DNA of 64,000 nt from Pleomorphomonas sp. PLEO (GTDB lineage: Bacteria > Pseudomonadota > Alphaproteobacteria > Rhizobiales > Pleomorphomonadaceae). The position numbers were made by a program, and so were the translations under genes. Below, in pieces: positions 1 to 64,000 of this stretch. Numbering within the stretch: position 1 is the stretch's first letter; each line of letters begins with the position of its first letter. The stretch lies in contig NZ_CP166625.1 of assembly GCF_041320595.1 (NCBI RefSeq), forward strand, positions 2,057,501 through 2,121,500, written 5' to 3'. The notes under the pieces are model-generated. The model saw only the letters and a list, made by a program, of their open reading frames with translations. It was not told the DNA's origin and ran no database searches.

Positions 1-468
1 GCCCGCGCCGCCGGTGGTCAAGCCTATCCGCTGTTCGGGCCGATGTGGGTGGAAGATCCCGGCCTGATCGACAAGCTGAGGGCCGAACCGTCGATTGCCG
101 ACGCCATGTCGCGCTACGACAAGATCGACGCGCTGGTGGTCGGCGTCGGCTCCTGGCGGCCCCAGGAATCCTGCCTTTGCTCCGGTTTTCCCGAGGATTG
201 GCGGCGCGAGGCGCTGAAGCACAACGTGCTGGCCGATATCTGCGCCACGCTGATCGACCCCGAGGGGCGGGCCGTTCCCAGCCCGCTGGATACCGCCGGT
301 CTCTGCCTCAGCACCGAACAGCTGCGGCGCATTCCCGAACGGATCGTCGCCGGTGGCGGCCTCGAAAAGGTCGACGCCATCCGGGCGGTGCTGAAGGGCG
401 GCTGGGTCACCACCATGATCACCGACAGCAGCGTGGCGCGGCGGCTGGTGGAGGAAGCACGCTCCTAG
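1..468 (+). CDS. SorC-family sugar-binding transcriptional regulator, C-terminal part (5' end outside window)
   Basis: The frame is open from base 1, so the gene begins upstream; about 155 C-terminal residues are visible. The pattern G-V-G-S-W, then an 'LADICATLID' stretch followed by D-G/E-G, 'IVAGGGLEKVDAI' and 'TMITDSSVA' is that of the effector (phosphosugar) binding domain of SorC/DeoR-type regulators. The DNA-binding N-terminus is not in the window. It lies just upstream of, and in the same direction as, a sugar kinase/ABC operon, so it is inferred to control that operon. The family assignment is fairly secure; the effector is unknown. Confidence 0.8.
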   Translation, partial: ARAAGGQAYPLFGPMWVEDPGLIDKLRAEPSIADAMSRYDKIDALVVGVGSWRPQESCLCSGFPEDWRREALKHNVLADICATLIDPEGRAVPSPLDTAGLCLSTEQLRRIPERIVAGGGLEKVDAIRAVLKGGWVTTMITDSSVARRLVEEARS

Positions 469-471
469 TAT

Positions 472-487
472 CCGCTCAAATGAGCGG
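472..487. promoter_or_regulatory. Perfect inverted repeat between regulator and sugar operon, candidate operator
   Basis: Two 7-bp arms, CCGCTCA and TGAGCGG, are separated by AA directly after the regulator stop and about 65 bp before the next gene. A further CTCA at 496-499 pairs with TGAG at 481-484. SorC-type proteins bind such dyads, so an operator is the simplest reading. There is no T-run, which argues against a terminator. Confidence 0.45.
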
Positions 488-551
488 TCATATACTCACT
501 TGACGACAAAAGCCTGAGCACGTATGACTACCCATGCCAAGGGAGGCATAC

Positions 552-1175
552 ATGCAGTCAGATCAAGATTGGCTCGACAGGGCCAGGAACGTCGTTCGCG
601 CCGACGCGGCTTCGATCACGTCTATTCTCGACAGTGTCGACGACAGCTTTCTCGCCGCCGCGCGGCGTCTTTCCACCTGCCGGGGCAAGATCCTGGTGAC
701 CGGCAGCGGCACCTCGGGCAACGTGGCCTCACGCGGTGCGCATATCCTGTCGGTGTGCGGCACGCCGGCCTTCTACCTGTCGCCCGGCGACGGTCTGCAC
801 GGCGGCCTCGGCGTGCTGCAGGCCGACGATGTGGTGCTCGCGCTTTCCAAGGGTGGCAGCTCGGCCGAACTCAACGATTTCTGCGCCCGCGCCAAGACGC
901 TGTGCTCCGGCCTGATCGCCGTCACCGCCGACCCCGCCTCGCCGCTCGCCGCCATGGCCGATCACGTCATCGTCCTGAAGCTGCCTGTTGACGGCGACCT
1001 CGGCGGCGTCGTCGCCACCGGCAGTTCGCTGGCCGCCGCGGCGGTGACCGACGTGCTGGCCGAGATGCTGCGCGTGGCCAGAGGCTACCCCTGGGAGAAC
1101 CTGTTGTTCACCCACCCCTCCGGCGCGGTTGGACGCGACGCGGAGAAGACCTTGAAGCGGCTCGGCAGCAACTGA
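552..1175 (+). CDS. SIS-domain phosphosugar isomerase
   Basis: This is a 207-residue cytoplasmic protein made of a single SIS (sugar isomerase) domain. The phosphosugar-binding turn GSGTSG is at residues 51-56, 'SPGDGLHGGLG' at about 77-87, and the second Ser-rich loop 'LSKGGSS' at 98-104. It lacks the CBS domains of arabinose-5-phosphate isomerases, so it resembles short SIS enzymes that interconvert aldose and ketose phosphates (6-phospho-3-hexuloisomerase-like). ATG 552 is chosen over ATG 534 because GGGAGG lies 5 nt before it. It is followed within 11 bp by the FGGY kinase, implying one transcript. The substrate is unknown. Confidence 0.8.
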   Translation: MQSDQDWLDRARNVVRADAASITSILDSVDDSFLAAARRLSTCRGKILVTGSGTSGNVASRGAHILSVCGTPAFYLSPGDGLHGGLGVLQADDVVLALSKGGSSAELNDFCARAKTLCSGLIAVTADPASPLAAMADHVIVLKLPVDGDLGGVVATGSSLAAAAVTDVLAEMLRVARGYPWENLLFTHPSGAVGRDAEKTLKRLGSN

Positions 1176-1185
1176 GGGTAACGCC

Positions 1186-2634
1186 ATGCCCCGCGATCTC
1201 GTGGCCGGTATCGACTCTTCGACCCAGTCCTGCACCGTCGTTCTGAGACGGCTCGACGATGGCGCCGTGGTCGGCGAGGCCCGCAAACCGCATCCGCCGA
1301 CGACGCCGCCGCGTAGCGAGCAGGCGCCCGAGGCCTGGTGGCAGGCGCTTCGGGCCGCCTTCGCCGACCTCGCCGATTTCCTGCCGGCCATCGCCGCCGT
1401 GTCGGTGGGCGGCCAGGGCCACGGCCTCGTCCTGCTCGACGAGAACGCTGTCGCCCTGCGCGACGCCAAGCTGTGGAACGACACCGAGGCGGCGCCCGAT
1501 GCCGCGCGGCTGCGCGACAGGTTGGCGCCGAAGGCCTGGGCCGACCGCACCGGCTCGATCCCGGCGCCGGCGCTGACCGTCAGCAAACTTGCCTGGACCG
1601 AGCGCGTCCATCCCGGTCTCGTCGCCAGGGCGCGGCATATCATGCTGCCGTCCGACTATATTCTGTTCCGCCTCACGGGACGCGCCGCCACCGAGCGGGG
1701 CGTTTCCTCGGGCACCGGCTATTTCGATCCGTTCCGCAATGCCTGGGACTTCGAGCTGGCCGATACCGCCGTCCCCGGCATCGACTGGCAGCGCGTGTTG
1801 CCGGACATCGTCGGTTCCAGTGAGATTTCCGGCCCGGTCGCGGCCTGCGCGGGTATCGACGGGCTGGTCGGGGCCGTCGCCGCCGCCGGTTCGGGCGACA
1901 ACCAGACCGCCGCCTTGGGCATGGGCATCAAGGAGGGCGACCTCGTCATCTCCTTGGGCACCAGCGGCACCATTTACGGCCGCACGCCGATGGCCATCAA
2001 GGACGAGAGCGGCGCCATCAACGGCTATGCCGACGCCACCGAGGCCTATCTGCCGATGGTGACGACGCTCAACGCCGCCAAGGTCACCGATGCCTTCCGC
2101 CGCATCCTCGGCGTCGGCGTGGACGCCTTCGACGCCCTGGCGCTCGAAACGCCGCCGGGCGCGCGCGGGCTGGTGCTGGTGCCCTATCTCGACGGCGAGC
2201 GGACGCCCGATCTGCCGGGCGCCACCGGCTTGCTGAGCGGGCTGCGCAGCGATGTGACGCCTGGCCAGATGGCCCGCGCGGCGGTGGAGGGCGTTATCTG
2301 CGGCCTTCTGGAAGGAGGAGACCTCTTGGTGTCGCAGGGGCTCAGAACCGACGGCCGGCTGATCGTCACCGGCGGCGCCTCACGGTCGCGCGCTTACCGA
2401 CAGATTCTCGCCGACCTCACCGGACGGCCGGTGTGGACCTGCGATCTGCCGGAGGCGGCGGCGGCCGGCGCCGCCGTTCAGGCCGCGGCGGCGGTGACCG
2501 GCCGGACGGCATCGGCGGTCGCCGAGGAATGGATGCCACACTACCAGATCGTCGCCGAACCCAAGGCCGACGCCACCGCCGAGGCGGAAGGCGTGAGGAC
2601 GGCCTATCGCCGGGCGCGGCGGCTTGCCGAATAG
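1186..2634 (+). CDS. FGGY-family carbohydrate kinase (xylulokinase-like)
   Basis: This 482-residue kinase transfers the ATP gamma-phosphate to a sugar or polyol. The N-terminal phosphate loop 'GIDSSTQS' (residues 8-15), the central 'SLGTSGTIYG' and the C-terminal adenosine motif 'TGGASRSRAYRQILADLTG' are classic FGGY features, and the length fits. It is most like XylB-type xylulokinases, but FGGY specificity cannot be assigned from motifs alone. It sits between the SIS isomerase and the ABC permease (14 bp gap). The product would be the phosphosugar handled by the isomerase and the epimerase-like enzyme in the same operon. Confidence 0.88.
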   Translation: MPRDLVAGIDSSTQSCTVVLRRLDDGAVVGEARKPHPPTTPPRSEQAPEAWWQALRAAFADLADFLPAIAAVSVGGQGHGLVLLDENAVALRDAKLWNDTEAAPDAARLRDRLAPKAWADRTGSIPAPALTVSKLAWTERVHPGLVARARHIMLPSDYILFRLTGRAATERGVSSGTGYFDPFRNAWDFELADTAVPGIDWQRVLPDIVGSSEISGPVAACAGIDGLVGAVAAAGSGDNQTAALGMGIKEGDLVISLGTSGTIYGRTPMAIKDESGAINGYADATEAYLPMVTTLNAAKVTDAFRRILGVGVDAFDALALETPPGARGLVLVPYLDGERTPDLPGATGLLSGLRSDVTPGQMARAAVEGVICGLLEGGDLLVSQGLRTDGRLIVTGGASRSRAYRQILADLTGRPVWTCDLPEAAAAGAAVQAAAAVTGRTASAVAEEWMPHYQIVAEPKADATAEAEGVRTAYRRARRLAE

Positions 2635-2648
2635 GCCAGGGAGGACTT

Positions 2649-3671
2649 ATGACCAACGCCATTCAGCCGCCAGCCAAGGCGGCCAACACCATCAGGATTC
2701 CCGCCGAAGCCGGCATTGCCTTCGTGCTGCTGGTCGTGCTGGCGGGCGGGGCCCTGGCGTCGCCGAATTTCCTGACGCTGTCCAACATCTTCGTGCTGCT
2801 GCTCAACGGCGCGGTGATCGGTTTCCTGTGTCTCGGACAGACCTTCGTGCTGTTCACCGGCGGCATCGACCTGTCCTGCGGGTCGGTGGTGGCGATGACC
2901 TGCGTGCTGGCCGCCGTGTTCATGGAAACGCTGGGCCTGCCCTGGCCGGTGGCCGCGCTGATGGTGCTGGTGGTCGGTGCGCTGGCCGGCGCGGTCAACG
3001 GTTTGATCATCGACAAGACCGGCGTGCCGCCGTTCATCGTCACCTTCGCCATGATGGGCGTTGCCGCGTCGATCCCGCAGATCATCACCGGCGCCGAGTC
3101 GATCCGCATCATGCAGTTCGGCTTCCGCATGATCGGTCAGGCTCGGTTCTTCGGCATTCCCTTCCCGGTGATCGCGCTGGCCATCGCCATCGCCGCCGCC
3201 GCCATCTTCATCAAGCGCAGCGTGACGGGTACCCACATCCTGGCCGTCGGCGGCAATGCCGAGGCGGCGCGGCTGGCCGGCGTCAACACCTCGCGCATCA
3301 CCGTGCTGGTCTACGCCATCTCCGGCTTCTGCGGCGCCTGTGGCGGACTGGTCTACGCTTCGCGCCTGATGACCGGCTATCCGACGGCCGGCCGGGGCGA
3401 CGAGCTGTTCTTCTCGATCGCCGGCGCGGTGGTCGGCGGCGTCAGCCTGTTCGGCGGCATCGGCACCATCTACGGCGCCATGGTCGGCGCGACGCTGATC
3501 GCCACCATTTCCAACCTCATGAACGTGCTGAACGTCAACGCTTATTGGCAGCCCCTGGTGATCGGCGTGATCATTCTGGTGGGCGTGACCTTCGACACCA
3601 TGCGCTCTTCGAGCCGCCTGTCGCTCTCCTGGGTGAGGCTTTTGAAGAGCAAGATTTCCGGCGGGGCATGA
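2649..3671 (+). CDS. Sugar ABC transporter permease (RbsC/XylH type)
   Basis: This is a 340-residue, strongly hydrophobic inner-membrane protein with about eight to ten predicted membrane spans. The family hallmark 'GGIDLSCGS' is at residues 71-79 and a coupling-loop motif 'GGNAEAARLAGVN' lies in the C-terminal third. It forms the translocation pore of a CUT2-type importer with the binding protein and double ATPase downstream. ATG 2649 follows GGGAGG; upstream in-frame starts would run into the kinase gene. The protein is intact. Confidence 0.88.
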   Translation: MTNAIQPPAKAANTIRIPAEAGIAFVLLVVLAGGALASPNFLTLSNIFVLLLNGAVIGFLCLGQTFVLFTGGIDLSCGSVVAMTCVLAAVFMETLGLPWPVAALMVLVVGALAGAVNGLIIDKTGVPPFIVTFAMMGVAASIPQIITGAESIRIMQFGFRMIGQARFFGIPFPVIALAIAIAAAAIFIKRSVTGTHILAVGGNAEAARLAGVNTSRITVLVYAISGFCGACGGLVYASRLMTGYPTAGRGDELFFSIAGAVVGGVSLFGGIGTIYGAMVGATLIATISNLMNVLNVNAYWQPLVIGVIILVGVTFDTMRSSSRLSLSWVRLLKSKISGGA

Positions 3672-3738
3672 ACCCCGCCCGAAAATGGCGCCCTCCCGGC
3701 GCCAGACAACCAAAGCGCATCAAGCTTGGAGGAGTAAG

Positions 3739-4692
3739 ATGAAGGACCTCTGGAGGAATACCGCCCTGACCGCCATCGGCGCGTCGCTGCTGTTCGCAGC
3801 CTCTGCCTACGCGGCCGACAAGCCAGTGTTGGGCGTCGCCCTGCCCAACCTCACCAACCCCTATTACGTCGCCATGAAGAAGAGCTTCGAGCAGAACGGC
3901 GACGCCCAGGGCTTCGAAGTGCGCGTGCTGATCGCCGACAACGACGAGGCCAAGCAGCTGTCGCAGGTGCAGACCTTCGCCCAGCAAGGCATCGCCGCCG
4001 TGGCCCTCAACTGCGTGTCGTCCGGCCCGTGCGTCGCGTCGGTTGCCGAGCTGAACCAGGCGAAGATCCCGGTGTTCACCATCAACCTGTTGCCCGATCC
4101 GGAAGGCCTCAAGGCGCAGAACCTGACCGTGGTGCAGGCCGTGCAGACCGACCAGAAGGCCGGCGGCGTCTACATCGGCCAGCAGCTGCTGAAGGATATC
4201 GGGCCGACTGGCAAGGCCGTCATCGGCATCGTCGGCGAGCCGACGTCGGTCTCGGCCAACACCCGCGACGACGGCTTTAAGGAAGCGCTTGCCTCCAACC
4301 CGAACGTCAAGTTCGTGGCGCTGGTCAACGGCAAGGTCGAGGAGACCACCTCGCTGAAGGTGACCACCGAGATGCTGCAGGGCAACCCCGACATCACCGT
4401 GGTCTACTCCGACACCGAGCCGGCCGCCCTCGGCGCGATTGCCGCCATCCAGCAGATCGGCCGCGAGGACGTGAAGCTCTACGCCTTCGTCGACAAGCTC
4501 GGCGTCAAGCATATCGAGGAGAACTCGATCCTGAAGGCCGGCGCCATCCAGGAACCGGCCAAGCTCGCCCAGATCCAGGTGGAGAACATCAAGAAGTATC
4601 TCGCTGGCGAGAAGCTGGCCCCGGTGGTCGACAGCCCGCCGCTGCTCGTCAACAAGGATAATGCGGCCGAAACAGTCGACAAAGCCTACTGA
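3739..4692 (+). CDS. Periplasmic sugar-binding protein of ABC importer
   Basis: This 317-residue protein has a Sec signal peptide (hydrophobic segment to residue about 22, likely cleavage after AYA at 23-25). It continues as a type I periplasmic binding fold similar to RbsB/XylF: 'LGVALPNLTNPYYVAMKKSFE', 'GIAAVALNC', 'GIVGEPTSVSANTRDDGFKE' and 'VYSDTEPAALGAI'. It captures the sugar in the periplasm for the neighbouring permease. ATG 3739 is preceded by TTGGAGGAG. It is followed by a 220-bp gap holding a large palindrome, which may uncouple its high expression from the ATPase gene. Confidence 0.88.
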   Translation: MKDLWRNTALTAIGASLLFAASAYAADKPVLGVALPNLTNPYYVAMKKSFEQNGDAQGFEVRVLIADNDEAKQLSQVQTFAQQGIAAVALNCVSSGPCVASVAELNQAKIPVFTINLLPDPEGLKAQNLTVVQAVQTDQKAGGVYIGQQLLKDIGPTGKAVIGIVGEPTSVSANTRDDGFKEALASNPNVKFVALVNGKVEETTSLKVTTEMLQGNPDITVVYSDTEPAALGAIAAIQQIGREDVKLYAFVDKLGVKHIEENSILKAGAIQEPAKLAQIQVENIKKYLAGEKLAPVVDSPPLLVNKDNAAETVDKAY

Positions 4693-4699
4693 GCCGCCT

Positions 4700-4814
4700 G
4701 AAACTCTACTGGAGTGGACATCTAGCTTCGAGCTCTGCGCTTCCGGTGCTCACGGACAGATAGTCCGCTCCGGTTCTCGAACTCATCGCTATCTGCCTCA
4801 CTCCAGCGAGTTTC
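4700..4814 (+). repeat. Long imperfect palindrome between binding-protein and ATPase genes
   Basis: The outer arms GAAACTC-TA-CTGGAGTG (4700-4716) and CACTCCAG-C-GAGTTTC (4799-4814) are complementary over 15 of 17 positions. Near the centre CGGAC and GTCCG (4754-4768) form another hairpin. The whole could fold as one long stem. It may stabilise the binding-protein mRNA or act as a REP/MITE-like insertion; no open frame is seen inside. Confidence 0.5.
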
Positions 4815-4913
4815 GAGCCAGGCTTTGAACAAAACAAACGTTGAGCCAGCAACAGCGTCGCGCGGACCTCAGGGCCCGCGCGCCCATCATCGCGATAGAG
4901 GAGGGGCGGGGGC

Positions 4914-6416
4914 ATGACCACGGCGAACAGCTACAAGGCGGAGGGCATCGTGAAGGCCTTTGCCGGCGTCGTTGTGCTGCACGGCGTCGACTTCGAGGTT
5001 CGGCCCGGCACGATCCACGGCCTTCTCGGCCACAACGGCGCCGGCAAGTCGACGCTGCTCAAGATCCTGGCCGGCGCCCAGCCGCTCGATCGCGGCACGC
5101 TGTCGATCGGCGAGGAGATACTGTCGTTCGGTTCGCCGCGCGAGGCGCTCGCCAAGGGGATCGGCTGCGTCTACCAGGAGCTTCGCCTCATCCCCAACCT
5201 GACGGTGGCCGAGAACCTGTTCCTCGGCCGCGAAAGGGTACGGCGCGGCTTCCGAGACGCCGCCGCCATGAACGATTACACGCGCGATCTGCTGACCTCC
5301 TATGGCCTTGCCATCGACGTGACGCGGCCGGTGAAAGAGCTTTCCCACCCGGAGAAGCAGCTGATCGAGGTGATCGCCAATCTCGACGGCAAGGCGCGCT
5401 TCCTGTTCCTCGACGAGCCGACCACGGCGCTCGACGGCCGCCAGTCCAAGGACTTGCTCGACAGCGTCCGCCGTATCGCCGAGGAGCGGCACATCGGCAT
5501 CGTGCTGGTCTCCCACAAGCTCGATGAGGTGCTGCCGGTCACCGACGAGGTCACCGTGCTCTCAGGCGGGCGCGTCGTCTATCGCGACCGGGGCGGCGCC
5601 GCCAACAAGCAGGCGATCGTCGATGCCATCGTCGGCGATGCCGCCCATCCCCGCTCCGGCCCCAAGGCGGGGCGGCGCGTTGCCGAGGGCGAGATCGCCG
5701 TTTCGGTGCGCGGGCTCGCCGGCAAGCGGCTCAAGGGCGTCGATCTCCAGGCGCGCCGGGGCGAGGTGCTCGGCCTCTATGGCCTCGTCGGCGCCGGCCG
5801 TACCCGTTTCCTCCGCTCGCTCTACGGCTTGGAGCCGGTGCTGTCCGGCAGCATCGAACTCGGCGGCCGACCTTACAAGCCGACCAACGCGGCGGGCGCC
5901 ATCGCCAAGGGCATCGCCTTCCTGACCGAGGAGCGCAAGATCGACGGTTTCGTGCCGATGATGTCGGCTTGGAAGAACGTGGTGCTGTCGACGCTTCACC
6001 GCTACCGTTCGGGTGGGCTCGTCAATGTGGCCGGCGCGCATGCCTCGGCGCTGACGACGCTGAACAGGATCGGCACGCTCGGCCGGTTCGACGCGCCGGC
6101 GCGCTCGCTGTCGGGCGGCAATCAGCAGAAGGTGCTGCTCGGCCGCATCATCGAGCAGAACGCTGATCTGGTGCTGCTCGACGAGCCGACCAAGGGTGTC
6201 GACATCGGCGCCAAGTCGGACATCTACGACATCATCCGGCGCCTCGCCGACGAAGGCCGCTGCATCATCGTGGTTTCCAGCGAGGAGGAGGAGCTGATGG
6301 AGGTGTGCGACCGCGTCGCCATTTTCCGGCAAGGCCGCTGCGACGGGGAGACCAGGCCGATCGGCGAATGGTCGCTCGGCAAGCTGCGCGAAGCCGCCTG
6401 GGCCCACGCCGCATGA
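4914..6416 (+). CDS. Sugar ABC transporter ATP-binding protein (double NBD)
   Basis: This 500-residue cytoplasmic ATPase has two nucleotide-binding domains, as in RbsA/XylG. Domain 1 has Walker A 'GHNGAGKST' (39-47) and Walker B 'FLFLDEPTTAL', but its signature is degenerate (LSHPEKQ instead of LSGGQ). Domain 2 has a weak Walker A (GLVGAGRT) and an intact signature 'LSGGNQQK' with 'LVLLDEPTKGVDIG'. This asymmetry is normal for CUT2 ATPases. The start is preceded by GAGGGGCGGGG. The stop overlaps the next start (ATGA), so translation is coupled to the epimerase-like gene. Confidence 0.9.
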   Translation: MTTANSYKAEGIVKAFAGVVVLHGVDFEVRPGTIHGLLGHNGAGKSTLLKILAGAQPLDRGTLSIGEEILSFGSPREALAKGIGCVYQELRLIPNLTVAENLFLGRERVRRGFRDAAAMNDYTRDLLTSYGLAIDVTRPVKELSHPEKQLIEVIANLDGKARFLFLDEPTTALDGRQSKDLLDSVRRIAEERHIGIVLVSHKLDEVLPVTDEVTVLSGGRVVYRDRGGAANKQAIVDAIVGDAAHPRSGPKAGRRVAEGEIAVSVRGLAGKRLKGVDLQARRGEVLGLYGLVGAGRTRFLRSLYGLEPVLSGSIELGGRPYKPTNAAGAIAKGIAFLTEERKIDGFVPMMSAWKNVVLSTLHRYRSGGLVNVAGAHASALTTLNRIGTLGRFDAPARSLSGGNQQKVLLGRIIEQNADLVLLDEPTKGVDIGAKSDIYDIIRRLADEGRCIIVVSSEEEELMEVCDRVAIFRQGRCDGETRPIGEWSLGKLREAAWAHAA

Positions 6417-7066
6417 CGGCCCTGTCCGCCTCCCTGTTCGCCGCCGATCCGCTGCGCCTCTCCGAGGAGATCGAGGCGGTGGCCGCTTACGTCGAGTCCT
6501 TCCACCTCGACATCATGGATGGGGTGTTCGCCCCCGAGTTCGGCCTGAGCGGCCGGCTGATCGGCGATCTGGCACGGGTGACCAACAGGCCGCTCGACGT
6601 CCACCTGATGGTGAGCGATCCGCGTAGCGCCATTGTTCGCTATGCCGAGCTGGGCGTGCGCTCGATCGCCGTTCACATCGAGGGGGAGGCTGATTTTGCC
6701 GAGGCGGCGGCCATCGTCCGCTCGAACGGCGGCCGGCTGTTGGCTGCTATCCGCCACACCACGCCGGTCGCCCGCCTCGATGAGGTGGCGGAAAGCGTCG
6801 ACGGCATCCTGTTCATGACGGCGCCGCTCGGCGGCGGGGCGTTCGACGACACCGCGTTCATCCGCCTTGCCGAGCGACCCCGGCATCTGCCGACCACCGT
6901 CGACGGGCGCATCGAGGCCGGCCATTTCCAGCTTCTCACGGGCCTCGGCGTCGATCTGGCGGTGATGGGCGCGGCGCTGTTCGCCGGCGGGCGGGCGGGC
7001 GAGCAGGCGCGTCTTTATGCCGACCAGTTGGCGGGGCAGGGCCTCGCTTCGGGCGCCGCCTGCTGA
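6413..7066 (+). CDS. Ribulose-phosphate 3-epimerase-like protein
   Basis: This 217-residue TIM-barrel protein of the Rpe family opens with 'SASLFAADPLRLSEEI'. The metal and phosphate positions of the family are visible in 'FHLDIMDGVFAP', 'LDVHLMVSD' and 'TVDGRI'. Family members epimerise ketose phosphates at C3 (ribulose-5-P, or allulose-6-P in AlsE). Position at the end of a sugar import operon suggests a dedicated catabolic epimerase rather than the housekeeping Rpe. It is the last host-type gene; phage sequence begins within about 20 bp of its stop. Confidence 0.82.
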   Translation: MTALSASLFAADPLRLSEEIEAVAAYVESFHLDIMDGVFAPEFGLSGRLIGDLARVTNRPLDVHLMVSDPRSAIVRYAELGVRSIAVHIEGEADFAEAAAIVRSNGGRLLAAIRHTTPVARLDEVAESVDGILFMTAPLGGGAFDDTAFIRLAERPRHLPTTVDGRIEAGHFQLLTGLGVDLAVMGAALFAGGRAGEQARLYADQLAGQGLASGAAC

Positions 7067-7085
7067 CCGGCTCACCGCCGCAGAC

Positions 7086-7113
7086 CACCACGGAAACCTC
7101 GAATCCTTAGCGT
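7086..7113 (+). promoter_or_regulatory. Late-gene upstream element, copy 1
   Basis: CACCACGGAAACCT, seven variable bases, then TTAGCGT, lies 58 bp before the 751-residue virion gene. The same arrangement with the same spacer length occurs at 10913-10940 before the next virion gene. A leader or late-promoter role is inferred. The 8-bp inverted repeat CTGACCGG (7063-7070) / CCGGTCAG (7132-7139) brackets this copy. Confidence 0.4.
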
Positions 7114-7171
7114 CGAGCCGACAGCGTCGGACCGGTCAGGCGTCCTGGCGCGCCAGCGATGCGAGGACGAG

Positions 7172-9427
7172 ATGCCCGTTGTACCGACCTATCAAGACCG
7201 TGGCATTGCGCTGCAGCCGGGGCTGAACTTCCGCGACAACACCCACGCCACCGGCGAGATGTTTGGCTCCCAGGTGGGCGAGGCGCTGGTGAAGGCCGGC
7301 CAGGGTGTCGGCGACCTGGGTCGTGCCGTGGCCGAGGTGAAGGATCTCGATGCCACCAACGAGGCCAAGGACAGCCACAACGGGCTGATCGAGCAGGTGC
7401 GCGCGCTCGGCTATGGCGAGGGTGGCTATCTCGGCACCTCCGGCCGCAGCGCGGTGGAGGGCTATACTGGCTACGAGGCGGCGGTGCGTCAGGCGGTGAA
7501 GGATGGCGCCAAGGGGTTGTCGCCGCTGGCGCTCGCCAAATACATGGATGCCGCCAATGCCACGGCTCAGGGGGCGCTCGCCACCGGTGAGGCGCATGCC
7601 ATGGAAGGGCGCAAGGCGTGGACGGTGAAGACCGGAGAGGCGCGGATCGCGGCCTTCCAGGGCAATGCCGTCGCGCAGCGGGATGATCCCAATGCCGTGA
7701 CCGAGAACACTCTCGCCGCGCTCACCGAGTATCGCGAGATCGGCAAGCTGATGGGTTGGCCGGAAGGCGAGGTGACCGACAAGGGGTTGGGCCTCGTTTC
7801 GGGCGTCTACGAGGATATTGCGCTCAAGAAGGCGACGACCGATCTGGTTGGGGCGATGGCCTTCGTCAAGGAAAACGCGCCGATGTTCACCGACGAGGCG
7901 CGCAAAAGGCTCGATGCCGGCGTCGGCGCGGCGGCGCTCGATGAGGAAACGCGGCGGGGCGCGCTGGCCTTCGTATCGGGAAAGCGGGCGTCGCCCGACG
8001 CGCCGGATATGACCGCTGCACCGTCTCCAGCAAACAGCGAACAGCCGGACGCGCAGCGCCCCGGCCCGACGCTGAAGCGCGCCGCGCTGCTCGATCATGC
8101 GGCCGCGGGAACCGATCCTTCGATGGTTCTGGGCCTCGACAACGGTTTTGCCGGCAACCTCTCGGCCTTCATCGAGGATGCGCCGGCGGAAATACGGCCG
8201 GGGCTTCGCCTCGAATTCTCGGGCCGTGCGGGCGATGGACAGCCGGACGCGCCCACCAACACACCGAGGGCCGCCAACCTCACCTTCAACGGCGACCGCC
8301 TCGATGCGGCGCCGTCGGCCGTGCAGGACTGGGCGCTGCGCACTGCCGGCAAATATGGTTTGCGTCTGCCCGCCGGTATCGGGCTGCAGGCGGGGGACCC
8401 GAATAGCGGGCGGCTGGTGGCGGCGTCCGACGGCGTGTCGGCGCGCGCAGCAATGCCATCGTTGGCCAACGCCGAAGATTATCTCCAGACCATTCCCGAT
8501 CCGCGCCGCCGGGAGCTTGCCCGCCAGACTATCCTCGATGCCTGGGAATTGCGCAGCCGCGAGGAGGGCGAGCGGCAGTCGGCGGCCAAGGCCGAGCTGT
8601 GGCGGCAGATCGACAGCGGCGCGACGCCGGACGACATTCCCTTCGACGTGCGCCAGGCGGCCGGCATGGATGCGATGACGGCGGCGCGAACCTATTACAG
8701 CAAGAAACTGGCGGACCAGGCCATCGTCACCGATCCGGTAATCCTGCGTGACCTGCGCCTCACGGCTGCGTCGAGGCCGCAGTATTTCGCCAATCTCGAC
8801 CTCAGCGATTACAGGCATTCGTTGAGCGACGGCGATTATCGGGACATGACCGAGAAGCAAGCCGGCATCATCGAGAACGATCGCGCGGCGCGCGAGAAGG
8901 GGCCGGATCTCGTCACCGCATTCGACATGGCGCAAACGCAGCTCGATGCGGCCGGCATGCTGAAACCCAAGAAGGAGCAAACCGAAGAGGACCGCCAGCG
9001 GCTGGCCCGCTTCCAGAACGATCTCTACGGGGAGATTGCCGCCCTTCAGGCAGAAAAGCCGGGACACGTACCCAATCCGCTCGATTTCCGGTGGGTCATC
9101 AACAAGTTGTTGCTGCCAATCCTCATCAAGACGCCCGGCGTACTGTGGGACAGCGAGACGCCGGCTCGCCTGTTCGATGCCAAACACCTCAAGGACGGGC
9201 AGACCTACGAGGTCAACGTCCTGCCGGAGGATATTCCCGTCGACCTGCGCGGCGGGATCCGCAAGGAACTCCAGTGGGAGCTTGATGGGGAGCCGACCGA
9301 TAAGCAGGTCGGGGCGGAATATGCGGCGATGGTTTTGGGCAAGCCGTCGCCTTTTGCCGGCACACGAAGAAAACGGGAGGAAGTTGCTATGGGTATCCGA
9401 CGGGACGCCGCCCTCAAGGGGCGGTAG
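7172..9427 (+). CDS. Putative phage internal virion / DNA-ejection protein
   Basis: This 751-residue, largely hydrophilic protein shows no transmembrane helix in its N-terminal two thirds. It opens with 'VPTYQDRGIALQPGLNF' and contains a Pro/Asp-rich linker around residues 275-300. I recognise no enzymatic motif. Size, Ala/Glu/Lys-rich helical character, and position upstream of another giant virion protein and a T7-like tail fibre match internal or ejection proteins of podovirus-like prophages. The start is preceded by GAGGACGAG. It is the first phage gene after the host operon; the tail genes expected before it are not here. The role is an inference from context. Confidence 0.55.
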   Translation: MPVVPTYQDRGIALQPGLNFRDNTHATGEMFGSQVGEALVKAGQGVGDLGRAVAEVKDLDATNEAKDSHNGLIEQVRALGYGEGGYLGTSGRSAVEGYTGYEAAVRQAVKDGAKGLSPLALAKYMDAANATAQGALATGEAHAMEGRKAWTVKTGEARIAAFQGNAVAQRDDPNAVTENTLAALTEYREIGKLMGWPEGEVTDKGLGLVSGVYEDIALKKATTDLVGAMAFVKENAPMFTDEARKRLDAGVGAAALDEETRRGALAFVSGKRASPDAPDMTAAPSPANSEQPDAQRPGPTLKRAALLDHAAAGTDPSMVLGLDNGFAGNLSAFIEDAPAEIRPGLRLEFSGRAGDGQPDAPTNTPRAANLTFNGDRLDAAPSAVQDWALRTAGKYGLRLPAGIGLQAGDPNSGRLVAASDGVSARAAMPSLANAEDYLQTIPDPRRRELARQTILDAWELRSREEGERQSAAKAELWRQIDSGATPDDIPFDVRQAAGMDAMTAARTYYSKKLADQAIVTDPVILRDLRLTAASRPQYFANLDLSDYRHSLSDGDYRDMTEKQAGIIENDRAAREKGPDLVTAFDMAQTQLDAAGMLKPKKEQTEEDRQRLARFQNDLYGEIAALQAEKPGHVPNPLDFRWVINKLLLPILIKTPGVLWDSETPARLFDAKHLKDGQTYEVNVLPEDIPVDLRGGIRKELQWELDGEPTDKQVGAEYAAMVLGKPSPFAGTRRKREEVAMGIRRDAALKGR

Positions 9428-9455
9428 GGGACAGGCTGCATATCGGAGCGACTGC

Positions 9456-9884
9456 TCAGGTGTTCTTGCTGCTTATTCCTTGCCGGATCTGCAAGACCAT
9501 GTCCTTGAAGTATCCGTATATGGATATGACCAGGGACACGAGGTGCCTGATGACGAAGACGGAGACGACGACGATCCCCTTCTTGATGAGGTTCCTCAGA
9601 AAGTAGATCAAGGCGATTAAGGCGATGCCGGCTGCCGATATCTCCGCATAATCGATCAGGGTATATTTCTTCGGGACGTACATATTCTCGGGGGTTGGAG
9701 CAATGATCCAATCGTCGTTCGATAGTTCGAGGAGGCGATCATAAGGGTCAGGAGGCTTCGGAGCCTTAAGAGCTTTCTCAAGGTCGCTGACGGGGTCAGC
9801 GTGCACGCCGGGCGCCGAGCTGACGAACAGGAGCGTCACCATCATCGCGACTTTCCAAACCGACATTCCCTTGCCAAATGTCAT
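9456..9884 (-). CDS. Membrane protein with signal peptide, candidate phage moron
   Basis: This 142-residue protein opposes the flanking late genes. The N-terminus has a signal-like segment ending near 'SSAPGVHA', then a Pro-rich soluble part, then two hydrophobic helices ('ISAAGIALIALIYFL' and 'GIVVVSVFVIRHLVSLVI'). ATG 9884 is chosen because AGGTGG lies 4 nt upstream. It is the last gene of a three-gene leftward block and resembles no family I know. Lysogenic conversion or superinfection exclusion is possible but unproven. Confidence 0.6.
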   Translation of the reverse strand: MTFGKGMSVWKVAMMVTLLFVSSAPGVHADPVSDLEKALKAPKPPDPYDRLLELSNDDWIIAPTPENMYVPKKYTLIDYAEISAAGIALIALIYFLRNLIKKGIVVVSVFVIRHLVSLVISIYGYFKDMVLQIRQGISSKNT

Positions 9885-10013
9885 GTTGCCACCTGTCTCG
9901 ATTGGCTGCCCGCTTTCACGCCGGCCAGAGCTCGCCTGTCTGCTTAGCCTGTTCAAGACAGGCAGGCTGGCGCTGCTTGCTTAATAACTCGGTGTGCCTA
10001 GGAAGCCGAACGC

Positions 10014-10364
10014 CTAGGGGTGCGTAGCGCCGACGTACACGAGATAGCTCCATATCAGCATGACGACGACGCCTGTGCCGAGCCCGGCCGTCGGCACGGA
10101 TGCCTTCCGCATGCGCCTGACGATCGCGAAAAAGAGCAGTGAGATGAGAAACAGACCTACGGTGAAGCCCACCCGCTCGCCGATGAACCTTGATACTCCG
10201 AACGGACGATCTGGAATGCTCTGGCCTGTCGCCACGGCCATGACCGCCGTTATGACCAGTGACAGGCCGAACAGAGTGAGTATGCACTTGTTTCGGCCGC
10301 TGCCCTTTGGCGCGGCAACCTGTTGAGCTGCCTCTTGCGCTGCGTCCTGCACGTCTACCTCCAC
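10014..10364 (-). CDS. Small three-helix membrane protein, candidate phage moron
   Basis: This 116-residue protein has predicted membrane helices at about 26-47, 62-84 and 92-112, a charged N-terminal tail rich in Gln and Ala, and a short 'RRMRK' loop between helices 2 and 3, giving the inner side by the positive-inside rule. It lies between a secreted protein gene and another membrane protein gene on the same strand. No family is recognised. It is likely co-transcribed with its neighbours and independent of the rightward late operon. Confidence 0.6.
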   Translation of the reverse strand: MEVDVQDAAQEAAQQVAAPKGSGRNKCILTLFGLSLVITAVMAVATGQSIPDRPFGVSRFIGERVGFTVGLFLISLLFFAIVRRMRKASVPTAGLGTGVVVMLIWSYLVYVGATHP

Positions 10365-10368
10365 TCAT

Positions 10369-10794
10369 TTACTGTTGTTTTCGATTGGTCTTCACCCAAT
10401 CCAGATATTCCTTGCGGCAGGCCGCCTTCAGAACCTCATCCTCCAGGAAAGGAATGACGCGCACCGACATGACGAAAGCGTGCCGGCTGAACTCCATGGT
10501 CGACGTCAAGAACAGGACGGATGCCGCGGGGCCCGTGCAGCTTTCGACCTTGAAGATCAGGCTGTCGGTGACATCGGTGACGAACTTGCAGCTCGTGCTG
10601 TCCTGGATTTCAAAGGCGAACTTGCCCGCTTCGCCCTTCACGACCTTGGCAACGTCGTCGGGAGACTGACACTCGATGGGCATGTCGAACGCGCCGTTGG
10701 GCGTGATCTTCTCCGCCTGGGCCGCCTGAGTTGACAGAAGTGCCGCCGCAACGGCCGCACTGACGATCCATGATCTTCCATCCTGAAAAGCCAT
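10369..10794 (-). CDS. Secreted or periplasmic small protein, candidate phage moron
   Basis: This 141-residue protein starts at ATG 10794, preceded by GGGGGACGGAAG. A Sec signal peptide ends at about 'TQAAQA'. The mature part has three or four Cys residues ('IECQSP', 'TSCKF', 'ESCTG', 'AACRKE') that could form disulphides. It is the first gene of the leftward block. No family is recognised. Signal peptide plus Cys pairs suggests a periplasmic job, perhaps modifying the lysogen envelope; this is inference. Confidence 0.6.
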   Translation of the reverse strand: MAFQDGRSWIVSAAVAAALLSTQAAQAEKITPNGAFDMPIECQSPDDVAKVVKGEAGKFAFEIQDSTSCKFVTDVTDSLIFKVESCTGPAASVLFLTSTMEFSRHAFVMSVRVIPFLEDEVLKAACRKEYLDWVKTNRKQQ

Positions 10795-10912
10795 GTCGTC
10801 TTCCGTCCCCCGCAAGTTACCAACTATGCCTTTCGCCAAGGCGAGTCGGCAACAGGCTGCAACCTTTTAGTGAGTCGTGGTAAATACCGATTGAGCAAGC
10901 CTTTGCGGTGGA

Positions 10913-10940
10913 CACCACGGAAACCTGGGGGATTTAGCGT
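10913..10940 (+). promoter_or_regulatory. Late-gene upstream element, copy 2
   Basis: This is the same CACCACGGAAACCT - 7 nt - TTAGCGT arrangement as at 7086, here 30 bp before the TTG start of the next virion gene and right after the divergent three-gene block. A weaker relative (GGCGGAAACCT) occurs at 20038 before the holin gene. Confidence 0.4.
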
Positions 10941-10970
10941 TCGGCCTGATCCTTTTGCGGAGACAGGCCC

Positions 10971-13637
10971 TTGCCCACCCTAGACGAACTTGCCGCGCTC
11001 GACGCGGAGCGGCGCCGGAAACTCCCCGCCGCCGCCGCGATCGTTTTCGACACCGAGCGGGATGACCCGGATGCGGCGGCGCGAGACGTCAGGATCGCCC
11101 GCGAACTGTCGCGGGCATCCGGCTATCGGGTGCCGCGTTCGCTCGTCAGCCAATACCGGACCGACTTTCAACAGCTCAGCGCTCAGGAGCGAGCGCGGAA
11201 GATTCTCGCGGCTTCGCCGAAAACTGCCGAGTGGTGGATCGATCCCGACAACGCCGCCCAATCTAAGGACGACCTTGAGAGTTTGGCGAGGATCGAGAGG
11301 GTGGCCCGCGACGGCTGGGTCAAGCACCTGACGGCGATAGGAGGCAAGACGACTGAGGTTACTGAACGGCCGCTCTCTCGACTTTCCAGCCAAACCGGCT
11401 CTTCCAGCGCTTCGGGAAACTTCGACCTCCCGCGCCGCATCAGTCGGGCGCGTTACATGCCGAAGGCAAAAGTCGAGGCGATCAAACGCGACATAGAGAA
11501 GCTCGCCGCTGCCGGCGCCTCCTATGCTTCTACGTCGTTTGGTAATGCGCAGGACGCACAGATCGTCATGATGCGCCGAACATTGTCCGAGGTGCTGGAG
11601 GGCAGCAAGAGTCCGAGGGACGCACTAGCCCTGTTGCAGCCGAGCTCGGATCCCTTAACCGAAACCGGCAAGGCTGCTCTCAAAGCCGTCGTGGGGGACG
11701 GTATAGGTGGGTCTGTCGATTTCGCGGGGTATATGCTTAGTGCCTTATCGGACAGCTTTGTCTACCCAACGGTCGAGGGGCACTTCGATCTCGCGCGACG
11801 TATCAGCCGGGCGCGCTATGTGCCCCAGGCTGAGGTGGAGGCGATCAATCAAGACATTGACCGGCTCGCTGCCCAGAACGCTCCCTCCGGGGTGATGTCG
11901 TTCGGGCAAGCGCAGGACGCACAGATTGCCATGATGCGACGGATACTGTCGGACGTCTTGGATGGCAGCAAGCAGCCTAGAGATGCCTTCGACCTCCTGC
12001 AGCCGATGTTCGGCGGTCTATCGTATCAGGTTACAGAAACGGAAGCTGCCAAGCGCGCCGCCCTTGCACCGCGTATCAGTCAGGCGAAAACTGCATCCAA
12101 GCGGGAACTGGCGGCAATTGACCGCGATATTGACCTGCTCCTATCCGGAACGGATAGGGATGTCGTACGCTCGGTGTTGGAAAAGGTGCAGAGTGGCGCG
12201 ATAGAGTCAGCCGAGGCGTTGGACTCCTTGCAGCGCTGGCTGGACTCCCCGTTCGATACGTTGGGGAAAGACCTGCAACGGGCAGGCGGAACAGTCCAGA
12301 AGATTGCCGACGAGCATTTCTCAACGGGCGAGGGCTACGAAAACAGCATCTCCCAAGCCATTGGCAGCGGAATTGGCACCGCAGCTTTGTTAGGGCTCAC
12401 GGGGTTTTTTGGAGGGGCTGGTTCGGCTGCTTTGCTAGGCGGCATGATGACCGGCGATAAAAGCCTCAATGAAGCGAAAGAAGCCAGGGCCGACAAACGC
12501 ACCCAAACAAAAGCTGCAGCTGGCGGCTTTTTCTCAGGCGCGATTACCTCGCTACCTCTCGAGCGTCTCCTTTTTGATCCCGTCATCAAAGGGGAGCGCT
12601 TTCTAGGCTTTCTGGAATGGTTCGGCAAACGACCCGTAACTGAAGGCACAAAAAACGCCTTTCAGCAGTGGCTTCAAAATGCCGCTGCGATTAACACTTA
12701 CGATCCGAACCGGAGCTGGAATTTCCAGGTTGGAAACAGCTTTTTGGGCGGAGCATCCGCCGTTGGGCTGTTTGATGCCGTAGGACCCGCGCTCAGATTA
12801 TTTGCAGGACGGGAGGCTAATGCTCGGACCGCCGAGCATAAGCAGGCGGTGGTAAAGGCAATTTTAGACGAGTCAGCGGGGTCGACGACACGCGAGCGGG
12901 CTCCGGAAACCTTTGAGTCCTTTCTGAAGCATTTGAGTAAGGACGGGCCGATTGAATACGTTCACCTTCCCGCCGCGACGTTCGACCAATATTACCGATC
13001 GCAGGGCATCGATCCGCTGACGATCATCGATACGTTGACTGGCGTTTCTCGGACCGATTTTGCTGCAGCGATGGCCGCCAGCGGCGATCTCCGCATCCCC
13101 ACGGCGACCTATGCGACGCGCATCGTCGATGATGCGGACGTGGCGCTGAGGCCGCATCTGCGCGTCGACCCAGCAGATGCGCCCCCGACAGCGCCGGACG
13201 CGACCCCGGGTGTACCAGACACGGCCCCGACAGCACCGGAGGCGACTTCACCGCAACAGGACGACACGTACCACGCCGCCACCCAGGAGGTTCACGACGG
13301 GACGATCTCCGAGCTTAGCGCTGCCGGTTATTCGCCCGAGGCCGCCGCCAGCGAAGCCCTGTTGCGCTCGACCCTCTACAAGACCATGGCCACGCGTGCC
13401 GGCACGAGCCCGATGCCGCCGATCATTCCCGCCAGCCCCGACGCGCTTCTGCAGAGCGACATACCGGCTCTCAACAGCGACAGCCTGATGAATTCCACCT
13501 CGCACCTGGCGCTCGACGGGCGCGACAAGGCGGCGCCCCCCAATGTCCTGCCGGAGACGATGAATGACGTCCAAAAGCGCGTCGACCTCAACCCGATATA
13601 CGGCCCCGAACGACCCAGAAATCACTGGGAAGACTGA
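10971..13637 (+). CDS. Large phage virion protein, N-terminal half of a polyvalent-type protein
   Basis: This 888-residue product has a TTG start with GGAG 8 nt upstream. Residues 151-224 and 272-345 are a 74-residue duplication, with a weaker third copy at about 364-424. A Gly/Ala-rich hydrophobic stretch follows ('GSGIGTAALLGLTGFFGGAG'). The C-terminal third carries 'EYVHLPAATFDQYYRSQGID' and 'IPTATYATRI', patterns known from very large polyvalent prophage proteins. The next gene continues such a protein in another frame, starting inside the last 74 nt of this one. It is either two coupled subunits or one broken giant protein. A role in ejection or early infection is inferred. Confidence 0.55.
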   Translation: MPTLDELAALDAERRRKLPAAAAIVFDTERDDPDAAARDVRIARELSRASGYRVPRSLVSQYRTDFQQLSAQERARKILAASPKTAEWWIDPDNAAQSKDDLESLARIERVARDGWVKHLTAIGGKTTEVTERPLSRLSSQTGSSSASGNFDLPRRISRARYMPKAKVEAIKRDIEKLAAAGASYASTSFGNAQDAQIVMMRRTLSEVLEGSKSPRDALALLQPSSDPLTETGKAALKAVVGDGIGGSVDFAGYMLSALSDSFVYPTVEGHFDLARRISRARYVPQAEVEAINQDIDRLAAQNAPSGVMSFGQAQDAQIAMMRRILSDVLDGSKQPRDAFDLLQPMFGGLSYQVTETEAAKRAALAPRISQAKTASKRELAAIDRDIDLLLSGTDRDVVRSVLEKVQSGAIESAEALDSLQRWLDSPFDTLGKDLQRAGGTVQKIADEHFSTGEGYENSISQAIGSGIGTAALLGLTGFFGGAGSAALLGGMMTGDKSLNEAKEARADKRTQTKAAAGGFFSGAITSLPLERLLFDPVIKGERFLGFLEWFGKRPVTEGTKNAFQQWLQNAAAINTYDPNRSWNFQVGNSFLGGASAVGLFDAVGPALRLFAGREANARTAEHKQAVVKAILDESAGSTTRERAPETFESFLKHLSKDGPIEYVHLPAATFDQYYRSQGIDPLTIIDTLTGVSRTDFAAAMAASGDLRIPTATYATRIVDDADVALRPHLRVDPADAPPTAPDATPGVPDTAPTAPEATSPQQDDTYHAATQEVHDGTISELSAAGYSPEAAASEALLRSTLYKTMATRAGTSPMPPIIPASPDALLQSDIPALNSDSLMNSTSHLALDGRDKAAPPNVLPETMNDVQKRVDLNPIYGPERPRNHWED
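11421..11642 (+). repeat. 74-codon internal duplication, unit 1
   Basis: This encodes residues 151-224 of the 888-residue protein. It begins with 'FDLPRRISRARYMPKA' and ends with 'LLQP', with the shared core 'NAQDAQIVMMRRTLS'. Confidence 0.85.
11784..12005 (+). repeat. 74-codon internal duplication, unit 2
   Basis: This encodes residues 272-345 with the same length and borders as unit 1 ('FDLARRISRARYVPQA' to 'LLQP', core 'QAQDAQIAMMRRILS'). The protein repeat is closer than the DNA repeat, suggesting an old, selected duplication. Confidence 0.85.
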
Positions 13638-16600
13638 GACACAGCACGGCCGGTTCGGGGCCTATGATGGGTCTATCGTCAGGTTGTTCGAGCGCGCCGA
13701 TCTCACGACGTTGCTGGGCGAACTGGGTGACTTCTTCGCCTCAACAGTCATGAACGCGCCGGGACAGGCGACGAGGGGAGAACCGTTCGCCCGTGCCTTC
13801 GAGGCCCATCTTCTGAAAGGCAAGACGCCCGCCGACGACCAGCGCGAGGCTTTTCCCTCGTTTCAGGCGTGGCTGGTGGAACTCTACCGGACGATGCGCG
13901 GGCTTGGCGTTGCCATGAAGCCCGAGGTTGCCGACGTGTTCGACCGGTTGCTGGCCGTCGAGCTGGCGCTGGCCGAGGCACGCCGGGCGGCCGGCGATCG
14001 CGGGCCGGTGTCGCCGGATCTCAAGGAAAAGCGGGCGGCGGCCGAGGAGGAGGCCGAGGATCGGCTGACGCGGGAGATAATGCGGCCGGTGGGGGTGGCG
14101 CGGGAGAAGGGGTATCGCGAGGAGCTGGCGGCCGCGACGCGAGAAGCGGAGGGCCGGATCAACGCGCTGCCGATCTATCGGGCGATCGAGTGGCTGACCA
14201 ATCGTCGCTGGTTGGGTGGGGAACCGCCGGCACTGCCGATGATCAGGCTGTCGCGGCCCATTCTGGTCGAGCGCTATGGCGAGGCGGTGCTCGGCGCACT
14301 GCCGCGTGGGCGGTTCACCGCTTATGCCGCGACGGGCGGTGTCGACCCCGACGAGGCGGCCGGGCTGTTCGGTTTTTCGAGCGGCGACGAGATGATCCAG
14401 GCGATCGCCCTGGTGCCGAAGCGCGAGGCGACGATTGCGGTCGAGGCCAAGCGGCTGATGGTGGAGCGCCATGGCGATCCGCTGGTTGACGGCACATTGC
14501 CGGAGAAGGCGCTGGCCGCCATTCACGGCGGGCGCATGGTGGAATGGCTGGCCGCCGAGCTGAAGGCGCTGGCCGGCCCGGCTGGCGAGGCACAGCCCAT
14601 CACCGCCGAGGGGGCGGCGGAATTCGCCCGTAATGCCCTGGTCGACACGCCGGTGCGCGACGCCATTGATGCCCGTCGCCATCTGGTGGCCGAGCGGCGG
14701 GCCGGCGAGGAAGTGGCCAAGCTCTCGGCCCCGGGCGACGATCAGGAGAGGGCCAGGAAGATCTACGATGCCCGGCGGCGGCAGTTGCTCAACGTAGCGC
14801 TCTACGCGGAAGCGCGGCGGATTGCCGACGATCTCCAGGCGGCGGAGGAGATGGTGCGCCGTCTCGACCGGCCCGAGCGGCCGGAGGTGACCACCGGCGT
14901 CGACGGCTGGCCGGCCATCGATGCCATCCTCGACCGCTATCAGTTCCGCCGCACCGATGACCCCGCGCCGCGTGGCGCGGTGGCCGCCTTCGTGAAGGCG
15001 ATGACGGCGGCGGGGCGGGAGAACGAATTGGCGCTGGCCGACGCCGTGCTGGCGGATAGTGAGAGCAAGCCCTATCGCGAACTGCCGATCGGCAAGCTCA
15101 AGGCGGTGGTGGCTGCCATCGACAACATCGAACACGCCATGGGGCGCAACGACGCGCTGGTGGATGCGCGCGGGCGGCAAAGCCTCGGCACGGCGGCCAA
15201 GGGCATCTCCAAAGCGCTGGCGCGGGCGAAGGGCGGGGTGGGGCGCCGCTCGGTCGATCTCGGCCGCGCCGCCACCGAGGTGTTGCGCGAGATCGACGGC
15301 CGCGATGCCGGGCCGGCTTTTGCCGCGCTGAAGGCGCCTATCGATGCCGCTCTTAAGGCGCTGAAGGAGCGCCGGCAACAGGCGGCGGCGGACATCGCGG
15401 CGCTCTATGCGCCCTATGACGGACGGGAACGGCGGGCGATGGGCGTGCGGCGGTTCCTGCCGGCGCTGGGGCGGTCGCTGTCGCGCTGGGAGATGATCGT
15501 CCTCGCTCTCAACGCCGGCAACGAGGCTGGGTACGCGGGGCTGATCGGTGAGGCCGGGTTTACGCCGGAGGTGGTGGCGATGGTGCTTGCCGCGCTCGAC
15601 GGGCGGGATGCGCGCTTCATCGCGGCGGTGTGGGGCTATCTTGACAGATTCCGGAGCGAGATCGCCGCTTGCCAGCGGCGGGTAACCGGCGTGTCGCCCA
15701 AGTGGGGGGACGCGCGGCCGGTGACCGTGGGCGGCGTGGCGCTGAAGGGCGGCTTTTATCCGCAGGTTGTGGAGGGCGACTTTGCCGCCGACGTGCTGGC
15801 CGGCCGCTTTGCCAAGGCGATGGTTCAGGGTGGCGAGGCGGATGGGGTCGTCGATCTCGACCTCACGGCGTTGCACGCCTTTGTCGATCGGTTGCTGCAT
15901 GATCTCTGGCTGTCCGAGTCGCTGAGCAACGCCGGGCGACTGCTGGGGCAGGCGCGCGAGGCTTTCACCGTCAACGGCCGGGGGGACGACCTCGAAACGC
16001 TGGCGGCCTGGCTCGACGACGTCGCGGCCGGCGATCTCCAGCCGGCGGATTTCCTGCTGCGCATGGCGGCGGCCGAAGGGGGCGATCCCCTGGCCCTGCG
16101 GCTTGCGCGGGATATGGCGGCGGCGCTGATGGAGGCGGCCGGTTTGCCCGAGGCGATGACGGCCCTGGGCGAGGCGGCGTTCGCGGTGGGCGCCAGCGGC
16201 TCATTCGTCCCCGGCGTCGGTGACCGGATTGCCGAGCGGTCAACGCTGATGGCCGGGCGGCGGGCCGCGGCGGCCAAGCGCGGCGCGGCGGGGCTCGAGG
16301 ATGTGGCGGCCTGGCTGATCCGTCGCGCCCGCTGGCATTTCATCGATGTTCCCGCGTGGATCGCCGGCTACCGCGAAGGGCTTGCCCGGTTCGGCACCGA
16401 CGCCAAGGCCGTGGCCGAGGGCGACGGCTGGGCGCGGCGGGCAGGGACGACACCAAGCGGCAAGGCCGAGGCGGCGGTGAAGACGATGGTCGCGGCCTTC
16501 TTTCACGCCCATCCCAACGCGGCGAGCGCGGCGGGCGACCTCACGCGCGCCCTCGGCGCTTCCCTGCTGTTTGCCCGCGAACGGGCGATGCTGGCGGCGG

Positions 16601-16848
16601 CGCGCGGCGCGGACGGCGGCTTCAGCCTGATCGGATCGGCGCCGGCCATCGGCGATGCCGCGCCCGACCCGGCGGACGGCGCGGCCCGGGCGACCATGTG
16701 GGCGCCGCTGGCCGAGGATATCGAGGGCGCGGGGGATGAAAAGACAACGCGATCGGCCATGATGACCGCCGCGCTTCTGATCGATGCACCGCCGTCCCTG
16801 GCGATCGGACATGTGTTCGGCGCAATGAAACAAACCCTCGCGAGATAG
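13564..16848 (+). CDS. Large phage virion protein, C-terminal half of a polyvalent-type protein
   Basis: This 1094-residue, Ala/Arg/Glu-rich helical protein starts at ATG 13564, with GGAG 7 nt upstream. It overlaps the previous gene by 74 nt in a different frame. The opening 'IVRLFERADLTTLLGELGDFF' followed by 'FARAFEAHLLKGK' aligns with the zincin-like segment of giant prophage proteins, where 'HESGHFF' is usual. Here the metal-binding His residues are missing (GELGD), so peptidase activity is unlikely. No other motif is recognised. It may be an independent protein made by coupling, or the tail of a frameshifted fusion. Confidence 0.55.
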   Translation: MTSKSASTSTRYTAPNDPEITGKTETQHGRFGAYDGSIVRLFERADLTTLLGELGDFFASTVMNAPGQATRGEPFARAFEAHLLKGKTPADDQREAFPSFQAWLVELYRTMRGLGVAMKPEVADVFDRLLAVELALAEARRAAGDRGPVSPDLKEKRAAAEEEAEDRLTREIMRPVGVAREKGYREELAAATREAEGRINALPIYRAIEWLTNRRWLGGEPPALPMIRLSRPILVERYGEAVLGALPRGRFTAYAATGGVDPDEAAGLFGFSSGDEMIQAIALVPKREATIAVEAKRLMVERHGDPLVDGTLPEKALAAIHGGRMVEWLAAELKALAGPAGEAQPITAEGAAEFARNALVDTPVRDAIDARRHLVAERRAGEEVAKLSAPGDDQERARKIYDARRRQLLNVALYAEARRIADDLQAAEEMVRRLDRPERPEVTTGVDGWPAIDAILDRYQFRRTDDPAPRGAVAAFVKAMTAAGRENELALADAVLADSESKPYRELPIGKLKAVVAAIDNIEHAMGRNDALVDARGRQSLGTAAKGISKALARAKGGVGRRSVDLGRAATEVLREIDGRDAGPAFAALKAPIDAALKALKERRQQAAADIAALYAPYDGRERRAMGVRRFLPALGRSLSRWEMIVLALNAGNEAGYAGLIGEAGFTPEVVAMVLAALDGRDARFIAAVWGYLDRFRSEIAACQRRVTGVSPKWGDARPVTVGGVALKGGFYPQVVEGDFAADVLAGRFAKAMVQGGEADGVVDLDLTALHAFVDRLLHDLWLSESLSNAGRLLGQAREAFTVNGRGDDLETLAAWLDDVAAGDLQPADFLLRMAAAEGGDPLALRLARDMAAALMEAAGLPEAMTALGEAAFAVGASGSFVPGVGDRIAERSTLMAGRRAAAAKRGAAGLEDVAAWLIRRARWHFIDVPAWIAGYREGLARFGTDAKAVAEGDGWARRAGTTPSGKAEAAVKTMVAAFFHAHPNAASAAGDLTRALGASLLFARERAMLAAARGADGGFSLIGSAPAIGDAAPDPADGAARATMWAPLAEDIEGAGDEKTTRSAMMTAALLIDAPPSLAIGHVFGAMKQTLAR

Positions 16849-16974
16849 GGTCTGCAAAAGCTGGACCAGCGCTTTGTGTCGAAGGCAATGCGGCGCTTTT
16901 CTTTCCTGGTGTCGCATCGTTTTGCAGAAAGCCGGTTCTCCCTTTTCCGCACGATGCTTTTGTGAGGCCCGCCG

Positions 16975-17796
16975 ATGACTATTGCGAGCGAAGCAAACCG
17001 CTCCGGCCCCTATCTCTGCAACGGGGCGACGACCCATTTTCCATATGCGTTCCGGATCTACGACGCGGCGCATATCCGCGTCATCCTGACCGATCCCCTG
17101 GGCATCGAGACGACGCTGGCGCTGGCAACCGACTACACCGTGTCCGGCGTCGGCGACAGCGGCGGCGGGGCTGTTCAGACGGCCACCGCCTATGCGTCGG
17201 GCTATCGGGTGACGCTGATCCTGAATGTTCCGTTTACCCAGGAAACCGATCTCGAAAACCAGGGTGCCTATTTCGCCGAAACGATCGAGCGGGCGATCGA
17301 CCTCCAGACGCAGATGTCGCTGCAGCTGAAGGAACTCATCGCCCGCGCCATGGTGCTGCCAGTCACGTCGTCCATCACCTCGGAGGCGCTGACGTCTGCC
17401 GTCCTGTCCCTATCAGCGATACAGTCCCAGATGCTGGCTCTGGTTGGCATTTCGGCGGATATCCAGACGGTGGCGGACATTGCGGACGATGTAGTGGCGG
17501 CCCATGGGAACGCCATCACTGCTGCCACCGCAGCCGACGTTTCGGTGGCAGCAGCCGTATCGACCAGTGGATCGGTTGCCGAGGCAACCAATCAGGCCGC
17601 CGCCGCTCACTCATCCGCCGAAAGCGCGACCACGACGCTTCTCGCCCTATCCGGCGCGCTGACGACGCTTGCCGGTGCGTTCTCAGTCGACGCCAACGGT
17701 CATCTCAAAGTCACCTATGCCGAGACTGCCATCAGCGACATCCATGTCAGCGACGCGTCCGGCCATCTTCTAATCAGCTACGGAGACGCGGCATGA
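16975..17796 (+). CDS. Tail-fibre base protein (T7 tail-fibre N-terminal domain-like)
   Basis: This is a 273-residue protein. Residues 1 to about 130 ('GPYLCNGATTHFPYAFRI', 'VILTDPLG', 'YTVSGVGDSGGGAV', 'LNVPFTQETDLENQG' and 'IERAIDLQTQM') match the N-terminal domain by which podoviral fibres attach to the tail. The rest is an Ala/Ser/Thr-rich helical region and a C-terminal 'DANGHLKVTYAE' repeat-like end. It is short for a complete fibre, and the stop overlaps the next start (ATGA). It therefore probably anchors the downstream fibre protein. Confidence 0.75.
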   Translation: MTIASEANRSGPYLCNGATTHFPYAFRIYDAAHIRVILTDPLGIETTLALATDYTVSGVGDSGGGAVQTATAYASGYRVTLILNVPFTQETDLENQGAYFAETIERAIDLQTQMSLQLKELIARAMVLPVTSSITSEALTSAVLSLSAIQSQMLALVGISADIQTVADIADDVVAAHGNAITAATAADVSVAAAVSTSGSVAEATNQAAAAHSSAESATTTLLALSGALTTLAGAFSVDANGHLKVTYAETAISDIHVSDASGHLLISYGDAA

Positions 17797-19058
17797 CCAC
17801 GACTTCAGACCTTGGACGTGTCCGCCCCATTCATCGAGGCGCTTGGAGCGCCGCGGCGCCTTATGAGCCGTTGGACATCGTCACCTACAACAACCGCAGC
17901 TATTTTTGCGTCCAGGCTGCGACGGCAGTTCTGCCGACGAACACAACTTACTGGGCTATTGTTGCGGAGCCTACCGGCGTCACCATCTCTGTAGGTAAAG
18001 GGTTGATGATCGATGGGGTTGAGGCTGGCAGCGCCGATCTCTCGAATAACAGGCTTTTCAAGCTGTCCGTTCTGCCGGAGACCAAGGCGAGCAAGCGCAA
18101 TCGCCACCTGAACCCAGCTTTTCAGGTTTGTCAAGACAGGGCGACAGGTGCAAGTACTGTCATTAGTTCGGGATCGGCTTACGCATTCGATGGGGCATAC
18201 GTTTTCGCCTCCGGCGGCGGTGCTCTAACCTGCCAGCAAGCATTGAAGACATCGCCGGGCGGTTCACCGTGCCGCCTACGCTGCACCGCTACGACGGCGG
18301 ACGCCGCGATTGCGGCCAGCGATAACTATGCGGCCGTATTTCCTATCGAAGGCGTAAATATTGCCGACCTATTGTTTGGTACGGCAAACGCCAAGTCTTT
18401 TGTCTGGCGTGGAGTGGTGAACCTTCCGGCTGGTACTTACGGCCTGTCGTTTTACAACCAGTCCGCTACTCGCTCCTATGTGACTATGTTCACCATAGCG
18501 ACCGGTGGCGTTGACACCCTTGTGACGGCTGTTGTTCCTGGTGATACGTCTGGAACATGGGTCTTAGATACATCGGGGGCCGGCGTAATTGCTCGCATTT
18601 GCTTTGCCGCAGGGACAACGTGGCAAACGGCGACGCCGGGAGCGTGGAATGCCGGGAACTTTATTACGACATCCGCTCAAACTAATAGCATGTCCGCTAT
18701 CAACAACGTTTTCGAGGTGTGTGACATAGGCCTGTACAAGGGCGTTGAATTACCAGATTGGGAACTAGGTTCCTATGCTGATGATTTGATGGCATGTCGT
18801 AGGTACTATGCCTCAATGGTCTTCAGCATCAGAGCTAATTGTACTTCCGCGTATAACGTCCATAGCGGAAATGGATATTTTCCTGTTACTATGAGGACTA
18901 ATCCATCAATCAGTATAACGCCTGGGACAAGGTCAAATATTGGTAGTCTGGTGTATACGACCCAGACTGAAGACTCTTTCCTAGCGGAGATGGTGAGCGC
19001 GGCCGGTGGAGACACACTTGCTATTAATGAAAGAATATTTGGAAACGCGAGGGTATAA
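17793..19058 (+). CDS. Tail fibre / receptor-binding protein
   Basis: This 421-residue protein begins at ATG 17793 inside the previous stop. An N-terminal small carbohydrate-binding-like module ('RGAWSAAAPYEPLDIVTY...YFCVQA...W') leads into the typical receptor-binding C-terminus of phage fibres: 'HLNPAFQVCQDRATG', a beta-sandwich with 'SYVTMFTIATGG' and 'VVPGDTSGTW', and the closing 'CDIGLYKGVELPDWELGSYADDLMACRRYY'. It is thought to recognise the cell surface. Base composition drops in GC after about 18,700, as is common for exchanged fibre tips. Confidence 0.8.
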   Translation: MTTTSDLGRVRPIHRGAWSAAAPYEPLDIVTYNNRSYFCVQAATAVLPTNTTYWAIVAEPTGVTISVGKGLMIDGVEAGSADLSNNRLFKLSVLPETKASKRNRHLNPAFQVCQDRATGASTVISSGSAYAFDGAYVFASGGGALTCQQALKTSPGGSPCRLRCTATTADAAIAASDNYAAVFPIEGVNIADLLFGTANAKSFVWRGVVNLPAGTYGLSFYNQSATRSYVTMFTIATGGVDTLVTAVVPGDTSGTWVLDTSGAGVIARICFAAGTTWQTATPGAWNAGNFITTSAQTNSMSAINNVFEVCDIGLYKGVELPDWELGSYADDLMACRRYYASMVFSIRANCTSAYNVHSGNGYFPVTMRTNPSISITPGTRSNIGSLVYTTQTEDSFLAEMVSAAGGDTLAINERIFGNARV

Positions 19059-19619
19059 ATGATTACGGAAGTGAAGTACACGGGAAAAGAGGGGAGCCGT
19101 ATCGACATCACTCTCGATGACGGCGCGGTGTGGACCGATGACGCCTCGCTCCCCGCCGATACGGACCTCCGTCGCCAGTTGGCGGAGTGGATCGCAGCGG
19201 GGAATGTGATCGCGCTGCATTTGTCTTCATTTGCCTCTGCGCGAGACGCCAAGCTCGCCGCCATCGTGGCGGCGGCCGGTGCCCTTCTTTCGGTTGGCGC
19301 GCCGGTGTCCGACGGTCTGCATATCGCCCTCGACGATGGAAGCCGGGCAGACTTGACGGCCATGGCGGCCACGGCCACAGCGGCGGCCAGCGGTGCCGTC
19401 TCCTGGCCGGAAAGCTACTCGCGCGGCTGGATCTCGATCGAGAATGTCCGTATCCCGCTCGCCACGCCGGCCGCCGGCCTGGCTCTCGCTGCGTTGGTCG
19501 GCGACTACTACGCCGCGCTCATCCAGCACCGGCGCGACCTGAAAGACGCGGCTCTCGCGGCTGAGGACGCCGCCGCGCTCGACGCGATCGACGTCGCCGC
19601 CGGCTGGTCGGTCTCATAG
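19059..19619 (+). CDS. Tail-fibre-associated protein (DUF4376/assembly-like)
   Basis: This 186-residue protein starts at the base after the fibre stop. The N-terminal part 'ITLDDGAVWTDDASLPAD' resembles fibre-adjacent proteins with a short beta domain. The C-terminal half is an Ala-rich helix set ('DLTAMAATATAAASG', 'IQHRRDLKDAALAAEDAAALDAID') seen in DUF4376-like tail-fibre assembly proteins. Coupling to the fibre gene supports a role in its folding or attachment; confidence in the family name is moderate. Confidence 0.6.
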   Translation: MITEVKYTGKEGSRIDITLDDGAVWTDDASLPADTDLRRQLAEWIAAGNVIALHLSSFASARDAKLAAIVAAAGALLSVGAPVSDGLHIALDDGSRADLTAMAATATAAASGAVSWPESYSRGWISIENVRIPLATPAAGLALAALVGDYYAALIQHRRDLKDAALAAEDAAALDAIDVAAGWSVS

Positions 19620-19628
19620 GGCGGGAAC

Positions 19629-20030
19629 ATGACCAAGCCGCTCTTGCAGGACACTGATCCCACCGGAGAAATTCTGATCAAGCTTGGCGAACTCGGCGCC
19701 AGCGTCGAGCATCTGCTACGCGACTTCGCTGACGAGAAAAACGCTGCCCGCGACAATCGCGCGGCCGTGCATCGCCGCCTCGACGAGCAGGCGCAGGGAT
19801 TTGCCGATGTGAAGACCGAACTGGCGCTCAGCCGGCAGGTAGTCGAGGCCCTTGCCAAGACCCAGACGGAAACCGTGCTGCCGGCTGTCGACGACTGGCG
19901 GGACATGAAAAAGACCGGCCTCACCGTTGTTGGCTTTCTCGCCCTCGGCGGCGTCAGTGTCGGCGCCGCTTTGACATGGTTTTCCGATCAGGCGTCCCTG
20001 ATGGTCCGCCACTGGCTCAGGATCGGCTGA
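19629..20030 (+). CDS. Lysis-module membrane protein (DUF1515-like)
   Basis: This 133-residue protein has an N-terminal coiled-coil part ('ILIKLGELGASVEHLLRDF', 'AAVHRRLDEQAQGFADV') and one C-terminal membrane helix ('LTVVGFLALGGVSVGAALTWF'). Such proteins commonly sit between tail fibre and endolysin in rhizobial phages. It could be an accessory or antiholin-type protein; this rests on position and shape only. Confidence 0.55.
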   Translation: MTKPLLQDTDPTGEILIKLGELGASVEHLLRDFADEKNAARDNRAAVHRRLDEQAQGFADVKTELALSRQVVEALAKTQTETVLPAVDDWRDMKKTGLTVVGFLALGGVSVGAALTWFSDQASLMVRHWLRIG

Positions 20031-20090
20031 GCGTAACGGCGGAAACCTGCCTCCGCCTAATCTCCGACAATAATCGCTGGAGTAAAGCGG

Positions 20091-20324
20091 ATGAAGCGAC
20101 CGAAACTCGTGCCGAACGCCCGAAGGGTGCTCCGGCATTCCTTCACGTCCCACATCCTGATCGCCGGCGGCCTTCTCACCGCCGCCGAGGCCGTGCTGCC
20201 GTATCTCGCCAGCGGCGACCTGATCCCGCCCTCGGCCTTCCCTTTCGTGGCTTTCGGCGTGGTGTTCGCCGCCTTCATTGCCCGTTACGTTCTCCAGGAG
20301 GCCTTGCACGATGGCGACGACTAA
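20091..20324 (+). CDS. Holin
   Basis: This 77-residue protein has a basic N-terminus ('MKRPKLVPNARRVLRHSF') and two hydrophobic helices ('ILIAGGLLTAAEAVLPYL' and 'AFPFVAFGVVFAAFIARYVL') around a short loop, a class II holin topology. Its end overlaps the endolysin start by 14 nt, a normal lysis-cassette arrangement. It would form the membrane lesion that releases or activates the endolysin. Confidence 0.7.
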   Translation: MKRPKLVPNARRVLRHSFTSHILIAGGLLTAAEAVLPYLASGDLIPPSAFPFVAFGVVFAAFIARYVLQEALHDGDD

Positions 20325-20901
20325 GCTCACGCCGACCAAGCGAGCCCGCGCGGCGATCGCCGGCGTGGTGCTGGCAGCCGGTGCCGGCGGCATGGTGTCG
20401 CTGATGCCCGGTGCGGCGCCAGTGCCCGATGATGTGGCGCTCGCTATCGAGGTCCTTGTTAAGCCTTGGGAGGGGCGGTCGCTCACCGGCTATCTCGACA
20501 CCATCGCCAAGCCGCCGGTCTGGACGATCTGCGATGGCGATACCACCGATGTGAAGCCGGGCATGGTGGAGACGCCTGCCGGCTGTGACAAGCGCCTCGC
20601 CATGAAGATCATGCGCGATTACCGGGCCAAACTGACGGGCTGTATCCCCAACTGGAAGGCGGCGCCTTTGGGCTGGCGCGCCATGATGAACTCGCTCGCC
20701 TGGAACATCGGCACCGGTGCCGCATGTGGCTCTTCGGCCGCGCGTCTGGGTCGGGCCGGCCGCTGGCAGGAGAGTTGCGTGGCCGCCACCGCCTTCAATC
20801 GGGCCGGTGGACGGATGATCGTCGGCCTCGCCCGGCGGCGCGGCATGGGCGACGTCCCGCGCATTGGCGAAGGCGAACTCTGCGCCTCGGGGGTGCTGTG
20901 A
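20311..20901 (+). CDS. Endolysin, GH24 lysozyme-like, with N-terminal membrane (SAR-type) segment
   Basis: This is a 196-residue protein. ATG 20311 has AGGAGG 9 nt upstream and is preferred to the in-frame ATG 20278. After a basic start comes a weakly hydrophobic Ala/Gly-rich segment ('AIAGVVLAAGAGGMVSLM'), as in signal-arrest-release endolysins. The lysozyme Glu is in 'KPWEGRSLTGYLD', followed by 'PPVWTICDGDTTDVKPG' (the usual TIGYGHT replaced) and 'MNSLAWNIGTGAACGSSAARL'. It cuts peptidoglycan. The stop overlaps the spanin start. Confidence 0.78.
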   Translation: MATTKLTPTKRARAAIAGVVLAAGAGGMVSLMPGAAPVPDDVALAIEVLVKPWEGRSLTGYLDTIAKPPVWTICDGDTTDVKPGMVETPAGCDKRLAMKIMRDYRAKLTGCIPNWKAAPLGWRAMMNSLAWNIGTGAACGSSAARLGRAGRWQESCVAATAFNRAGGRMIVGLARRRGMGDVPRIGEGELCASGVL

Positions 20902-21299
20902 TGCTCGGCCTTTTGGACAAGATCGGCACCACCGCCGCGGCGATTGCCGGTCTCATCGTTGGCGCGGCCGTCACCTTCTCGCTCCTCGGCCTCTACGACG
21001 CCTGGATCGATGATCCGGCCGTCGCCTCCGCGGCGCGGCAAGGTTTTGTTGCTGCATCGGAGAAGCAAGCGCTGCAAGGGCAGGTCGACGAGATGCGCCG
21101 CCAGTTCAAACTGGCGGAGGCGGTGGCCGAGAGCGAGCGGGCACGGGCCGAGGCGGCGAACAGGGAAGCGGACAATGCAGGCAAGCAATATGAGGCGGCC
21201 GTTGCCGCTGATACTGGCGACGATGGTTGCCGCGTCTCTTCTGGCGATCTTGACTGGCTGCGGAAATCTCGAGGGGCGGCTGGCGGCGGCGTCAAGTGA
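20901..21299 (+). CDS. i-spanin (Rz-like)
   Basis: This 132-residue protein has one N-terminal membrane helix ('TTAAAIAGLIVGAAVTFSLLGL') and a long periplasmic coiled coil ('EKQALQGQVDEMRRQFKLAEAVAESE'). That topology, the place after the endolysin and the embedded lipoprotein frame downstream identify the inner-membrane half of a spanin complex that disrupts the outer membrane at lysis. ATG 20901 shares its A with the endolysin stop. Confidence 0.75.
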   Translation: MLGLLDKIGTTAAAIAGLIVGAAVTFSLLGLYDAWIDDPAVASAARQGFVAASEKQALQGQVDEMRRQFKLAEAVAESERARAEAANREADNAGKQYEAAVAADTGDDGCRVSSGDLDWLRKSRGAAGGGVK

Positions 21300-21528
21300 G
21301 ATCGGCCGCCAGAGCGCCGGAGTGAATATTCCGGCATTGCCAACCCGCTGTCGCGACAAAATGTCGCGCGTCGCGCCGAAGACTGGCGAGAAATGGCGCG
21401 CCGTGCAGGGGCGCTGGCAGATCGTCGCCGACGGCGAGGATCGGAGGATCAGCGACTGCGCTGCCTTCTATGATGAGGTGAAGCTCGGCTTATCGGACGC
21501 CATGCGCAATATCCCGGCTAGCCGCTGA
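21175..21528 (+). CDS. o-spanin (Rz1-like) lipoprotein, overlapping the i-spanin gene
   Basis: This 117-residue lipoprotein starts inside the i-spanin gene in another frame and extends 229 nt past it. The signal segment from the second Met ('MRRPLPLILATMVAASLLAI') ends in the lipobox LTGC. ATG 21175 has AGGGAAG upstream; ATG 21190 is an alternative. The mature part is longer than lambda Rz1 and not Pro-rich. It is the outer-membrane partner of the spanin pair. Confidence 0.72.
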   Translation: MQASNMRRPLPLILATMVAASLLAILTGCGNLEGRLAAASSEIGRQSAGVNIPALPTRCRDKMSRVAPKTGEKWRAVQGRWQIVADGEDRRISDCAAFYDEVKLGLSDAMRNIPASR

Positions 21529-21776
21529 CACGCCTCCATCCAGGCCATTGCGGCTCTGCGATCCCGATCGGCGGCTGAGAGGGCGGCCCAGATCGAGGGG
21601 GCGAGGGGTTGGACGACCATCGGCGATAGGGCGCTTACGCTCACCGGCTTGTGCCGCAAGCGCTGCCTGACTGATGAAGGCCTTGATTCCGCTGATGGGG
21701 GATGGCAGAAACAGGCGCCCTGGAACCGGGCGTGGACCAACAGCCGTAAGGGTGTCGGTTCACGTTCTCTTCCAAA

Positions 21777-21820
21777 GGGGCCTGTAGCTCAATGGTTAGA
21801 GCCGGCCGCTCATAACGGTG
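21777..21820 (+). other. 5' half of a tRNA (anticodon CAT), candidate att core
   Basis: The sequence reads as the acceptor 5' strand (GGGGCCTG), D-arm (GCTCAATGGTTAGAGC), anticodon 5' stem and loop CTCATAA, then CGGT. After that it diverges: there is no T-arm or acceptor 3' strand. It lies 103 bp from the integrase 3' end and 249 bp after the lysis genes, where tRNA-targeting tyrosine integrases keep attP. It matches tRNA-Ile(CAT)/Met types. The 21529-21776 stretch before it has no convincing gene, only a small hairpin (CGCCC/GGGCG) near 21717. Confidence 0.6.
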
Positions 21821-21922
21821 GCCGCTTCCCTGAGAACCGCACAAAACCGCCAGCTTTGAAGCCGCTCGTGATCGTTTATCTCGTTTTGTTCACGGGGTTT
21901 GCGATCCATAAACGATCCGTGG

Positions 21923-23025
21923 TCACCTGGCGTTCACGGCGTCGTCGAGATGGTCCGGCGCCCAATGGCCATAGTGCTTGCGGATCATCGCCTCAGAGGT
22001 GCCAGCGGCAGCGGCGATGTCCCACAGTTTCACCTTAGGCGACATGACCTGGTGGGTGATCCTGCTGTGCCGTAGCGTGTAAGGTGTGACGCCGTCGCCC
22101 AGCTTGGCGGACTCAACAGCGGATGCAAATCCGTTCTTGATGGACTTCACCGGCCTGCCCTCCCACTCGACGACAAACGACGCGCATTGCCCGGTATCGC
22201 GCCAGCGCTTGAGGTGTGAGATGAGCCTGCGCCCGATCTTCACCGGCGGCTGTCTCTTGTCGGTCTCGACCTTGTCGGGGGGAGGCGGAAGAAGAGGGCG
22301 GAGTCCAGGTCGATGTAGGATCGGCCGGCCGCGGCATGGAAGCTGGCGTTGAGGACGTCTCCAGTGCGCGAGGCGGTGTAATAGGCCATGATGATGGCGC
22401 GGGCGATGTGCTTGCCGGTTCGCTTCCTCGTCGGCAGCCGATCGGCCATCTTGTCCGAGTGGGAGCGCCGCATCTGCTCGCGCATTGTCCATGCCGCCCA
22501 GACGAGGCTGGCGATCTCGGATCTCGTCAACCAGCGCTCGCGGCGCTTCCCGGCCAGCGGCAGGGGCACCTTCACCTTTTCCCGGTGATAGCCTTCGCTG
22601 TGATGGTGGGTGATGGCGGCGGCGAGATCCTGGAGGTCTCGGCGGGCACCGCCGTCTGACGGCCTGGAGTCGGCATAGGCGCGGCAATTGAAGCCGTTGA
22701 CGTCGGCCAGCGTCTTCCCTGCCCACCACACTCCGAGCCGCGCTGCACGGCCAAGGGCGGCCTTCTGGTTCGATTGTTTGGGGATGACGTCCCGAACATA
22801 GATCGAGATCACGTCCTCGAGAGGGATATCACAGAGCCGCCGTTCGCCTCTGGTGGGCGTGTGCTTTTTCCCGAGGTAGCTCGCAAGCTCTCTTTCTGCT
22901 CCTGGATGGTCGCGAGCAGCGCATCCAGTGCTGATGAGCTTCTTGCCGTCCCTGATGTACCAGACGGCTTCCGCCCCGGCGCGGGCGCGAAGGTAGAGCT
23001 GGGGGCCTTTTGACGGACGCGGCAT
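21923..23025 (-). pseudogene. int: Tyrosine recombinase integrase, split by a frameshift
   Basis: Frame 1 (23025 to about 22275) carries the N-terminal arm and core domains and the first catalytic Arg ('YYTASRTGDVLNA'). A second frame (about 22290 to 21923) carries 'YTLRHSRITH' (H-x-x-R) and 'RKHYGHW' with the Tyr nucleophile. The frames meet at a run of six G on the + strand (22276-22281); one extra base there would restore a protein of about 367 residues. This is either a real inactivating lesion or a homopolymer sequencing error. It overlaps the excisionase-like gene and points at the half-tRNA att site, as is usual for phage integrases. Confidence 0.8.
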
Positions 23026-23216
23026 TCTTCCATCATTCTCCTGATGTCCGCCAGCGTCGTAAATTCCTTGCCGGCTGCCTTGCTCACGACAAGCCGGCCA
23101 GCGTCGCGTTCGCGCCTGAGACCGGATACTGTCATGCCGCCCATAGGGAAGGCGATCTTGACGGCATCTGCAAGCCTCAACGGCGTGTCATCCGCGATTT
23201 CAACCATTGGAGACAT
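22809..23216 (-). CDS. Excisionase-like small DNA-binding protein
   Basis: This is a 135-residue protein. Its N-terminal part ('LRLADAVKIAFPMGGMTVSGLRRE', 'AGKEFTTLADIRRMMEECRV') is the compact winged-helix pattern of rhizobial phage excisionases found just upstream of integrase. The C-terminal Ser/Thr-rich tail runs 217 nt into the integrase gene in another frame. It would direct the integrase toward excision. The tail is low complexity and could be shorter in reality. Confidence 0.65.
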   Translation of the reverse strand: MSPMVEIADDTPLRLADAVKIAFPMGGMTVSGLRRERDAGRLVVSKAAGKEFTTLADIRRMMEECRVRQKAPSSTFAPAPGRKPSGTSGTARSSSALDALLATIQEQKESLRATSGKSTRPPEANGGSVISLSRT

Positions 23217-23490
23217 GATTTTCTATCGGGTGAGGGGATGGCGTGGCCTTCTCGGCGATCTCCGCCGCCGGGAACTCCGGGTATGGCATCCACGCCAACG
23301 GCTCCTCGCCCTTGATCATGAACTCCCAGCGCCCATCCTTGGGCAGCCATGTGGACGTGACCACGATGCCGGTCTTGACGCCAATGATCGCCGCTATGAT
23401 GCGCATGGGCTGCAGCTTGACGACGCTGGTGCCGCCCTGCTCGATGGTGACGAAGCGCTCATGCGGCGCCGGCTGATCGAAGATCCACAT
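23200..23490 (-). CDS. Hypothetical phage protein
   Basis: This 96-residue protein from ATG 23490 has 'WIFDQPAPHERFVTIEQGG' and 'IKGEEPLAWMPYPEFPAAEIAEK', with a short hydrophobic beta-like patch ('RIIAAIIGVKTGIVV'). Its end overlaps the excisionase-like gene by 17 nt. No family is recognised. Confidence 0.6.
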   Translation of the reverse strand: MWIFDQPAPHERFVTIEQGGTSVVKLQPMRIIAAIIGVKTGIVVTSTWLPKDGRWEFMIKGEEPLAWMPYPEFPAAEIAEKATPSPHPIENHVSNG

Positions 23491-23500
23491 GGCGGCCCCC

Positions 23501-23821
23501 TTATGCGGACTCTGCCGGCGCTTCATTTGCGGGCGGGATGATCTCGCTTGGCCCGGCCGCCTCCATCATGTCGGCGAGCGTACGGAGCATGCCGGCGGCA
23601 TCGCGCACCTTCTTCTCCTGCCCGAATAGCTCGCGGTTCTGGTGGAAGGCCTTTGTGACCCGAAATTCGGTGCCCAGCACCAGAGGCCCATTAACTCGGC
23701 CATCTTCATGCAGGTTGCTCGGAATGGAATAGCCAGAGTTATAGCCGGCCACGTTGGCGATCTCTTCTTGGGTCATCGAGACGAGGTAATTGCCATTTGC
23801 AAGTCGTCCATCGATCTTCAT
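23501..23821 (-). CDS. Hypothetical phage protein
   Basis: This 106-residue protein has 'SMTQEEIANVAGYNSGYSIPSNL' near its N-terminus and a helical C-terminus ending in an Ala/Pro-rich tail. ATG 23821 overlaps the upstream HNH stop (ATGA), so translation is coupled. The function is unknown; no motif is recognised. Confidence 0.6.
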   Translation of the reverse strand: MKIDGRLANGNYLVSMTQEEIANVAGYNSGYSIPSNLHEDGRVNGPLVLGTEFRVTKAFHQNRELFGQEKKVRDAAGMLRTLADMMEAAGPSEIIPPANEAPAESA

Positions 23822-24201
23822 TTCTTCTTGCCCTTCTTGCTGGCGCCGAGTGGTCTGCTCGGCCATTTGCTGCTTCGTTCACTTTCTTTGCCCGGCTCTT
23901 TGGTGAGCAGCCGGCGGCGAAACTCTTCCTGCCCGGCGGCGAGCCGCTTGGTCTTGGCGATCTCATGGATGTCGGAGCCGTGGCTGGTGGCCTTCGCGCC
24001 CGACGTTTTGACGCGATGGCAATCGCGATGCACGGCCCGAAGGTTCTCGATCGTGTCAGCGCCCCCGCGGGCCAAAGCGTGTTCATGGTCGAAGTCGAGA
24101 CCATCTAGCCCGCCAAGCCGTTCGCCGCAGATCGGGCACATGGCCTGGCGCACGATGATTTTCAGCTTGTCAACGGTGGTGAGGCGGCGGCGCTCGGTCA
24201 T
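23818..24201 (-). CDS. HNH endonuclease
   Basis: This 127-residue protein carries a compact HNH core: zinc pair 'CPICGERL', then 'LDFDHEHALARGG', 'TIENLRAVHRDCHRVKT', followed by a basic tail rich in Lys. It is a single-domain nuclease inside the leftward early operon, overlapping both neighbours by 4 nt. Whether it is a homing enzyme or part of recombination or packaging is open; the terminase-associated HNH is the separate gene at 56,912. Confidence 0.75.
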   Translation of the reverse strand: MTERRRLTTVDKLKIIVRQAMCPICGERLGGLDGLDFDHEHALARGGADTIENLRAVHRDCHRVKTSGAKATSHGSDIHEIAKTKRLAAGQEEFRRRLLTKEPGKESERSSKWPSRPLGASKKGKKK

Positions 24202-24452
24202 GGGCGCCTCTCCAGCGCGGCAGCGGTTTCTTCTCGCACTTGCTTGATGTGCGCGGCCGTGATGCCGCCCTGGATGCGGAACCAATCCTCGGAGCCGGGT
24301 TTCAGTAGCCCCACTCGTTCCAGTCTGGCGACCATCGGCAGCGGCTCCATGCCAAACATGTCGGCAAGGGTGATCGCCATACGGCGCGTGAACATGCTTG
24401 CGCCGGCTTTGACCTGATGGAAGAGTTCGGCAAGGGCCTGATCGTCGGTCAT
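24198..24452 (-). CDS. Hypothetical phage protein, winged-helix-like
   Basis: This is an 84-residue protein. 'MTDDQALAELFHQVKAGASMFTRRMAITLADMFGMEPLPMVARLERVGLL' suggests a small helical DNA-binding fold, but no family is certain. ATG 24452 is preceded by GGAGGTAGG. Confidence 0.55.
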   Translation of the reverse strand: MTDDQALAELFHQVKAGASMFTRRMAITLADMFGMEPLPMVARLERVGLLKPGSEDWFRIQGGITAAHIKQVREETAAALERRP

Positions 24453-24625
24453 CCTACCTCCTTGTTCCATTCCCGCCGCGCCGGCCGAGAGAGGACTTTG
24501 TCCTGAATAAGGTGGATGGCGCTCCGAACTTCGGGAGCATCGTCCGGATGTTCGACAGGCAGCGCGCAAAACGCGTTCCAGAGAGCGATCGTCGCTTTGA
24601 TCACCGCTTTCTCTTGCTCGGTCAT
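24449..24625 (-). CDS. Small hypothetical phage protein
   Basis: This 58-residue, acidic, helical protein starts at ATG 24625 and overlaps both neighbours by 4 nt in the early operon. No motif is recognised; support comes from the regular ATGA tiling. Confidence 0.5.
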   Translation of the reverse strand: MTEQEKAVIKATIALWNAFCALPVEHPDDAPEVRSAIHLIQDKVLSRPARREWNKEVG

Positions 24626-24888
24626 CGGAGCCCTCCTGCCGTCTCGATCGCCGCGCGCTCGCATAGAAAGAAGGCGTTCTCGATCATCCTCTCCACACGC
24701 AAAGGATTGTGCTTGCCCTTGCGGTAGGTCCTGCGGAGCCGTGTAAGTCGGTGGCGCATGTGGGAAGGCACAAGGCGCCAGTGGTCGCCACAGACCCAAC
24801 GCTCGCCGTCCTGGATGGGTTGTTCGCCCTTCCGCTGGCCGCGCGTACGCTTGCAGAAAGGGACGCTGCAATGGATGCGATCGGTCAT
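24622..24888 (-). CDS. Small Cys/Arg-rich phage protein
   Basis: This 88-residue basic protein has a possible zinc site ('CSVPFCKRTRG', then 'WVCGDHW') and a strongly basic middle ('MRHRLTRLRRTYRKGKH'), suggesting nucleic-acid binding. It overlaps its neighbours by 4 nt. No named family. Confidence 0.6.
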   Translation of the reverse strand: MTDRIHCSVPFCKRTRGQRKGEQPIQDGERWVCGDHWRLVPSHMRHRLTRLRRTYRKGKHNPLRVERMIENAFFLCERAAIETAGGLR

Positions 24889-25049
24889 AGCTCCTTCCGC
24901 ATCGCTATCCAGCCGAGGACCGTCTCAAGGATCTCCCAGCCGTCGATCGGATCAGGCGCGTAGTGGCCGAGGGTGGCTCCGTGGCGCCGATCGGCATGAG
25001 CCGGGATGTACCGCTCGCCGTAGGGGAAGAGGACGCGGACGGTGGCCAT
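24885..25049 (-). CDS. Small hypothetical phage protein
   Basis: This 54-residue protein from ATG 25049 ('MATVRVLFPYGERYIPAHADR') shares its start base with the stop of the gene upstream. The function is unknown. Confidence 0.5.
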   Translation of the reverse strand: MATVRVLFPYGERYIPAHADRRHGATLGHYAPDPIDGWEILETVLGWIAMRKEL

Positions 25050-25573
25050 CAGCGCTTCCTCCTCTTGGGCCGGTGCGCCTGCCATGGCTCGCGCTTGTGC
25101 GTCCAGGGAGTCGCATCCTTGGTGGAGCGGACGTCTTTGAGAGGGCCGACGTATTCCTCCCTGGCTTTGCTGTAGGGCTTCAATTGGCGAGCATCCTCGA
25201 TCAGCTTGCCAACGCCGAGCGGCGACCGGTGGCCGACGTCAATATCGTAGGAGTCCACCCCGAGAGCCGTAGTGACGCATTGCCTGGCTTCCTCAACAGA
25301 GCAACCAAGGACACGAGCCATCTCCGCGGAAAGCCATTCGACGAGCGGGCGGATGTCATAACCAGCATCAATTGTCGCAACGAAAGCGATCTTAAGTTCT
25401 GGATCGCCTGCTATTCTCTTTCCCCACGCGACCAGAGATGTTTGATCATCGCCGCCGAGATCAACGCCGCCGTATAGCGGTTGGCCTTCCATGTGGAAGT
25501 CACTGATCTCCACCTCCTGGGCTTCATCGCCGATGTAGATTTTGGCTTTGCCGCCAGAGAAATTCTCAGCCAT
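25049..25573 (-). CDS. Hypothetical phage protein
   Basis: This is a 174-residue protein. 'LYGGVDLGGDDQTSLVAWGKRI' and 'ALGVDSYDIDVGHRS' stand out, and the C-terminus is Lys/Arg-rich. The 'GVDLGGDDQTS' segment recalls an RNase H-type first strand, but no full fold can be claimed. It is co-directional in the early operon. Confidence 0.55.
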   Translation of the reverse strand: MAENFSGGKAKIYIGDEAQEVEISDFHMEGQPLYGGVDLGGDDQTSLVAWGKRIAGDPELKIAFVATIDAGYDIRPLVEWLSAEMARVLGCSVEEARQCVTTALGVDSYDIDVGHRSPLGVGKLIEDARQLKPYSKAREEYVGPLKDVRSTKDATPWTHKREPWQAHRPKRRKR

Positions 25574-25791
25574 CACTTGCGCTCTCCATCCTCGACGGTG
25601 AACGTTGGAGGCTCCATCCGGCGGCCCAGCTTGATTGTGATCTGGTCGATCGAGTTCCAGTCGGGGCCGCGCTCGACGATGTCCTGGATCTCGCCAAGTT
25701 CTTCGATGCCGTAGACGGAATTCTTCGGCCCGGCGTCCGTGCGGTAGGCGATGGTGGCTGTCCACCGTTTCAGGGTGAGGATCTCAGCCAT
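25573..25791 (-). CDS. Small hypothetical phage protein
   Basis: This is a 72-residue protein ('MAEILTLKRWTATIAYRTDAG', 'GIEELGEIQDIVERGPDWNSID'), probably a small alpha/beta domain. It opens with the same MAEI start as the gene at 26793-27050. The function is unknown. Confidence 0.5.
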   Translation of the reverse strand: MAEILTLKRWTATIAYRTDAGPKNSVYGIEELGEIQDIVERGPDWNSIDQITIKLGRRMEPPTFTVEDGERK

Positions 25792-26242
25792 TGGCACCTC
25801 CAGCCGCAGCTATGGTCTGTCGCGCCATTTCGGTTATTCTGCTGAGATCGCAATCTGCTATCTCTATGTAGACGAGCGCCTCCATGATCTCGGCCAGATA
25901 GATCGCATCAACGCGCGGGGTTTCCGACAACCCATTCTCGAGATAATAGGCAAGTTCTTCAGCGCTCCCGTAGGAGGTGAGGCTGCCGGACAGGATGGAC
26001 CCGCATCCTGCGCAGAACGGCATGGAGTCATGATCGGTGCACCAACCGCCATCTAGGATGTATTCCCGGCGGCGGCGGCGATCGTGGCGCCGCAGGTTCC
26101 TGACCTTGTAGTTGCCGCAGTCTGGGCACCAATCGTCACCTTGGTCGCCGTCCGGAGTTGATATCCAATGACAGGGCTTCGTCTCTTGGGCTACTTTGGA
26201 CAGTTGCCATGCAAGGTCGCGCAGAATCTTGGGCTCACGCAT
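25784..26242 (-). CDS. Phage protein with two Cys-pair zinc motifs
   Basis: This is a 152-residue protein. 'WCPDCGNYKVRNLRRHDRRRR' and 'FCAGCGSILSG' form a likely zinc ribbon around a basic loop; the C-terminal third is acidic and helical. Nucleic-acid binding is probable, but the role is unknown. It overlaps both neighbours by 8 nt. Confidence 0.6.
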   Translation of the reverse strand: MREPKILRDLAWQLSKVAQETKPCHWISTPDGDQGDDWCPDCGNYKVRNLRRHDRRRRREYILDGGWCTDHDSMPFCAGCGSILSGSLTSYGSAEELAYYLENGLSETPRVDAIYLAEIMEALVYIEIADCDLSRITEMARQTIAAAGGANG

Positions 26243-26486
26243 CTGGCACCTCCCCGACTTCGACCATGATGGGCGGGTGCTCGGCGCCGAGGATACGGAC
26301 ATGCACCGGGGCTCCGCCCATGAGGGCAAGGATCTCGGCTGGCGTTGGCAGCCATGCCGTGACCATGCACGGCGTACCGGGACCGTTGACGGTGTCATTG
26401 ATGGTTTCGTCGCGGACAGGGAGCCCGAGATAGCCCTGCGACTTGCCGAGGACGCGCGTGGCGCCAGAGACGCGGCCAATCTGCAT
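26235..26486 (-). CDS. Small hypothetical phage protein
   Basis: This 83-residue protein from ATG 26486 (GGGAG 9 nt upstream) contains 'LPTPAEILALMGGAPVHVRIL', a short beta-rich protein. No family is recognised. Confidence 0.5.
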   Translation of the reverse strand: MQIGRVSGATRVLGKSQGYLGLPVRDETINDTVNGPGTPCMVTAWLPTPAEILALMGGAPVHVRILGAEHPPIMVEVGEVPDA

Positions 26487-26488
26487 GA

Positions 26489-26800
26489 TCAAGCGCTCCC
26501 TTCGGTCTTTACGTGCTTCATCTCGTAGTCGCGGATGAAGCCGGCGAGTTCGCGCTCGATGAGATCGACCTTGCGCAGGTCGGCTTCCGTCGGCTCATCG
26601 CCTTCATCGAACACGCACATCAGCGAGGCGAACAGGTGATGGGCGCCGCCGAAGAAAGCCGCCCTCATCTCTTCGAGCCGCTCTGCTGGGGTGTTGAGCG
26701 GGATGGCGGCGAGGCGGAGTCCATTCCAGCCGGCTTCAACTAACCGGCCTTCTTCGATGAGCTTCGCCGTCAAGCGTTCCAGGTGGGTGCGATCAGCCAC
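26489..26800 (-). CDS. Hypothetical phage protein, GTG start
   Basis: This 103-residue protein is read from GTG 26800, which follows GAGGAGGA; no suitable ATG exists. It is helical and acidic ('LERLTAKLIEEGRLVEAGW', 'KVDLIERELAGFIRDYE'). It lies in the early operon; the function is unknown. Confidence 0.55.
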   Translation of the reverse strand: MADRTHLERLTAKLIEEGRLVEAGWNGLRLAAIPLNTPAERLEEMRAAFFGGAHHLFASLMCVFDEGDEPTEADLRKVDLIERELAGFIRDYEMKHVKTEGSA

Positions 26801-27050
26801 GACGTTCCTCCTCCTCGGCGAGATGGTCGGCCACCTCGTAATCGAAGTCGGCGCGCACCAGCCGGGCATTGCTCCTGGTGACCATGGCATCCTCGGCGCA
26901 TGGGATTAGATCGGCCTCCTCATCAAGGGCCGCCGCGATGCGCTCGCGCTCCGCAAGGATGGCTTTGGCAATCGCCTCAAACGTGCCAGCCTCGTATGCG
27001 GCCTTCGCGACATCTCGCACGTTGTCGGGGATGAGGGAGATCTCAGCCAT
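26793..27050 (-). CDS. Small hypothetical phage protein
   Basis: This 85-residue helical protein ('DVAKAAYEAGTFEAIAKAILAE') overlaps both neighbours by 8 nt. No motif is recognised. Confidence 0.5.
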   Translation of the reverse strand: MAEISLIPDNVRDVAKAAYEAGTFEAIAKAILAERERIAAALDEEADLIPCAEDAMVTRSNARLVRADFDYEVADHLAEEEERRG

Positions 27051-27639
27051 TGCCACTCTCCTTCAGAGCGGCGAGAGCGGCATCGCGCGCTGCGTTGAGA
27101 TCTGCCATCAGCGCGTTGCTGCCGCCGACGTCCGGATGGCGCTTGCGAGCGAGCGTCCGATACGCATTTTCAATAGTCGCTGTGCTGATGTTGAGTGCCG
27201 GAACGGTGCGTAGCTCCAAGACATCGCGCCAATCGCGATTTCCGGGCGCCGGCAGTGCTGCGGTGAAGCCGCGGAACGTGGCGCGCACCAGGGCAAGAGT
27301 GCCGTGGCGCAGCTCGACCCGCCGTGCCTCGAGCACGTGGTGGATCGCCTGCAGGTTGGAGGCTGGCGTATCGTAACGATCGACTGGGATGCATCGCTGC
27401 TCGCCATCCCAGACGAACCACACCGCGACGCCGGGATCGGTAGGCTTATCCGCGCCGAGCGAGACGTTCGACGACAACACGACGTTCTCCACGCGTTTGC
27501 CGCTGTCGGTTCCAAACAGGCGAAGGCTGTCCTGCACGTTCTTCAGCGCGGCGGGGAGCGTGGTGCGGAACTGGCCTTTCTCGCGGCGGGTGGCGCGCGG
27601 GAAGCTGTCGGGCCAGGAGAGAGGATAGGCGGCGGTCAT
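27043..27639 (-). CDS. Phage J-domain (DnaJ-like) protein
   Basis: This is a 198-residue protein. The C-terminal 45 residues read 'TATIENAYRTLARKRHPD' then 'VGGS...MADLNAARDAAL', which is helix II, the HPD tripeptide (about 168-170) and helix III of a J domain. The N-terminal 150 residues are a different, possibly RusA-like or DNA-binding region that I cannot name. J domains stimulate Hsp70 ATPase, so the protein may recruit host DnaK to a phage target, for example a replication or repressor complex. The HPD motif is clear; the target is inference. Confidence 0.7.
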   Translation of the reverse strand: MTAAYPLSWPDSFPRATRREKGQFRTTLPAALKNVQDSLRLFGTDSGKRVENVVLSSNVSLGADKPTDPGVAVWFVWDGEQRCIPVDRYDTPASNLQAIHHVLEARRVELRHGTLALVRATFRGFTAALPAPGNRDWRDVLELRTVPALNISTATIENAYRTLARKRHPDVGGSNALMADLNAARDAALAALKESGNG

Positions 27640-27803
27640 GTTTTCTCCTTCTCCTTCGACGCTTCGCCATCGACGCGCTTGACCTTGACGATCAGCGCCA
27701 TGGGCTCCAAGCGCCGGACTTCATCGCGGGCGGCGCGCGGCGTCGGTGTCGAGATCTCGCGGACGTCGATAGTCGTGAAGACGCGGAAGATGGGCTCAGA
27801 CAT
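27636..27803 (-). CDS. Small hypothetical phage protein
   Basis: This 55-residue protein from ATG 27803 ('SEPIFRVFTTIDVREIS') has a basic C-terminus and overlaps both neighbours. The function is unknown. Confidence 0.5.
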   Translation of the reverse strand: MSEPIFRVFTTIDVREISTPTPRAARDEVRRLEPMALIVKVKRVDGEASKEKEKT

Positions 27804-28119
27804 CGGTGGGCTCCTTCGCGGGCTCACTCGGCTGGATAACGTCTCGGATGGCTATCCACCGCTTGAAGATCTCTTCGGCCTCGGCGCGAAGCTTTTGCCC
27901 AACAGCCGGCGCATAGATCTCGAGGCTCTTCGTCAGGCTGACGGAGATATGCAGTAAGTCATGGATGAGCCCGTTGAGCGTTCCCACCGTTGCTTCGGCG
28001 CGCTCCGCCCGATCGGCCATCGCCTCCAGATCTTCGATCCAGACGGAAACTGCTCGGCAGCCGGTCTTCTTGCCGCGTTCGATATCGGCCGCTATGCGCG
28101 GTGGTAGGGGCTTAGCCAT
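27796..28119 (-). CDS. Hypothetical phage coiled-coil protein
   Basis: This is a 107-residue protein. The centre ('WIEDLEAMADRAERAEATVGTLNGLIHDL') is likely a coiled coil, and the C-terminus is rich in Pro and Glu. No family is recognised. It overlaps both neighbours by 8 nt. Confidence 0.5.
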   Translation of the reverse strand: MAKPLPPRIAADIERGKKTGCRAVSVWIEDLEAMADRAERAEATVGTLNGLIHDLLHISVSLTKSLEIYAPAVGQKLRAEAEEIFKRWIAIRDVIQPSEPAKEPTDV

Positions 28120-28633
28120 TACTGCCTCCAAGGTAGAATCCCATGTGGTTGAGGAGGGCACCGATCTTCGCCGCCTGCTTCTGTGCGGAGCGGTCGATCT
28201 TCTCGATGCCTTTGGTGATCTCGCCTTGTGCCTCTCCCCACGCCAGAAGGCGCGTCACGGCCTTGTCGGCATAGGAGCCTGCCACCAGGACCAGCACGGG
28301 GTTCTCGCCGCTGGTGATGCTCTGGAGCCAGTAGAGGATGGCATACAGCGCCTTCAGGCCCGGCTGGTCGTGGAGTTCGGCCAGCACCAGATCCTGCAGC
28401 TTGGCGAGGCGCCGGCGAACCCGATAGCACTCCATCTCGTCGTAATCCGAGAACGGCTCCCAGAACGCGATGTGGAGCCAGAGCCTGACCTCGACCAGCT
28501 TGGCGAAGTCGTGCTTGTTCGTGACGCCGCCGATCCGGTTGAGGCAGGAGAAGCTGTTGCCCATGGAGAGCGAGGCCAGCATGCGTGCAGGCAAGGCGAG
28601 CTCGATGCGGCGGGTTTCGGAGAGATGGATCAT
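28112..28633 (-). CDS. Hypothetical phage protein
   Basis: This 173-residue, mostly helical protein carries 'IHLSETRRIELALPARMLASL', 'AKLVEVRLWLHIAFWEPFSDYDEMECYRVRRRL' (in two parts around a Tyr/Glu-rich bend) and 'SAQKQAAKIGALLNHMGF'. It lies between the coiled-coil gene and the helicase gene with 4-8 nt overlaps. No family is recognised. Confidence 0.55.
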   Translation of the reverse strand: MIHLSETRRIELALPARMLASLSMGNSFSCLNRIGGVTNKHDFAKLVEVRLWLHIAFWEPFSDYDEMECYRVRRRLAKLQDLVLAELHDQPGLKALYAILYWLQSITSGENPVLVLVAGSYADKAVTRLLAWGEAQGEITKGIEKIDRSAQKQAAKIGALLNHMGFYLGGSNG

Positions 28634-29733
28634 CGAACCACCGTCACCTTCTCCGCAGCGCGGGTGACGGCCGTATAGAGCCAGCGTGCATGATCGGCCC
28701 GGAACGACCGACTTTCATCGAAGACGATGACGTCATCCCACTGCGATCCCTGCGCTTTATGGACCGTGAGCGCATAGCCGAAGTCGAACTCGTCGAAGCG
28801 GGCGCGCTCATACCAGGGAAGCTCGCGCTCGGTGCCTTCGAAGAAAGCGCGGTGGACCGTGACTTCGACGCCTTGCTGGACCATACCCGCGTCGATCGGC
28901 AGCACGATCATGATGATGGCTTCATCGTCGGAGTCGACGATCTTCGCCACTTCCCAGAGGCCTCCATTGAGCAACCCCTTATCGCGGTTGTTCTTCAGGC
29001 AGACGATGCGTTCGCCAACGGTTGGCCAAAAGGAGTCGATACCCTTGAGGCGACGGATCTTCTGGTTGTTCTCGGTCCTGGTGCGGTTGAGGCCGCAAAG
29101 CACTTGGTCGGCAGCGAGCACTTCCTTGCGCCCGATAATGCCGGTCGGGATAACGCGACTCTCGCCATAGGCGCCGAACCCGACAGCGCGCCCTTCGCGG
29201 ATGTCCATGGACATGCGAATGATCGGGTTCTCGGCGGCCTGCCGGTGGACATCGGTGAGCATGAAGTCCGGCTCGTGCTTGGTGAAGAAGCCTTCGCTCT
29301 TGACCGGCGGAAGCTGGCCAGGATCACCCAGCACCAGCACGGGCACGCCAAACGACAGCAGATCCTTGCCGAGGTCTTCGCCCACCATCGAGACTTCGTC
29401 GATGATGACCAGCGCCGACGATCGGATATGAGACTCCCGGTTGATCACGAACTCGGTCACGCCGGGGACATCCTCCCGCGGCTTGTAGATCATCGAATGG
29501 ATGGTTGAGGCGTGCTCGCAGCCCTTGGACCTGAGTACCAAGGCAGCCTTGCCGGTGAAGGCGCCAAAAGTCACCTTGCCCTTCACGTCTTCAGCGATGC
29601 GCTTGGCGAGCGTCGTCTTGCCTGTGCCGGCGAACCCGCCGAGGTAGAACCATGGCTTCTGGCCGCGGTTCTTCTTCAGCCACTTGCTGACGGCCTTCAG
29701 AGCGGCGTCTTGCTGAGCGGAGGGGGTGATCAT
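28630..29733 (-). CDS. RecD/Dda-like superfamily 1 DNA helicase
   Basis: This is a 367-residue helicase from ATG 29733. Walker A is 'GGFAGTGKTT' (32-41), motif II 'VIIDEVSMV', motif III 'LGDPGQLPPV', and motifs V/VI are 'YALTVHKAQGSQWDDVIVF' and 'WLYTAVTRA' near the C-terminus. This is the short SF1B (Pif1/RecD2/Dda) pattern, 5'-to-3' in characterised members. It probably serves phage replication or recombination alongside the RecE/RecT-like proteins of the same operon. Confidence 0.85.
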   Translation of the reverse strand: MITPSAQQDAALKAVSKWLKKNRGQKPWFYLGGFAGTGKTTLAKRIAEDVKGKVTFGAFTGKAALVLRSKGCEHASTIHSMIYKPREDVPGVTEFVINRESHIRSSALVIIDEVSMVGEDLGKDLLSFGVPVLVLGDPGQLPPVKSEGFFTKHEPDFMLTDVHRQAAENPIIRMSMDIREGRAVGFGAYGESRVIPTGIIGRKEVLAADQVLCGLNRTRTENNQKIRRLKGIDSFWPTVGERIVCLKNNRDKGLLNGGLWEVAKIVDSDDEAIIMIVLPIDAGMVQQGVEVTVHRAFFEGTERELPWYERARFDEFDFGYALTVHKAQGSQWDDVIVFDESRSFRADHARWLYTAVTRAAEKVTVVR

Positions 29734-29969
29734 GCCGGCACCAGCCGATCTACCGAGAACCAGGCGCGCTGCTCCTGATGCCCGTTCCACCACGAGACTT
29801 CGTAGCTGATGCCGAAGGAGATGCTGACACAGGTGACGACGCCAGGAGTGCCCTCGCATCCATCGATCCGCACAGTTTCACCGACGATGAAATGCACGGC
29901 ATAGTATCGTTGGCCGGCCTTTGGCGTCTCGACGGCGGTTGGCGTCGGGGATGAGAAGAAGCCAGTCAT
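29730..29969 (-). CDS. Small hypothetical phage protein
   Basis: This 79-residue protein is beta-rich, with 'GQRYYAVHFIVGETVRIDG' and 'SYEVSWWNGHQEQRAWFSVDRL', similar in look to short SH3-like phage proteins. It overlaps both neighbours by 4 nt. The function is unknown. Confidence 0.5.
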   Translation of the reverse strand: MTGFFSSPTPTAVETPKAGQRYYAVHFIVGETVRIDGCEGTPGVVTCVSISFGISYEVSWWNGHQEQRAWFSVDRLVPA

Positions 29970-30577
29970 GCCTCCACCTCGTCGTCGACATGATCGATGT
30001 TGGACTTAGCGGCGCTGAAGGCGCAGGCCACGACCCAAGGGTTCTTCGACCATGCTCCTAGGCCGTTTTCCGCTTCCCACAGATGCATGCATCGAACCTG
30101 AGCAGAGACGTTTGTCCCCATGCCCTGCTGATAGGGAGGCGCTTCCGCAATGGCGTCCGCCTCACTGAGGTCCTGAAGCCGCTGAATGCGAACTTCGGTC
30201 ACCAGCAGCGTGAGGCGGGACGCCCAGCGGGGCATGTGAGTTGATGGGCGGAGCTTGCCGAAAGACCACAGAGGATTGCGGCGCTCAGGATCGGCCTCAT
30301 AGGTAATCTTGGATCGGTCATCGGCTAGATGCCGTGGTGCAAGGCAATCGTTTGTGTGCAGCGTACGCCACGTCTCGCGCGCCCAAAGGTGATCGCCGAC
30401 GGCGATCCGCGTCACAAGCGGCGTCTCGGTGCCAGGCTCATAGGAAGCCCACCAATCGACATCGCGCTCGTAGGCATCGAGGGGCTGCGGCGTCAATACC
30501 AGTCGCTTCTGCGTCTTGCGGCCGTCGAGGATGGCGCGGACTTCGAAGTCCTTGAGGGGGATGGGATGGTCAGCCAT
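29966..30577 (-). CDS. ASCH/PUA-like phage protein
   Basis: This is a 203-residue protein. 'EVRAILDGRKTQKRLVLTPQP' with 'AVGDHLWARETWR' is the common opening of phage ASCH-domain proteins. It is followed by a beta-rich middle ('RLTLLVTEVRIQRLQDLSE') and the 'W..NPWVVACAF' ending. ASCH domains are PUA-like folds thought to bind RNA or modified nucleotides. A second ASCH-like gene lies at 35,390. Confidence 0.7.
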   Translation of the reverse strand: MADHPIPLKDFEVRAILDGRKTQKRLVLTPQPLDAYERDVDWWASYEPGTETPLVTRIAVGDHLWARETWRTLHTNDCLAPRHLADDRSKITYEADPERRNPLWSFGKLRPSTHMPRWASRLTLLVTEVRIQRLQDLSEADAIAEAPPYQQGMGTNVSAQVRCMHLWEAENGLGAWSKNPWVVACAFSAAKSNIDHVDDEVEA

Positions 30578-30944
30578 CACGCGCTACCTCCTCCAGAACC
30601 TTCTTGATCTTGGTTTGAATAAGGGAAACGCGTTGCGCGCTTCCGCCGAGATACGCCGTAACCGGCGGGATCTCGTTGATCACGCTGGCAAGCTCCAAAG
30701 CCATAGTGTCGAGGTCTAGAGGAGGCCGAGGGGCGTCCATACGGGCGATCATCTTGTCGGCAAGGCGATATGCCTCATCGACAGCCGAGTCAGCCGGGCC
30801 GTAATGGCTGATCACCGCCGGAAGTGCATTTCCCGCAAACCAAGCGCGGCACGACATGCCACTATCGTGTGTGACAGGGCTACCGACGAGAACTCGTTTC
30901 GGATCAGGAAAGGCCATACCGCCATCGTTGATCTTGTTGCTCAT
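30570..30944 (-). CDS. Hypothetical phage protein
   Basis: This 124-residue protein from ATG 30944 has 'GGMAFP...GSPVTHDSGMSCRAWFAGNALPAVI', a pattern I have seen in small phage early proteins of unknown role, followed by a helical C-terminus. It overlaps neighbours by 4-8 nt. Confidence 0.55.
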   Translation of the reverse strand: MSNKINDGGMAFPDPKRVLVGSPVTHDSGMSCRAWFAGNALPAVISHYGPADSAVDEAYRLADKMIARMDAPRPPLDLDTMALELASVINEIPPVTAYLGGSAQRVSLIQTKIKKVLEEVARDG

Positions 30945-31747
30945 GCCGTAGCTCCTAGAGCTGCCGCTGGCGCCCACTTCTCGAAATCGGCTTCGATCTG
31001 GGCGTAGTTGATGGGATGTTGGGCTCGGAGATTGAGCGGGCGGGAGCCAACGACGTAGTGACCGCGCCGATCGGTTGGAGTGATCCACTTGCCATCAAGC
31101 CAGCGCTGCCGATGGACATGCAGCGTCTTGAAGTCCATGGAGGTAATCTCTCCACGCTTCTCCAGGAGGATGCAGAGCTTGATGGCGCTGATCTTCCATT
31201 CCGACAGTGTAGATGGTGCCGAGGCGCCGGCTACGACATCAGGCACATAGGCCGGCAACTTGCACCGCTCCGCCGGCATCTGGTCGCGCCAGCCATTGCG
31301 ATAACCATCTTCCGACCACCGGGTGTCTGGAAGACCAGGGCTGAATGGGAAGCAATCCGGCGCCTTCAGCTTGAAGCGCTCATAGCGATATCGCTGCTCG
31401 AAGGTTGCGGCGTCATGCTGCTCGATGACGGCGAGCCCGAGATACCCCGCGATCGTCACCATTTCCGGCGTCTTGTGGCCGTACGGGATCAGCACAGCGA
31501 GGAAGTCTGGACCGACGACGCCGCCGTTCCAGCGCTGGTGAACGTGGTCGACGGCCTGGATCAACACCTTCGCGTTGAGGACCAGCTTGGCTTCGATCCC
31601 GACCTGAGCGCCATCATCCCTGACCAGGATGAGGTCAAACCCGTCGGTCTCCGGATAAGGAGTCCAACCCTCCGGCAGCGCCGCTATGAACGCGGTGCAG
31701 AGGTCGGACTCCTTGGCGAAGGAGGCCTTGAGGGATACGAGCTTCAT
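30941..31747 (-). CDS. Putative PD-(D/E)XK nuclease-like phage protein
   Basis: This is a 268-residue protein. Near the N-terminus 'GFDLILVRDDG' followed by 'GIEAKLVLN' gives Asp, a beta hairpin and E-x-K, the usual core of PD-(D/E)XK nucleases. 'AVDHVHQRWNG' and 'LAVLIPYG' continue an alpha/beta fold. The C-terminal half looks like a winged-helix unit ('EKRGEITSMDFKTLHVHRQRW'). It could be a nuclease or an inactive relative; no family name is certain. Confidence 0.55.
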   Translation of the reverse strand: MKLVSLKASFAKESDLCTAFIAALPEGWTPYPETDGFDLILVRDDGAQVGIEAKLVLNAKVLIQAVDHVHQRWNGGVVGPDFLAVLIPYGHKTPEMVTIAGYLGLAVIEQHDAATFEQRYRYERFKLKAPDCFPFSPGLPDTRWSEDGYRNGWRDQMPAERCKLPAYVPDVVAGASAPSTLSEWKISAIKLCILLEKRGEITSMDFKTLHVHRQRWLDGKWITPTDRRGHYVVGSRPLNLRAQHPINYAQIEADFEKWAPAAALGATA

Positions 31748-32010
31748 GCTCGCCCCTCCGGCGTTGTCCGCGCAAGGTTGAGCCTTGCTGCTGTTGTCTT
31801 AGCCTCCTTTGCGACATTCCTCGTCGCGGTGAACAAGACGCGATCGATGCAGGCGGCGTCCCCGCCTGTGGCAAAACCGATAGTCCGGCCAAGCGCCGCC
31901 GCTAGATCGGTAATCATATCGGCGTACGGAAGTCGGCGGTCGCTGGCCTGATCGGCACGAATAGCCTCTTCCGAGCAAATGGCGGCGAGTTCGTCGTGAA
32001 AGGTGCTCAT
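31744..32010 (-). CDS. Hypothetical phage protein
   Basis: This is an 88-residue protein ('STFHDELAAICSEEAIRADQ', 'AALGRTIGFATGGDAACID'). Helical, no motif recognised; coupled to both neighbours by 4-nt overlaps. Confidence 0.5.
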   Translation of the reverse strand: MSTFHDELAAICSEEAIRADQASDRRLPYADMITDLAAALGRTIGFATGGDAACIDRVLFTATRNVAKEAKTTAARLNLARTTPEGRA

Positions 32011-32627
32011 GCCGCCTCTCCCTCGAAATGACCGCGGCGCAGCAGCTCGCGGTAAAGCAGGTTCGTCCTGCGGAGATCTTCCCAAGGCTGGTGGTGGCCC
32101 TCGCGCGGCGGGATGCCGAGGATCACCTCGCAAGCCACATCGAGGGACGGCCATGCGGGATCGCCACCTTCGAACGCCGGCGGCAGGTTGCAGACCAACT
32201 GGCAGGCCGGGTGCTGAATGTTCACGAACTCCAGACCGGGCCGCCGCCAGCGGCAGACGTATTTGCGCTGGTTGGTCTTCTGCTCGAGCTGAACGAGCAG
32301 ATGCTCGATCACCATGGGGTCGAAGTCGCCGAAGGTGACCACACGGCCGACCTTGCCGGCCATATCCGCCAACGTGAGCAGAACGAAGCTCTCGGAGATC
32401 CCGACGCGCTCGGCATCGATCGCGGAGATGCCGTGGACTTTCTCAGCGGCTTCCTTGATCCGGCGCCCATTTGGCCGAACGGTCAGGTCGAAAGCGTTTA
32501 TCAGCGCGGCGTCATTTCCGAAGTGGCCAGCGGCGAGCTTGACCACCCATGGCTGTCCGACGTCGCCGAGCTGGAGATCCTTGCGCCACAGACCGGAGGT
32601 CTCGCAGTCGAGGACGAGCGCGGCCAT
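32007..32627 (-). CDS. DnaQ-like 3'-5' exonuclease
   Basis: This is a 206-residue protein. 'ALVLDCETSGL' (Asp7, Glu9), 'TFGDFDPMVIEHLL' and 'HQPWEDLRRTNLLYREL' (H-x4-D) supply the DEDDh catalytic set of DnaQ-type exonucleases. The Thr of the usual DTE-type motif is kept but the central part is divergent. It may proofread, trim ends for RecT-type annealing, or destroy host nucleic acid. It lies directly upstream in the operon from the PD-(D/E)XK-like gene. Confidence 0.7.
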   Translation of the reverse strand: MAALVLDCETSGLWRKDLQLGDVGQPWVVKLAAGHFGNDAALINAFDLTVRPNGRRIKEAAEKVHGISAIDAERVGISESFVLLTLADMAGKVGRVVTFGDFDPMVIEHLLVQLEQKTNQRKYVCRWRRPGLEFVNIQHPACQLVCNLPPAFEGGDPAWPSLDVACEVILGIPPREGHHQPWEDLRRTNLLYRELLRRGHFEGEAA

Positions 32628-32821
32628 TACCGTTCCCTCCTGGCCTTGACGCCGGACCATGCATAGACGCGCTCTGCCACACCGTAGACAGCATCAGCAT
32701 GCCGCCGGAGACGAAGCCCGCTCAGTGCATCAGCAAAAGCCGTTAGGACGACGATGGCGATGGCTGCTGCAAACAGACGTGGCAGATCGCGCGCCCTGAA
32801 TGGGCGTGGGTTCCTGCGCAT
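32627..32821 (-). CDS. Small membrane protein
   Basis: This 64-residue protein has a basic N-terminus ('RRNPRPFRARDLPRL') and one membrane helix ('FAAAIAIVVLTAFADAL'), then a basic tail. It shares its boundary base with both neighbours. The function is unknown. Confidence 0.5.
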   Translation of the reverse strand: MRRNPRPFRARDLPRLFAAAIAIVVLTAFADALSGLRLRRHADAVYGVAERVYAWSGVKARRER

Positions 32822-33141
32822 CAGAATGACTCCGGGATGGTGGCAACGATGGCTCGGCCAGCCTCGGTCAGGCAGAGCTTGAAGCCTCGCGCATCACCCT
32901 CGACGCGCTCCCGCTTCAGGAGATCTCTGTCCTCAAGGTCGGAGATGTTGTGGGAAACCGTCGTCGGGTTATATCCGGTCTCCGTCGCGATGATGCCGGA
33001 GCGATCCCGCCCGCGGCCGACCATGGCGAGGATGATGAACTCGATCACGGTGAGCCCGTGCTCATCGGCCCTGGCCTTGAGCTGGTCCTCGCTGGCGGTG
33101 AGCGCGTTGCGAGCGCCGAAGTAGTTCTCGAGCGGGTCCAT
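32821..33141 (-). CDS. MarR-like winged-helix regulator
   Basis: This is a 106-residue protein. 'LTVIEFIILAMVG', 'IIATETGYNPTTVSHNISDLEDRDLLKRER' (recognition helix and wing, in two adjacent pieces) and 'LTEAGRAIV' are typical of MarR/winged-helix proteins. It probably acts as a regulator within the early operon; the binding site is unknown. Confidence 0.7.
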   Translation of the reverse strand: MDPLENYFGARNALTASEDQLKARADEHGLTVIEFIILAMVGRGRDRSGIIATETGYNPTTVSHNISDLEDRDLLKRERVEGDARGFKLCLTEAGRAIVATIPESF

Positions 33142-33142
33142 G

Positions 33143-34312
33143 TCACAGACCCTCCCCGTAGGATTCAGCGATGAGCTCGGCGACGTGGACCTTCATGTCC
33201 TCGAGGGAGATCTTTCCCTCGGTGCGGTTTGTGTGAGCCTTGGCGATCTGGACGGCGAGCTTCTTGTCCGCCACCGATGTTGGCGGCCAACCGCCGTTGG
33301 TTGGCCAAAACTCATCGGCCATCTTGTTGATGGCCTCGGGCTTCGACACGCGCAGCAACGCGGCTGAGAAATCGTCGTGCGTGGCACGTGGCAGGCGTTC
33401 GACGTCGGGCTCAACCTTCTTGTCTGTAGCCTCGGATTGGCGTTCCTGCTGTTCGCCTTGCTGTTGCTCGGCGGGCTTTCCCTTGCCGGCGGCAACCGTC
33501 TCCTTCGGACGCTCCTGGTCCATAGCACCGGCGAGCTGCTGGCTGCCGCGCGCATCCTCGAGCTGCTTGATATTGGACGGGCTAAACCCCCCCGAGCGGG
33601 CGCCGTCGCCAGGAGCGAAGCGATCGGCAAGGCTCTTCGTCTTGTCCTTGGCCGACAGCGCGCGGGCTTCGTTCCCGATACTCTCCAGCTCATCAAAGGA
33701 GTAGATGCCGAGGATCGCCGATGCCTTGTGCATGCGACCCCACTCCCGTGAGCCGCGGTTGACCAGCATCTTGTCGTAGGTTGGCGGCTTCCAAGGGGTA
33801 TTGTTACCGGTGGTTTTCCAGTCCGCTACGGTCCCCTTTACGGCCAGCGGCTCGCCCTTGTGATTGAGCAGGATCTCGCCGGTGAGCGGGTTGGTGCCTA
33901 CCATCTCGATGGCCCGGGTATCGGTCCCTTCGGCGCCGCTGAAGGTCCAACTTAGCTTGATCCCGTAGTTGGACTCGAGCACGCCGTTGATGACTTTCCC
34001 TTCGAAGCCGAGCTTGCCGTAGATGATTGCCGAGCAAAGCAGCAGCGAGAACGGGCTCATGCCCCAGCGGTCTGCCTGCTCGACGACGGCGAACACGTTG
34101 GCGATGACCGTCTCAGGCTGGAATGGATCCCAGCCGGGCTTCCCTTCGGTCCCTATGCCACGAAGGCTCATGGGGACAACGGTGGCTCTAGCAATGCGCT
34201 CTGATAGCTTCCAGAGGTATTCTAGACGGGCCGGGTCGATTGCGAGACCTGGGCGCCACATCGCGTCAGGCTCGCGCGCTGGTGGCGCGTAGGTTTCAAT
34301 TTCTCTACTCAT
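33143..34312 (-). CDS. RecT-family single-strand annealing protein
   Basis: This is a 389-residue protein from ATG 34312. The N-terminal 250 residues ('RPGLAIDPARLEYLWKLSERIA', 'VIANVFAVVEQADRWGMSPFSLL', 'GKLGFEGKVINGVLES', 'KMLVNRGSREWGRMHKASAILG') follow the RecT/phage recombination pattern. After a Gln/Glu-rich linker (about 265-310), a separate C-terminal helical domain follows. It would coat and anneal single strands made by the RecE-like exonuclease encoded immediately upstream (ATGA overlap). Confidence 0.75.
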   Translation of the reverse strand: MSREIETYAPPAREPDAMWRPGLAIDPARLEYLWKLSERIARATVVPMSLRGIGTEGKPGWDPFQPETVIANVFAVVEQADRWGMSPFSLLLCSAIIYGKLGFEGKVINGVLESNYGIKLSWTFSGAEGTDTRAIEMVGTNPLTGEILLNHKGEPLAVKGTVADWKTTGNNTPWKPPTYDKMLVNRGSREWGRMHKASAILGIYSFDELESIGNEARALSAKDKTKSLADRFAPGDGARSGGFSPSNIKQLEDARGSQQLAGAMDQERPKETVAAGKGKPAEQQQGEQQERQSEATDKKVEPDVERLPRATHDDFSAALLRVSKPEAINKMADEFWPTNGGWPPTSVADKKLAVQIAKAHTNRTEGKISLEDMKVHVAELIAESYGEGL

Positions 34313-35250
34313 GCAGGGAACTCCTGGAGCATGCGCGTGGCGCGGGCCTCGGCGCGGGTACGAGCCCATGGCGCCAAGCGGATGTTGCCGACGTCGCCGG
34401 TGGGGCTCTTCGGGCCGGGCCACTCGTTGTTCTTGAGTGCCCACGCGAAGGCGCGCAGCGCGGCGCGGTTGGCCTTGTGGCCAAGGTCGATATCCTCGTC
34501 GATGATGCGCTCGATGCGGACGCAGTGCGGGCGCGTGGACTCCGCGTAGACCAGTGAGAAATCGGTCATGCGGAGGCCGAAGATCTTTGTGAACGCCTCG
34601 TCGACCAGGGCGCCCTGCTGGTGGTAGCCGTGGTTGCTCAGGTTGCGCTGCAGCTCGTCGTCGCCGATCTCGCCGGTGACCTTCAAGTCAAACACGGAGA
34701 GGCTGTCTTCGGGGACGGCATCGGGTCTGGCCTTGCACCAAATGCCCGTCTCGTCGTCCTGCCAGAAGAAACTGACCTCGATCAGGCCGGACAGGCAGCC
34801 GCCCTGGATCATCGGTTCCGCAGCGAGGGCTGTGGAGATGCCGCGGATCTGCTCGACCTGGGATGGCTTCAGGACGGTGAGGCCTTCAGCCTCGCGGGCG
34901 GCGACCCACTCCTTGCATGTTTTATTGTTCATGTTCCAGGCGCGGCCGTCGGGTGCCTCCTCCGGCCGGACAATGTAGAGGCTGGAAAAGCTCTCCTCGC
35001 CAAGCAGGAGGTGATGGGCGGCGCGGCCGAGCACCATGGCGTCGGTGGAGGTCATCTCCTCGCGGTTCGGGTTGTAGACCGACGAGTCCCAATAGTGCCG
35101 CAGGCTGGCGGTGAAGATCCGCCGCAGCCCGCTCGAGGAGATCGATGGGCCGACGCATGGATCGCCGTGGTAGACCTCCATCGGGACGCCGATGTAGGCA
35201 CCTGGTCGATCGATCTTCTGGCCGTGCCAAGGTGTCAGGGTGATGCTCAT
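34309..35250 (-). CDS. RecE-like PD-(D/E)XK exonuclease
   Basis: This 313-residue protein resembles the C-terminal nuclease part of RecE (exodeoxyribonuclease VIII). 'ISSSGLRRIFTASLRHYW', 'LGRAAHHLLLGEE', 'WCKARPDAVPEDSLSVFDLKVT' (metal-binding Asp, Asp and Lys) and 'HQQGALVDEAF' are in family order. It would resect double-strand ends 5'-to-3' and pass the strand to the RecT-like partner encoded next. Confidence 0.78.
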   Translation of the reverse strand: MSITLTPWHGQKIDRPGAYIGVPMEVYHGDPCVGPSISSSGLRRIFTASLRHYWDSSVYNPNREEMTSTDAMVLGRAAHHLLLGEESFSSLYIVRPEEAPDGRAWNMNNKTCKEWVAAREAEGLTVLKPSQVEQIRGISTALAAEPMIQGGCLSGLIEVSFFWQDDETGIWCKARPDAVPEDSLSVFDLKVTGEIGDDELQRNLSNHGYHQQGALVDEAFTKIFGLRMTDFSLVYAESTRPHCVRIERIIDEDIDLGHKANRAALRAFAWALKNNEWPGPKSPTGDVGNIRLAPWARTRAEARATRMLQEFPA

Positions 35251-35393
35251 TCGTCGCGGTCCTTCTTGGGGGCTTTGTGAAGGGCTTCGTTCTCGTCATC
35301 TGCCCGACTGCCGGCCGACATAGCGGCGTACATCACGGCCAGGATAATGAGCGAGCAGATGGGGCCGATCACGTAGATGAAGAGGGTGCTCAT
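35247..35393 (-). CDS. Very small membrane protein
   Basis: This 48-residue protein has one hydrophobic helix at its N-terminus ('LFIYVIGPICSLIILAVMYAAM') and a highly charged cytoplasmic tail. The 4-nt overlaps on both sides support it being real. The function is unknown. Confidence 0.5.
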   Translation of the reverse strand: MSTLFIYVIGPICSLIILAVMYAAMSAGSRADDENEALHKAPKKDRDE

Positions 35394-35851
35394 TCGGCTG
35401 CTTGAGCCTCTGTCAGGGTAGGTTTGAAAAAGCCCGGCATTCCACGGCAGGGAATGAACGGCAGGCTCTGGTAGTTGCGGAGCACGAAGCCCCATGGCCC
35501 CATGAACCAAGGGCTATCGGAGGTCTTGACGCAGTCGACGATCTCGACGGCGCCGACGATGCCGCCGCGCTGGAACTCGCCGAACGACGGCATGGTCAGG
35601 CCCGACGGGAACGGGCGGATGAGGGCTACCTCACGGCAGTAGGCGAGGCAGAACTCGTACTCCTCCGGCGTCATGCCACCCGAGGCGTGGACCAGCACGG
35701 TCCCGCGCACGTTGGTCCGCCATGACCGGTTCTCGATGTCCTTGGCGGCATCGCAGGGGATCGACATGCACCACGGCCACGGCTGGCGCACGGACAGGGC
35801 AAGGATGGTGCCGGCGCGGATGCGGGTGCGGACTTCGCTGTGGCTGATCAT
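35390..35851 (-). CDS. ASCH-domain protein
   Basis: This 153-residue protein from ATG 35851 has the ASCH hallmark set '[14 protein letters not shown]', '[22 protein letters not shown]', '[16 protein letters not shown]' and '[23 protein letters not shown]'. This PUA-like fold is expected to bind RNA or nucleosides. It is encoded just downstream of an HNH gene that may have inserted beside it. Confidence 0.78.
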
Positions 35852-36432
35852 GATTGGAGCTCGCTTTGTGTGCCGATTGACGACGGCGAAGTGGCTGCGC
35901 GATTGCGCCGGCTGGTCCGTCGGTTGTTGGCCTGCTCTTTCGCTGTTGCCCAACGACAGTTCGATGGTTCGTAGTTGCCATTGTTGTCGTTGCGCTCGAT
36001 CTGCAGGTCATCGGCGGGTCGGCGTCCAACGTCCGCTATGAAACACTCGAAGCCGGTCATTCCATCTTCGCCGAAGCGCCATCGATCGCAGATGGTGATG
36101 CCACGAGCACCATATAGTCTGTAGTTGTGGGCATTCGGATTGTAGCAACGCTGCAGCATTGACCGATGGACATGGTATTCCGGCCAATGCTCTCCGCGTT
36201 TCGATGCCCCATGCCTACGGCTTCTCTCGGCGACATCTTCACTGCAAAGACATCCACACGATTTGGTAACTCCACCGGTAAGAGATGAAGCCCGAACTGT
36301 TGTGGTGTCCCCGCAATCGCACCGGCAAACCCAGAAAGTGTACGAGCCACCGGATGGTCTCGGCTTTCGAGTATGGGACTCGGCAACAAGCCTACCGAAG
36401 CGAGTACCTGTAAGGTCGACGAGGGCGCTCAT
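35848..36432 (-). CDS. HNH-type homing-like endonuclease with N-terminal zinc motif
   Basis: This is a 194-residue protein. N-terminal '[12 protein letters not shown]' and paired Cys ('CRCDCGDT', 'SCGCL') are followed by '[20 protein letters not shown]', 'ICDRW' and '[21 protein letters not shown]', the pattern of free-standing phage homing HNH enzymes. ATG 36432 is preferred to an in-frame TTG at 36441. It begins 10 bp from the ATPase stop and overlaps the ASCH gene by 4 nt, as a mobile gene slotted into the operon might. Confidence 0.75.
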
Positions 36433-36441
36433 CTGGATCAA

Positions 36442-37695
36442 TCAGCCCCCGATGATTCCGGCCACGCTGCCATCTTCGATGACGATTGCCCCGGGTCGGC
36501 TGGAGTCGACGCATTCGGCCCACACCTGCACGTCGTTCGCTTCGGCAAAATCCTTGAGGATCTGCCAGGAGTCGTCGTCGAGGAGAGAGCCGTCGCGGAC
36601 ACGAACGATCTTCAGATCCTTGTTGACGGCCGCGGCGATTGCGATGGAAGCGCGAAGCTGCTCGGCATCGCTGCCCTGTTCAAACGGCACCCCGTTGAGC
36701 AGGATGGTTTCGTCGTCGCCAAAGGTGAGCCCCGGCACGGGCAGCTCTGCCGCGGCGATCTTCTTGGTCTTCTCGGTGGTGCGGGTAGCCATGGCCGTCG
36801 TCAGCTCGTCGGAGAGCTTCTGCTGCGCCGCAGCCTTCTCGAGGAGATCCGCCTTCTGCTTGGCCCGGAATGCGATGGCGTTGGTGGCTCTGGCCGCGTC
36901 GATCTGCAGACGAACATCACTGACGTCGATCAGGTCTGGCAACGGCGGCGCTGCTTGAAGACGAGCCACATCGGTCTCATTCGCCTGCTTCAGCTCGGCG
37001 AGCTCTTCCTCGAGGCTGGCGATCTGTTGTGTCCTGGCGTCGATGCCCGCCTGTACGGCCAGCCGGCGCGCTCGGCGCTGTTCGATATCGGCGTTGTGCC
37101 CGGCAGCGTCAGCCACCTTCTCGACCAGAGCAATCTCATCGATCGGCTCCGGGATCTCTTCGGGCAACAGGATGGCCGTCGCCTGCGCTGAGAAGCTGGC
37201 GGCCTGGCGGTTGGCGTCAGATCGGGCATCGAAGTCTTTCTTGTTCGCCGCCGCGATGGCCGCGAAATCGACACCGGGGACCATGGCCTTCAGCGTCTCA
37301 AACTTGTCCTTGGACGGCATCCTGGCAAAGGCCAGCGGATCGATCGTCAGCGGTCCAAGCAGGCTGTCCAGAAGGTCCTGTGGCTTCTTGGCGGAGAAGC
37401 CTTCCTGGTTCTCGACCTTGACGCTCGTCGTGTAATCCCCGTCTTCCTTCAGGTTGAAGGTGCGGGTCACCGTGTACTTGCCGAGGTTGACCTCGATCAC
37501 CGCTTTCTCCGCACCTTCGCGGATCGGCTTTGGTGGTGCCACCGATCGCCCCTTCAGGGCAATCCACAGGGCATCAAGCACGGAAGTCTTGCCCGCTCCA
37601 TTTTTGCCGGTGATCTCCACTAGGTTGCCCGACGGTTCGATATACGCGGCAGACAAACGCTTAACGTTCTCCGCCCGAAGCGAAATGATCTTCAT
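36442..37695 (-). CDS. SMC/RecN-like AAA ATPase
   Basis: This is a 417-residue protein. N-terminal Walker A 'GKNGAGKTS' (30-38) is in the SbcC/RecF style ('KIISLRAENVKRL', 'VLDALWIALKG'). A central coiled coil runs at about 190-310, and a C-terminal half follows with 'VRVRDGSLLDDDSWQILKDFAE', which replaces the classical Walker B/signature. It is shorter than SbcC. Clustering with RecE/RecT-like proteins suggests a recombination or end-processing ATPase. Confidence 0.75.
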   Translation of the reverse strand: MKIISLRAENVKRLSAAYIEPSGNLVEITGKNGAGKTSVLDALWIALKGRSVAPPKPIREGAEKAVIEVNLGKYTVTRTFNLKEDGDYTTSVKVENQEGFSAKKPQDLLDSLLGPLTIDPLAFARMPSKDKFETLKAMVPGVDFAAIAAANKKDFDARSDANRQAASFSAQATAILLPEEIPEPIDEIALVEKVADAAGHNADIEQRRARRLAVQAGIDARTQQIASLEEELAELKQANETDVARLQAAPPLPDLIDVSDVRLQIDAARATNAIAFRAKQKADLLEKAAAQQKLSDELTTAMATRTTEKTKKIAAAELPVPGLTFGDDETILLNGVPFEQGSDAEQLRASIAIAAAVNKDLKIVRVRDGSLLDDDSWQILKDFAEANDVQVWAECVDSSRPGAIVIEDGSVAGIIGG

Positions 37696-37715
37696 GCTGA
37701 CCTCTGGGGTGGTGA

Positions 37716-37913
37716 TTACTGCTTGGAAATGCCGACGAGGTTGCCGTCATCATCTTCCTGGCCATCGAGGTAGTGGTTGCCCTCTCGGCACTTGATGAAG
37801 AGGCCGTGATCGTCTTTCTCGACGACGTGAGGTCCTTCGGCGAGGCAGTCAAAGCCGCCATCAGCCGATACAACGTCGCCGGCTTTCAAGTCAGCCAAGG
37901 TGGTCGTGCTCAT
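37716..37913 (-). CDS. Small hypothetical phage protein
   Basis: This is a 65-residue protein from ATG 37913 (GAGGT 7 nt upstream). 'LADLKAGDVVSADGGFDCL' and 'FIKCREGNHYLDGQ' suggest a small beta-barrel. It is preceded by a GC-rich hairpin (38,030-38,072). The function is unknown. Confidence 0.55.
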   Translation of the reverse strand: MSTTTLADLKAGDVVSADGGFDCLAEGPHVVEKDDHGLFIKCREGNHYLDGQEDDDGNLVGISKQ

Positions 37914-38029
37914 TGTTCTGACCTCATGTGCGGAAAAGGGTTGCCGGCGGCGGCACTGCTGACAAATGGGGCATGGGGGACGGCCGCCGCCGGGTCCGCG
38001 CGGGGACTGCGCGGATGGGAAGGGAAAGA

Positions 38030-38072
38030 TGTGGCCGGCCAACTCTGGGAGGAGGAAGGTCAGCCGGCCACA
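38030..38072. terminator. 10-bp perfect stem in the early-operon leader
   Basis: TGTGGCCGGC (38030-38039) pairs perfectly with GCCGGCCACA (38063-38072) around a 23-nt purine-rich loop on the + strand. It lies between two leftward genes. No T-run follows on the - strand, so it may be an attenuator or RNA-processing site rather than a terminator. Confidence 0.4.
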
Positions 38073-38094
38073 CGCCTAAGCTCGGGGGGAGAGC

Positions 38095-38508
38095 TCAGGC
38101 GACACTGATATCCGGTTCGAAAACCGCGAAAAGATTGGGGACTACGAACGGCGCCACGGGCGATCGCGGCACCGGTTTATGGATTTCATCCACGATCTGA
38201 TCCCGCCAGCGATGGAGCACAGCGAGCAGTTCGTTCCACCCATGCATGCTCTGCCGGACTGGCTCTCCGTTCGTTATGCGATCGAAGAAAAGGCCATGGT
38301 TGCGCCCCCAAGCATCGAGTGCGACGTCCATGGTGGTGAGCCGGCCGGTCATCGTCGACTGATCGAGCAGAAACTCGAAGATCAGCGCCAATGCTCTATT
38401 CAGGCTGGCATCGCCAGGCACGCGCTCGGTGATCTCGTCGCATGGAGGCTTTACGCTCCGGGCCGCCAAATATGGTGGCGTGATCTGCAAGGCGGTGATG
38501 AGATCCAA
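38095..38508 (-). CDS. Hypothetical phage protein, first gene of the leftward early operon, TTG start
   Basis: This is a 137-residue protein. The start is TTG 38508 with CGGAGG 5 nt upstream; no ATG suits. 'ALDAWGRNHGLFFDRI' and 'WNELLAVLHRWRDQIVDEIH' are helical. A candidate promoter lies about 240 bp upstream. The function is unknown. Confidence 0.6.
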   Translation of the reverse strand: MDLITALQITPPYLAARSVKPPCDEITERVPGDASLNRALALIFEFLLDQSTMTGRLTTMDVALDAWGRNHGLFFDRITNGEPVRQSMHGWNELLAVLHRWRDQIVDEIHKPVPRSPVAPFVVPNLFAVFEPDISVA

Positions 38509-38753
38509 GTTGACCTCCGGACAGAGTCCACCCGTTCACGGGAAAGCCCATGTTGGGGAAGGCCTGCGGTTTGTGTGTCTGAAGCCCTATCGGGCAGATA
38601 CTGTTGGCTGTCTTGGGCCGGGTGCCACACCGTCGCATAACCCGCAGGGAGCCCTACTTACGCGATCCGCTCTCGTTGCCCTTGCGGGCTGGATCTACTC
38701 GACTTCTGGCGTCTTCGTGCCGTTGGCAGATCAGCCGTCGTTCGATGCAACAG

Positions 38754-38782
38754 ATATTGCGCCGGGCATTTTCAGTCGTCAA
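38754..38782 (-). promoter_or_regulatory. Candidate leftward early promoter (pL-like)
   Basis: On the - strand, -35 TTGACG (38777-38782), a 17-nt spacer and -10 CAATAT (38754-38759). It would drive the whole 38.5-to-21.9 kb early operon. TTTTC half-operators at 38769-38773 and 38790-38794 overlap or flank it. The -10 match is weak. Confidence 0.4.
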
Positions 38783-38789
38783 GCGGAAA

Positions 38790-38805
38790 TTTTCAGATCT
38801 GCAAT
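38790..38805. promoter_or_regulatory. Imperfect repressor operator (TTTTC-AGATCT-GCAAT)
   Basis: The left half matches the TTTTC-N6-GAAAA site seen at the immunity region and the right half is degenerate. Another TTTTC half lies at 38769-38773. It fits a weaker operator at the early promoter. Confidence 0.35.
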
Positions 38806-38887
38806 TTTTTCTCAGGTGGGAGAATTGGTTTGACGTGTCCCGCCGCCGAGAGCACAAAAAGCGCTGGGCCACCTAAGACAAGAAAAT

Positions 38888-38916
38888 GGCCGCCCTGTCG
38901 TCAAACAGGAGCGGCC
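38888..38916 (+). terminator. Hairpin upstream of the HTH gene
   Basis: GGCCGC-CCTGT pairs with ACAGG-A-GCGGCC (11 bp, one bulge, 6-nt loop). TTGAACTTT follows, so termination is possible but not strong. Confidence 0.35.
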
Positions 38917-38971
38917 TTGAACTTTGGTTATAAACCCGTGCGAAGGGTGTTCTGAAGGAACGTTTGAAATT

Positions 38972-39310
38972 ATGCCTCACAGTGTTCTTGATGTCAAACA
39001 GGCTTCGAACGTCGTCAACTTCCCCAAACAGAGGGAGGCGCGCTTCATGTGGAAAGACCAGATCTTGCAGTCGAGCTTGGGCGCAAACGCGCGCCTCGTC
39101 TCGTTCGTATTAGTCGAATATTTTGGGCTATCCAAAAGCGATGTCTGTTGGCCAGGAGTTGCCAAGATTGTTGAGATGTCGCGGCTCTCTGAGAGAACTG
39201 TTCAGCGCACTCTCCGTGAGCTGGAAGCCTCAGGGTTTCTCGTCGATGAGCGTCCCGGCGGTGGGCTGAAACGAACTGGACGCTATCGCCTTCAGTTGCT
39301 CCCATTCTGA
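38972..39310 (+). CDS. Helix-turn-helix DNA-binding protein (replication/regulatory type)
   Basis: This 112-residue protein, from ATG 38972 with GAAGGA upstream, contains 'MWKDQILQSSLGANARLVSFVLVEYF' (in two overlapping helices), 'CWPGVAKIVEMSRLSERTVQRTLRELEASGFL' (HTH) and 'RTGRYRL' wing, the HTH_36 winged-helix pattern used in phage replication initiators and regulators. It is alone on the + strand between the early control region and the convergent repressor. Its role is uncertain: regulator or origin-binding. Confidence 0.65.
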   Translation: MPHSVLDVKQASNVVNFPKQREARFMWKDQILQSSLGANARLVSFVLVEYFGLSKSDVCWPGVAKIVEMSRLSERTVQRTLRELEASGFLVDERPGGGLKRTGRYRLQLLPF

Positions 39311-39340
39311 AGAGAAAGGGTGTCAGTCTGGCACCGTAAA

Positions 39341-39359
39341 GGGTGCCACTGTGGCACCC
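39341..39359. terminator. Perfect 9-bp hairpin after the HTH gene
   Basis: GGGTGCCAC-T-GTGGCACCC. A second weaker stem (GGTGTC/GGCACC) precedes it at 39319-39335. There is no T-run; it lies between convergent genes. Confidence 0.4.
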
Positions 39360-39454
39360 GATACACATAGCTTAGACACAGATACTCTCTACCGCCTTGC
39401 CCCTTCCTTCGGTCAATAGGTCGGCGCAGGGCGCTCCGCGCGCCTTCGGCTGAT

Positions 39455-39494
39455 CCTTCCCTACCTACGATCTATCGATCTACGGTAGGAAAGG
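39455..39494. terminator. Long imperfect inverted repeat between convergent genes
   Basis: CCTTCCCTACCTACGATC pairs with GATCTACGGTAGGAAAGG at 14 of 18 positions around a 4-nt loop. It lies 32 bp after the repressor stop and can serve transcripts from both sides. Confidence 0.45.
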
Positions 39495-39525
39495 ATTCTC
39501 CCACGCGAGATGTCGAAAGTGGCCA

Positions 39526-40239
39526 TTAAGGCAAGAGAACCCCAACGATCTTCATGATCTTGGCCTCTACGGTAGGGATCTTCAGCTCAAGAGTCTGACC
39601 GAACTGCTTGAGAATGTAGGCCGGCTCGACTCGCTTCGGAGAGTCGTCGAAGTCTGCGGAGAACTCTGCTTCTGCCACATCGAGGTATTGCCCTGCGTAG
39701 ACCAGCGGGGTCTCACCTTCGATTTGATCCCAGAGAACAATCACATCATCAAATTTGCGCACGGGCGCCTTGGGATGAATGAAAATCGTCTCGCCGGCGC
39801 GGAACCGCGGGCTCATGTGCATGTCGGGGATTTGGATGGCGAAGGCGCCAGGCACGTTGGCGAGCCACGGCGGGCAATCAGTCTCGGATCTCATTGCATC
39901 GGGAAGAGCGAACTCGCCGAGGAGTCCGGCCGTATTCTGGATGAATAGCGGAATCCTGCCGGGCCTGGCATCAGGGATCGCGAACTTGGGCTGCTGCGCC
40001 GCCATCGAGTCGACGACGAACTTGTCGAAGTTTGCCGGGTTGATGGTCGGGTTGATCATATTGATCGTGACACCGAACGCGCGGCCGAGAGCCATCAATT
40101 GCTCAAGCGTCGGTTCTTTCTTGCCGGTCTCAAACCTGCTGATGGTCGAGATGGAAACGCCGCTTCTTTCAGCAAGCGCGGTTTGATCCCATCCCCTCTC
40201 AGCGCGGAGCATCACAAGCCGCTTCCCGGTTTCTGACAT
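39526..40239 (-). CDS. CI-like phage repressor (HTH + S24 peptidase-like domain without the Ser nucleophile)
   Basis: This is a 237-residue protein. The start is ATG 40239 with AAAGG upstream (an in-frame TTG lies 6 nt earlier). The N-terminal XRE-type HTH ('DQTALAERSGVSISTISRFETGKKEPTLEQLMALGRAF', read as adjacent motifs) is followed by a LexA/CI C-terminal domain: 'VPGAFAIQIPDMHMSPRFRAGETIFIHP' (in parts) and 'KFDDVIVLW'. Where S24 proteins have S-M-x-P, this has H-M-S-P, so RecA-stimulated self-cleavage is doubtful. Divergent from the Cro-like gene across TTTTC-N6-GAAAA operators, it is the likely maintenance repressor of this prophage. Confidence 0.8.
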   Translation of the reverse strand: MSETGKRLVMLRAERGWDQTALAERSGVSISTISRFETGKKEPTLEQLMALGRAFGVTINMINPTINPANFDKFVVDSMAAQQPKFAIPDARPGRIPLFIQNTAGLLGEFALPDAMRSETDCPPWLANVPGAFAIQIPDMHMSPRFRAGETIFIHPKAPVRKFDDVIVLWDQIEGETPLVYAGQYLDVAEAEFSADFDDSPKRVEPAYILKQFGQTLELKIPTVEAKIMKIVGVLLP

Positions 40240-40313
40240 TGTCAAGCCTTTCTAATTTGGCGGACCATTCTCCTTTGGTTGGCGTGGAAATCCCAGGGCT
40301 GAGATGGTTTTCG

Positions 40314-40329
40314 TTTTCGGGAATGAAAA
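40314..40329. promoter_or_regulatory. Repressor operator 1 (TTTTC-GGGAAT-GAAAA)
   Basis: A perfect 5-bp dyad with 6-nt spacer in the gap between the divergent repressor and Cro-like genes. An extra TTTTC lies at 40308-40312, as it also does before the matching site at 56544. Confidence 0.6.
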
Positions 40330-40335
40330 TTCATG

Positions 40336-40364
40336 TTGACTTACGTGTTTTCATATCTGAAAAT
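40336..40364 (+). promoter_or_regulatory. Candidate rightward promoter (pR-like)
   Basis: -35 TTGACT (40336-40341), 17-nt spacer, -10 GAAAAT (40359-40364). The -10 is the right half of operator 2, so repressor binding would block it. It serves the Cro-like gene and probably the 40.4-50.8 kb operon. Confidence 0.5.
40348..40363. promoter_or_regulatory. Repressor operator 2 (TTTTC-ATATCT-GAAAA)
   Basis: A perfect dyad with the same half-sites and spacing as operator 1, 8 bp before the Cro-like start and covering the -10. Confidence 0.6.
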
Positions 40365-40370
40365 GCAGCC

Positions 40371-40586
40371 ATGAAAAAGAACCTCAACGACTGGCTCATC
40401 CAGCAGGGCATCAACAGGAAGACGTTCGCTTCTTCTGTGAAGAGCAGCCCTTCGACGGTAACGCGCTTGCTGAATGAAAATGGTGTTCCAGACCTAGAGC
40501 TGGCCTTGAGGATCGAGGCTTTCACCGGTGGCTGGATGACGTGTTCCGATTGGGTAGATACCCAAGAGGGCGTCATTTCCGGGTGA
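40371..40586 (+). CDS. Cro-like regulator
   Basis: This is a 71-residue small HTH protein ('KTFASSVKSSPSTVTRLLNENGVPDLELALRIEAFTGG' pattern, helix-turn-helix at about 17-40). The start codon is 8 bp after operator 2. The position opposite the repressor and first in the rightward operon is that of Cro. Dimer formation and site choice are inferred. Confidence 0.72.
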   Translation: MKKNLNDWLIQQGINRKTFASSVKSSPSTVTRLLNENGVPDLELALRIEAFTGGWMTCSDWVDTQEGVISG

Positions 40587-40661
40587 TGGTGGGTCTCTCG
40601 AGCGGTGCATTTCTGTTCTCCGTTTGCCGATGAACAAAACCTACCACTAGGAAAAATTACA

Positions 40662-40997
40662 ATGTCGGAAAATCCTTCATTAAAAATGGAAGTTATGTCT
40701 TCGCCCGCTGGAGCAATCCAGTTCATGCGGACGATCGCCGAACGCGCCATCATTTTGAGGATGGAGCGCGCGGCCACCAGAGAGCGTGCCATCGCCGATA
40801 TTGCGAAGGAGCGTGGGCTCGGGACTTGGCTCAAGCGCCTCGTGTATTGCGAGCCGGTTTCGGACTCCGCGTCGAACCTATTCAAGCTCACCGCGGCCCT
40901 GGAAAAGGAGATCTCCGAGAAGGAGCGTAGGCTCGAGCATGATCGCGCCATTGTCCGTGCTGTGCAGCAATGCGCGCCGCTTCGGATGGCAGGGTGA
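40662..40997 (+). CDS. Hypothetical phage helical protein
   Basis: This is a 111-residue protein from ATG 40662 (AGGAAAA upstream). Strongly helical: 'AIQFMRTIAERAIILRMERAATRERAIADIAKER', then a coiled-coil end ('ALEKEISEKERRLEHDRAIV'). Its stop overlaps the methylase start. The function is unknown. Confidence 0.55.
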   Translation: MSENPSLKMEVMSSPAGAIQFMRTIAERAIILRMERAATRERAIADIAKERGLGTWLKRLVYCEPVSDSASNLFKLTAALEKEISEKERRLEHDRAIVRAVQQCAPLRMAG

Positions 40998-41647
40998 TGT
41001 CCACCAACTGGCCCTTCGGAGATCTCCCATACTTCGGTTTTGATATCGGCTGGATCGATTTCCCATGGGCTTTTGATCTCTGGAGCGAGACCGGAAACGA
41101 GAAAAGCCCGCAGGCTTATTACGACACCATGACGGTAGATGAAGCCTGCGACATGCCGATCGGGCAACTATTCGCCAAGGACTCGATCGCCCTCATTTGG
41201 ATGACGCATCCTATGCTCGATCGCCAGATGAAGGTGATCTCCGCTTGGGGCATGAGGTTCGTTACCTCCGGCGTCTGGGTGAAGCGAAACAGCTACACGG
41301 GGAATTTGGCTTTCGGCCCTGGCTACTGGCTCCGCTGCGCTTCTGAGCCTTTCGTGCTCGCTACCATGGGCAGCCCTGAGATCAAGTCGAGGAGCATCCG
41401 CACGGTCATCGAAGGCCCAGCACGAGGCCATTCAGTGAAGCCTGAACAGGCTTACGCGGTGGCCGAGCGCATGTGCCCCGATGGTCGGCGCCTGGATCTC
41501 TTCTCGCGCAAGACGCGCCCTGGCTGGACGTCATGGGGAAACCAGTCAGGTCTCCTCGACAACCAGCCCCGAGCACCCAAACGGGCACTGGTCCCCGCCC
41601 AGGCCGAGATCAAGCCAGCCGACTTCTTCGGCGAGGCTCTTCCCTAA
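40997..41647 (+). CDS. MT-A70 family adenine methyltransferase
   Basis: This is a 216-residue protein. The catalytic motif is DFPW at 21-24 (family DPPW), with 'ALIWMTHPML', 'WGMRFVTSGVWVK', 'WLRCASEPFVLATMG' and 'DGRRLDLFSRKTRPGW' following in the usual order. It methylates N6-adenine in DNA, probably to hide phage DNA from host restriction or to time gene expression. It lies early in the rightward replication operon; no cognate nuclease is seen beside it. Confidence 0.8.
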   Translation: MSTNWPFGDLPYFGFDIGWIDFPWAFDLWSETGNEKSPQAYYDTMTVDEACDMPIGQLFAKDSIALIWMTHPMLDRQMKVISAWGMRFVTSGVWVKRNSYTGNLAFGPGYWLRCASEPFVLATMGSPEIKSRSIRTVIEGPARGHSVKPEQAYAVAERMCPDGRRLDLFSRKTRPGWTSWGNQSGLLDNQPRAPKRALVPAQAEIKPADFFGEALP

Positions 41648-41657
41648 GGAGCGACAC

Positions 41658-42512
41658 ATGGCAAGGCCGCGTGGATCAAAGAACAAACCAAAGTCGGAGC
41701 CATCGACGGCTTCGACCAAGAAGCCAGAGCTGCGCGTGGTGGGCGGTGGTAATGCGGGAACGATCGGGGACAACTCCGACCAGCAGCTACGCGCTCTCAC
41801 CATGCACTACAAGACGCGCTACCTCGAGGCGCTTGCCAGGAAAAAGGAAGCCGATGCGGCGCTGAAGAACGCATGCAAGTCAATCAAGGCTGATCTCGGC
41901 GACACCGGGCTGAAGGACATCAAACTCCTGATCGAGATTGACAGCGCCGGAAACAACTCGATCGTCAAGCAGACTATTGAGCACCTGATGCGTTGCGCCG
42001 CATGGGCAGGTCTGCCCGTTGGGACGCAAGCCACGCTCTTTGATGATGACCGCAGGACCTTGCTCGAGAAGGCCGGAGAAGAAGGTGAGTACGCCGGTCT
42101 CAACGGGAAGAACCCGCAAAGCCCGCATCATCCCGGCAGCGAGCTTGACCAAGCCTGGATGGCCGCATGGTACAAGGGCCAGGACCAACTCAAGCAGGTC
42201 TTCCTCAAAAACAACGAGACGAAGATTCTGCGCCCCGTCGAAACGCAACAGCGCGCCGACGATGATGATGCTGATGCCGCTCTCGCCGCCGAGGCGGACG
42301 ACGGGGATGTTGGTCCTGAAGATGATCTCGACGATCAGGATACTGACGGTGCCCCGTTTGATCGCCCTGGCCGCGTCGTCAACGGCATCGAGATCGTCGG
42401 CGAGGAGCCGGCAGGCCTTGCGCCAGCCCCGGACATCAAGTGGCCCGATGGTGCCGGCAAAGATGCCGATCTCCGTCCTCGCCATCTGGCCCAGGATAAT
42501 TCGGAGCTCTGA
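41658..42512 (+). CDS. Hypothetical phage protein
   Basis: This is a 284-residue protein from ATG 41658 (TAAGGAG 8 nt upstream). The N-terminus is basic and Ser/Lys-rich ('ARPRGSKNKPKSEPS'), the middle helical ('YLEALARKKEADAALKNACKSI'), and the C-terminus very acidic ('DDDDADAALAAEADDGDVGPEDDLDD'). A replication- or recombination-associated role is possible from position only. Confidence 0.55.
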   Translation: MARPRGSKNKPKSEPSTASTKKPELRVVGGGNAGTIGDNSDQQLRALTMHYKTRYLEALARKKEADAALKNACKSIKADLGDTGLKDIKLLIEIDSAGNNSIVKQTIEHLMRCAAWAGLPVGTQATLFDDDRRTLLEKAGEEGEYAGLNGKNPQSPHHPGSELDQAWMAAWYKGQDQLKQVFLKNNETKILRPVETQQRADDDDADAALAAEADDGDVGPEDDLDDQDTDGAPFDRPGRVVNGIEIVGEEPAGLAPAPDIKWPDGAGKDADLRPRHLAQDNSEL

Positions 42513-42514
42513 TC

Positions 42515-42823
42515 ATGTCGGGACGCCAAGCACCAAAGACAGCAGCCATTCTGGCAGAGCTGCGCAAGGATAATACGCGGACCTCCAAGGAGATCGGCGA
42601 GCTGCTTGGCGTCCATGACTCCTATGTGCGGATAGTCGCCGCGGAGAACAACATTACGCTCTCCGCCAAGCGTGGACGCCCTTTCATATGGCTATCCAAG
42701 GAGAACATGGCGTTCGTGAGGTGGCAGGCGGCGATCAACCACTGCAGCAATAACGAAATGATCAACGCCATCGTCACCGATCAGCGTCTCGACGCCCAAG
42801 AAAAAGCCGGAGCGCACAAATGA
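42515..42823 (+). CDS. Small HTH-like phage protein
   Basis: This is a 102-residue protein. 'TRTSKEIGELLGVHDSYVRIVAAENN' reads as a helix-turn-helix, followed by a basic stretch ('SAKRGRPFIWL'). It overlaps the resolvase gene by 4 nt. A DNA-binding accessory role is likely. Confidence 0.55.
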   Translation: MSGRQAPKTAAILAELRKDNTRTSKEIGELLGVHDSYVRIVAAENNITLSAKRGRPFIWLSKENMAFVRWQAAINHCSNNEMINAIVTDQRLDAQEKAGAHK

Positions 42824-43473
42824 TCCTCGCCGGTCTTGATATCGCCTCCACCACTGGCCTCGCTATCCTCGACGGAGACAAGGCTATCACCGCGACATGG
42901 AAGGCGCCGAAGCGCAAGGGCTACGTCTTCGGTGACGACGAGAAGAAGAACATCGACCCTCTCCATAGCGGACAGATCGGCTGTTCGTTTGAAGATTACC
43001 TTCGGTCATGGCTGGTCGACAACCGCGTCGAGTATGTCGCGATCGAGCAGCCGCTGCGAAGCGACGCCAAGCGCAAGAAAACGACCGTCGACACCTCGTC
43101 TCGATTTGCAGGCAATGCCATCAAGACGGAGGTCGTTCCGATCACCAGCATGGCGACGATCTATCGGCTCTACGGGCTGTCATTCCTGGCCCTGTCGGTC
43201 TGTGCCCGCTTCGGCATCCCGGCGCGCATGGTGAACCAGAGCGAGTGGCGCAAGGCCTTCTTGGGCAATGGTTCGCCCAAGGACGCGAAGCAGGCCGCCG
43301 TCGCACAGTGCAAGCGCCTCGGCATCGCGTTTTCTTCCGTTGATGCCTGTGAGGCTATCGGCGTGGCCTGGTGGTTGCGTGGCGAACTCTTCCCCCAGCG
43401 GTTCGCCGCTGCCGACAGCCTTTTCAATCTGCCGCCCACGCCGGACGGAAGATCCGCCACCGCGTCGGGCTGA
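42820..43473 (+). CDS. RuvC-like Holliday-junction resolvase
   Basis: This is a 217-residue protein. RNase H-fold catalytic acids: Asp7 in 'GLDIASTTGLA', Glu76 in 'YVAIEQPL', and the acidic pair near residue 174 in 'SVDACEAIGVAWW'. The distribution fits RuvC-type phage resolvases that resolve branched DNA before packaging. It would work with the recombination proteins of the leftward operon. Confidence 0.78.
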   Translation: MILAGLDIASTTGLAILDGDKAITATWKAPKRKGYVFGDDEKKNIDPLHSGQIGCSFEDYLRSWLVDNRVEYVAIEQPLRSDAKRKKTTVDTSSRFAGNAIKTEVVPITSMATIYRLYGLSFLALSVCARFGIPARMVNQSEWRKAFLGNGSPKDAKQAAVAQCKRLGIAFSSVDACEAIGVAWWLRGELFPQRFAAADSLFNLPPTPDGRSATASG

Positions 43474-43535
43474 CCACTCTCCTCCCTGGCCACACGCGGG
43501 AGCCGGACCCTGCCGGCGGCTTTCCTCCCAAACTT

Positions 43536-43559
43536 GCCCCAGGCTGAGAAGCTTGGGGC
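43536..43559 (+). terminator. Hairpin after the resolvase gene
   Basis: GCCCCA-G-GCT pairs with AGC-TT-GGGGC around a GAG loop, followed by the pyrimidine tract TCCTTCTCC. It may reduce readthrough into the next gene. Another GC-rich fold (GGGAGCC... to ...CTCCC) precedes it at 43,498-43,529. Confidence 0.35.
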
Positions 43560-43601
43560 TCCTTCTCCAAGCGCATCAATGGCGCGGAGGGTGAATCTGA
43601 A

Positions 43602-44687
43602 ATGACCACTCCATCGAAGGCTGAGATTGAAGCCGGCCTAAACGCTCTCTGTAAAGCCGGTTCGCATAAGATCAACTTTGAACTTCACCCCGACTACGTC
43701 GATGAAGTTATCGGTGGCATCATTCTCGCCGCCCGCGCTGCACACTCGGATGAGCCTGTCGGGAAGGCGAAGAAGATCACCTGCACTTCGGCTAATACCT
43801 TAGCCGTTTTCTCTGCGGACGAGGTCCCGCCGGGGACTGAGCTATATCTCGCCCCGCCAGCGCCGGCCGTGGCTATCAAGCCGCTGGGGTGGCGCAATAC
43901 TGGCTATGGGTGGTTGAGGGCTGAAAGCCTAGGATTTGTTCGAGAGATTCTGGCGGCCGACCCCCAGCTTGAGCAGAAAAAGGTCCAAGCACAGGCCCAA
44001 TATGAAAAGTGCGTCCGGTTGGCGCTGGTTGATGCTCCTACCCCAGATCATTCCGGTGACGTCACCAACATGATCCCCGCCGGGTGGAAGTTGGTGCCGG
44101 AGATCCCCACCAAAGAGATGGCCCACGCGGCTGCGGGCGCCCATTACGGAAAAAGGCAGGTAGATCAAATTGGCGTCGTCGGTATTGACGTGACCGCCAA
44201 CGACATCAACTACACATTCCTGCAGGCTTTCCGGAGGTTTTGGAAAGGTGCGCTTCTCGCCGCTCCCGAGCCGCCCGTCAGCGCTTCGGAAATCCCGAAT
44301 AGCTCGGCCGACGTAGCTGATTGCGACGCCGACTATGCCGAGATCGGGCGCGAGATCGTTTCCATTATCGGCCGCGAGGTCGACGATCCCGAAAGCCCGC
44401 TACACGATTGGGCCCCGGCCGAGACCTATGGCGAGGTCATCAGCGATCTCATCGACATGATCGACGAGGCGAAGGCTGGGCCGTCGGCCGACCCCGTCAA
44501 GGAGCAGATGGCGGAGGCGCTGAACCTAGTCTTTGACAATGTCGAGAGACCGCCGGAGCGGAACTGCACTTGTCACGTAAACCCTCCCTGCAGCGATTGC
44601 GTCGACTATGGCGGGCTGCGGGAAATGTTCGAGGCGGTCGATACCGCCCTAGACGCCTATAAGGCCAGCAGGGAGCCGCGCCCATGA
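43602..44687 (+). CDS. Hypothetical phage protein
   Basis: This is a 361-residue protein. It contains 'AGLNALCKAGSHKINFELHPDYVDEVIGGII', two 'AAP'-type segments ('LYLAPPAPAVAIKPLGWR', 'LLAAPEPPVSASE'), 'MIPAGWKLVPEIPTKEM', and a C-terminal Cys cluster ('NCTCHVNPPCSDCVDYGGLRE'). It looks like a mosaic of small phage modules of unknown function, some of which bind metal. Confidence 0.55.
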   Translation: MTTPSKAEIEAGLNALCKAGSHKINFELHPDYVDEVIGGIILAARAAHSDEPVGKAKKITCTSANTLAVFSADEVPPGTELYLAPPAPAVAIKPLGWRNTGYGWLRAESLGFVREILAADPQLEQKKVQAQAQYEKCVRLALVDAPTPDHSGDVTNMIPAGWKLVPEIPTKEMAHAAAGAHYGKRQVDQIGVVGIDVTANDINYTFLQAFRRFWKGALLAAPEPPVSASEIPNSSADVADCDADYAEIGREIVSIIGREVDDPESPLHDWAPAETYGEVISDLIDMIDEAKAGPSADPVKEQMAEALNLVFDNVERPPERNCTCHVNPPCSDCVDYGGLREMFEAVDTALDAYKASREPRP

Positions 44688-44887
44688 CCGCGCTCCCATG
44701 CAACTTCGTCCAAGTCAGCGCCGATCGCATCAAATGCACCACATGCGGCGCGCTGTTCCATACCGGCACCTCCGATCGGGCCTGCCAGCACCGGCCATCG
44801 CAAAGCAGCCCCCGGCCCAGCACCCACGCCCTGCGACCGTTTGAGCGCGGGATGATGCGGAAGTCGGACAAGCCGAGCAACCGGTAA
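44684..44887 (+). CDS. Small zinc-motif phage protein
   Basis: This is a 67-residue protein. 'IKCTTCGALFHTG' plus 'DRACQHRP' gives a C-x2-C...C-x-H site, with a basic Pro/Ser-rich C-terminus. The start overlaps the previous stop (ATGA). Nucleic-acid or protein binding is likely. Confidence 0.55.
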   Translation: MTALPCNFVQVSADRIKCTTCGALFHTGTSDRACQHRPSQSSPRPSTHALRPFERGMMRKSDKPSNR

Positions 44888-45162
44888 TGGCCAAGGACCC
44901 TCGGGAAGGGCTCACCCCTACGGTTGTTCGCGCGTCTCTACTGCATTTGGTTAAGCAGCACAAAGACTTAACTCGGCACACGCCGGATGAGTGTTGGTTG
45001 CATATCAAGCCTGAAGACGCGGTTCGCCTCGCCGCCGCCGAGCGATGGCTGGAGGAAATGGAACTCCAGAATATCGAGCTCAAGCAGGAGATCTATGGCC
45101 TCCGTAAGCGCAACGAGAATCTGATCGAAGACATCAAGAAGTATGAGCGTGGGCAAAAATGA
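44887..45162 (+). CDS. Small coiled-coil phage protein
   Basis: This is a 91-residue protein. 'IKPEDAVRLAAAERWLEEMELQNIELKQEI' (in overlapping heptads) to the C-terminus is a coiled coil. It overlaps the primase start by 4 nt; possibly a primase or helicase partner. Confidence 0.5.
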   Translation: MAKDPREGLTPTVVRASLLHLVKQHKDLTRHTPDECWLHIKPEDAVRLAAAERWLEEMELQNIELKQEIYGLRKRNENLIEDIKKYERGQK

Positions 45163-46355
45163 GCAGGTATCGGGACGACAAGGCGGAAATTCAGAGGGGG
45201 CTTGAGCAGAACATTGAGGGGCTGCTCACGAGGTATTTCCCCGGCTGGATGACCAACCCGAACAAGACCAAGGCCCTGCTCACCCCGAAGCAAAAGGGAA
45301 AGATTATTTCCTCCAGCTTTCAAGTCGATCTCGTCGGCCAACATAAAGGACAGTGGTATCGCCACTCGCAACATAAAGGCGGCCATCTACTCGCCCTGAT
45401 TTTTTACGCGGAACGCAATGGTGACCTCCCGACAAGCAAGGCCGATTGGGCTGATGCATACGGCTATGCCCGGGAATTCCTCGGCATCCGATCGGACAGG
45501 CCAGAAGAGACCCCAGACGAGAAGGCTACCCGCGAGCGCAGGCAGCAAAAAGAGCGGGAAGACAGCGAGCGGAAGCAGGCAGCGGCTGCGAAGGAGAAGG
45601 CTCGGTATGACGCTTGGCGCTCGGGAACCGCATTGGACATCTTCGATAACTGCCTTCCCCTTCTTGGCAGCCATGGTGAATCCTATCTTGTCGTCGCGCG
45701 TGGGCTCCCCCCAGTCAGCGAGTGGCCATGGTCGCCTGTAAACGATATTCGCTTTCACCCATCGCTTGATTACGATCTCCAGCGCGAAGGCTTCGGCCGC
45801 CACCCCGCCGTTGTAATGGCGGTGCGCGATGCCTTTGGTGCCGTCATCGCGATCTGGAAGATCTATCTCGACCACGTGAAGCCTGACAAATCTGATGCTG
45901 TGCCAGAACCCAAGCTCGGCTTTGGACCGGCCGGCGGCGGCGCTGTCAGGATCGGCGGAGATGGGCCGCGCATCGGGGCCATTGAGGGCGTGGAGTCCGC
46001 GCTGTCGACTTGGGTGCTCCACGGCTTTGCCTATCCGATGTGGGCCATGCTCTCGACATCAGGAATAATCGGCTTCGACCCCCCCATCTTCGTCAACCGC
46101 ATCGACTATTTCCCCGACGGGGATCTTGGCCGATTTAAAAAAGGCGGCAAAGACAAGAATGCCGGCTCACAAGAAGCGAAGGCCTTTAATCAAAAGAAGG
46201 CCTATCCAGAAGACGTGGATGAACCGCCGGGATTGAAGGCCGCCAAGACTGGCGCAGCGCGTACCGGCGCCATGGGCATCAAGACCGTCATCAACGACCA
46301 GCCGATCCACGGCGACGGAAATACCATTCTCAAGGCATTGAAAGGATTGCTCTGA
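45159..46355 (+). CDS. Phage DNA primase with Toprim domain
   Basis: This is a 398-residue protein. The N-terminal half has a charged helix ('EKATRERRQQKEREDSERKQ'); no zinc finger is seen. The Toprim signature is 'IGAIEGVESALS' (Glu near residue 275) and 'DYFPDGDLG' (D-x-D near 316). It is followed in the operon by a DnaB-like helicase, forming the replication pair. It would lay RNA primers on phage DNA. The missing zinc finger is common in this alphaproteobacterial phage family. Confidence 0.75.
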   Translation: MSRYRDDKAEIQRGLEQNIEGLLTRYFPGWMTNPNKTKALLTPKQKGKIISSSFQVDLVGQHKGQWYRHSQHKGGHLLALIFYAERNGDLPTSKADWADAYGYAREFLGIRSDRPEETPDEKATRERRQQKEREDSERKQAAAAKEKARYDAWRSGTALDIFDNCLPLLGSHGESYLVVARGLPPVSEWPWSPVNDIRFHPSLDYDLQREGFGRHPAVVMAVRDAFGAVIAIWKIYLDHVKPDKSDAVPEPKLGFGPAGGGAVRIGGDGPRIGAIEGVESALSTWVLHGFAYPMWAMLSTSGIIGFDPPIFVNRIDYFPDGDLGRFKKGGKDKNAGSQEAKAFNQKKAYPEDVDEPPGLKAAKTGAARTGAMGIKTVINDQPIHGDGNTILKALKGLL

Positions 46356-46564
46356 TGCACCTGATGCGTGGCGCATATCGCAACGTGCTGTTCCGTCTGG
46401 ACGGCGTCGACTATCTGGCCAAGGCGCTGATCTTCATCCCCGGCCTCGGTGAGAAGATCTCTCTCGAAAAAGACGGGCAGTTCCGGGAGTTCCGGGTGGT
46501 GGCCATGGCACAGACGGCACAGCAAGTCGTCGTCGGTATCGAGGAGATCCAAGCCAATGCGTGA
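46355..46564 (+). CDS. Small hypothetical phage protein
   Basis: This is a 69-residue protein ('HLMRGAYRNVLFRLDGVDYL', 'EFRVVAMAQTAQQVVVGIEEI'), beta-rich. It starts on the last base of the primase gene and overlaps the methylase gene by 8 nt. The function is unknown. Confidence 0.5.
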   Translation: MHLMRGAYRNVLFRLDGVDYLAKALIFIPGLGEKISLEKDGQFREFRVVAMAQTAQQVVVGIEEIQANA

Positions 46565-48548
46565 ACTCATCATCGACAGCTTCGCCGGTGGTGGCGGCGC
46601 CTCGGAAGGCATCAAGATCGCGCTTGGCCGGGATCCGGACATCGCCGTCAACCACGACGCGGCGGCGCTCGCCATGCATCGCGTCAATCACCCCGGCACT
46701 CACCATCTTATTCAGGATGTGGCGGTGGTTGACGCCGTCGGTCTCTGCGATGGCCAGCCAATCGGCATGCTTTGGATGTCGCCGGACTGCACCGACCATT
46801 CCAAGGCCAAGGGCTCGGCGCCGCTGCGGGACGCCGACCGGACAACGCGCGGCATCGGATGGGCCATTGTCGGCTGGGTGAAAGCACTGCCGATGTGGCA
46901 GCGTCCGCGCGTCGTATTCCTGGAAAACGTCGAGGAATACGAGCAGTGGGGGCCGCTGCTGCCCAACGGCAAGCGCGACCCGGCGCGCAAGGGTGAAACC
47001 TTCAAGCAGTTCGTCGCCGCGTGGCGGGCGCTGGGATATAAAAACATCGAATGGCGTCAGCGGCGGGCATGGAAATCCGGCGCCGGCACGATCCGCAACC
47101 GTCTGTACATGATCATGCGCCGCGACGGCGAACCGATCGTCTGGCCGGAGCCCTCGCACGGCAACCCAAACGACCCGATCGACGCGGCGCGGATCGCGGC
47201 CGGCGAGTTGCGTGAATGGGTGACCGTCGCGGAAGGCCTAGACTTCAGCCTACCTTGCCCGTCGATCTTCGAGACGTCGGTAGAGATCAAGGCGAAGTAC
47301 GGCATTCGCGCCAAGCGGCCGCTCGCCGTCAACACCATGGCGCGCATTGCCAAGGGCGTGAAACGACGGGTGCTTGGCGTGCCCCGGCCGTTCATGGTGA
47401 AGGTCAGCCACAGCACCACGCGACGCGACGACGCCCGCGATCGGCCGATAGACGCACCCCTGTCGGCAATGACCGGCGTGCGAGACGATGCGATTGTCAC
47501 GCCCTTCATCACCAAGTTCCGCAGCAACTCCGTCGGTCATTCGATGGAGGAACCGCTGCACACTATCACGGCGCATTCAAGCGAGCACCACGGCGGCGGC
47601 GCTGCTCCGCTCGGCATGGTGGCGCCGCTGATCGCCTATGCGCAGCACGGCGGTAATGACCGGCCAGCCAATGCGCCGGGCCAAACCATCACGGCCAGCC
47701 CAAAGGACCAGCACCAACTGATCATGGCGCACATTGCGCGCCGGTTCGGTAACTCGGTGTCCAACGACGCTGGCGCGCCAAGCGGGACGCTGTTGGCCGG
47801 CGGCGATGGGAAGTCGCAGCTCGTTGCCACCTATATCGCGCAACAGAACGATGGGCCTCGCCAGGGCACCTGTTCGCGCCCCACCAGAGAGCCCCTGTCG
47901 ACGATCACCACCACCGGTTCGCAGCAGACCTTGGTTGCTGCGTCGATGATGACGCTACGTGGCTCCTCTCGCCGGGATAGCGGCGCTGATGAGCCCGCGC
48001 GCACTGGGTCGGCCAAAGGCAATCACGACGCCCTGATCGGCATGCCGCTGATGACGGTCTACTACGGCACTGACGATGACGGGGCCTCCGTTGATGAGCC
48101 AGGCCGCACGGAGACGGCCAAGCCCCGCTTCGGTCTTGCCGAGGTTCTGGCCGCCGCGCCGCCGTTCTCTCCCGAGCACTACACCCGGGCGCGTCAGGTC
48201 GCCGAGTTTCTGCGCTCACATGGCTGCTGGGATGGCGGCGAGTTCGTCACTCTCTTGGTGGAGGGCGTGACCTGCGTGCTGGTCGATATCGGCCTGCGCA
48301 TGTTAACCCCGCGCGAGCGCTTCAACGCTCAAGGTTTCCGGCGCGACTACATCATCGACCATGGCATCGACGATCTAGGCCACGTCATACGGTTTACCTT
48401 GGAGCAGCAGGGCTATATGTGCGGCAACAGCGTCTGCCCGCCGGAGGCTGCTGCGTTGGTCGCTGCGAATTTCCGACCGCGCGACGTCCAGGCTCCCCGC
48501 AAGTGGCAATCAGAAGATATGCCGCTCTTCCTGGAGGCCGCAGAATGA
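46557..48548 (+). CDS. C5-cytosine DNA methyltransferase with repeat-rich target region
   Basis: This is a 663-residue protein. Motif I is 'SFAGGGGASEGI' (8-19). The catalytic Cys78 lies in 'SPDCTDHSKAKG', a phage-type variant of the usual PPC loop. 'VVFLENVEEY' is motif VI, and the C-terminal 'CGNSVCPPEAAALVA' is motif X. Between residues about 296 and 525 are about seven degenerate repeats of pattern E/D-x-P-x-x-T-I-T-A in place of a normal target-recognition domain. It probably protects phage DNA from restriction. The start overlaps the preceding gene by 8 nt. Confidence 0.8.
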   Translation: MRELIIDSFAGGGGASEGIKIALGRDPDIAVNHDAAALAMHRVNHPGTHHLIQDVAVVDAVGLCDGQPIGMLWMSPDCTDHSKAKGSAPLRDADRTTRGIGWAIVGWVKALPMWQRPRVVFLENVEEYEQWGPLLPNGKRDPARKGETFKQFVAAWRALGYKNIEWRQRRAWKSGAGTIRNRLYMIMRRDGEPIVWPEPSHGNPNDPIDAARIAAGELREWVTVAEGLDFSLPCPSIFETSVEIKAKYGIRAKRPLAVNTMARIAKGVKRRVLGVPRPFMVKVSHSTTRRDDARDRPIDAPLSAMTGVRDDAIVTPFITKFRSNSVGHSMEEPLHTITAHSSEHHGGGAAPLGMVAPLIAYAQHGGNDRPANAPGQTITASPKDQHQLIMAHIARRFGNSVSNDAGAPSGTLLAGGDGKSQLVATYIAQQNDGPRQGTCSRPTREPLSTITTTGSQQTLVAASMMTLRGSSRRDSGADEPARTGSAKGNHDALIGMPLMTVYYGTDDDGASVDEPGRTETAKPRFGLAEVLAAAPPFSPEHYTRARQVAEFLRSHGCWDGGEFVTLLVEGVTCVLVDIGLRMLTPRERFNAQGFRRDYIIDHGIDDLGHVIRFTLEQQGYMCGNSVCPPEAAALVAANFRPRDVQAPRKWQSEDMPLFLEAAE

Positions 48549-49921
48549 ACGCGCCACATAACCCCCTTGCCCCATCCGCTACCGTAGAAAAGGCCGTCCT
48601 GGGCGCCTTGCTCCTCTCCGATAGCGCCTATTGGAGCGTGGAAAGCGTGCTCAAGCCGGAGCACTTCTCCTTCGCCATCCACTCCAAGATCTTCTCCGCC
48701 ATCAAGAAGCTTTGCGACGAAGGCAAGAAGGTTTCTTTGCAGAAGCTCGTGGCGCTGATCGGCGAGGAGTATGACGACGGCAAGAGCGTCATCATGCTGC
48801 TCGGCGCGCTCCTGAACGATGCGGAACGCAGCGAAGGCGGCGGGGTATGGCAGACCTTCGTTGAAGACATAATCGAGGGCTGGCGTAAGCGGCAGATCAA
48901 GGAGCAAGTCGAGTGGGCGACGAAGAGAGTCGTCGAGGCCGGCGTCAACTCCGACGATCTCATTACCGACCTGAAGGGGCGTCTTGAGGCGATCGAGGCC
49001 AATAGCCAAGCGCAACGTGTTCAATGGATAGGAGAGATCGCCGCCAAAGCAGCCCGATCTGGTAAAGCCGCACGCGATGGTGGAGTTGTTCCTGGATTTG
49101 ATACAGGGCTCTCCAGTCTGGATGAGGTGATCGGGCGAATACACCAAGGAGATTTTGGGGCAATTATCGCCCCCCAAGGCGACGGGAAGACAATACTTGC
49201 CGCCCAATTGGCGAAGCGCGCGGCGCTCTATGGCCCCGTGGCTTTCGATCAGCTTGATATGGGCAGCGACGATATGGTCCGCCGAGAGCTGGCTCAACAA
49301 AGTGACATGTCAGCGGAAGAGCTTGAGGAGGGTGCCTTCGACTTCTTCGCTGCCGAACGGCTAGACGCTGCCGTAAAGGCGATGGCCAATCTTCCAATAA
49401 TCATTGATGATCGTACCAACCAATCAATTGACCAGATTATCTCTCGCGCAAGATCGCTCAAACGTTCGCATGGTATCCATGCAATGTTCATCGACCATAT
49501 GCGAAAAGTTCAAGTGCGTGGAAAGATGCATGATCGGTTTGAAAAATACCCGATCATTACAGGCGGGTTGAAGGATGCTGGAAAAGATATAGGCGTGACT
49601 TTCGTTCTGCTTTCACAGGTTCTCCAGCAAGCTCAGCGTCGTGATAGCCCTGTTCTCCAGCTAACAGATGCAGAGGGCGGCGGTTCACTTCAACAGGATG
49701 CCGATTGGGTAATCGGCATGTGGCGCTGGGACCGCTGGTTGAAGACCCGAGAGCCAACCAACGGATCTGAAGCCGATTGGTCCAAGTGGAGGGAAAAATA
49801 CAACAGGCATAAAGGCCGGGTGGAAATGTGCGGATTGAAACGCCGGCGCGGGCAAGATGGCATTATCCGCGAGTTCGAATTCAACGGCCGTCTGAGCGTC
49901 ATCAGAGAAATCGAGAAGTGA
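48545..49921 (+). CDS. DnaB-type replicative helicase
   Basis: This is a 458-residue protein from ATG 48545 (overlaps the methylase stop). The N-terminal DnaB helical domain ('TVEKAVLGALLLSDSAYWSVESVL') leads to a RecA-like core with Walker A 'APQGDGKT' (about 208-215), 'MFIDHMRKV' (motif H2/Walker B region), 'VLLSQVLQQ' (H3) and 'LQQDADWVIGMWR' (H4). It unwinds DNA at the phage fork and pairs with the primase encoded just upstream. Confidence 0.85.
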   Translation: MNAPHNPLAPSATVEKAVLGALLLSDSAYWSVESVLKPEHFSFAIHSKIFSAIKKLCDEGKKVSLQKLVALIGEEYDDGKSVIMLLGALLNDAERSEGGGVWQTFVEDIIEGWRKRQIKEQVEWATKRVVEAGVNSDDLITDLKGRLEAIEANSQAQRVQWIGEIAAKAARSGKAARDGGVVPGFDTGLSSLDEVIGRIHQGDFGAIIAPQGDGKTILAAQLAKRAALYGPVAFDQLDMGSDDMVRRELAQQSDMSAEELEEGAFDFFAAERLDAAVKAMANLPIIIDDRTNQSIDQIISRARSLKRSHGIHAMFIDHMRKVQVRGKMHDRFEKYPIITGGLKDAGKDIGVTFVLLSQVLQQAQRRDSPVLQLTDAEGGGSLQQDADWVIGMWRWDRWLKTREPTNGSEADWSKWREKYNRHKGRVEMCGLKRRRGQDGIIREFEFNGRLSVIREIEK

Positions 49922-49928
49922 GGCTGTC

Positions 49929-50756
49929 ATGAAAAAGAAGCGCATCTACCTGAATAACGAACAAATGGCAGTCAGAGAACAGGAGATCGCTCACCAAGGA
50001 CACGTCGATATAGTTGCGGACGCTCTTGTGACAAAGCGCGCCGCCTTGGCTAAAGCGCAGGCCCTCAATATCCTTGATAGCAGAACCGCCTCATGGCCAG
50101 AGGTTAGCGATCGGTGGGATAAAGAGCGCGAAGAGGAGGCGGAGTCCGCGAAGTTGGCGGCAAAGGAGAGGAAGCGCCGGCGCAAACTCGATATGCCGAA
50201 CCTTAAAGTCTCTCCGGTGTTGGCCCAGACATTCTCCGGTGAGAGGGTGATGGTCGATAGCATCTCCGGCCGCTTCAACCTCATGGTCAAGCGCTATGGG
50301 TGGCAACGTGAACTCGGCGAGGCCTGCCAGAGGTTCGAACATGACTATCAACTGTCCCTGGGCGGAATCCGCAGCCAATCGCTTGAACCCCATGTCGACG
50401 GCGGCCGATCACCACAGAACACGGCACAGGTCGAGGCAATCCAGACCATACGATGCATAGAGCAAGGCATGCACCCAGAGGAATGGGTGGTGCTGGTGCT
50501 ATGGGCAGGTCACGGGATCACCATCAAAGAGATGCACAAGCAGGGCTGGGGTGTCACCGACGAGCTCGGGCGGCGCCTGAAGCGGGCGGCATCCCACGCG
50601 GCGGCCTATTACCAGGGCGGGCACCGGGCCGACCTTGTGGGAGACACCTACCACCGCATGGTCAACGCGATCTCTGCTCTCGTGAACGGATCAACTGGAG
50701 CAGCGTTGAGCCGCGGCGCGCTTGTCGCTGACACCGGCACCGTTACCGAAGATTGA
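49929..50756 (+). CDS. Hypothetical phage protein, last gene of the replication operon
   Basis: This is a 275-residue protein. The N-terminal half is highly charged ('KEREEEAESAKLAAKERKRRRKL'). The C-terminal half has 'YGWQRELGEACQRFEHDYQLSLGGIRSQSLEPHVDGG' (in adjacent blocks) and a helix-turn-helix-like end, similar to DUF6456-type proteins often found last in such operons. A late regulator role is possible; unproven. Its last 66 nt overlap the convergent lipoprotein gene. Confidence 0.55.
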   Translation: MKKKRIYLNNEQMAVREQEIAHQGHVDIVADALVTKRAALAKAQALNILDSRTASWPEVSDRWDKEREEEAESAKLAAKERKRRRKLDMPNLKVSPVLAQTFSGERVMVDSISGRFNLMVKRYGWQRELGEACQRFEHDYQLSLGGIRSQSLEPHVDGGRSPQNTAQVEAIQTIRCIEQGMHPEEWVVLVLWAGHGITIKEMHKQGWGVTDELGRRLKRAASHAAAYYQGGHRADLVGDTYHRMVNAISALVNGSTGAALSRGALVADTGTVTED

Positions 50757-51056
50757 TTTCGCCTGGGTAATCCGCGCTTTGCTGCCAGATCCATCAGGCG
50801 TGACTATTATGGTCCATAGCGTTATGCCGCCCTGCTCGCGGGATATCACCGACCTCATCGGGGCGACGAGATCTGTTTTCCGGATATCGGTAAGCGCAGA
50901 TTGCCCCTGGAAATATTCGAATAAACAGGATGCCGTTTGCTGGTAGCTGGCCGGGCCGGTCACCACCCCAACGTCCTGTTGGGATAGGAGCAAGCCGTTT
51001 CCTGTCCCGCAGGATGCAAGTGCAAGGGCGGTGACTACCAACAAGATATTTCGCAT
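50691..51056 (-). CDS. Small lipoprotein
   Basis: This is a 121-residue protein from ATG 51056. The signal sequence 'RNILLVVTALALASC' ends in a lipobox (LASC); the mature part has two further Cys. It is the last gene of the leftward small-gene block and overlaps the convergent gene's end. It may modify the lysogen's or infected cell's envelope; no family is recognised. Confidence 0.6.
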   Translation of the reverse strand: MRNILLVVTALALASCGTGNGLLLSQQDVGVVTGPASYQQTASCLFEYFQGQSALTDIRKTDLVAPMRSVISREQGGITLWTIIVTPDGSGSKARITQAKSIFGNGAGVSDKRAAAQRCSS

Positions 51057-51134
51057 TTCATCCCCCAGGGCCAATGTGCCGCACAAGGACGAAAGCCGCC
51101 GATCACCGGTGATGTCAATTAATAACTCACGGAA

Positions 51135-51623
51135 CTATAGCCGCCCGGTGTAGGCGTTGATGGCGTCCCCCACTGCTTCCTGGTCACCGCGCACGTTGTC
51201 TGGCAGCGTGGATAGGCGATAGTGGATCCACGCGCCGTAGACGGCAGGCTCAAGGAGATCCTGCAGGCGCAGAGAGTTGACGGCCTTAGCCATTGCCTTC
51301 GCCTCGGCCACGTTGCCGGCGGCGGCCATGCTCAGCAGCTCTTCCTTGGCCACGGCCCGAATAGCTTCCTCAGTGGCGTCGACGTCCTTCCGCGCCAGGT
51401 CAGAGGCCCGGCGGCGGATCCGGGCAAGCGTTTCAAACCGGCTCATCTCCGAAAAGATCTTATCGAGCGGCAGTCCTTCCGATCGCCGGCGGCTGATGAA
51501 CCCTTGGCGCAGGAAGGCTGCACGCTTGGCCGGGGAACGGGGCCAGCGCTTGGCGATCTCCCAACCTATGGCGGGGGCGAGGATGGCGCTAGCGGCGCCC
51601 AGAAGGATGATCTCAACCGACAT
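51135..51623 (-). CDS. Hypothetical membrane-anchored protein
   Basis: This is a 162-residue protein from ATG 51623. One N-terminal membrane helix ('VEIILLGAASAILAPAIGWEI') is followed by a long basic/helical cytoplasmic part ('ETLARIRRRASDLARKDVDATEEAIRAVAKEE', as a coiled coil). Its start overlaps the preceding gene by 11 nt. The function is unknown. Confidence 0.55.
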   Translation of the reverse strand: MSVEIILLGAASAILAPAIGWEIAKRWPRSPAKRAAFLRQGFISRRRSEGLPLDKIFSEMSRFETLARIRRRASDLARKDVDATEEAIRAVAKEELLSMAAAGNVAEAKAMAKAVNSLRLQDLLEPAVYGAWIHYRLSTLPDNVRGDQEAVGDAINAYTGRL

Positions 51624-52107
51624 CGTGGTTCTCCTCGTCGCGTGGATCCCGGGTATGTTCGCGGGCGATCTTCTTCGCCTTGTCGAGCAGCGATGGCGTC
51701 TTGAAAAGTTCCAGCGCCCACCAAACAGAGAACGGCGGTTCACGAGATCCGGAGAACATATCCAGGACTCGATCATGGCGGGAACCAAAGATCAGTGCGA
51801 AGTCGGCCGGGCCGATGCCAATCTCTCCGCAAAGCCTTGAGAGCTCGTTTCCTCCCATAAATTCCCTCTCAGCTTTCCATGAGCTGCGTTTCCGCGAGTT
51901 TAGTGCATCAAAAAGACAAGCTCTCGCAGCCTGAAGCGCCTCTTCCTCCGTTGGGAATATCTTCTCTGTAGCTCCGTCCATGATGTATCTAGGCTGCATT
52001 CCAGGAGCCGCCCATTGAGCAAACCATCCGACAGTTTCACGCAGGATGTTTTGATGGCGGATTGTATTTGCGACGTAGAACGTCGCGGGGGTCATAGGTT
52101 TTGGCAT
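51613..52107 (-). CDS. Hypothetical phage protein behind a repeated leader hairpin
   Basis: This is a 164-residue protein from ATG 52107 with AGGAGG 4 nt upstream. 'SRLCGEIGIGPADFALIFGSR' resembles a helix-turn-helix, and the N-terminal part carries 'YIMDGATEKIFPTEEEALQAARA', a short sequence seen in small alpha/beta phage proteins. The mRNA leader contains the CCCGCCC-ATGGGC hairpin (52122-52139). Confidence 0.55.
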   Translation of the reverse strand: MPKPMTPATFYVANTIRHQNILRETVGWFAQWAAPGMQPRYIMDGATEKIFPTEEEALQAARACLFDALNSRKRSSWKAEREFMGGNELSRLCGEIGIGPADFALIFGSRHDRVLDMFSGSREPPFSVWWALELFKTPSLLDKAKKIAREHTRDPRDEENHDVG

Positions 52108-52121
52108 GGATCCTCCTGCAT

Positions 52122-52139
52122 TGCCCATCACGGGCGGGG
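52122..52139 (-). promoter_or_regulatory. Repeated leader hairpin, copy 1
   Basis: On the - strand: CCCCGCCCGTGATGGGCA, 15 nt before the start of the gene at 52107, with the ribosome site directly after it. GCCC and GGGC pair. Confidence 0.55.
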
Positions 52140-52190
52140 CTGCACACGTGCAGCAAAATGAAATTCACCGGCTAGAGTCGTGGCCGTCAA

Positions 52191-52424
52191 TCACAACTGA
52201 ACGTCTGGGCAACTCCCAGCCTTGCTGCTGATTTTCGGGCGTCCGCCCTTACCCACGTAGATGCCGCACTCGTAGCCGTCCGGATCGCGGAGGATGGTAT
52301 CGCGGACGGTGTAGCCATCAGGCAATTCGACTTCAAAAAGCTCAGCGTGGCCATCTCGCTCGTTATTGCCGAGAGAGAAACGGGGGTCGACGTTGCCGGC
52401 GATATAGTGCTTGGTGATGTACAT
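52191..52424 (-). CDS. Small hypothetical protein of the small-gene cassette
   Basis: This is a 77-residue protein from ATG 52424 (AGAGGAAA upstream). 'ELFEVELPDGYTVRDTILRDPDGYECGIYVG' (as adjacent strands) points to a beta-rich fold. The function is unknown. Confidence 0.55.
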   Translation of the reverse strand: MYITKHYIAGNVDPRFSLGNNERDGHAELFEVELPDGYTVRDTILRDPDGYECGIYVGKGGRPKISSKAGSCPDVQL

Positions 52425-52560
52425 GGTGGTTTCCTCTTTGATGTGGTCTTGTTGATCGCTCGTCACCGGTTTCGCGGGCTGGCAGTGACGAGCATTCGTA
52501 GCCAAGAATATAAAGGATAAACGCCGGTCCTACAGCTCCGGCAATATCCCTTTCATCCAT
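52363..52560 (-). CDS. Possible small ORF with a hydrophobic segment (weak)
   Basis: A 65-codon frame begins 'DERDIAGAVGPAFILYILGYE' and overlaps the next gene by 62 nt. AGGAGG precedes ATG 52560 but only 3 nt away. It may instead be a leader peptide or an untranslated part of the 52425-52699 gap, which also holds the strong stem GCCCGGCCACCGCTT/AAGCGGCTCCGGGC (52639-52668). Confidence 0.25.
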   Translation of the reverse strand: MDERDIAGAVGPAFILYILGYECSSLPARETGDERSTRPHQRGNHHVHHQALYRRQRRPPFLSRQ

Positions 52561-52699
52561 ATTCCTCCTCATCCAGAGACCTTTCCGCCCGCGCTCTCCG
52601 CGCCCAAGGCGGGTAAGTCCTCGTCTATGCCCCCTTATGCCCGGCCACCGCTTGAAGCGGCTCCGGGCGCGGGCGATCAATCGCAAGAGGGCAAGTGGA

Positions 52700-53101
52700 T
52701 TAGGTGCAGAAGGGAGAGGCGAAGATCAGGTAATGCCGGCCGTCGATGATGGCGGTCTCGGCGTTGCCTTCCATGCCATGGGCGGTCCAAAGCCAGCCGA
52801 TGTCGTAGCCCTCGACGTCGGGCGACAAATCAACGATGCCGCCGAACTCGTCCCATGAAAGGACTTCGTCTTCTTGGGTCTCGCTGTCGTGGCTGGCGGG
52901 ACGAATGAGGCGGCATTCCAGGGCGACGACGTGCAGGCTAAGCCCGTTGATGGTCCAGATGCCCTTGAGCACGCATCGCGGGTTATTCTCGCCGCCGGCC
53001 TCGCGCCATACCGGCTCGACAACTTCGACGGTGGGGAACCCGGCGGGCGAGCTGATGGCCTGCTCAATGGCTGGGCCAGAAAGGATGGTGATTGCCGACA
53101 T
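52700..53101 (-). CDS. Small hypothetical protein of the small-gene cassette
   Basis: This is a 133-residue acidic, beta-rich protein ('AITILSGPAIEQAISSPAG', 'CVLKGIWTINGLSLHVVALECRL'). It is followed by a hairpin (52639-52668). No family is recognised. Confidence 0.55.
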   Translation of the reverse strand: MSAITILSGPAIEQAISSPAGFPTVEVVEPVWREAGGENNPRCVLKGIWTINGLSLHVVALECRLIRPASHDSETQEDEVLSWDEFGGIVDLSPDVEGYDIGWLWTAHGMEGNAETAIIDGRHYLIFASPFCT

Positions 53102-53106
53102 GGCTA

Positions 53107-53286
53107 TTACCTCTGCATCACTGATTTCACGATGAGACCGTTCCCTATCCCGTTGAAATCTTCAGTTGGGTTTTCTGACTGAGCCCACATTTCGCAGGCA
53201 TCCGCGCCGGCTTCATCACGGCTGACGGCTTCGACCTCGACCGTATAAGTTACGGTTTCTGTCAGGGTGATGGTGAATTTTGCCAT
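53107..53286 (-). CDS. Small protein, too short for routine gene calling
   Basis: This is a 59-residue protein. ATG 53286 follows GGAGGAATAAACC. It starts 'AKFTITLTETVTYTVEVEAV' and continues 'SRDEAGADACEMWAQ', a common small phage protein shape (beta strands then an Ala-rich helix). It fills the gap between two cassette genes exactly (5 bp and 3 bp). The function is unknown. Confidence 0.6.
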   Translation of the reverse strand: MAKFTITLTETVTYTVEVEAVSRDEAGADACEMWAQSENPTEDFNGIGNGLIVKSVMQR

Positions 53287-53289
53287 GGT

Positions 53290-53481
53290 TTATTCCTCCA
53301 TCAGTTGGAGTTCGCACCGGAGCGCATAAGGCGCCGGCATGGGGACGGCGTCGCCGTTGCGATCAACGATCACGCGAACGGCAGCAGGTGTTTCGAGGGC
53401 GGCGCCGCAATCTTCGGCGGATAGCCCATGGTCGACCACGTAGACATGGCCGGCGAGGATAAGGAGAAGTGCCCAGCTCAT
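53290..53481 (-). CDS. Small secreted or membrane-anchored protein
   Basis: This is a 63-residue protein from ATG 53481 (GGAGGTG 7 nt upstream). The hydrophobic N-terminus 'SWALLLILAGHVYVVDHGL' is signal- or anchor-like; two Cys follow. Its start overlaps the previous stop. Confidence 0.55.
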   Translation of the reverse strand: MSWALLLILAGHVYVVDHGLSAEDCGAALETPAAVRVIVDRNGDAVPMPAPYALRCELQLMEE

Positions 53482-53681
53482 GGCGTGACACCTCCTGACC
53501 TGGCGGCGGCGCGCGTGTGGTTGATGGCTGTCAGGATCAACCGGCGATGCGGTGCCGAGTGGCAGGCGTTGGCCCTGCCAAGGGCGTGCCGTAGCGCGTC
53601 CAAGGCGTTGGAGAGGTCGCGGCGCGCAAGGCAAGCGGCGGCGAGCGACAGGAACAGCCGGCAGGATTCCGCGGGCGTCAT
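53478..53681 (-). CDS. Small hypothetical protein of the small-gene cassette
   Basis: This is a 67-residue basic helical protein ('LFLSLAAACLARRDLSNALDALRHAL'), coupled to the next gene by ATGA. The Ala/Leu pattern resembles a single TPR-like helix pair. The function is unknown. Confidence 0.5.
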   Translation of the reverse strand: MTPAESCRLFLSLAAACLARRDLSNALDALRHALGRANACHSAPHRRLILTAINHTRAAARSGGVTP

Positions 53682-53686
53682 GGCTT

Positions 53687-54037
53687 TTACTCCGAACCGT
53701 TGATGCCGATTGCTTCCCCGTACGGGATGACTAGTGGGTCCTTGGCTAGGTCGACCTCGAGCTTTGCCAGCGCGTCCGCCAACTCTTGGCGTTCGTCTGG
53801 CAGCTCGCTTTCAATCCATTGGCGGTAGCTGATGGACGTTGAAGGGTCGGCGAGCGCTGTTTCGTGCTGGCTGATCGTGTCGGCAAGATCCTTGATCCGA
53901 CCGAAACCGTATTCTGCCGTCTTGGCAGTCCGCCGGATGGCGTCGCGGGCTTCGTTTACCGTTCGACCATGGGCTATAAGGCTGCCGGTGCCGTAGTTGG
54001 CGTTTATTTGGCAGTCGTTCCAATGGAAAAGAGGCAT
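53687..54037 (-). CDS. Small hypothetical protein of the small-gene cassette
   Basis: This is a 116-residue protein. The N-terminal 'LFHWNDCQINANYGTGSLIAHG' is beta-like, and the C-terminal half helical and acidic ('SELPDERQELADALAKLEVDLA'). It begins 4 nt after the previous stop. Confidence 0.55.
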   Translation of the reverse strand: MPLFHWNDCQINANYGTGSLIAHGRTVNEARDAIRRTAKTAEYGFGRIKDLADTISQHETALADPSTSISYRQWIESELPDERQELADALAKLEVDLAKDPLVIPYGEAIGINGSE

Positions 54038-54041
54038 GGCG

Positions 54042-54536
54042 TCACCGTGCCGCGTTGAGTTCGGCGGTGATCTTCTCGATCACGCTATCGGAGGCGACGC
54101 CCTGCCCGGTGCAGGTGCGAGCCCAGACGGTCAGCCCCGCAAAGTCCTTGTCGACCTTCTCGCCATGCTCGGCGAGGCGATCGGCGAGCCAATCGGACAC
54201 AATCCAATGCTCGAAAACTTCCCACTCGTGCGGCTCGATGTCGAATTCTTCGCAAAGTTCCTGCCAGCCGGAGCAAGCCCAGCTTTGGCCGTCGGTGGAG
54301 TCGCGAAACTGGCTGTTGGGCGGGAATTTGGTGGTGTCGGTGACGTCTTCCCACCCGGCTTCCGTGGCGGCTTCCTCGTAGTCGAGGATAGGGGAGACAA
54401 GCTCAACGGCGGCGTCCATCAACCCGCCTAGATCATCAGCACCGTGCGGATAGTCGCCACCGGCCAGCGTCGAAACCAGAAACGAAATGCAGTAGTGCAC
54501 TTCCCGGCGGACAAGGTCTTCAGCGGTGATGGTCAT
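54042..54536 (-). CDS. Hypothetical acidic protein behind a repeated leader hairpin
   Basis: This is a 164-residue, very acidic protein rich in Trp, Asp and Glu ('EEATEAGWEDVTDT', 'WACSGWQELCEEFDIEPHEWEVFEHWIV' in parts). The composition recalls DNA-mimic or anti-defence proteins, but this is only a hint. It is translated behind the leader hairpin at 54556-54571 with TGAGG as ribosome site. Confidence 0.6.
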   Translation of the reverse strand: MTITAEDLVRREVHYCISFLVSTLAGGDYPHGADDLGGLMDAAVELVSPILDYEEAATEAGWEDVTDTTKFPPNSQFRDSTDGQSWACSGWQELCEEFDIEPHEWEVFEHWIVSDWLADRLAEHGEKVDKDFAGLTVWARTCTGQGVASDSVIEKITAELNAAR

Positions 54537-54555
54537 GGTCTTCAGTCCTCAGAAT

Positions 54556-54571
54556 TGCCCAGATGGGCGGG
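54556..54571 (-). promoter_or_regulatory. Repeated leader hairpin, copy 2
   Basis: - strand CCCGCCCATCTGGGCA, then TGAGG, then the start codon at 54536. GCCC/GGGC stem. Confidence 0.6.
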
Positions 54572-54588
54572 TTTGAGCATTGGCGCTC

Positions 54589-54626
54589 GGGAAGGGCGCA
54601 CCGGCCGGAGCCGGCCGCCCTGCCGG
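54589..54626 (-). ncRNA. 38-nt structured element, copy 1
   Basis: On the - strand: an outer stem CGGCAGGGCG with CGCCCTTCCC, and an inner hairpin CCGGC/GCCGG. It directly follows the stop of the 68-residue gene and precedes leader hairpin copy 2. It shares layout with the copies at 55616 and 55970, with paired changes. Confidence 0.45.
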
Positions 54627-54630
54627 GGCG

Positions 54631-54837
54631 TCAGTGGCCGAACTCGACGAAGTGCTGGCGCACGGCCGACACTTGCTCGTCAAAGTCGATGCGCTCGGCG
54701 TCGCAGAATTCGATAAGCGACACGAGAAGGTGAAACAGGCCGATATCGGCCGACCCCTCATCATCGATGCGGGCTGCTTCGGTGTGCTGCGCGATGGCCT
54801 GCCGGCCAAGTTCAGCTAGCTCATTGTTGATCATCAT
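54631..54837 (-). CDS. Small hypothetical protein of the small-gene cassette
   Basis: This is a 68-residue acidic helical protein ('ELAELGRQAIAQHTEAARID', 'LVSLIEFCDAERIDFDEQV'). It starts at ATG 54837 or the next codon, after AAGGGGGAAG. An upstream GC-rich hairpin (TTGGCCGGC/GCCGGCC, about 54880-54902) follows the previous gene. Confidence 0.55.
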   Translation of the reverse strand: MMINNELAELGRQAIAQHTEAARIDDEGSADIGLFHLLVSLIEFCDAERIDFDEQVSAVRQHFVEFGH

Positions 54838-54907
54838 CTTCCCCCTTGGCAGCGCGTCGGACTCTCCGGCGTGCGGTGAAGGGGGCCGGCCGTAGCCGGC
54901 CAACCTG

Positions 54908-55330
54908 TTAGCGAATACATTCGAGGTGGCATGCGTCAGCCCAACTGGCGGCGGTGAACGTCTCGCCGTGGTCGCGCTTGTAGACCGCGCCGGGCGTGGG
55001 GCTGGACAGATCAGGCAGCCAGCCATATTCACGCGCCGTCTGTTCGGGGCTGAAGGCCTCGTCATCAGGGGCGGGCACTTCCTCGCATTCGTCGATCAGG
55101 TCTTTCTCGTAGATCTCGACGTAGCAATGAGCCGCGCCGTGTTCGTCCTGTAGTGCCTCAACCTTGGCCATCCAGTTGGATGTGTCGGCGTCCTGCGGCT
55201 TGTCGCTGTCGTCGAGCATGATATTAACGAGCTTGATTGCCTCATCTTCGGCCCGGTCAAACTTGGCGTAGACGTCCATAACGATGCCGGGGGTTGAGAA
55301 GTGCTCGGCGGTGAGAAGAAAGACTTTCAT
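54908..55330 (-). CDS. Hypothetical acidic protein of the small-gene cassette
   Basis: This is a 140-residue acidic protein ('KVFLLTAEHFSTPGIVMDVYAKFDRAEDEAIKLV' in two strands and a helix). The fold looks alpha/beta; many Asp/Glu in the C-terminal half. It starts 10 nt after the upstream stop, without a leader hairpin. Confidence 0.55.
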   Translation of the reverse strand: MKVFLLTAEHFSTPGIVMDVYAKFDRAEDEAIKLVNIMLDDSDKPQDADTSNWMAKVEALQDEHGAAHCYVEIYEKDLIDECEEVPAPDDEAFSPEQTAREYGWLPDLSSPTPGAVYKRDHGETFTAASWADACHLECIR

Positions 55331-55340
55331 GGCAGGTTCC

Positions 55341-55568
55341 TCAGTTCAAACGGGCGTTTGTGCGGGACCGGTAGACCTGAATGGCGGCATCCATCCACGC
55401 ATTGCGGGCGCTGGCGGTATCGGCGCCTAGGGTGTGGCCGTCTTCGGTCTGAATGAGAAACCCGCCCTGGAGCATGCCGCGAGCCGTGCGGACGGTAAGT
55501 CTCGCGTCCGGGTAGGTGGCTTGCACTTGGGTGCGGTAGGCGGCGGTTTCGTCGATGTAGTGCAACAT
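55341..55568 (-). CDS. Small hypothetical protein behind a repeated leader hairpin
   Basis: This is a 75-residue protein. 'ETAAYRTQVQATYPDARLTV', 'QTEDGHTLGADTASARNAWMDAAIQVY' (as adjacent motifs) is a small alpha/beta domain. The leader hairpin is at 55588-55604 with CGAGG as ribosome site. Confidence 0.55.
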   Translation of the reverse strand: MLHYIDETAAYRTQVQATYPDARLTVRTARGMLQGGFLIQTEDGHTLGADTASARNAWMDAAIQVYRSRTNARLN

Positions 55569-55587
55569 GGCCGGATGTCCTCGATAG

Positions 55588-55604
55588 TGCCCATGGCGGG
55601 CGGG
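55588..55604 (-). promoter_or_regulatory. Repeated leader hairpin, copy 3
   Basis: - strand CCCGCCCGCCATGGGCA, followed by CGAGG and the start at 55568. Confidence 0.6.
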
Positions 55605-55615
55605 ATTGACACTCA

Positions 55616-55653
55616 GGGAAGGCGCAGCGGCTAACAGCCGCCCGCCTTGCCGG
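55616..55653 (-). ncRNA. 38-nt structured element, copy 2
   Basis: - strand outer stem CGGCAAGGCG with CGCCTTCCC and inner hairpin GCGGCT/AGCCGC. Relative to copy 1, GGGCG/CGCCC has become AGGCG/CGCCT and the inner stem sequence is entirely different but still pairs. Confidence 0.45.
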
Positions 55654-55657
55654 AAGG

Positions 55658-55909
55658 TCAGGACGATTTGGGGAGTTTGCATTCGTCGTACAGCCAAGTG
55701 GGGCCGAACTCGTTACGCAGCCCGTGGAGCAGGGTTCCCATACCGGGGACGGGGCCGATCCAGATGCGGGCGTTGTACCAATAGATCATGCTCAATTCGT
55801 CGCGCCAGTTGTCACAGCCTCGCGAACGATCGGCCTTTCGCTTGTGCGCGGCTGCGAAGGCTTGCAGGGCGGCGACTTCGTCATCGGTTAGGTCGCGGTG
55901 CTTGGTCAT
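55658..55909 (-). CDS. Small hypothetical protein behind a repeated leader hairpin
   Basis: This is an 83-residue protein. 'LTDDEVAALQAFAAAHKRKADRSRG' helix, then 'IYWYNARIWIGPVPGMGTLLHGLRNEF' (in parts). The shape matches widespread small phage/plasmid proteins of unknown function. The leader hairpin is at 55928-55945 with GAGAGG. Confidence 0.6.
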   Translation of the reverse strand: MTKHRDLTDDEVAALQAFAAAHKRKADRSRGCDNWRDELSMIYWYNARIWIGPVPGMGTLLHGLRNEFGPTWLYDECKLPKSS

Positions 55910-55927
55910 GGTCGGTTCCTCTCAGAC

Positions 55928-55945
55928 TGCCCACGGCGGGCGGGG
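55928..55945 (-). promoter_or_regulatory. Repeated leader hairpin, copy 4
   Basis: - strand CCCCGCCCGCCGTGGGCA, then TGAGAGG and the start at 55909. Confidence 0.6.
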
Positions 55946-55969
55946 TATCGGGCCGGTATCTGGCACCTT

Positions 55970-56007
55970 GGGAAGGCTCACCACCCTTGCGGGAAGCCGC
56001 CTTGCCG
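55970..56007 (-). ncRNA. 38-nt structured element, copy 3
   Basis: - strand CGGCAAGGCGGCTTCCCGCAA begins the unit; the outer stem AAGGC/GCCTT is kept and the inner part can pair CCC/GGG. It lies between the 55-residue gene stop and leader hairpin copy 4. Confidence 0.4.
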
Positions 56008-56012
56008 AGTGG

Positions 56013-56180
56013 TCAGACGTAGGTGAGAAAGGCGCCCGTGGTCGCGCTATGCACTGCGACGCGATACCCGCCGCTCGCCGGCTCGTCGACGCGATAAACG
56101 CTGTTCTCGCAGCCCTCGTAATAGTCACGAAGGAATTTGATCCAAGCCTTGGTCGCAGCGAGCGGGGAGGTGAAGGTCAT
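56013..56180 (-). CDS. Small protein behind a repeated leader hairpin (too short for routine gene calling)
   Basis: This is a 55-residue protein. ATG 56180 lies behind leader hairpin copy 5 and the TGAGG site. 'TFTSPLAATKAWIKFLRDYYE', 'NSVYRVDEPASGGYRVAVHS' and 'TTGAFLTYV' form a compact beta-containing domain. The coding frame fits the gap between neighbouring cassette genes. The function is unknown. Confidence 0.6.
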   Translation of the reverse strand: MTFTSPLAATKAWIKFLRDYYEGCENSVYRVDEPASGGYRVAVHSATTGAFLTYV

Positions 56181-56199
56181 TGTCGCGGGCCTCAGTGCT

Positions 56200-56215
56200 T
56201 GCCCATCAGGGCGGG
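56200..56215 (-). promoter_or_regulatory. Repeated leader hairpin, copy 5
   Basis: - strand CCCGCCCTGATGGGCA, then TGAGG and the start at 56180. Behind it (56230-56265) lies a different GC hairpin (GCGGG/CCCGC) in the place of the 38-nt element. Confidence 0.6.
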
Positions 56216-56273
56216 TTGATCTGGCGTTCGAGGCAGCGGCAGCGGGATTGTTCCCGCCCCGCTAGCTGCAACG

Positions 56274-56456
56274 TCAGACGCGGGCGAGCGCTTCGGCCTG
56301 CCACGTGCCAGCGGCGAACGAGCCAAGCCACTTCATGGCAAAGGCGCGGCGATCGCCTTCCATCTCACGGGAGACCGCTGCGACATCGCCATAGGCTTCA
56401 GCAGCGATCAGGGCGGACGTGACGGCGCGGCGGGCAGACTGTGAAAGGTTGGACAT
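56274..56456 (-). CDS. Small helical protein, first gene of the small-gene cassette
   Basis: This is a 60-residue helical protein ('SNLSQSARRAVTSALIAAEAYG', 'REMEGDRRAFAMKWLGSFA'). Leader hairpin copy 6 precedes it, and a candidate repressor-controlled promoter lies about 65 bp upstream. The function is unknown. Confidence 0.58.
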   Translation of the reverse strand: MSNLSQSARRAVTSALIAAEAYGDVAAVSREMEGDRRAFAMKWLGSFAAGTWQAEALARV

Positions 56457-56474
56457 CTCGACATCCTCAATGGT

Positions 56475-56491
56475 TGCCCATGATGGGCGGG
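56475..56491 (-). promoter_or_regulatory. Repeated leader hairpin, copy 6
   Basis: - strand CCCGCCCATCATGGGCA with extra CCCGCC before it, then TTGAGG and the start at 56456. Confidence 0.6.
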
Positions 56492-56521
56492 GCGGGTGCC
56501 TCAACGGCTACCCATGACCTC

Positions 56522-56550
56522 GATATACGCCACGCCATTTTCGTTTTCAA
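56522..56550 (-). promoter_or_regulatory. Candidate promoter for the small-gene cassette
   Basis: - strand -35 TTGAAA (56545-56550), 17-nt spacer, -10 TATATC (56522-56527). The -35 lies inside the TTTTC-AAGAAT-GAAAA operator at 56544-56559, so the CI-like repressor should shut it in a lysogen. Confidence 0.5.
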
Positions 56551-56559
56551 GAATGAAAA
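56544..56559. promoter_or_regulatory. Repressor operator 3 (TTTTC-AAGAAT-GAAAA)
   Basis: A perfect dyad. With its left flank TTTTCG it matches operator 1 (40308-40330) at nearly every position (TTTTCGTTTTC--GAATGAAAAT). Confidence 0.6.
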
Positions 56560-56691
56560 TGCAGATACGCAAAGAATTCTCACGATTGACGCAAGGCAAC
56601 GGCAGGAAGGGGCAGAGTCCATCGAGGCCAGGTGTTGAGGCTTGCCGCGCCTCGCAGAGTCATCGAGGAGGGCCGAGAGGTCGACGACGAC

Positions 56692-56709
56692 GTGAAACAT
56701 GTGTTTCAC
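56692..56709. promoter_or_regulatory. 18-bp palindrome GTGAAACA-TG-TGTTTCAC
   Basis: Perfect 8-bp arms in the divergent control region, different from the repressor site. Probably a binding site for another regulator. Confidence 0.4.
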
Positions 56710-56855
56710 AGTGAGGTATGACCCCGCCCCCCCGCGCTTAACGAATGCGCGCGCGATACACGGGACCGCTTCGGCCCTCATTTCTTTCACGGTGCAGCAA
56801 ATGACTTTTTGATTCGTCCATAAGAGCGACGATATGCACCATCTATTCTTACGGC

Positions 56856-56884
56856 TGGTCATATTCATTTTCATTTCTGAGAAT
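56856..56884 (+). promoter_or_regulatory. Candidate promoter for the HNH/terminase operon with operator 4
   Basis: -35 TGGTCA (56856-56861), 17-nt spacer, -10 GAGAAT (56879-56884). Operator TTTTC-ATTTCT-GAGAA (56868-56883, one mismatch) supplies the -10, the same geometry as at the pR-like promoter. Confidence 0.4.
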
Positions 56885-56911
56885 TGCTTGACAGGGACTC
56901 AGACGTCAGGC

Positions 56912-57346
56912 ATGAAAACGTCAATGTCCAAAAATGCCTCTGGAACCGACGGGCCGCCGAAGTATCGGCCCTGGGCTCCTCCACGGGCTGCAGGCAAGGT
57001 CGTACAGAGCCTGTTTGGACGCGGATCACCAAGAGATCGCGGATACGACGCGGAGTGGGACAGGATCTCGCGGGCATATCGCCGGCAGCATCCGTTCTGT
57101 GAGGCGTGCGAGCAGATTGGCCGGGATACGCTGGTTGATGTCGTCGACCACATCCTGCCGGTCCAGGATCGCCCGGATTTGGTGCATGAGCGGTCCAACC
57201 TCTGGAGCCTTTGCACCCTTCATCACGGCTGGAAAGGCCGAATGGAGACGTTCGCCCGGGGCAATGGCCAGTTGGGCGCGTTGCCGGACTGGTGCAGGCG
57301 GCCCGAGACGAGGCCGAGGCAATTTAGGTTAGATCTGTGGTTGTAG
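56912..57346 (+). CDS. HNH endonuclease, terminase-associated
   Basis: This is a 144-residue protein from ATG 56912. 'GYDAEWDRISRAYRRQHPFCEACEQ', 'LVDVVDHILPVQDRP' and 'ERSNLWSLCTLHHGWKGRME' form the HNH core of nucleases that sit upstream of terminase genes in cos-type HK97-like phages. They assist DNA cutting during packaging. It is the first gene of the rightward head operon. Confidence 0.8.
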   Translation: MKTSMSKNASGTDGPPKYRPWAPPRAAGKVVQSLFGRGSPRDRGYDAEWDRISRAYRRQHPFCEACEQIGRDTLVDVVDHILPVQDRPDLVHERSNLWSLCTLHHGWKGRMETFARGNGQLGALPDWCRRPETRPRQFRLDLWL

Positions 57347-57885
57347 TCATTTGAGGTAGTGGTGCCAAAGACGGCAATACATCAACCATAGGATGAATTC
57401 GATGCGGCGAGGTGTTAAATGGCCGGGAGATCCGAGTAGCGGCCGCGGGGCTTGCGATGATCCGGTCCGCATCGAAATAGCTCGGCGAGCACCGCGGATT
57501 GGACGTGCAGGGAGAGCAAACGCGGCACCGGTGGGGCGCGCGACCCACATCCCGGCCACCCGACAGCTACGATAGTGTGTTGGTCCGTGGGCCAGCCGGC
57601 TTCAAGTCCGGCCTCGCTGATTGAATGATGCGGCCATGATACCGGACGAAGCGGCCATGTAGCGTCTGGCCGGCCCTTACGGGTGGTTCGGAGGGTTTAC
57701 GCGCTTTCCCGGCTGCATCTTGGGTACAGTGCTGCGACCGAGGCCCGGCCGGCGACGGCAGATTCTCGCAGCCGTGACGGCAGAGTGGCGCCAACCTAGA
57801 TGCCGTGGGGACGCGAAACTGGTCAGTAGGCGTGGCTTCATGCTGGGCCAAATACCAGCCCAAAACCTGCAAAGGAGCGAAGCCC
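57347..57885. other. 539-nt gap after the HNH gene
   Basis: No convincing gene. Short frames lack ribosome sites. It contains a small stem around 57594-57612 (CCGG-N8-CCGG) and GC-rich inverted repeats near 57,725-57,775. A cos or packaging site could lie here, since HNH and terminase genes flank it, but nothing specific proves it. Confidence 0.4.
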
Positions 57886-58155
57886 ATGCGCACCGTCCGA
57901 ATTGCTTGGCCGGAAGGCCAGCGGCATCCATCGTTCATTGAGGAAACATCTGGATTTGCAATCCAAGGCATCCGCCGTGCGAACCTTCTTCTCGCCGTTG
58001 GCCAGCCGCCAACGCTCGAAGCTGAAATCTTCGTATCGAAGGTTGGTATCGATGGCGCACTATCCTCGCGGTTCAAGATGATCCACCCGCACGACGGCGA
58101 TTTCCGCGAGGTCGCGAGCATCACCTTCGCCGACGGCTCCGTGGTGGATCTCTGA
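57886..58155 (+). CDS. Small hypothetical phage protein
   Basis: This is an 89-residue protein from ATG 57886 (AAAGGAG upstream). 'RTVRIAWPEGQRHPSFIEE' and 'FKMIHPHDGDFREVASITFADGSVV' (in parts), beta-rich. It is followed after 1 bp by a membrane protein gene. The function is unknown. Confidence 0.55.
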   Translation: MRTVRIAWPEGQRHPSFIEETSGFAIQGIRRANLLLAVGQPPTLEAEIFVSKVGIDGALSSRFKMIHPHDGDFREVASITFADGSVVDL

Positions 58156-58156
58156 C

Positions 58157-58435
58157 ATGAAGACCTGGCATGTAGCTGGCGCCGCCATCTCCTGTTTCGT
58201 CCTGATATCCACGGCGGCCAGCATCGTTCACTCATTCCCACCCATGGCGCTGGTGCTGGCATCTGTTGCCGGTGTCGGGATTGGCCATCTGACGGCCCGC
58301 CGCCGCTTCGATGCCGAGGTGCATGATCTTGGCCTCCGCGTGAAGCAGGAGAAGGCGCGGGTTGTCGATCTCAAGAGCCGGCGCGTCCTCTATGTCGATC
58401 CCGTTGATGACAAGGATAAGCCTTTGTTCGGGTAG
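58157..58435 (+). CDS. Small membrane protein
   Basis: This is a 92-residue protein with two hydrophobic segments ('VAGAAISCFVLISTAASIV' and 'MALVLASVAGVGIGHLTA') and a charged C-terminal tail. It lies between a small gene and the terminase small subunit. It might be a holin-like or superinfection protein; no family is recognised. Confidence 0.5.
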   Translation: MKTWHVAGAAISCFVLISTAASIVHSFPPMALVLASVAGVGIGHLTARRRFDAEVHDLGLRVKQEKARVVDLKSRRVLYVDPVDDKDKPLFG

Positions 58436-58594
58436 CCCAGCCGGAGGTGGCTTGATAACGCCGGCAGACGTCAACCGAGGCAGGTGAAGACGCACCCTGA
58501 TTCCACTACGTGAAGGCCGGCGTTGTGGTGCCCGGATGGTCCGTAAGTTCCTGTGCCGTTTGGAGATAGCGTAGCCCTTGGAAACGCGTCAGTG

Positions 58595-58630
58595 CTGCCG
58601 GCCGGGAAACTGACCTCTCCCGGCCGGCAG
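58595..58630. repeat. Perfect 13-bp inverted repeat before the terminase genes
   Basis: CTGCCGGCCGGGA (58595-58607) and TCCCGGCCGGCAG (58618-58630) with a 10-nt loop, 16 bp before the small-terminase start. There is no T-run, so it may be a packaging (cos/pac) element or an RNA structure. Confidence 0.5.
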
Positions 58631-58646
58631 CCATATGAGGTTCAAC

Positions 58647-59114
58647 ATGGGTGGTAAGGGGTCAGGTGGCCATAACCGGCTTAGCGACGCCGAGAAGATC
58701 GCCAAGGGCACGTTTAGGCCAAGCCGATCGGACGACGTCTACAAGGTCGAGGCTGCCGCCAAGGTGGTCACCGGCCCCTGGTTGTCATCCATACCGGAGC
58801 CAAACCTGCCGCTTGATGGGATCGCCCGGCAGAAATACGACGAGATCACCAAGACCCTCTTCGACCAGAACAAGCTGACGATGGCGACGGTGCTGACCGC
58901 CGAGCAATACGCTCTGCAGTACGGTCAGCAGTTCTCGCGCCTGACCGCCGGCAAGTCGGTTTCGGTATCCACCACGCTTATGCTGGAGAGGATGCTTCGG
59001 GACCTCCGGATCGCCGAGGAGGCGCCAGTCCTTGCCAGCCCGGGAGAAAGGTCGAACCGCTTCCGGCGCACCGGCTTCTCAATCCGCGCCGTTGCGTCAT
59101 CTCAGGAGGGATGA
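58647..59114 (+). CDS. Terminase small subunit
   Basis: This is a 155-residue protein from ATG 58647 (GAGG 6-7 nt upstream). 'MGGKGSGGHNRLSDAEKIAKGTFRPSR' (first residues, in parts) and 'PEPNLPLDGIARQKYDEITKTLFD' are the P27-type small terminase pattern: a flexible N-terminus, then a helical DNA-binding/oligomer domain. It recognises phage DNA for packaging. Its end overlaps the large subunit by 83 nt. Confidence 0.78.
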   Translation: MGGKGSGGHNRLSDAEKIAKGTFRPSRSDDVYKVEAAAKVVTGPWLSSIPEPNLPLDGIARQKYDEITKTLFDQNKLTMATVLTAEQYALQYGQQFSRLTAGKSVSVSTTLMLERMLRDLRIAEEAPVLASPGERSNRFRRTGFSIRAVASSQEG

Positions 59115-60930
59115 TTTCCGGTTCCCGCCGATCTATCTCGATGTGGATGGCGATGTCGAGGAGTTCACTGACTTCCCGGCCATAGCCAAGGCCTATGCAG
59201 AATCGGTCGTTGAGGGCCGCGAGCCGGCATGCCGCTACGTCAAGCTGGCGTGCAAGCGCTATCTGCGGATGCTCCGCAGGGCGGCCGATCCGAATGCGCC
59301 GTTCACCTTCTCGCCGGCGCATGCGGTCGACTTCCTGGACTTCTGGGAGAAGTGCCCGGTCGGCGACAACTGGCGGGGCGAAAACTACGTCGAGAAGGAG
59401 CCGTTTCAGGTCTTCATCGGCTGTTCGATTTATGGGTTCCGCCGCAAAGACCGCTGGCAATCTCGCTGGGTAAATTGGGTCTACCTGGAAATCCCTCGAA
59501 AGCACGATAAATCGGGGACTGCGGCGGTTATCGGGCTCTACGACGGCCTGTTCACGCTGTCGAAAGAGCCGAACATCATCATCGGCGCCGCGAGCGAGGA
59601 CCAGGCCAAGTACGTCTTCAACGCCGCGGCGCGCATCATCTCGGAAGAGACCGAACTCGCCGAGACGCACAAGATCGAGGTGACGCAGAAGATCATCCGG
59701 TTCGGCAAGAACCGGGGATTGATGCAGAAGCTCGCGACGATCCCCAAGAACCAGGATGGTTGGAACCCATCCACGATCATCCTTGACGAGCTGCACTCGC
59801 AAAACCCGGGCCTCTACCAGGTGCTCAAGTCCGCAATGGGCGCCCGGTCGAACCAGCTCATGTTCCAGATCACCACCGCAGGCCGGCAGGCCTGGGGGCT
59901 TGGCTGGGAGGAGCGAACCAATGCAATTCGGGTTCTGCAGGGCGAAAACGTTGATGATCGCATGTTCGCTCTCATCTTCACCGTCGATGACGAGGATCTG
60001 AAGGACGAGAAGCGGCTTCTCACCGATGAGGATATCTGGATCAAGGCGAACCCGATGTGGGGCGTCTCGATCGATCCGGACTCGGTCAGGAGTTTCGCGC
60101 AGAAGGCCCGGTTCTCGCCGGTCGACAGGGAAGAGTTCTTCCGGACGCGCCTCAATATCTGGAGCAACGCGGCAACCGGGCTGGTCGACCCGCAAGCATG
60201 GGCCGAATGCGCCGACCCGACCGTGACTTTGGAGACGATGGTCGGGCGGAAGTGTTGGATCGGCGTCGACCTTAGCCATTACCGGGACATGACGGCGATT
60301 GTCTTCCTGTTCGAGGAATTGGGCTATCAGACCCCGATATTCGGGCGGTTCTACCTGCCGGAGTCATCGCCTACGCTGCAGAGCCCCAATCTGCATGCGC
60401 TGATGATGGATTGGCACGATCGCGGCGAGCTGATCATCCAGCCGACAGGCAAGATCGATCTCGATGCGTTGCGGAGGGACATCCTCGTCTACTGCGAGGT
60501 CTTCGACGTCCAATCGATCGGTTACGACCATGCCGCCGGCGGATCGGAGCTGTTCAAGACGCTCTATGAGGACGACGGCATCGAGTACGTGTTCGATTTC
60601 CCGAACCGGCCAACCACGATGACGGTCCCCACTGAGGACCTGATGGCATCGATCGCCAGCAGGCAGTTGGTGCATGACGGTAGCGAGTGCCTGCGCTGGC
60701 ACATGCTCAACGCCGTCGGCGATATCAGGGCAAACGGAACGATCCTACCCAAGAAGGACGGCCCGAACAGCGAGCGCAAGATCGATGGCTTCGTGGCCGC
60801 GGTGATGGCGAACGCCATGCGCATGGGTGCCGAGGGCATCAAGGCGCGCAAGAAGTCCAAGGAAGTGGTCGACCCCTACCTCAAGCGGGGTCTGCTCGGT
60901 GCGGAGACTGTGAGCAATGGATCTCTCTGA
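59032..60930 (+). CDS. Terminase large subunit
   Basis: This 632-residue packaging ATPase/nuclease starts at TTG 59032 with GAGGAGG 9 nt upstream. The ATPase core has 'YLEIPRKHDKSGTAAVIGLYD' split as Walker A variant (PRKHDKS), 'IIGAASEDQAKYVF', and Walker B 'TIILDELHSQ'. The RNase H-like nuclease has 'WIGVDLSHYRDMTAIVFLF', a middle 'SIGYDHAAGG' and C-terminal 'KIDGFVAAVMAN'. This is the Terminase_1 (HK97-like) family. It is intact. Confidence 0.88.
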   Translation: MPAREKGRTASGAPASQSAPLRHLRRDDFRFPPIYLDVDGDVEEFTDFPAIAKAYAESVVEGREPACRYVKLACKRYLRMLRRAADPNAPFTFSPAHAVDFLDFWEKCPVGDNWRGENYVEKEPFQVFIGCSIYGFRRKDRWQSRWVNWVYLEIPRKHDKSGTAAVIGLYDGLFTLSKEPNIIIGAASEDQAKYVFNAAARIISEETELAETHKIEVTQKIIRFGKNRGLMQKLATIPKNQDGWNPSTIILDELHSQNPGLYQVLKSAMGARSNQLMFQITTAGRQAWGLGWEERTNAIRVLQGENVDDRMFALIFTVDDEDLKDEKRLLTDEDIWIKANPMWGVSIDPDSVRSFAQKARFSPVDREEFFRTRLNIWSNAATGLVDPQAWAECADPTVTLETMVGRKCWIGVDLSHYRDMTAIVFLFEELGYQTPIFGRFYLPESSPTLQSPNLHALMMDWHDRGELIIQPTGKIDLDALRRDILVYCEVFDVQSIGYDHAAGGSELFKTLYEDDGIEYVFDFPNRPTTMTVPTEDLMASIASRQLVHDGSECLRWHMLNAVGDIRANGTILPKKDGPNSERKIDGFVAAVMANAMRMGAEGIKARKKSKEVVDPYLKRGLLGAETVSNGSL

Positions 60931-62251
60931 GAAGCAGGGCAGCTCCGGCTCGGCGCTGACCGATATCGACGGGATGTCGATGACGGACATGGTTGCCGCG
61001 TTCGGGCAGACGTGGGGCGCCTTCTCCATCACTCAGGCGCTCCAGCAGGCAGCCTTCCTCGTCTGCTGTGACATCCTGGCCCAGGATATGGCAAAGGCCC
61101 CTCTGCAGCTCTGCACGCGGCTGAAGAATGGCACCTATCGTGTCATGGAGGCCAAGGAGCATGAGGCTGCGGCATTCCTTGCTCTGGACCCGAACTATCG
61201 GCACACATGGTTCGAGTTCAAGGAGATGATGGGCCTTTGGGGCGCGATCTCCTCGAACAGCTACGCGGTGGTGAAGCGGGCGCCCAATGGTGATGCTCTC
61301 GAGCTGATCCCGGTCCAGTTCGGCAACGTGTCCAGCATCCTTTCCGGGCGCGCGGTATTTTATGACGTCACAGCAGGAAGCATCCAGGAAGCCGCGCTGC
61401 TAGGTGGATCATTCCTCCGGGTCCCCGAACGCGACATGATCCATGTCCGGAGCCGTATCCTCAATGGCTTCGATGGCTACTCGACGATGATGGCTGGTCG
61501 GAAGACTCTTCAGACCGGCGAGGCGATCGAGACCTATCGCGACGATCTGTTTTCAGATGGTGCCGAGATCCGCGGCGTCTTCGAAAAGGAACTCGGGGCC
61601 ACCATTCTGCCAGAGGAGGTGTTCAACCGCCTCCGCTCGCAGTTGAAGCTGATGATGAACCGGTTTTCCCGCAACAAGGAGCCGATCATCCTGGAGGGCT
61701 TGAAGTTCTCCCCGATTGCCAGCAATCCACAGGATGCCGAGCTGACCAAGCAGTTCGAGGCGCAGATCGTTGCAACTGGTCGCCTGCTCCGTATCCCGCC
61801 GCAGAAGATGTTCCATCTGGTCAACGTCAAGTACGAGAACCTTGACACCATGGAGAAGAGCTACATCGGCGACACCATGGAGCCGTTCCTGCAGCGCTAC
61901 GAAGGCCGATACGACCGCGCATTGCTCTCCGACAAGGACCGGCTCGCAGGGCTGACCATCCGCCACAACCGGGAAGCCCTGCTGCTGACCGACTACAAGG
62001 CCGAAACCGAGCGTCTTTCCAGGATGGTTGAGCGGTCGGTGATCAAGCGGAACGAAGCGCGTGGGAAGATGGGGCTTTCCCCAGATCCTGACGGCGACGT
62101 CTATCTCCTTCCCTCCGGCTATTCCCTCGTCAAAGAGGATGGAACGGTCGTGGCGGCCAGCAGCAAGCCAAGCTCCGATGCCGGCACCACTCCCGCGCCG
62201 GATCAACCGGCTCAGTCAGGGAAGACTGAGCTCCATCTCGTGAAGGGCTGA
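60917..62251 (+). CDS. HK97-type portal protein
   Basis: This is a 444-residue protein. 'AAFLVCCDILAQDMAKAPLQL', 'FLALDPNYRHTWFEFKEMMGLWGAISSNSYAVV' (in parts), 'RDMIHVRSRILNGFDGYSTM', 'GLKFSPIASNPQDAELTKQFEAQIVATGRLLRIPPQKM' (in parts) follow the phage portal family 1 order. It forms the dodecameric DNA gate. The C-terminus is Pro/Ser-rich. It overlaps the terminase gene by 14 nt. Confidence 0.87.
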   Translation: MDLSEKQGSSGSALTDIDGMSMTDMVAAFGQTWGAFSITQALQQAAFLVCCDILAQDMAKAPLQLCTRLKNGTYRVMEAKEHEAAAFLALDPNYRHTWFEFKEMMGLWGAISSNSYAVVKRAPNGDALELIPVQFGNVSSILSGRAVFYDVTAGSIQEAALLGGSFLRVPERDMIHVRSRILNGFDGYSTMMAGRKTLQTGEAIETYRDDLFSDGAEIRGVFEKELGATILPEEVFNRLRSQLKLMMNRFSRNKEPIILEGLKFSPIASNPQDAELTKQFEAQIVATGRLLRIPPQKMFHLVNVKYENLDTMEKSYIGDTMEPFLQRYEGRYDRALLSDKDRLAGLTIRHNREALLLTDYKAETERLSRMVERSVIKRNEARGKMGLSPDPDGDVYLLPSGYSLVKEDGTVVAASSKPSSDAGTTPAPDQPAQSGKTELHLVKG

Positions 62252-62257
62252 CCTGAC

Positions 62258-62617
62258 ATGGCAAACATTACTCCTACGGCGATCAATAACGCCGGTAACG
62301 AGCTCGCCTGGGCGGCTTCCGCTCCCGCTGGCGACGTCATCATCTACCGCGGCGGCACGCTCGTCGTGGAGTTTCAGAACGGCCATTCGTCCTCGATCAC
62401 CGTATCGGCCGCCCCCACGCGGACCACGGCCCAGGTGGAGGGAGTCGGCAAGGTGGACGTTCCGACGCGCAGCCTGGTGCTGGCCGCCGGCGAGCCGGGC
62501 ATCTTCGTGTTCACGCCGGATGAGATCTCCGCTTATCGCAACGCCGCCGGCAATCTCCCCATCGCCTACGCCAGCGGCAACGCGGCTCTGACGGTGCGCG
62601 CCTTCACCATCAACTGA
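62258..62617 (+). CDS. Head-region protein of unknown function
   Basis: This is a 119-residue beta-rich protein ('TPTAINNAGNELAWAASAPAGD', 'IYRGGTLVVEFQNGHSSSITV', 'PIAYASGNAALTVRAF'). Proteins of this kind are found between portal and capsid genes of HK97-like phages and could decorate the head. The role is inferred from place and fold-like composition. Confidence 0.6.
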   Translation: MANITPTAINNAGNELAWAASAPAGDVIIYRGGTLVVEFQNGHSSSITVSAAPTRTTAQVEGVGKVDVPTRSLVLAAGEPGIFVFTPDEISAYRNAAGNLPIAYASGNAALTVRAFTIN

Positions 62618-62630
62618 GGGCGCCATCGCC

Positions 62631-63680
62631 ATGCCGAAGATCATTTCCCCCGATGAGTACCGGGAGAAGCGGAAGGACTTTTGTCGTTCCGATGGCACGG
62701 TGCTCAAGGCGGTCGCCTTCAAGGCCCCGCCGAGCTGGGACCCAGAGAAGCGCACGGCGCGCTTCATCATGTCGACCGAGGAGCCGGATCGCGATCGCGA
62801 TATCGTCGTCCAGGCCGGCATCGACCTCACCAACTTCCTGAAAAACCCTGTGGCGCTCTATCGCCACTACAGCGAGTTCCCGATCGGCAACTGGTCAGCG
62901 CTATCGCTGATCACTGCCGGCCGGCCCAAGCGTACCGAGGGCGATCTCAACTTCCTTGCCGAAGAGGTAGACGAAGACGCCGATCGGTGTGCTCGCCATG
63001 TTGCGGCCGGGTCTCTCAAGGCGGTCTCCATTGGGTTTCTACCGAAGAAGCTCCGTCAGCGAGAACGCGACGAGGATAGCAACTGGCCGGGGTATGAGAT
63101 CACGGAAAGCGAGCTCGTCGAGTGCTCGCTCTGCACCATCCCAGCTCAGCCGGGCGCACTCGCCAAGATGGCGGATCACGATGCCAAGCTTGCCAGACTC
63201 GAGATCGAAGAAGTCCTCGATTCGTGGGCTCTTGACCCGGTCACTAGGCTCCTGACCCCCCGCAAGGATTACGAGGCAGCCTACAAGGTGATCTCCGCCA
63301 AGGCCTTCGCCGACCTCATCCCGAAGGCTGCGGATGAGCCTCCTCCTCCGCCGGCGACCGACGCCAAGGAGGGTGGTGACCAGTCCAGCGAGGCTGGAGT
63401 CGCTGCGAAGGACGGTGGCGAAGAGGACGGCGGCGAAGGCTGCGGTGAGGGCGATGAGCCCGAGATGGATGAGGCCGGCTGCCAGCCCAAGCCGAAGGCC
63501 GAAGATGCCAAGTCTGAGGATAGCCTCGTCCATCGCATCGTGACGGCGATCACGAAGATCCTGAAACCTCAGCCGCCGGAACCGCCGGCGCCTCCCAGCG
63601 AAGCCGATATCGCATCAGCGAAGAAGGCCGCGAACGAAACCCTCCAGCGGCTCAAGGACGCTGGCCTCATCACCGACTGA
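62631..63680 (+). CDS. Prohead protease (HK97 family) with extended C-terminus
   Basis: This is a 349-residue protein. The protease domain (about 1-190) has 'VALYRHYSEFPIGNW' (catalytic His), 'HVAAGSLKAVSIGFLP' (Ser) and 'ELVECSLCTIPAQPGAL' in family order. The C-terminal 160 residues are acidic and Ala/Pro-rich and may act as scaffold, cut off during maturation. A terminator-like hairpin follows before the capsid gene. Confidence 0.85.
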   Translation: MPKIISPDEYREKRKDFCRSDGTVLKAVAFKAPPSWDPEKRTARFIMSTEEPDRDRDIVVQAGIDLTNFLKNPVALYRHYSEFPIGNWSALSLITAGRPKRTEGDLNFLAEEVDEDADRCARHVAAGSLKAVSIGFLPKKLRQRERDEDSNWPGYEITESELVECSLCTIPAQPGALAKMADHDAKLARLEIEEVLDSWALDPVTRLLTPRKDYEAAYKVISAKAFADLIPKAADEPPPPPATDAKEGGDQSSEAGVAAKDGGEEDGGEGCGEGDEPEMDEAGCQPKPKAEDAKSEDSLVHRIVTAITKILKPQPPEPPAPPSEADIASAKKAANETLQRLKDAGLITD

Positions 63681-63713
63681 CCAATCCCGACCGGGCACGA
63701 ACCGAGGGAGACA

Positions 63714-63736
63714 GGGCGCCGAAAGGTGCCCTTTTT
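63714..63736 (+). terminator. Rho-independent-type terminator between protease and capsid genes
   Basis: Stem GGGCGCC / GGTGCCC (one G-T pair) with GAAA loop, followed by TTTTT at 63732-63736. It lies inside the head operon, 14 bp before the capsid start, and so may attenuate upstream transcription or mark a processing site. Confidence 0.7.
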
Positions 63737-63749
63737 CATGGAGACTATC

Positions 63750-64000
63750 ATGATCAAGAAGCTGCGCGCCCGGATCAAGGAGCTGGGCGAAGGTCTGAAG
63801 GCGCTTACCACGAAGGAAGCGCTCGAGCTCGAAGACCTCAAGAAGGTCGGCGAGATCAACACCGAGATCAAGGAGATCGAGGCTCAGATCAAGACCCTGG
63901 AGGAGGCCGAGCAGACCCTCGTCCGGACATCGTCTGCTCCGGCCGATCAGTCGATAGAGCAGCCCAATCAGCAGCCCGCCGTGGTCAAGGACAGGCATGA
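63750..64000 (+). CDS. Major capsid protein, N-terminal part (runs off the window)
   Basis: 83 codons are visible from ATG 63750; an in-frame ATG at 63738 is possible. 'KKLRARIKELGEGLKALTTKEALELEDLKKV' and 'INTEIKEIEAQIKTLEEAEQTLV' (in parts) form the long charged coiled coil (delta/scaffold domain) that begins HK97-type capsid proteins and is removed by the protease encoded upstream. The shell domain is outside the window. Confidence 0.75.
   Translation, partial: MIKKLRARIKELGEGLKALTTKEALELEDLKKVGEINTEIKEIEAQIKTLEEAEQTLVRTSSAPADQSIEQPNQQPAVVKDRH

Follow-up and report, generated by a model that had tools for sequence, protein, structure and literature searches.

Leader Elements of the Window

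The question raised by this locus is why six genes for unrelated small proteins should each begin behind almost the same short element, and whether that element acts as RNA or as DNA. The window, i.e., the whole 64,000-nt stretch of DNA analyzed, has the features listed in Table 1; the region is regarded as a prophage because it encodes a terminase large subunit. The pattern CCCGCCCN{1,6}TGGGC had six matches in the window, all on the minus strand and directly 5' of an SD and an ATG, while dinucleotide shuffles of the window gave a mean of 0.18 matches and none of 100 reached six. This confirmed the near-identical leader elements described in the initial annotation, each before the ATG named there. 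The gap between CCCGCCC and TGGGCA, previously given as 2–4 nt, is actually 3–4 nt, which leaves a 4-bp stem and a loop of 4–5 nt. In the host genome (5,476,363 bases) the version of the pattern with the final A had seven matches, of which six were the window elements and the seventh (2218404-2218417) has room for just a 2-nt loop. When the pattern was combined with an SD, the genomes of 13 other members of the genus yielded one match, in one genome.

The GCCC/GGGC stem is identical in the six copies, so pairing cannot be judged from the window by itself. The loops are GTGAT, ATCT, GCCAT, GCCGT, TGAT and ATCAT, none of them ANYA, and the SD core begins 5–6 nt past the stem in all six leaders. 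In RNA folding, the start hairpin was within the minimum-energy structure of five of the six leaders, with that of the gene starting at 55909 as the exception, and whole leaders were no more stable than usual (z between -0.14 and 1.07). The gene starting at 55568 is in frame with ORF 55341-55697 and ends at 55341; a scan of its shortened protein gave no match. Two further roles for the loop were ruled out by eye: an upstream ORF beginning at the ATG present in several loops, given that frames and stops differ among the six copies, and base pairing between loop and start codon (CAT/ATG), which is feasible in only three of six.

Table 1. Position of start hairpins, post-stop hairpins and selected genes in the window.
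Feature	Position	Strand	Remarks
Open frame with RMF domain (residues 205-249), candidate partner at 16S rRNA 3' end	41439..42509	+	
Primase-like protein (DUF7146)	45159..46355	+	Shared with 8 of 9 further records in the comparison
DnaB-like replicative helicase	48419..49921	+	Shared with 8 of 9 further records in the comparison
XRE-type HTH protein, 164 aa, candidate regulator	51613..52107	-	Related proteins in 7 of 9 further records in the comparison
Start hairpin 6, CCCGCCC-GTGA-TGGGCA	52122..52138 (pattern match 52123-52138)	-	Precedes gene 51613-52107 (XRE-type HTH in C-terminal part of 164-aa product)
Start hairpin 5, CCCGCCC-ATC-TGGGCA	54556..54571 (pattern match 54557-54571)	-	Precedes gene 54042-54536 (164 aa, phrog_26364-like)
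Post-stop hairpin 5' of start hairpin 5	54573..54633	-	z -1.96
Post-stop hairpin; next gene without start hairpin	54850..54910	-	z -2.09
Start hairpin 4, CCCGCCC-GCCA-TGGGCA	55588..55604 (pattern match 55589-55604)	-	Precedes gene 55341-55568 (75 aa)
Post-stop hairpin 5' of start hairpin 4, TGAC at stop codon to GTCA	55606..55660	-	-31.0 kcal/mol, z -4.16
Start hairpin 3, CCCGCCC-GCCG-TGGGCA	55928..55944 (pattern match 55929-55944)	-	Precedes gene 55658-55909 (83 aa)
Post-stop stretch 5' of start hairpin 3	55946..56015	-	Stability not above that of shuffles, z -0.31
Start hairpin 2, CCCGCCC-TGA-TGGGCA	56200..56215 (pattern match 56201-56215)	-	Precedes gene 56013-56180 (55 aa)
Post-stop hairpin, gap 5' of start hairpin 2	56217..56276	-	-28.6 kcal/mol, z -3.01
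Start hairpin 1, CCCGCCC-ATCA-TGGGCA	56475..56491 (pattern match 56476-56491)	-	Precedes gene 56274-56456 (60 aa)
Terminase large subunit	59032..60930	+	Relative in contig of L148, 35% identity

Arrays in Related Phages

Arrays of the same anatomy were found in records G014 (L140), G016 (L148), G017, G023, G025-G028, G031 and G033, and with three copies in G018 (L149). These distantly related phage contigs probably belong to phages of alphaproteobacteria, judging by the relatives present in Rhizobium and Devosia. The sole comparison for the window copies is provided by the leader of the 54042-54536 family, whose stem is GCCC/GGGC in the window; L148 has GCCA/TGGC at this place, and L140 has GCGCC/GGCGC. 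According to a rough gene caller that missed some leaders, the hairpin stands at 54 of 204 gene starts in the blocks, and many genes lack it; by upstream gap, its share with the same caller was 32/100 at 40 nt or more, 8/23 at 16–39 nt and 14/81 at 15 nt or less. This caller was too rough for the gap-length counts to be used to tie the hairpins to uncoupled genes.

The window-type pattern occurred in at least 120 IMG/VR stretches; the 80 listed had one match each, judged mostly chance, and no second array of the exact window type was among the matches listed. For the L140-type pattern, multiple matches among the 80 listed were confined to the L140/L141 contigs. The CGCA-type pattern gave scattered matches in 96 of 397 genomes of the order and in 6 of 385 genomes of the class, with no array seen in either set, nor was one seen in the terminase relatives G019 and G020. 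No close record was found near the arrays among the named phages and plasmids compared. Locus H88, on a Rhizobium lusitanum plasmid, carries no annotation.

The covariance-model test proposed in the initial annotation had a mixed outcome: a model of the leaders of the relatives missed the six of the window (sole match 56464-56491, E 2.6, rank 8), which speaks against one single family. In G016, which carries the relative of the window terminase, it had three matches (E 0.0029, 0.053, and 0.35). The window is tied to its relatives by anatomy, by an orthologous leader and by genes in common, and not by a single profile. Rfam had no match in the window at gathering score; in L292, L294, L298, and L358 it had three (C4 twice, isrK once), all of them away from the listed start hairpins. 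Among the papers listed in searches of the open PMC library, none describes the element.

Stem Pairing and Loop Conservation

In the relatives, sites were picked by loop and flank sequence, with the stem left free. The stem was complementary at 73 of 88 leader sites in eight records, vs. 75 of 646 sites elsewhere. Within a set of six records the figures were 59/68 and 55/489 (Fisher p 8e-38), and it must be noted that the arrayed records are akin (G027/G031 and G026/G028/G033 closely), so their sites are not independent; two further records outside this set gave 14/20 and 20/157. Among 238 control viral loci, taken from the scans with the window-type and L140-type patterns and leaving out two loci of the L140/L141 contigs, complementarity was found at 4 of 46 leader sites and 174 of 1,900 elsewhere.

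Repeated sequences were removed before the covariation, loop and SD-distance counts, and unpaired leaders were left out of the ANYA (selection by loop and flank), SD-distance and gene-family counts. The 68 unique leaders, 14 of them unpaired, had a covariation score of 0.370 against 0.091 when shuffled, with none of 500 shuffles reaching it, and of at most 0.081 when the partners were slid; the A-U closing pair is fixed by site selection in this test. Cells changed on both sides numbered 48, vs. 18.6 in shuffles. Two of the five covariation measures were unexceptional, namely double-change pairs (3 vs. 2.6) and pair types (10, matched by 47 of 500 shuffles). A 177–191 aa family has one orthologous leader in each of eight records, and the stems of these leaders are GGCA/TGCC, CGCA/TGCG or GCCA/TGGC. 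In G014, a possible G.U closing pair in six of seven leaders fits RNA. These comparisons make a strong case that the start hairpins of the CGCA-type relatives form a class of RNA hairpins, with compensatory stem change beyond both shuffled and slid controls. The paired leaders of the eight records precede 73 genes of 41 protein families, 27 of them single-member.

The loop was ANYA in 45 of 54 CGCA-type leaders, its first A not being part of the selection. When hairpins were selected by stem only, ANYA was found in 48 of 227 in leaders vs. 167 of 5,526 elsewhere. The distance from hairpin to SD core was 5–6 nt in 42 of 61 leaders of the relatives and 6–11 nt in seven leaders of G014; its spread (sd 1.76) is not smaller than that of the ordinary SD-ATG distance (sd 1.50). 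Location, repetition and SD spacing are direct observations, as are stem covariation and loop conservation in the relatives.

Proposed Function and Alternatives

We consider it rather probable that the leaders carry a start-associated RNA hairpin which takes part in translation initiation and is read by a trans-acting factor, probably phage-encoded. The 3–5 bp stem and small loop lie in the mRNA leader, mostly ending 5–6 nt before the SD core, and several related phages repeat this hairpin before many unrelated genes. The factor would recognize the shape of the hairpin and its loop and take a place on the 30S subunit beside the SD/anti-SD duplex, where it would raise or gate initiation of the whole gene set. 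We infer the action at translation, the existence and identity of such a reader and the sign of its effect. Shared control of unrelated small proteins, at translation or at transcription, had been suggested initially. The former is the best reading, in view of the covarying stem, the number of families and the narrow SD spacing in most leaders; the latter has no direct support: a search of 51500-57300 that covered only sigma-70-like promoters found no site. Terminator-like sites in this interval were four, vs. 5.0 expected.

For actinobacteriophages, start-associated repeats without a known mechanism have been on record since 2011. The present set comes from other, probably alphaproteobacterial phages, with a strong RNA-hairpin case in the relatives and a measured SD distance. 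If a phage protein does read the hairpin at the ribosome, this would be a general means by which DNA phages label their messages, as well as a portable translation switch of small size.

Several gaps of the window contain a post-stop hairpin followed by a start hairpin (Table 1). In Rhizobium phage RHph_N65 (L136), two gaps look similar by eye to the post-stop hairpin at 55606..55660; in both, the post-stop hairpin is present and the start hairpin absent. Three of the four folded gaps before start hairpins hold a strong post-stop hairpin, as would suit a passive insulator, i.e., a GC-rich hairpin that frees the SD and shields it from upstream post-stop hairpins with no trans-acting factor; stem covariation is also what pure structure would give. 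Such an insulator needs no loop sequence, yet ANYA predominates in the CGCA-type phages and is enriched under stem-only selection, although the window loops are not ANYA, and we regard this explanation as unlikely.

The pattern of stem change bears on a site in double-stranded DNA, an operator or stoperator-like sequence of a phage repressor (e.g., the XRE-type protein whose gene follows the element at 52122) with the inverted repeat as its half-sites. Gene starts do have inverted repeats, eight of the ten records compared share an HTH protein, and cluster A stoperators are, in the portion of PMC3203893 cited, 13-bp repeats acting on transcription. However, matched double substitutions alter the arms around a center that is kept, the opposite of an arm-read site; the length of the center differs by one base among the window copies, and the elements share the orientation of the genes, most at a narrow SD distance. 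We consider a DNA site quite improbable.

It is also quite improbable that the hairpins serve mRNA processing or protection, in which the polycistronic message would be cut in the gaps and a 5' start hairpin and a 3' post-stop hairpin, left on each gene, would slow decay. The order of hairpins in several gaps and the similar post-stop hairpin of the two RHph_N65 gaps agree with it, but 5' protection does not require narrow SD spacing and both RHph_N65 gaps do without the start hairpin. Cassette swapping between phages, also raised in the initial annotation, with leader and post-stop hairpins as common ends for exchange as proposed for T4-type PeSLs, found no direct support and is very improbable: many genes are unique, as in the single-member families, and a window post-stop hairpin resembles that of RHph_N65, but leader identity spans only ~13–16 bases, the stem itself diverges between orthologs and the region has no sigma-70-like site.

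Comparison with Known Systems

The PeSLs of T4-type phages, described in the cited part of PMC4503421 (citing Arbiol 2010; Comeau 2014) as an early promoter plus a stem-loop, are likewise stem-loops that recur in the gaps separating small phage genes; here, in contrast, no sigma-70-like site was found and the conserved part is at the SD. The SAS of cluster K mycobacteriophages is a 13-bp sequence, GGGATAGGAGCCC, with the SD included, and ESAS comprises two imperfect 17-bp inverted repeats on either side of a variable spacer, whose departures mostly do not support RNA pairing and for which its describers prefer DNA-binding proteins (cited portion of PMC3203893). Start-associated repeats are also treated in a survey (PMC12699233) and in Microbacterium cluster EF phages (PMC7302621). 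As far as these descriptions go, the element resembles the SAS/ESAS-type repeats of clusters K and EF: short repeats at the starts of many unrelated genes, mostly in one orientation, which differ between phage groups, are rare in the host and have a proposed role in translation initiation. It differs from them in its 3–5 bp stem placed before an ordinary SD, in departures that support pairing, in its sequences and, as far as known, in its hosts. By analogy it is a likeness to SAS/ESAS of cluster K, not a member. The SAS consensus with up to two mismatches had two matches in the window against 2.04 expected, neither at the six leaders, and none in L358, which holds the G023 array. Membership in ESAS was rejected on the basis of the 3–5 bp stem, the loop of ~4–6 nt and the pairing support in the relatives.

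The translational operator of the R17/MS2 coat protein has the consensus loop ANYA. It may be compared with the element as a small RNA hairpin at a gene start with an ANYA tetraloop and a variable stem; here, however, there is no bulged A, the stem is shorter, the start codon lies outside the hairpin and the window loops are not ANYA. This likeness is only a lead.

Candidate Reader Proteins

A peptide-pattern search of viral contigs found no relatives of the 51613-52107 XRE-type protein; an all-against-all comparison later did. Both this protein and the RMF fusion (41439-42509) co-occur with the arrays, not separably from shared ancestry. RMF was matched at E ≤1e-4 in 10 of 11 arrayed virus records vs. 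2 of 39 others, and the DUF7146 primase at E ≤1e-3 likewise in 10 of 11 vs. 2 of 39, one of these two weak. Since the two distributions are alike, RMF as the specific partner of the hairpin was unsupported, its link being inseparable from common ancestry. No array was seen in G810, which has the RMF fusion, or in G020, which has DUF7146 and, for RMF, just a weak match (E 0.0145).

The binding site of RMF is close to the 16S 3' end, on the upstream side of the anti-SD (cited part of PMC6177447), where it normally blocks the SD/anti-SD duplex. A tentative and quite improbable version of the proposed reader is that the RMF fusion would dock there and read the hairpin as an mRNA address tag, so that ribosomes modified by the phage would favor tagged phage messages over those of the host. 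The phage protein differs from RMF in being fused to an N-terminal helical part, and its link to the hairpin is only a candidate one. The fusion was found in nine of the ten records compared (all but G018), seven of the nine below the Pfam cut-off; against PF04957 the window protein scored 21.0 bits, under the curated cut-off of 27.9, and the relatives in G014 and G016 scored 31.4 and 31.3 bits. The likeness to RMF extends to both sequence and fold: in a fold search with a model, RMF chains took ranks 1, 2, 3, and 5 (probability 0.90–1.00, with E 0.37–1.9), and the profile of eight relatives matched the RMF chains 4v8g and 6h4n (E 5e-4).

Start Hairpins in the Small-Gene Block

The prophage in the window carries terminase, portal and head genes on the plus strand from 59032 onward, and at 45-50 kb it has genes for a DnaB-like helicase and a primase-like protein. 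The small-gene block is encoded between these two regions, on the minus strand. A phage cytosine DNA methyltransferase gene (46449-48548, plus strand) adjoins the helicase and primase genes. Three of 12 block proteins matched PHROGs families, all of unknown function, and none of the 10 scanned against Pfam gave a match.

The element CCCGCCC-N3/4-TGGGCA, followed by a Shine-Dalgarno sequence (SD) and ATG, was found before six genes of this block, against 0.18 expected and with no shuffle out of 100 reaching that number, which confirms the six leader elements described in the initial annotation. Within the host genome the element is virtually limited to the block. It could form a 4-bp stem with a loop of 4-5 nt, located 5-6 nt upstream of the SD core in all six copies, and the distance from SD to ATG ranged from 9 to 15 nt. 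The stem did not vary among the copies, the loops were not ANYA, the overall folding energies of the whole leaders were ordinary, and RNA folding favoured an alternative fold in the leader of the gene starting at 55909.

Conservation of Pairing in Related Phages

Relatives of the block protein encoded at 54042-54536 were present in 24 viral and four genome loci. In two viral contigs, G014 and G016, the leader of this gene has a hairpin at the same place with another stem (GCCC/GGGC in the window, GCCA/TGGC in G016 and GCGCC/GGCGC in G014), and most of the other leaders compared had no such hairpin. Seven leaders of G014 carry a start hairpin, one of them TGCC/GGCA. G016, whose terminase is related to that of the window (35% identity), has further copies with GTCA/TGAC and TCCA/TGGA. 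The IMG/VR contigs G014 and G015 share an array identical letter for letter over the leaders compared, and were counted once. Another block protein led to contig G017, in which the form is CCCGCA-NNYA-TGC(G/A). This pattern matched in 24 viral contigs; arrays, largely on a single strand, were found in eight (G017, G023, G025, G026, G027, G028, G031, and G033) and in none of the other 16 in the part scanned.

For the pairing test, the loop and its flanking bases defined the sites ([CT]C-NNN-A-NN-Y-A-T-NNN), and of the stem only the A-T closing pair was fixed. In six records the arms were complementary at 59 of 68 leader sites (41 GC/GC and 18 others) vs. 55 of 489 elsewhere (p 8e-38; without GC/GC, p 1.7e-11), although such figures overstate the number of independent events because the records are related. 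G028 and G033, which stood outside this test yet are close kin of G026 and had been previously inspected, gave 14/20 vs. 20/157. The corresponding counts were 4/46 vs. 174/1,900 in 238 viral loci from the window-type and L140-type (G014) pattern scans and 0/10 vs. 26/320 in 21 relatives without arrays.

Covariation was counted over all 68 unique leaders, including 14 unpaired ones. Both sides had changed in 48 cells (18.6 in shuffles), and the covariation score was 0.370 against 0.091 in shuffles (0/500) and at most 0.081 with partners slid. The numbers of double-change pairs (3 vs. 2.6) and of pair types (10, matched by 47/500 shuffles) were unexceptional given so few pairs. With unpaired leaders removed, 73 genes in 41 families lay behind paired leaders. 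One family, of 177-191 aa, was represented in 8/8 records by a gene with a paired leader, with GGCA/TGCC, CGCA/TGCG or GCCA/TGGC as the stem; therefore, pairing has survived sequence change at one and the same site and not just between copies.

A covariance model built from 61 leaders of the relatives matched in G016 (E 0.0029, 0.053, and 0.35), but did not recover the six window leaders (a single match, E 2.6, rank 8) and matched none of the G014 leaders. The window and G014 thus each have a variant, linked to the others by its anatomy, by the leader in front of the 54042-54536 family and by genes in common.

Loop, Spacing and Probable Mode of Action

The loop was ANYA in 45 of 54 unique paired leaders of the relatives, a count in which Y and the last A were part of the selection and the first A was free. 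Selection by stem only (4-bp stem, 4-nt loop) gave ANYA in 48/227 leader hairpins vs. 167/5,526 others. The hairpin ended 5-6 nt upstream of the SD core in 42/61 leaders; this spread (sd 1.76) was no tighter than that from SD to ATG (sd 1.50), and the two distances were not correlated (r 0.02). In the seven G014 leaders the distance was 6-11 nt, and a G.U closing pair, which is compatible with RNA, is possible in six of them. Beside the SD, a stem that changes under a conserved loop is the pattern to be expected if a protein at the 30S subunit recognised the hairpin, and not the one expected of an operator in DNA that is recognised by the sequence of its arms.

In the available text of the sources, the closest published likeness is to the start-associated sequences (SAS) of cluster K mycobacteriophages (PMC3203893, PMC12699233) and Microbacterium cluster EF phages (PMC7302621), which are alike in arrangement and different in element. 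The SAS consensus was absent from the hairpin leaders, and no Rfam family matched the hairpins. In the available text of PMC3203893, its describers report that departures in the ESAS are generally not supportive of RNA pairing, whereas those in the start hairpin do support it. The start hairpins are therefore classed with the start-associated repeats of phages, in a form for which the evidence of an RNA hairpin is strong in the relatives. The initial annotation had proposed shared translational or transcriptional control, or a module for swapping cassette genes between phages. Shared control by the leader hairpin is likely, more so at translation than at transcription, while cassette swapping found no direct support.

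Candidate Partner Proteins

The proteins of the prophage segment and of nine contigs were compared all against all. Of these ten records, every one except G018 encodes an RMF-domain protein (Table), a DnaB-like helicase and a DUF7146 primase, and eight encode the XRE-type protein whose gene follows the element at 52122. The window RMF-domain protein scored 21.0 bits, below the Pfam cut-off of 27.9, which two relatives exceeded. It matched solved RMF chains by profile (E 5e-4), and these were also its best predicted matches in a fold search, though at E 0.37-1.9. According to the available text of PMC6177447, the binding site of RMF is close to the 3′ end of 16S rRNA, on the upstream side of the anti-SD. 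The hairpin would be expected in roughly this place. RMF domains (E up to 1e-4) occurred in 10/11 arrayed virus records vs. 2/39 others; DUF7146 showed the same contrast, so common descent explains the co-occurrence equally well. Phage RMF fusions may merit study in their own right. The helix-turn-helix of the XRE-type protein matched 3cec, a putative antidote protein (E 2.5e-4), with weak further matches to HigA antitoxins; its fold search gave no match at E up to 0.001.

Table. Positions of the RMF-like frame and post-stop hairpins in the window.
Feature	Position	Strand	Remarks
RMF-like protein frame	41439-42509	+	RMF-matching part behind long N-terminal helix; relatives in 8 of the other 9 records
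Post-stop hairpin	54573-54633		Begins at stop codon; more stable than shuffles
Post-stop hairpin	54850-54910		Begins at stop codon; more stable than shuffles
Post-stop hairpin	55606-55660		Begins at stop codon; more stable than shuffles
Post-stop hairpin	56217-56276		Begins at stop codon; more stable than shuffles

Post-Stop Hairpins and Other Elements

Five gaps of the window were folded from the stop codon onward and compared in stability with shuffles. The four leading to a start hairpin gave z values of -4.16, -3.01, -1.96, and -0.31, and the one without a following start hairpin -2.09. One post-stop hairpin spans TGAC at the stop to GTCA, and none was among the matches of a terminator scan. 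A similar-looking hairpin is present in two gaps of Rhizobium phage RHph_N65. Gene starts of this phage (L136, 7030-7740) also show an unstructured ACCGACA(A/C)GGA followed by ATG, which was counted twice each in RHph_N65 and G802, once each in G801 and G803, and not in G804 or G805; the reversed control pattern gave 0.

Rfam matches to C4 antisense RNA, a P1/P4-like immunity RNA, were found in two arrayed phages, G016 (L294, 10721-10888, 72 bits) and G014 (L292, 4460-4543, 49.9 bits), and in G016 an isrK match adjoins C4.
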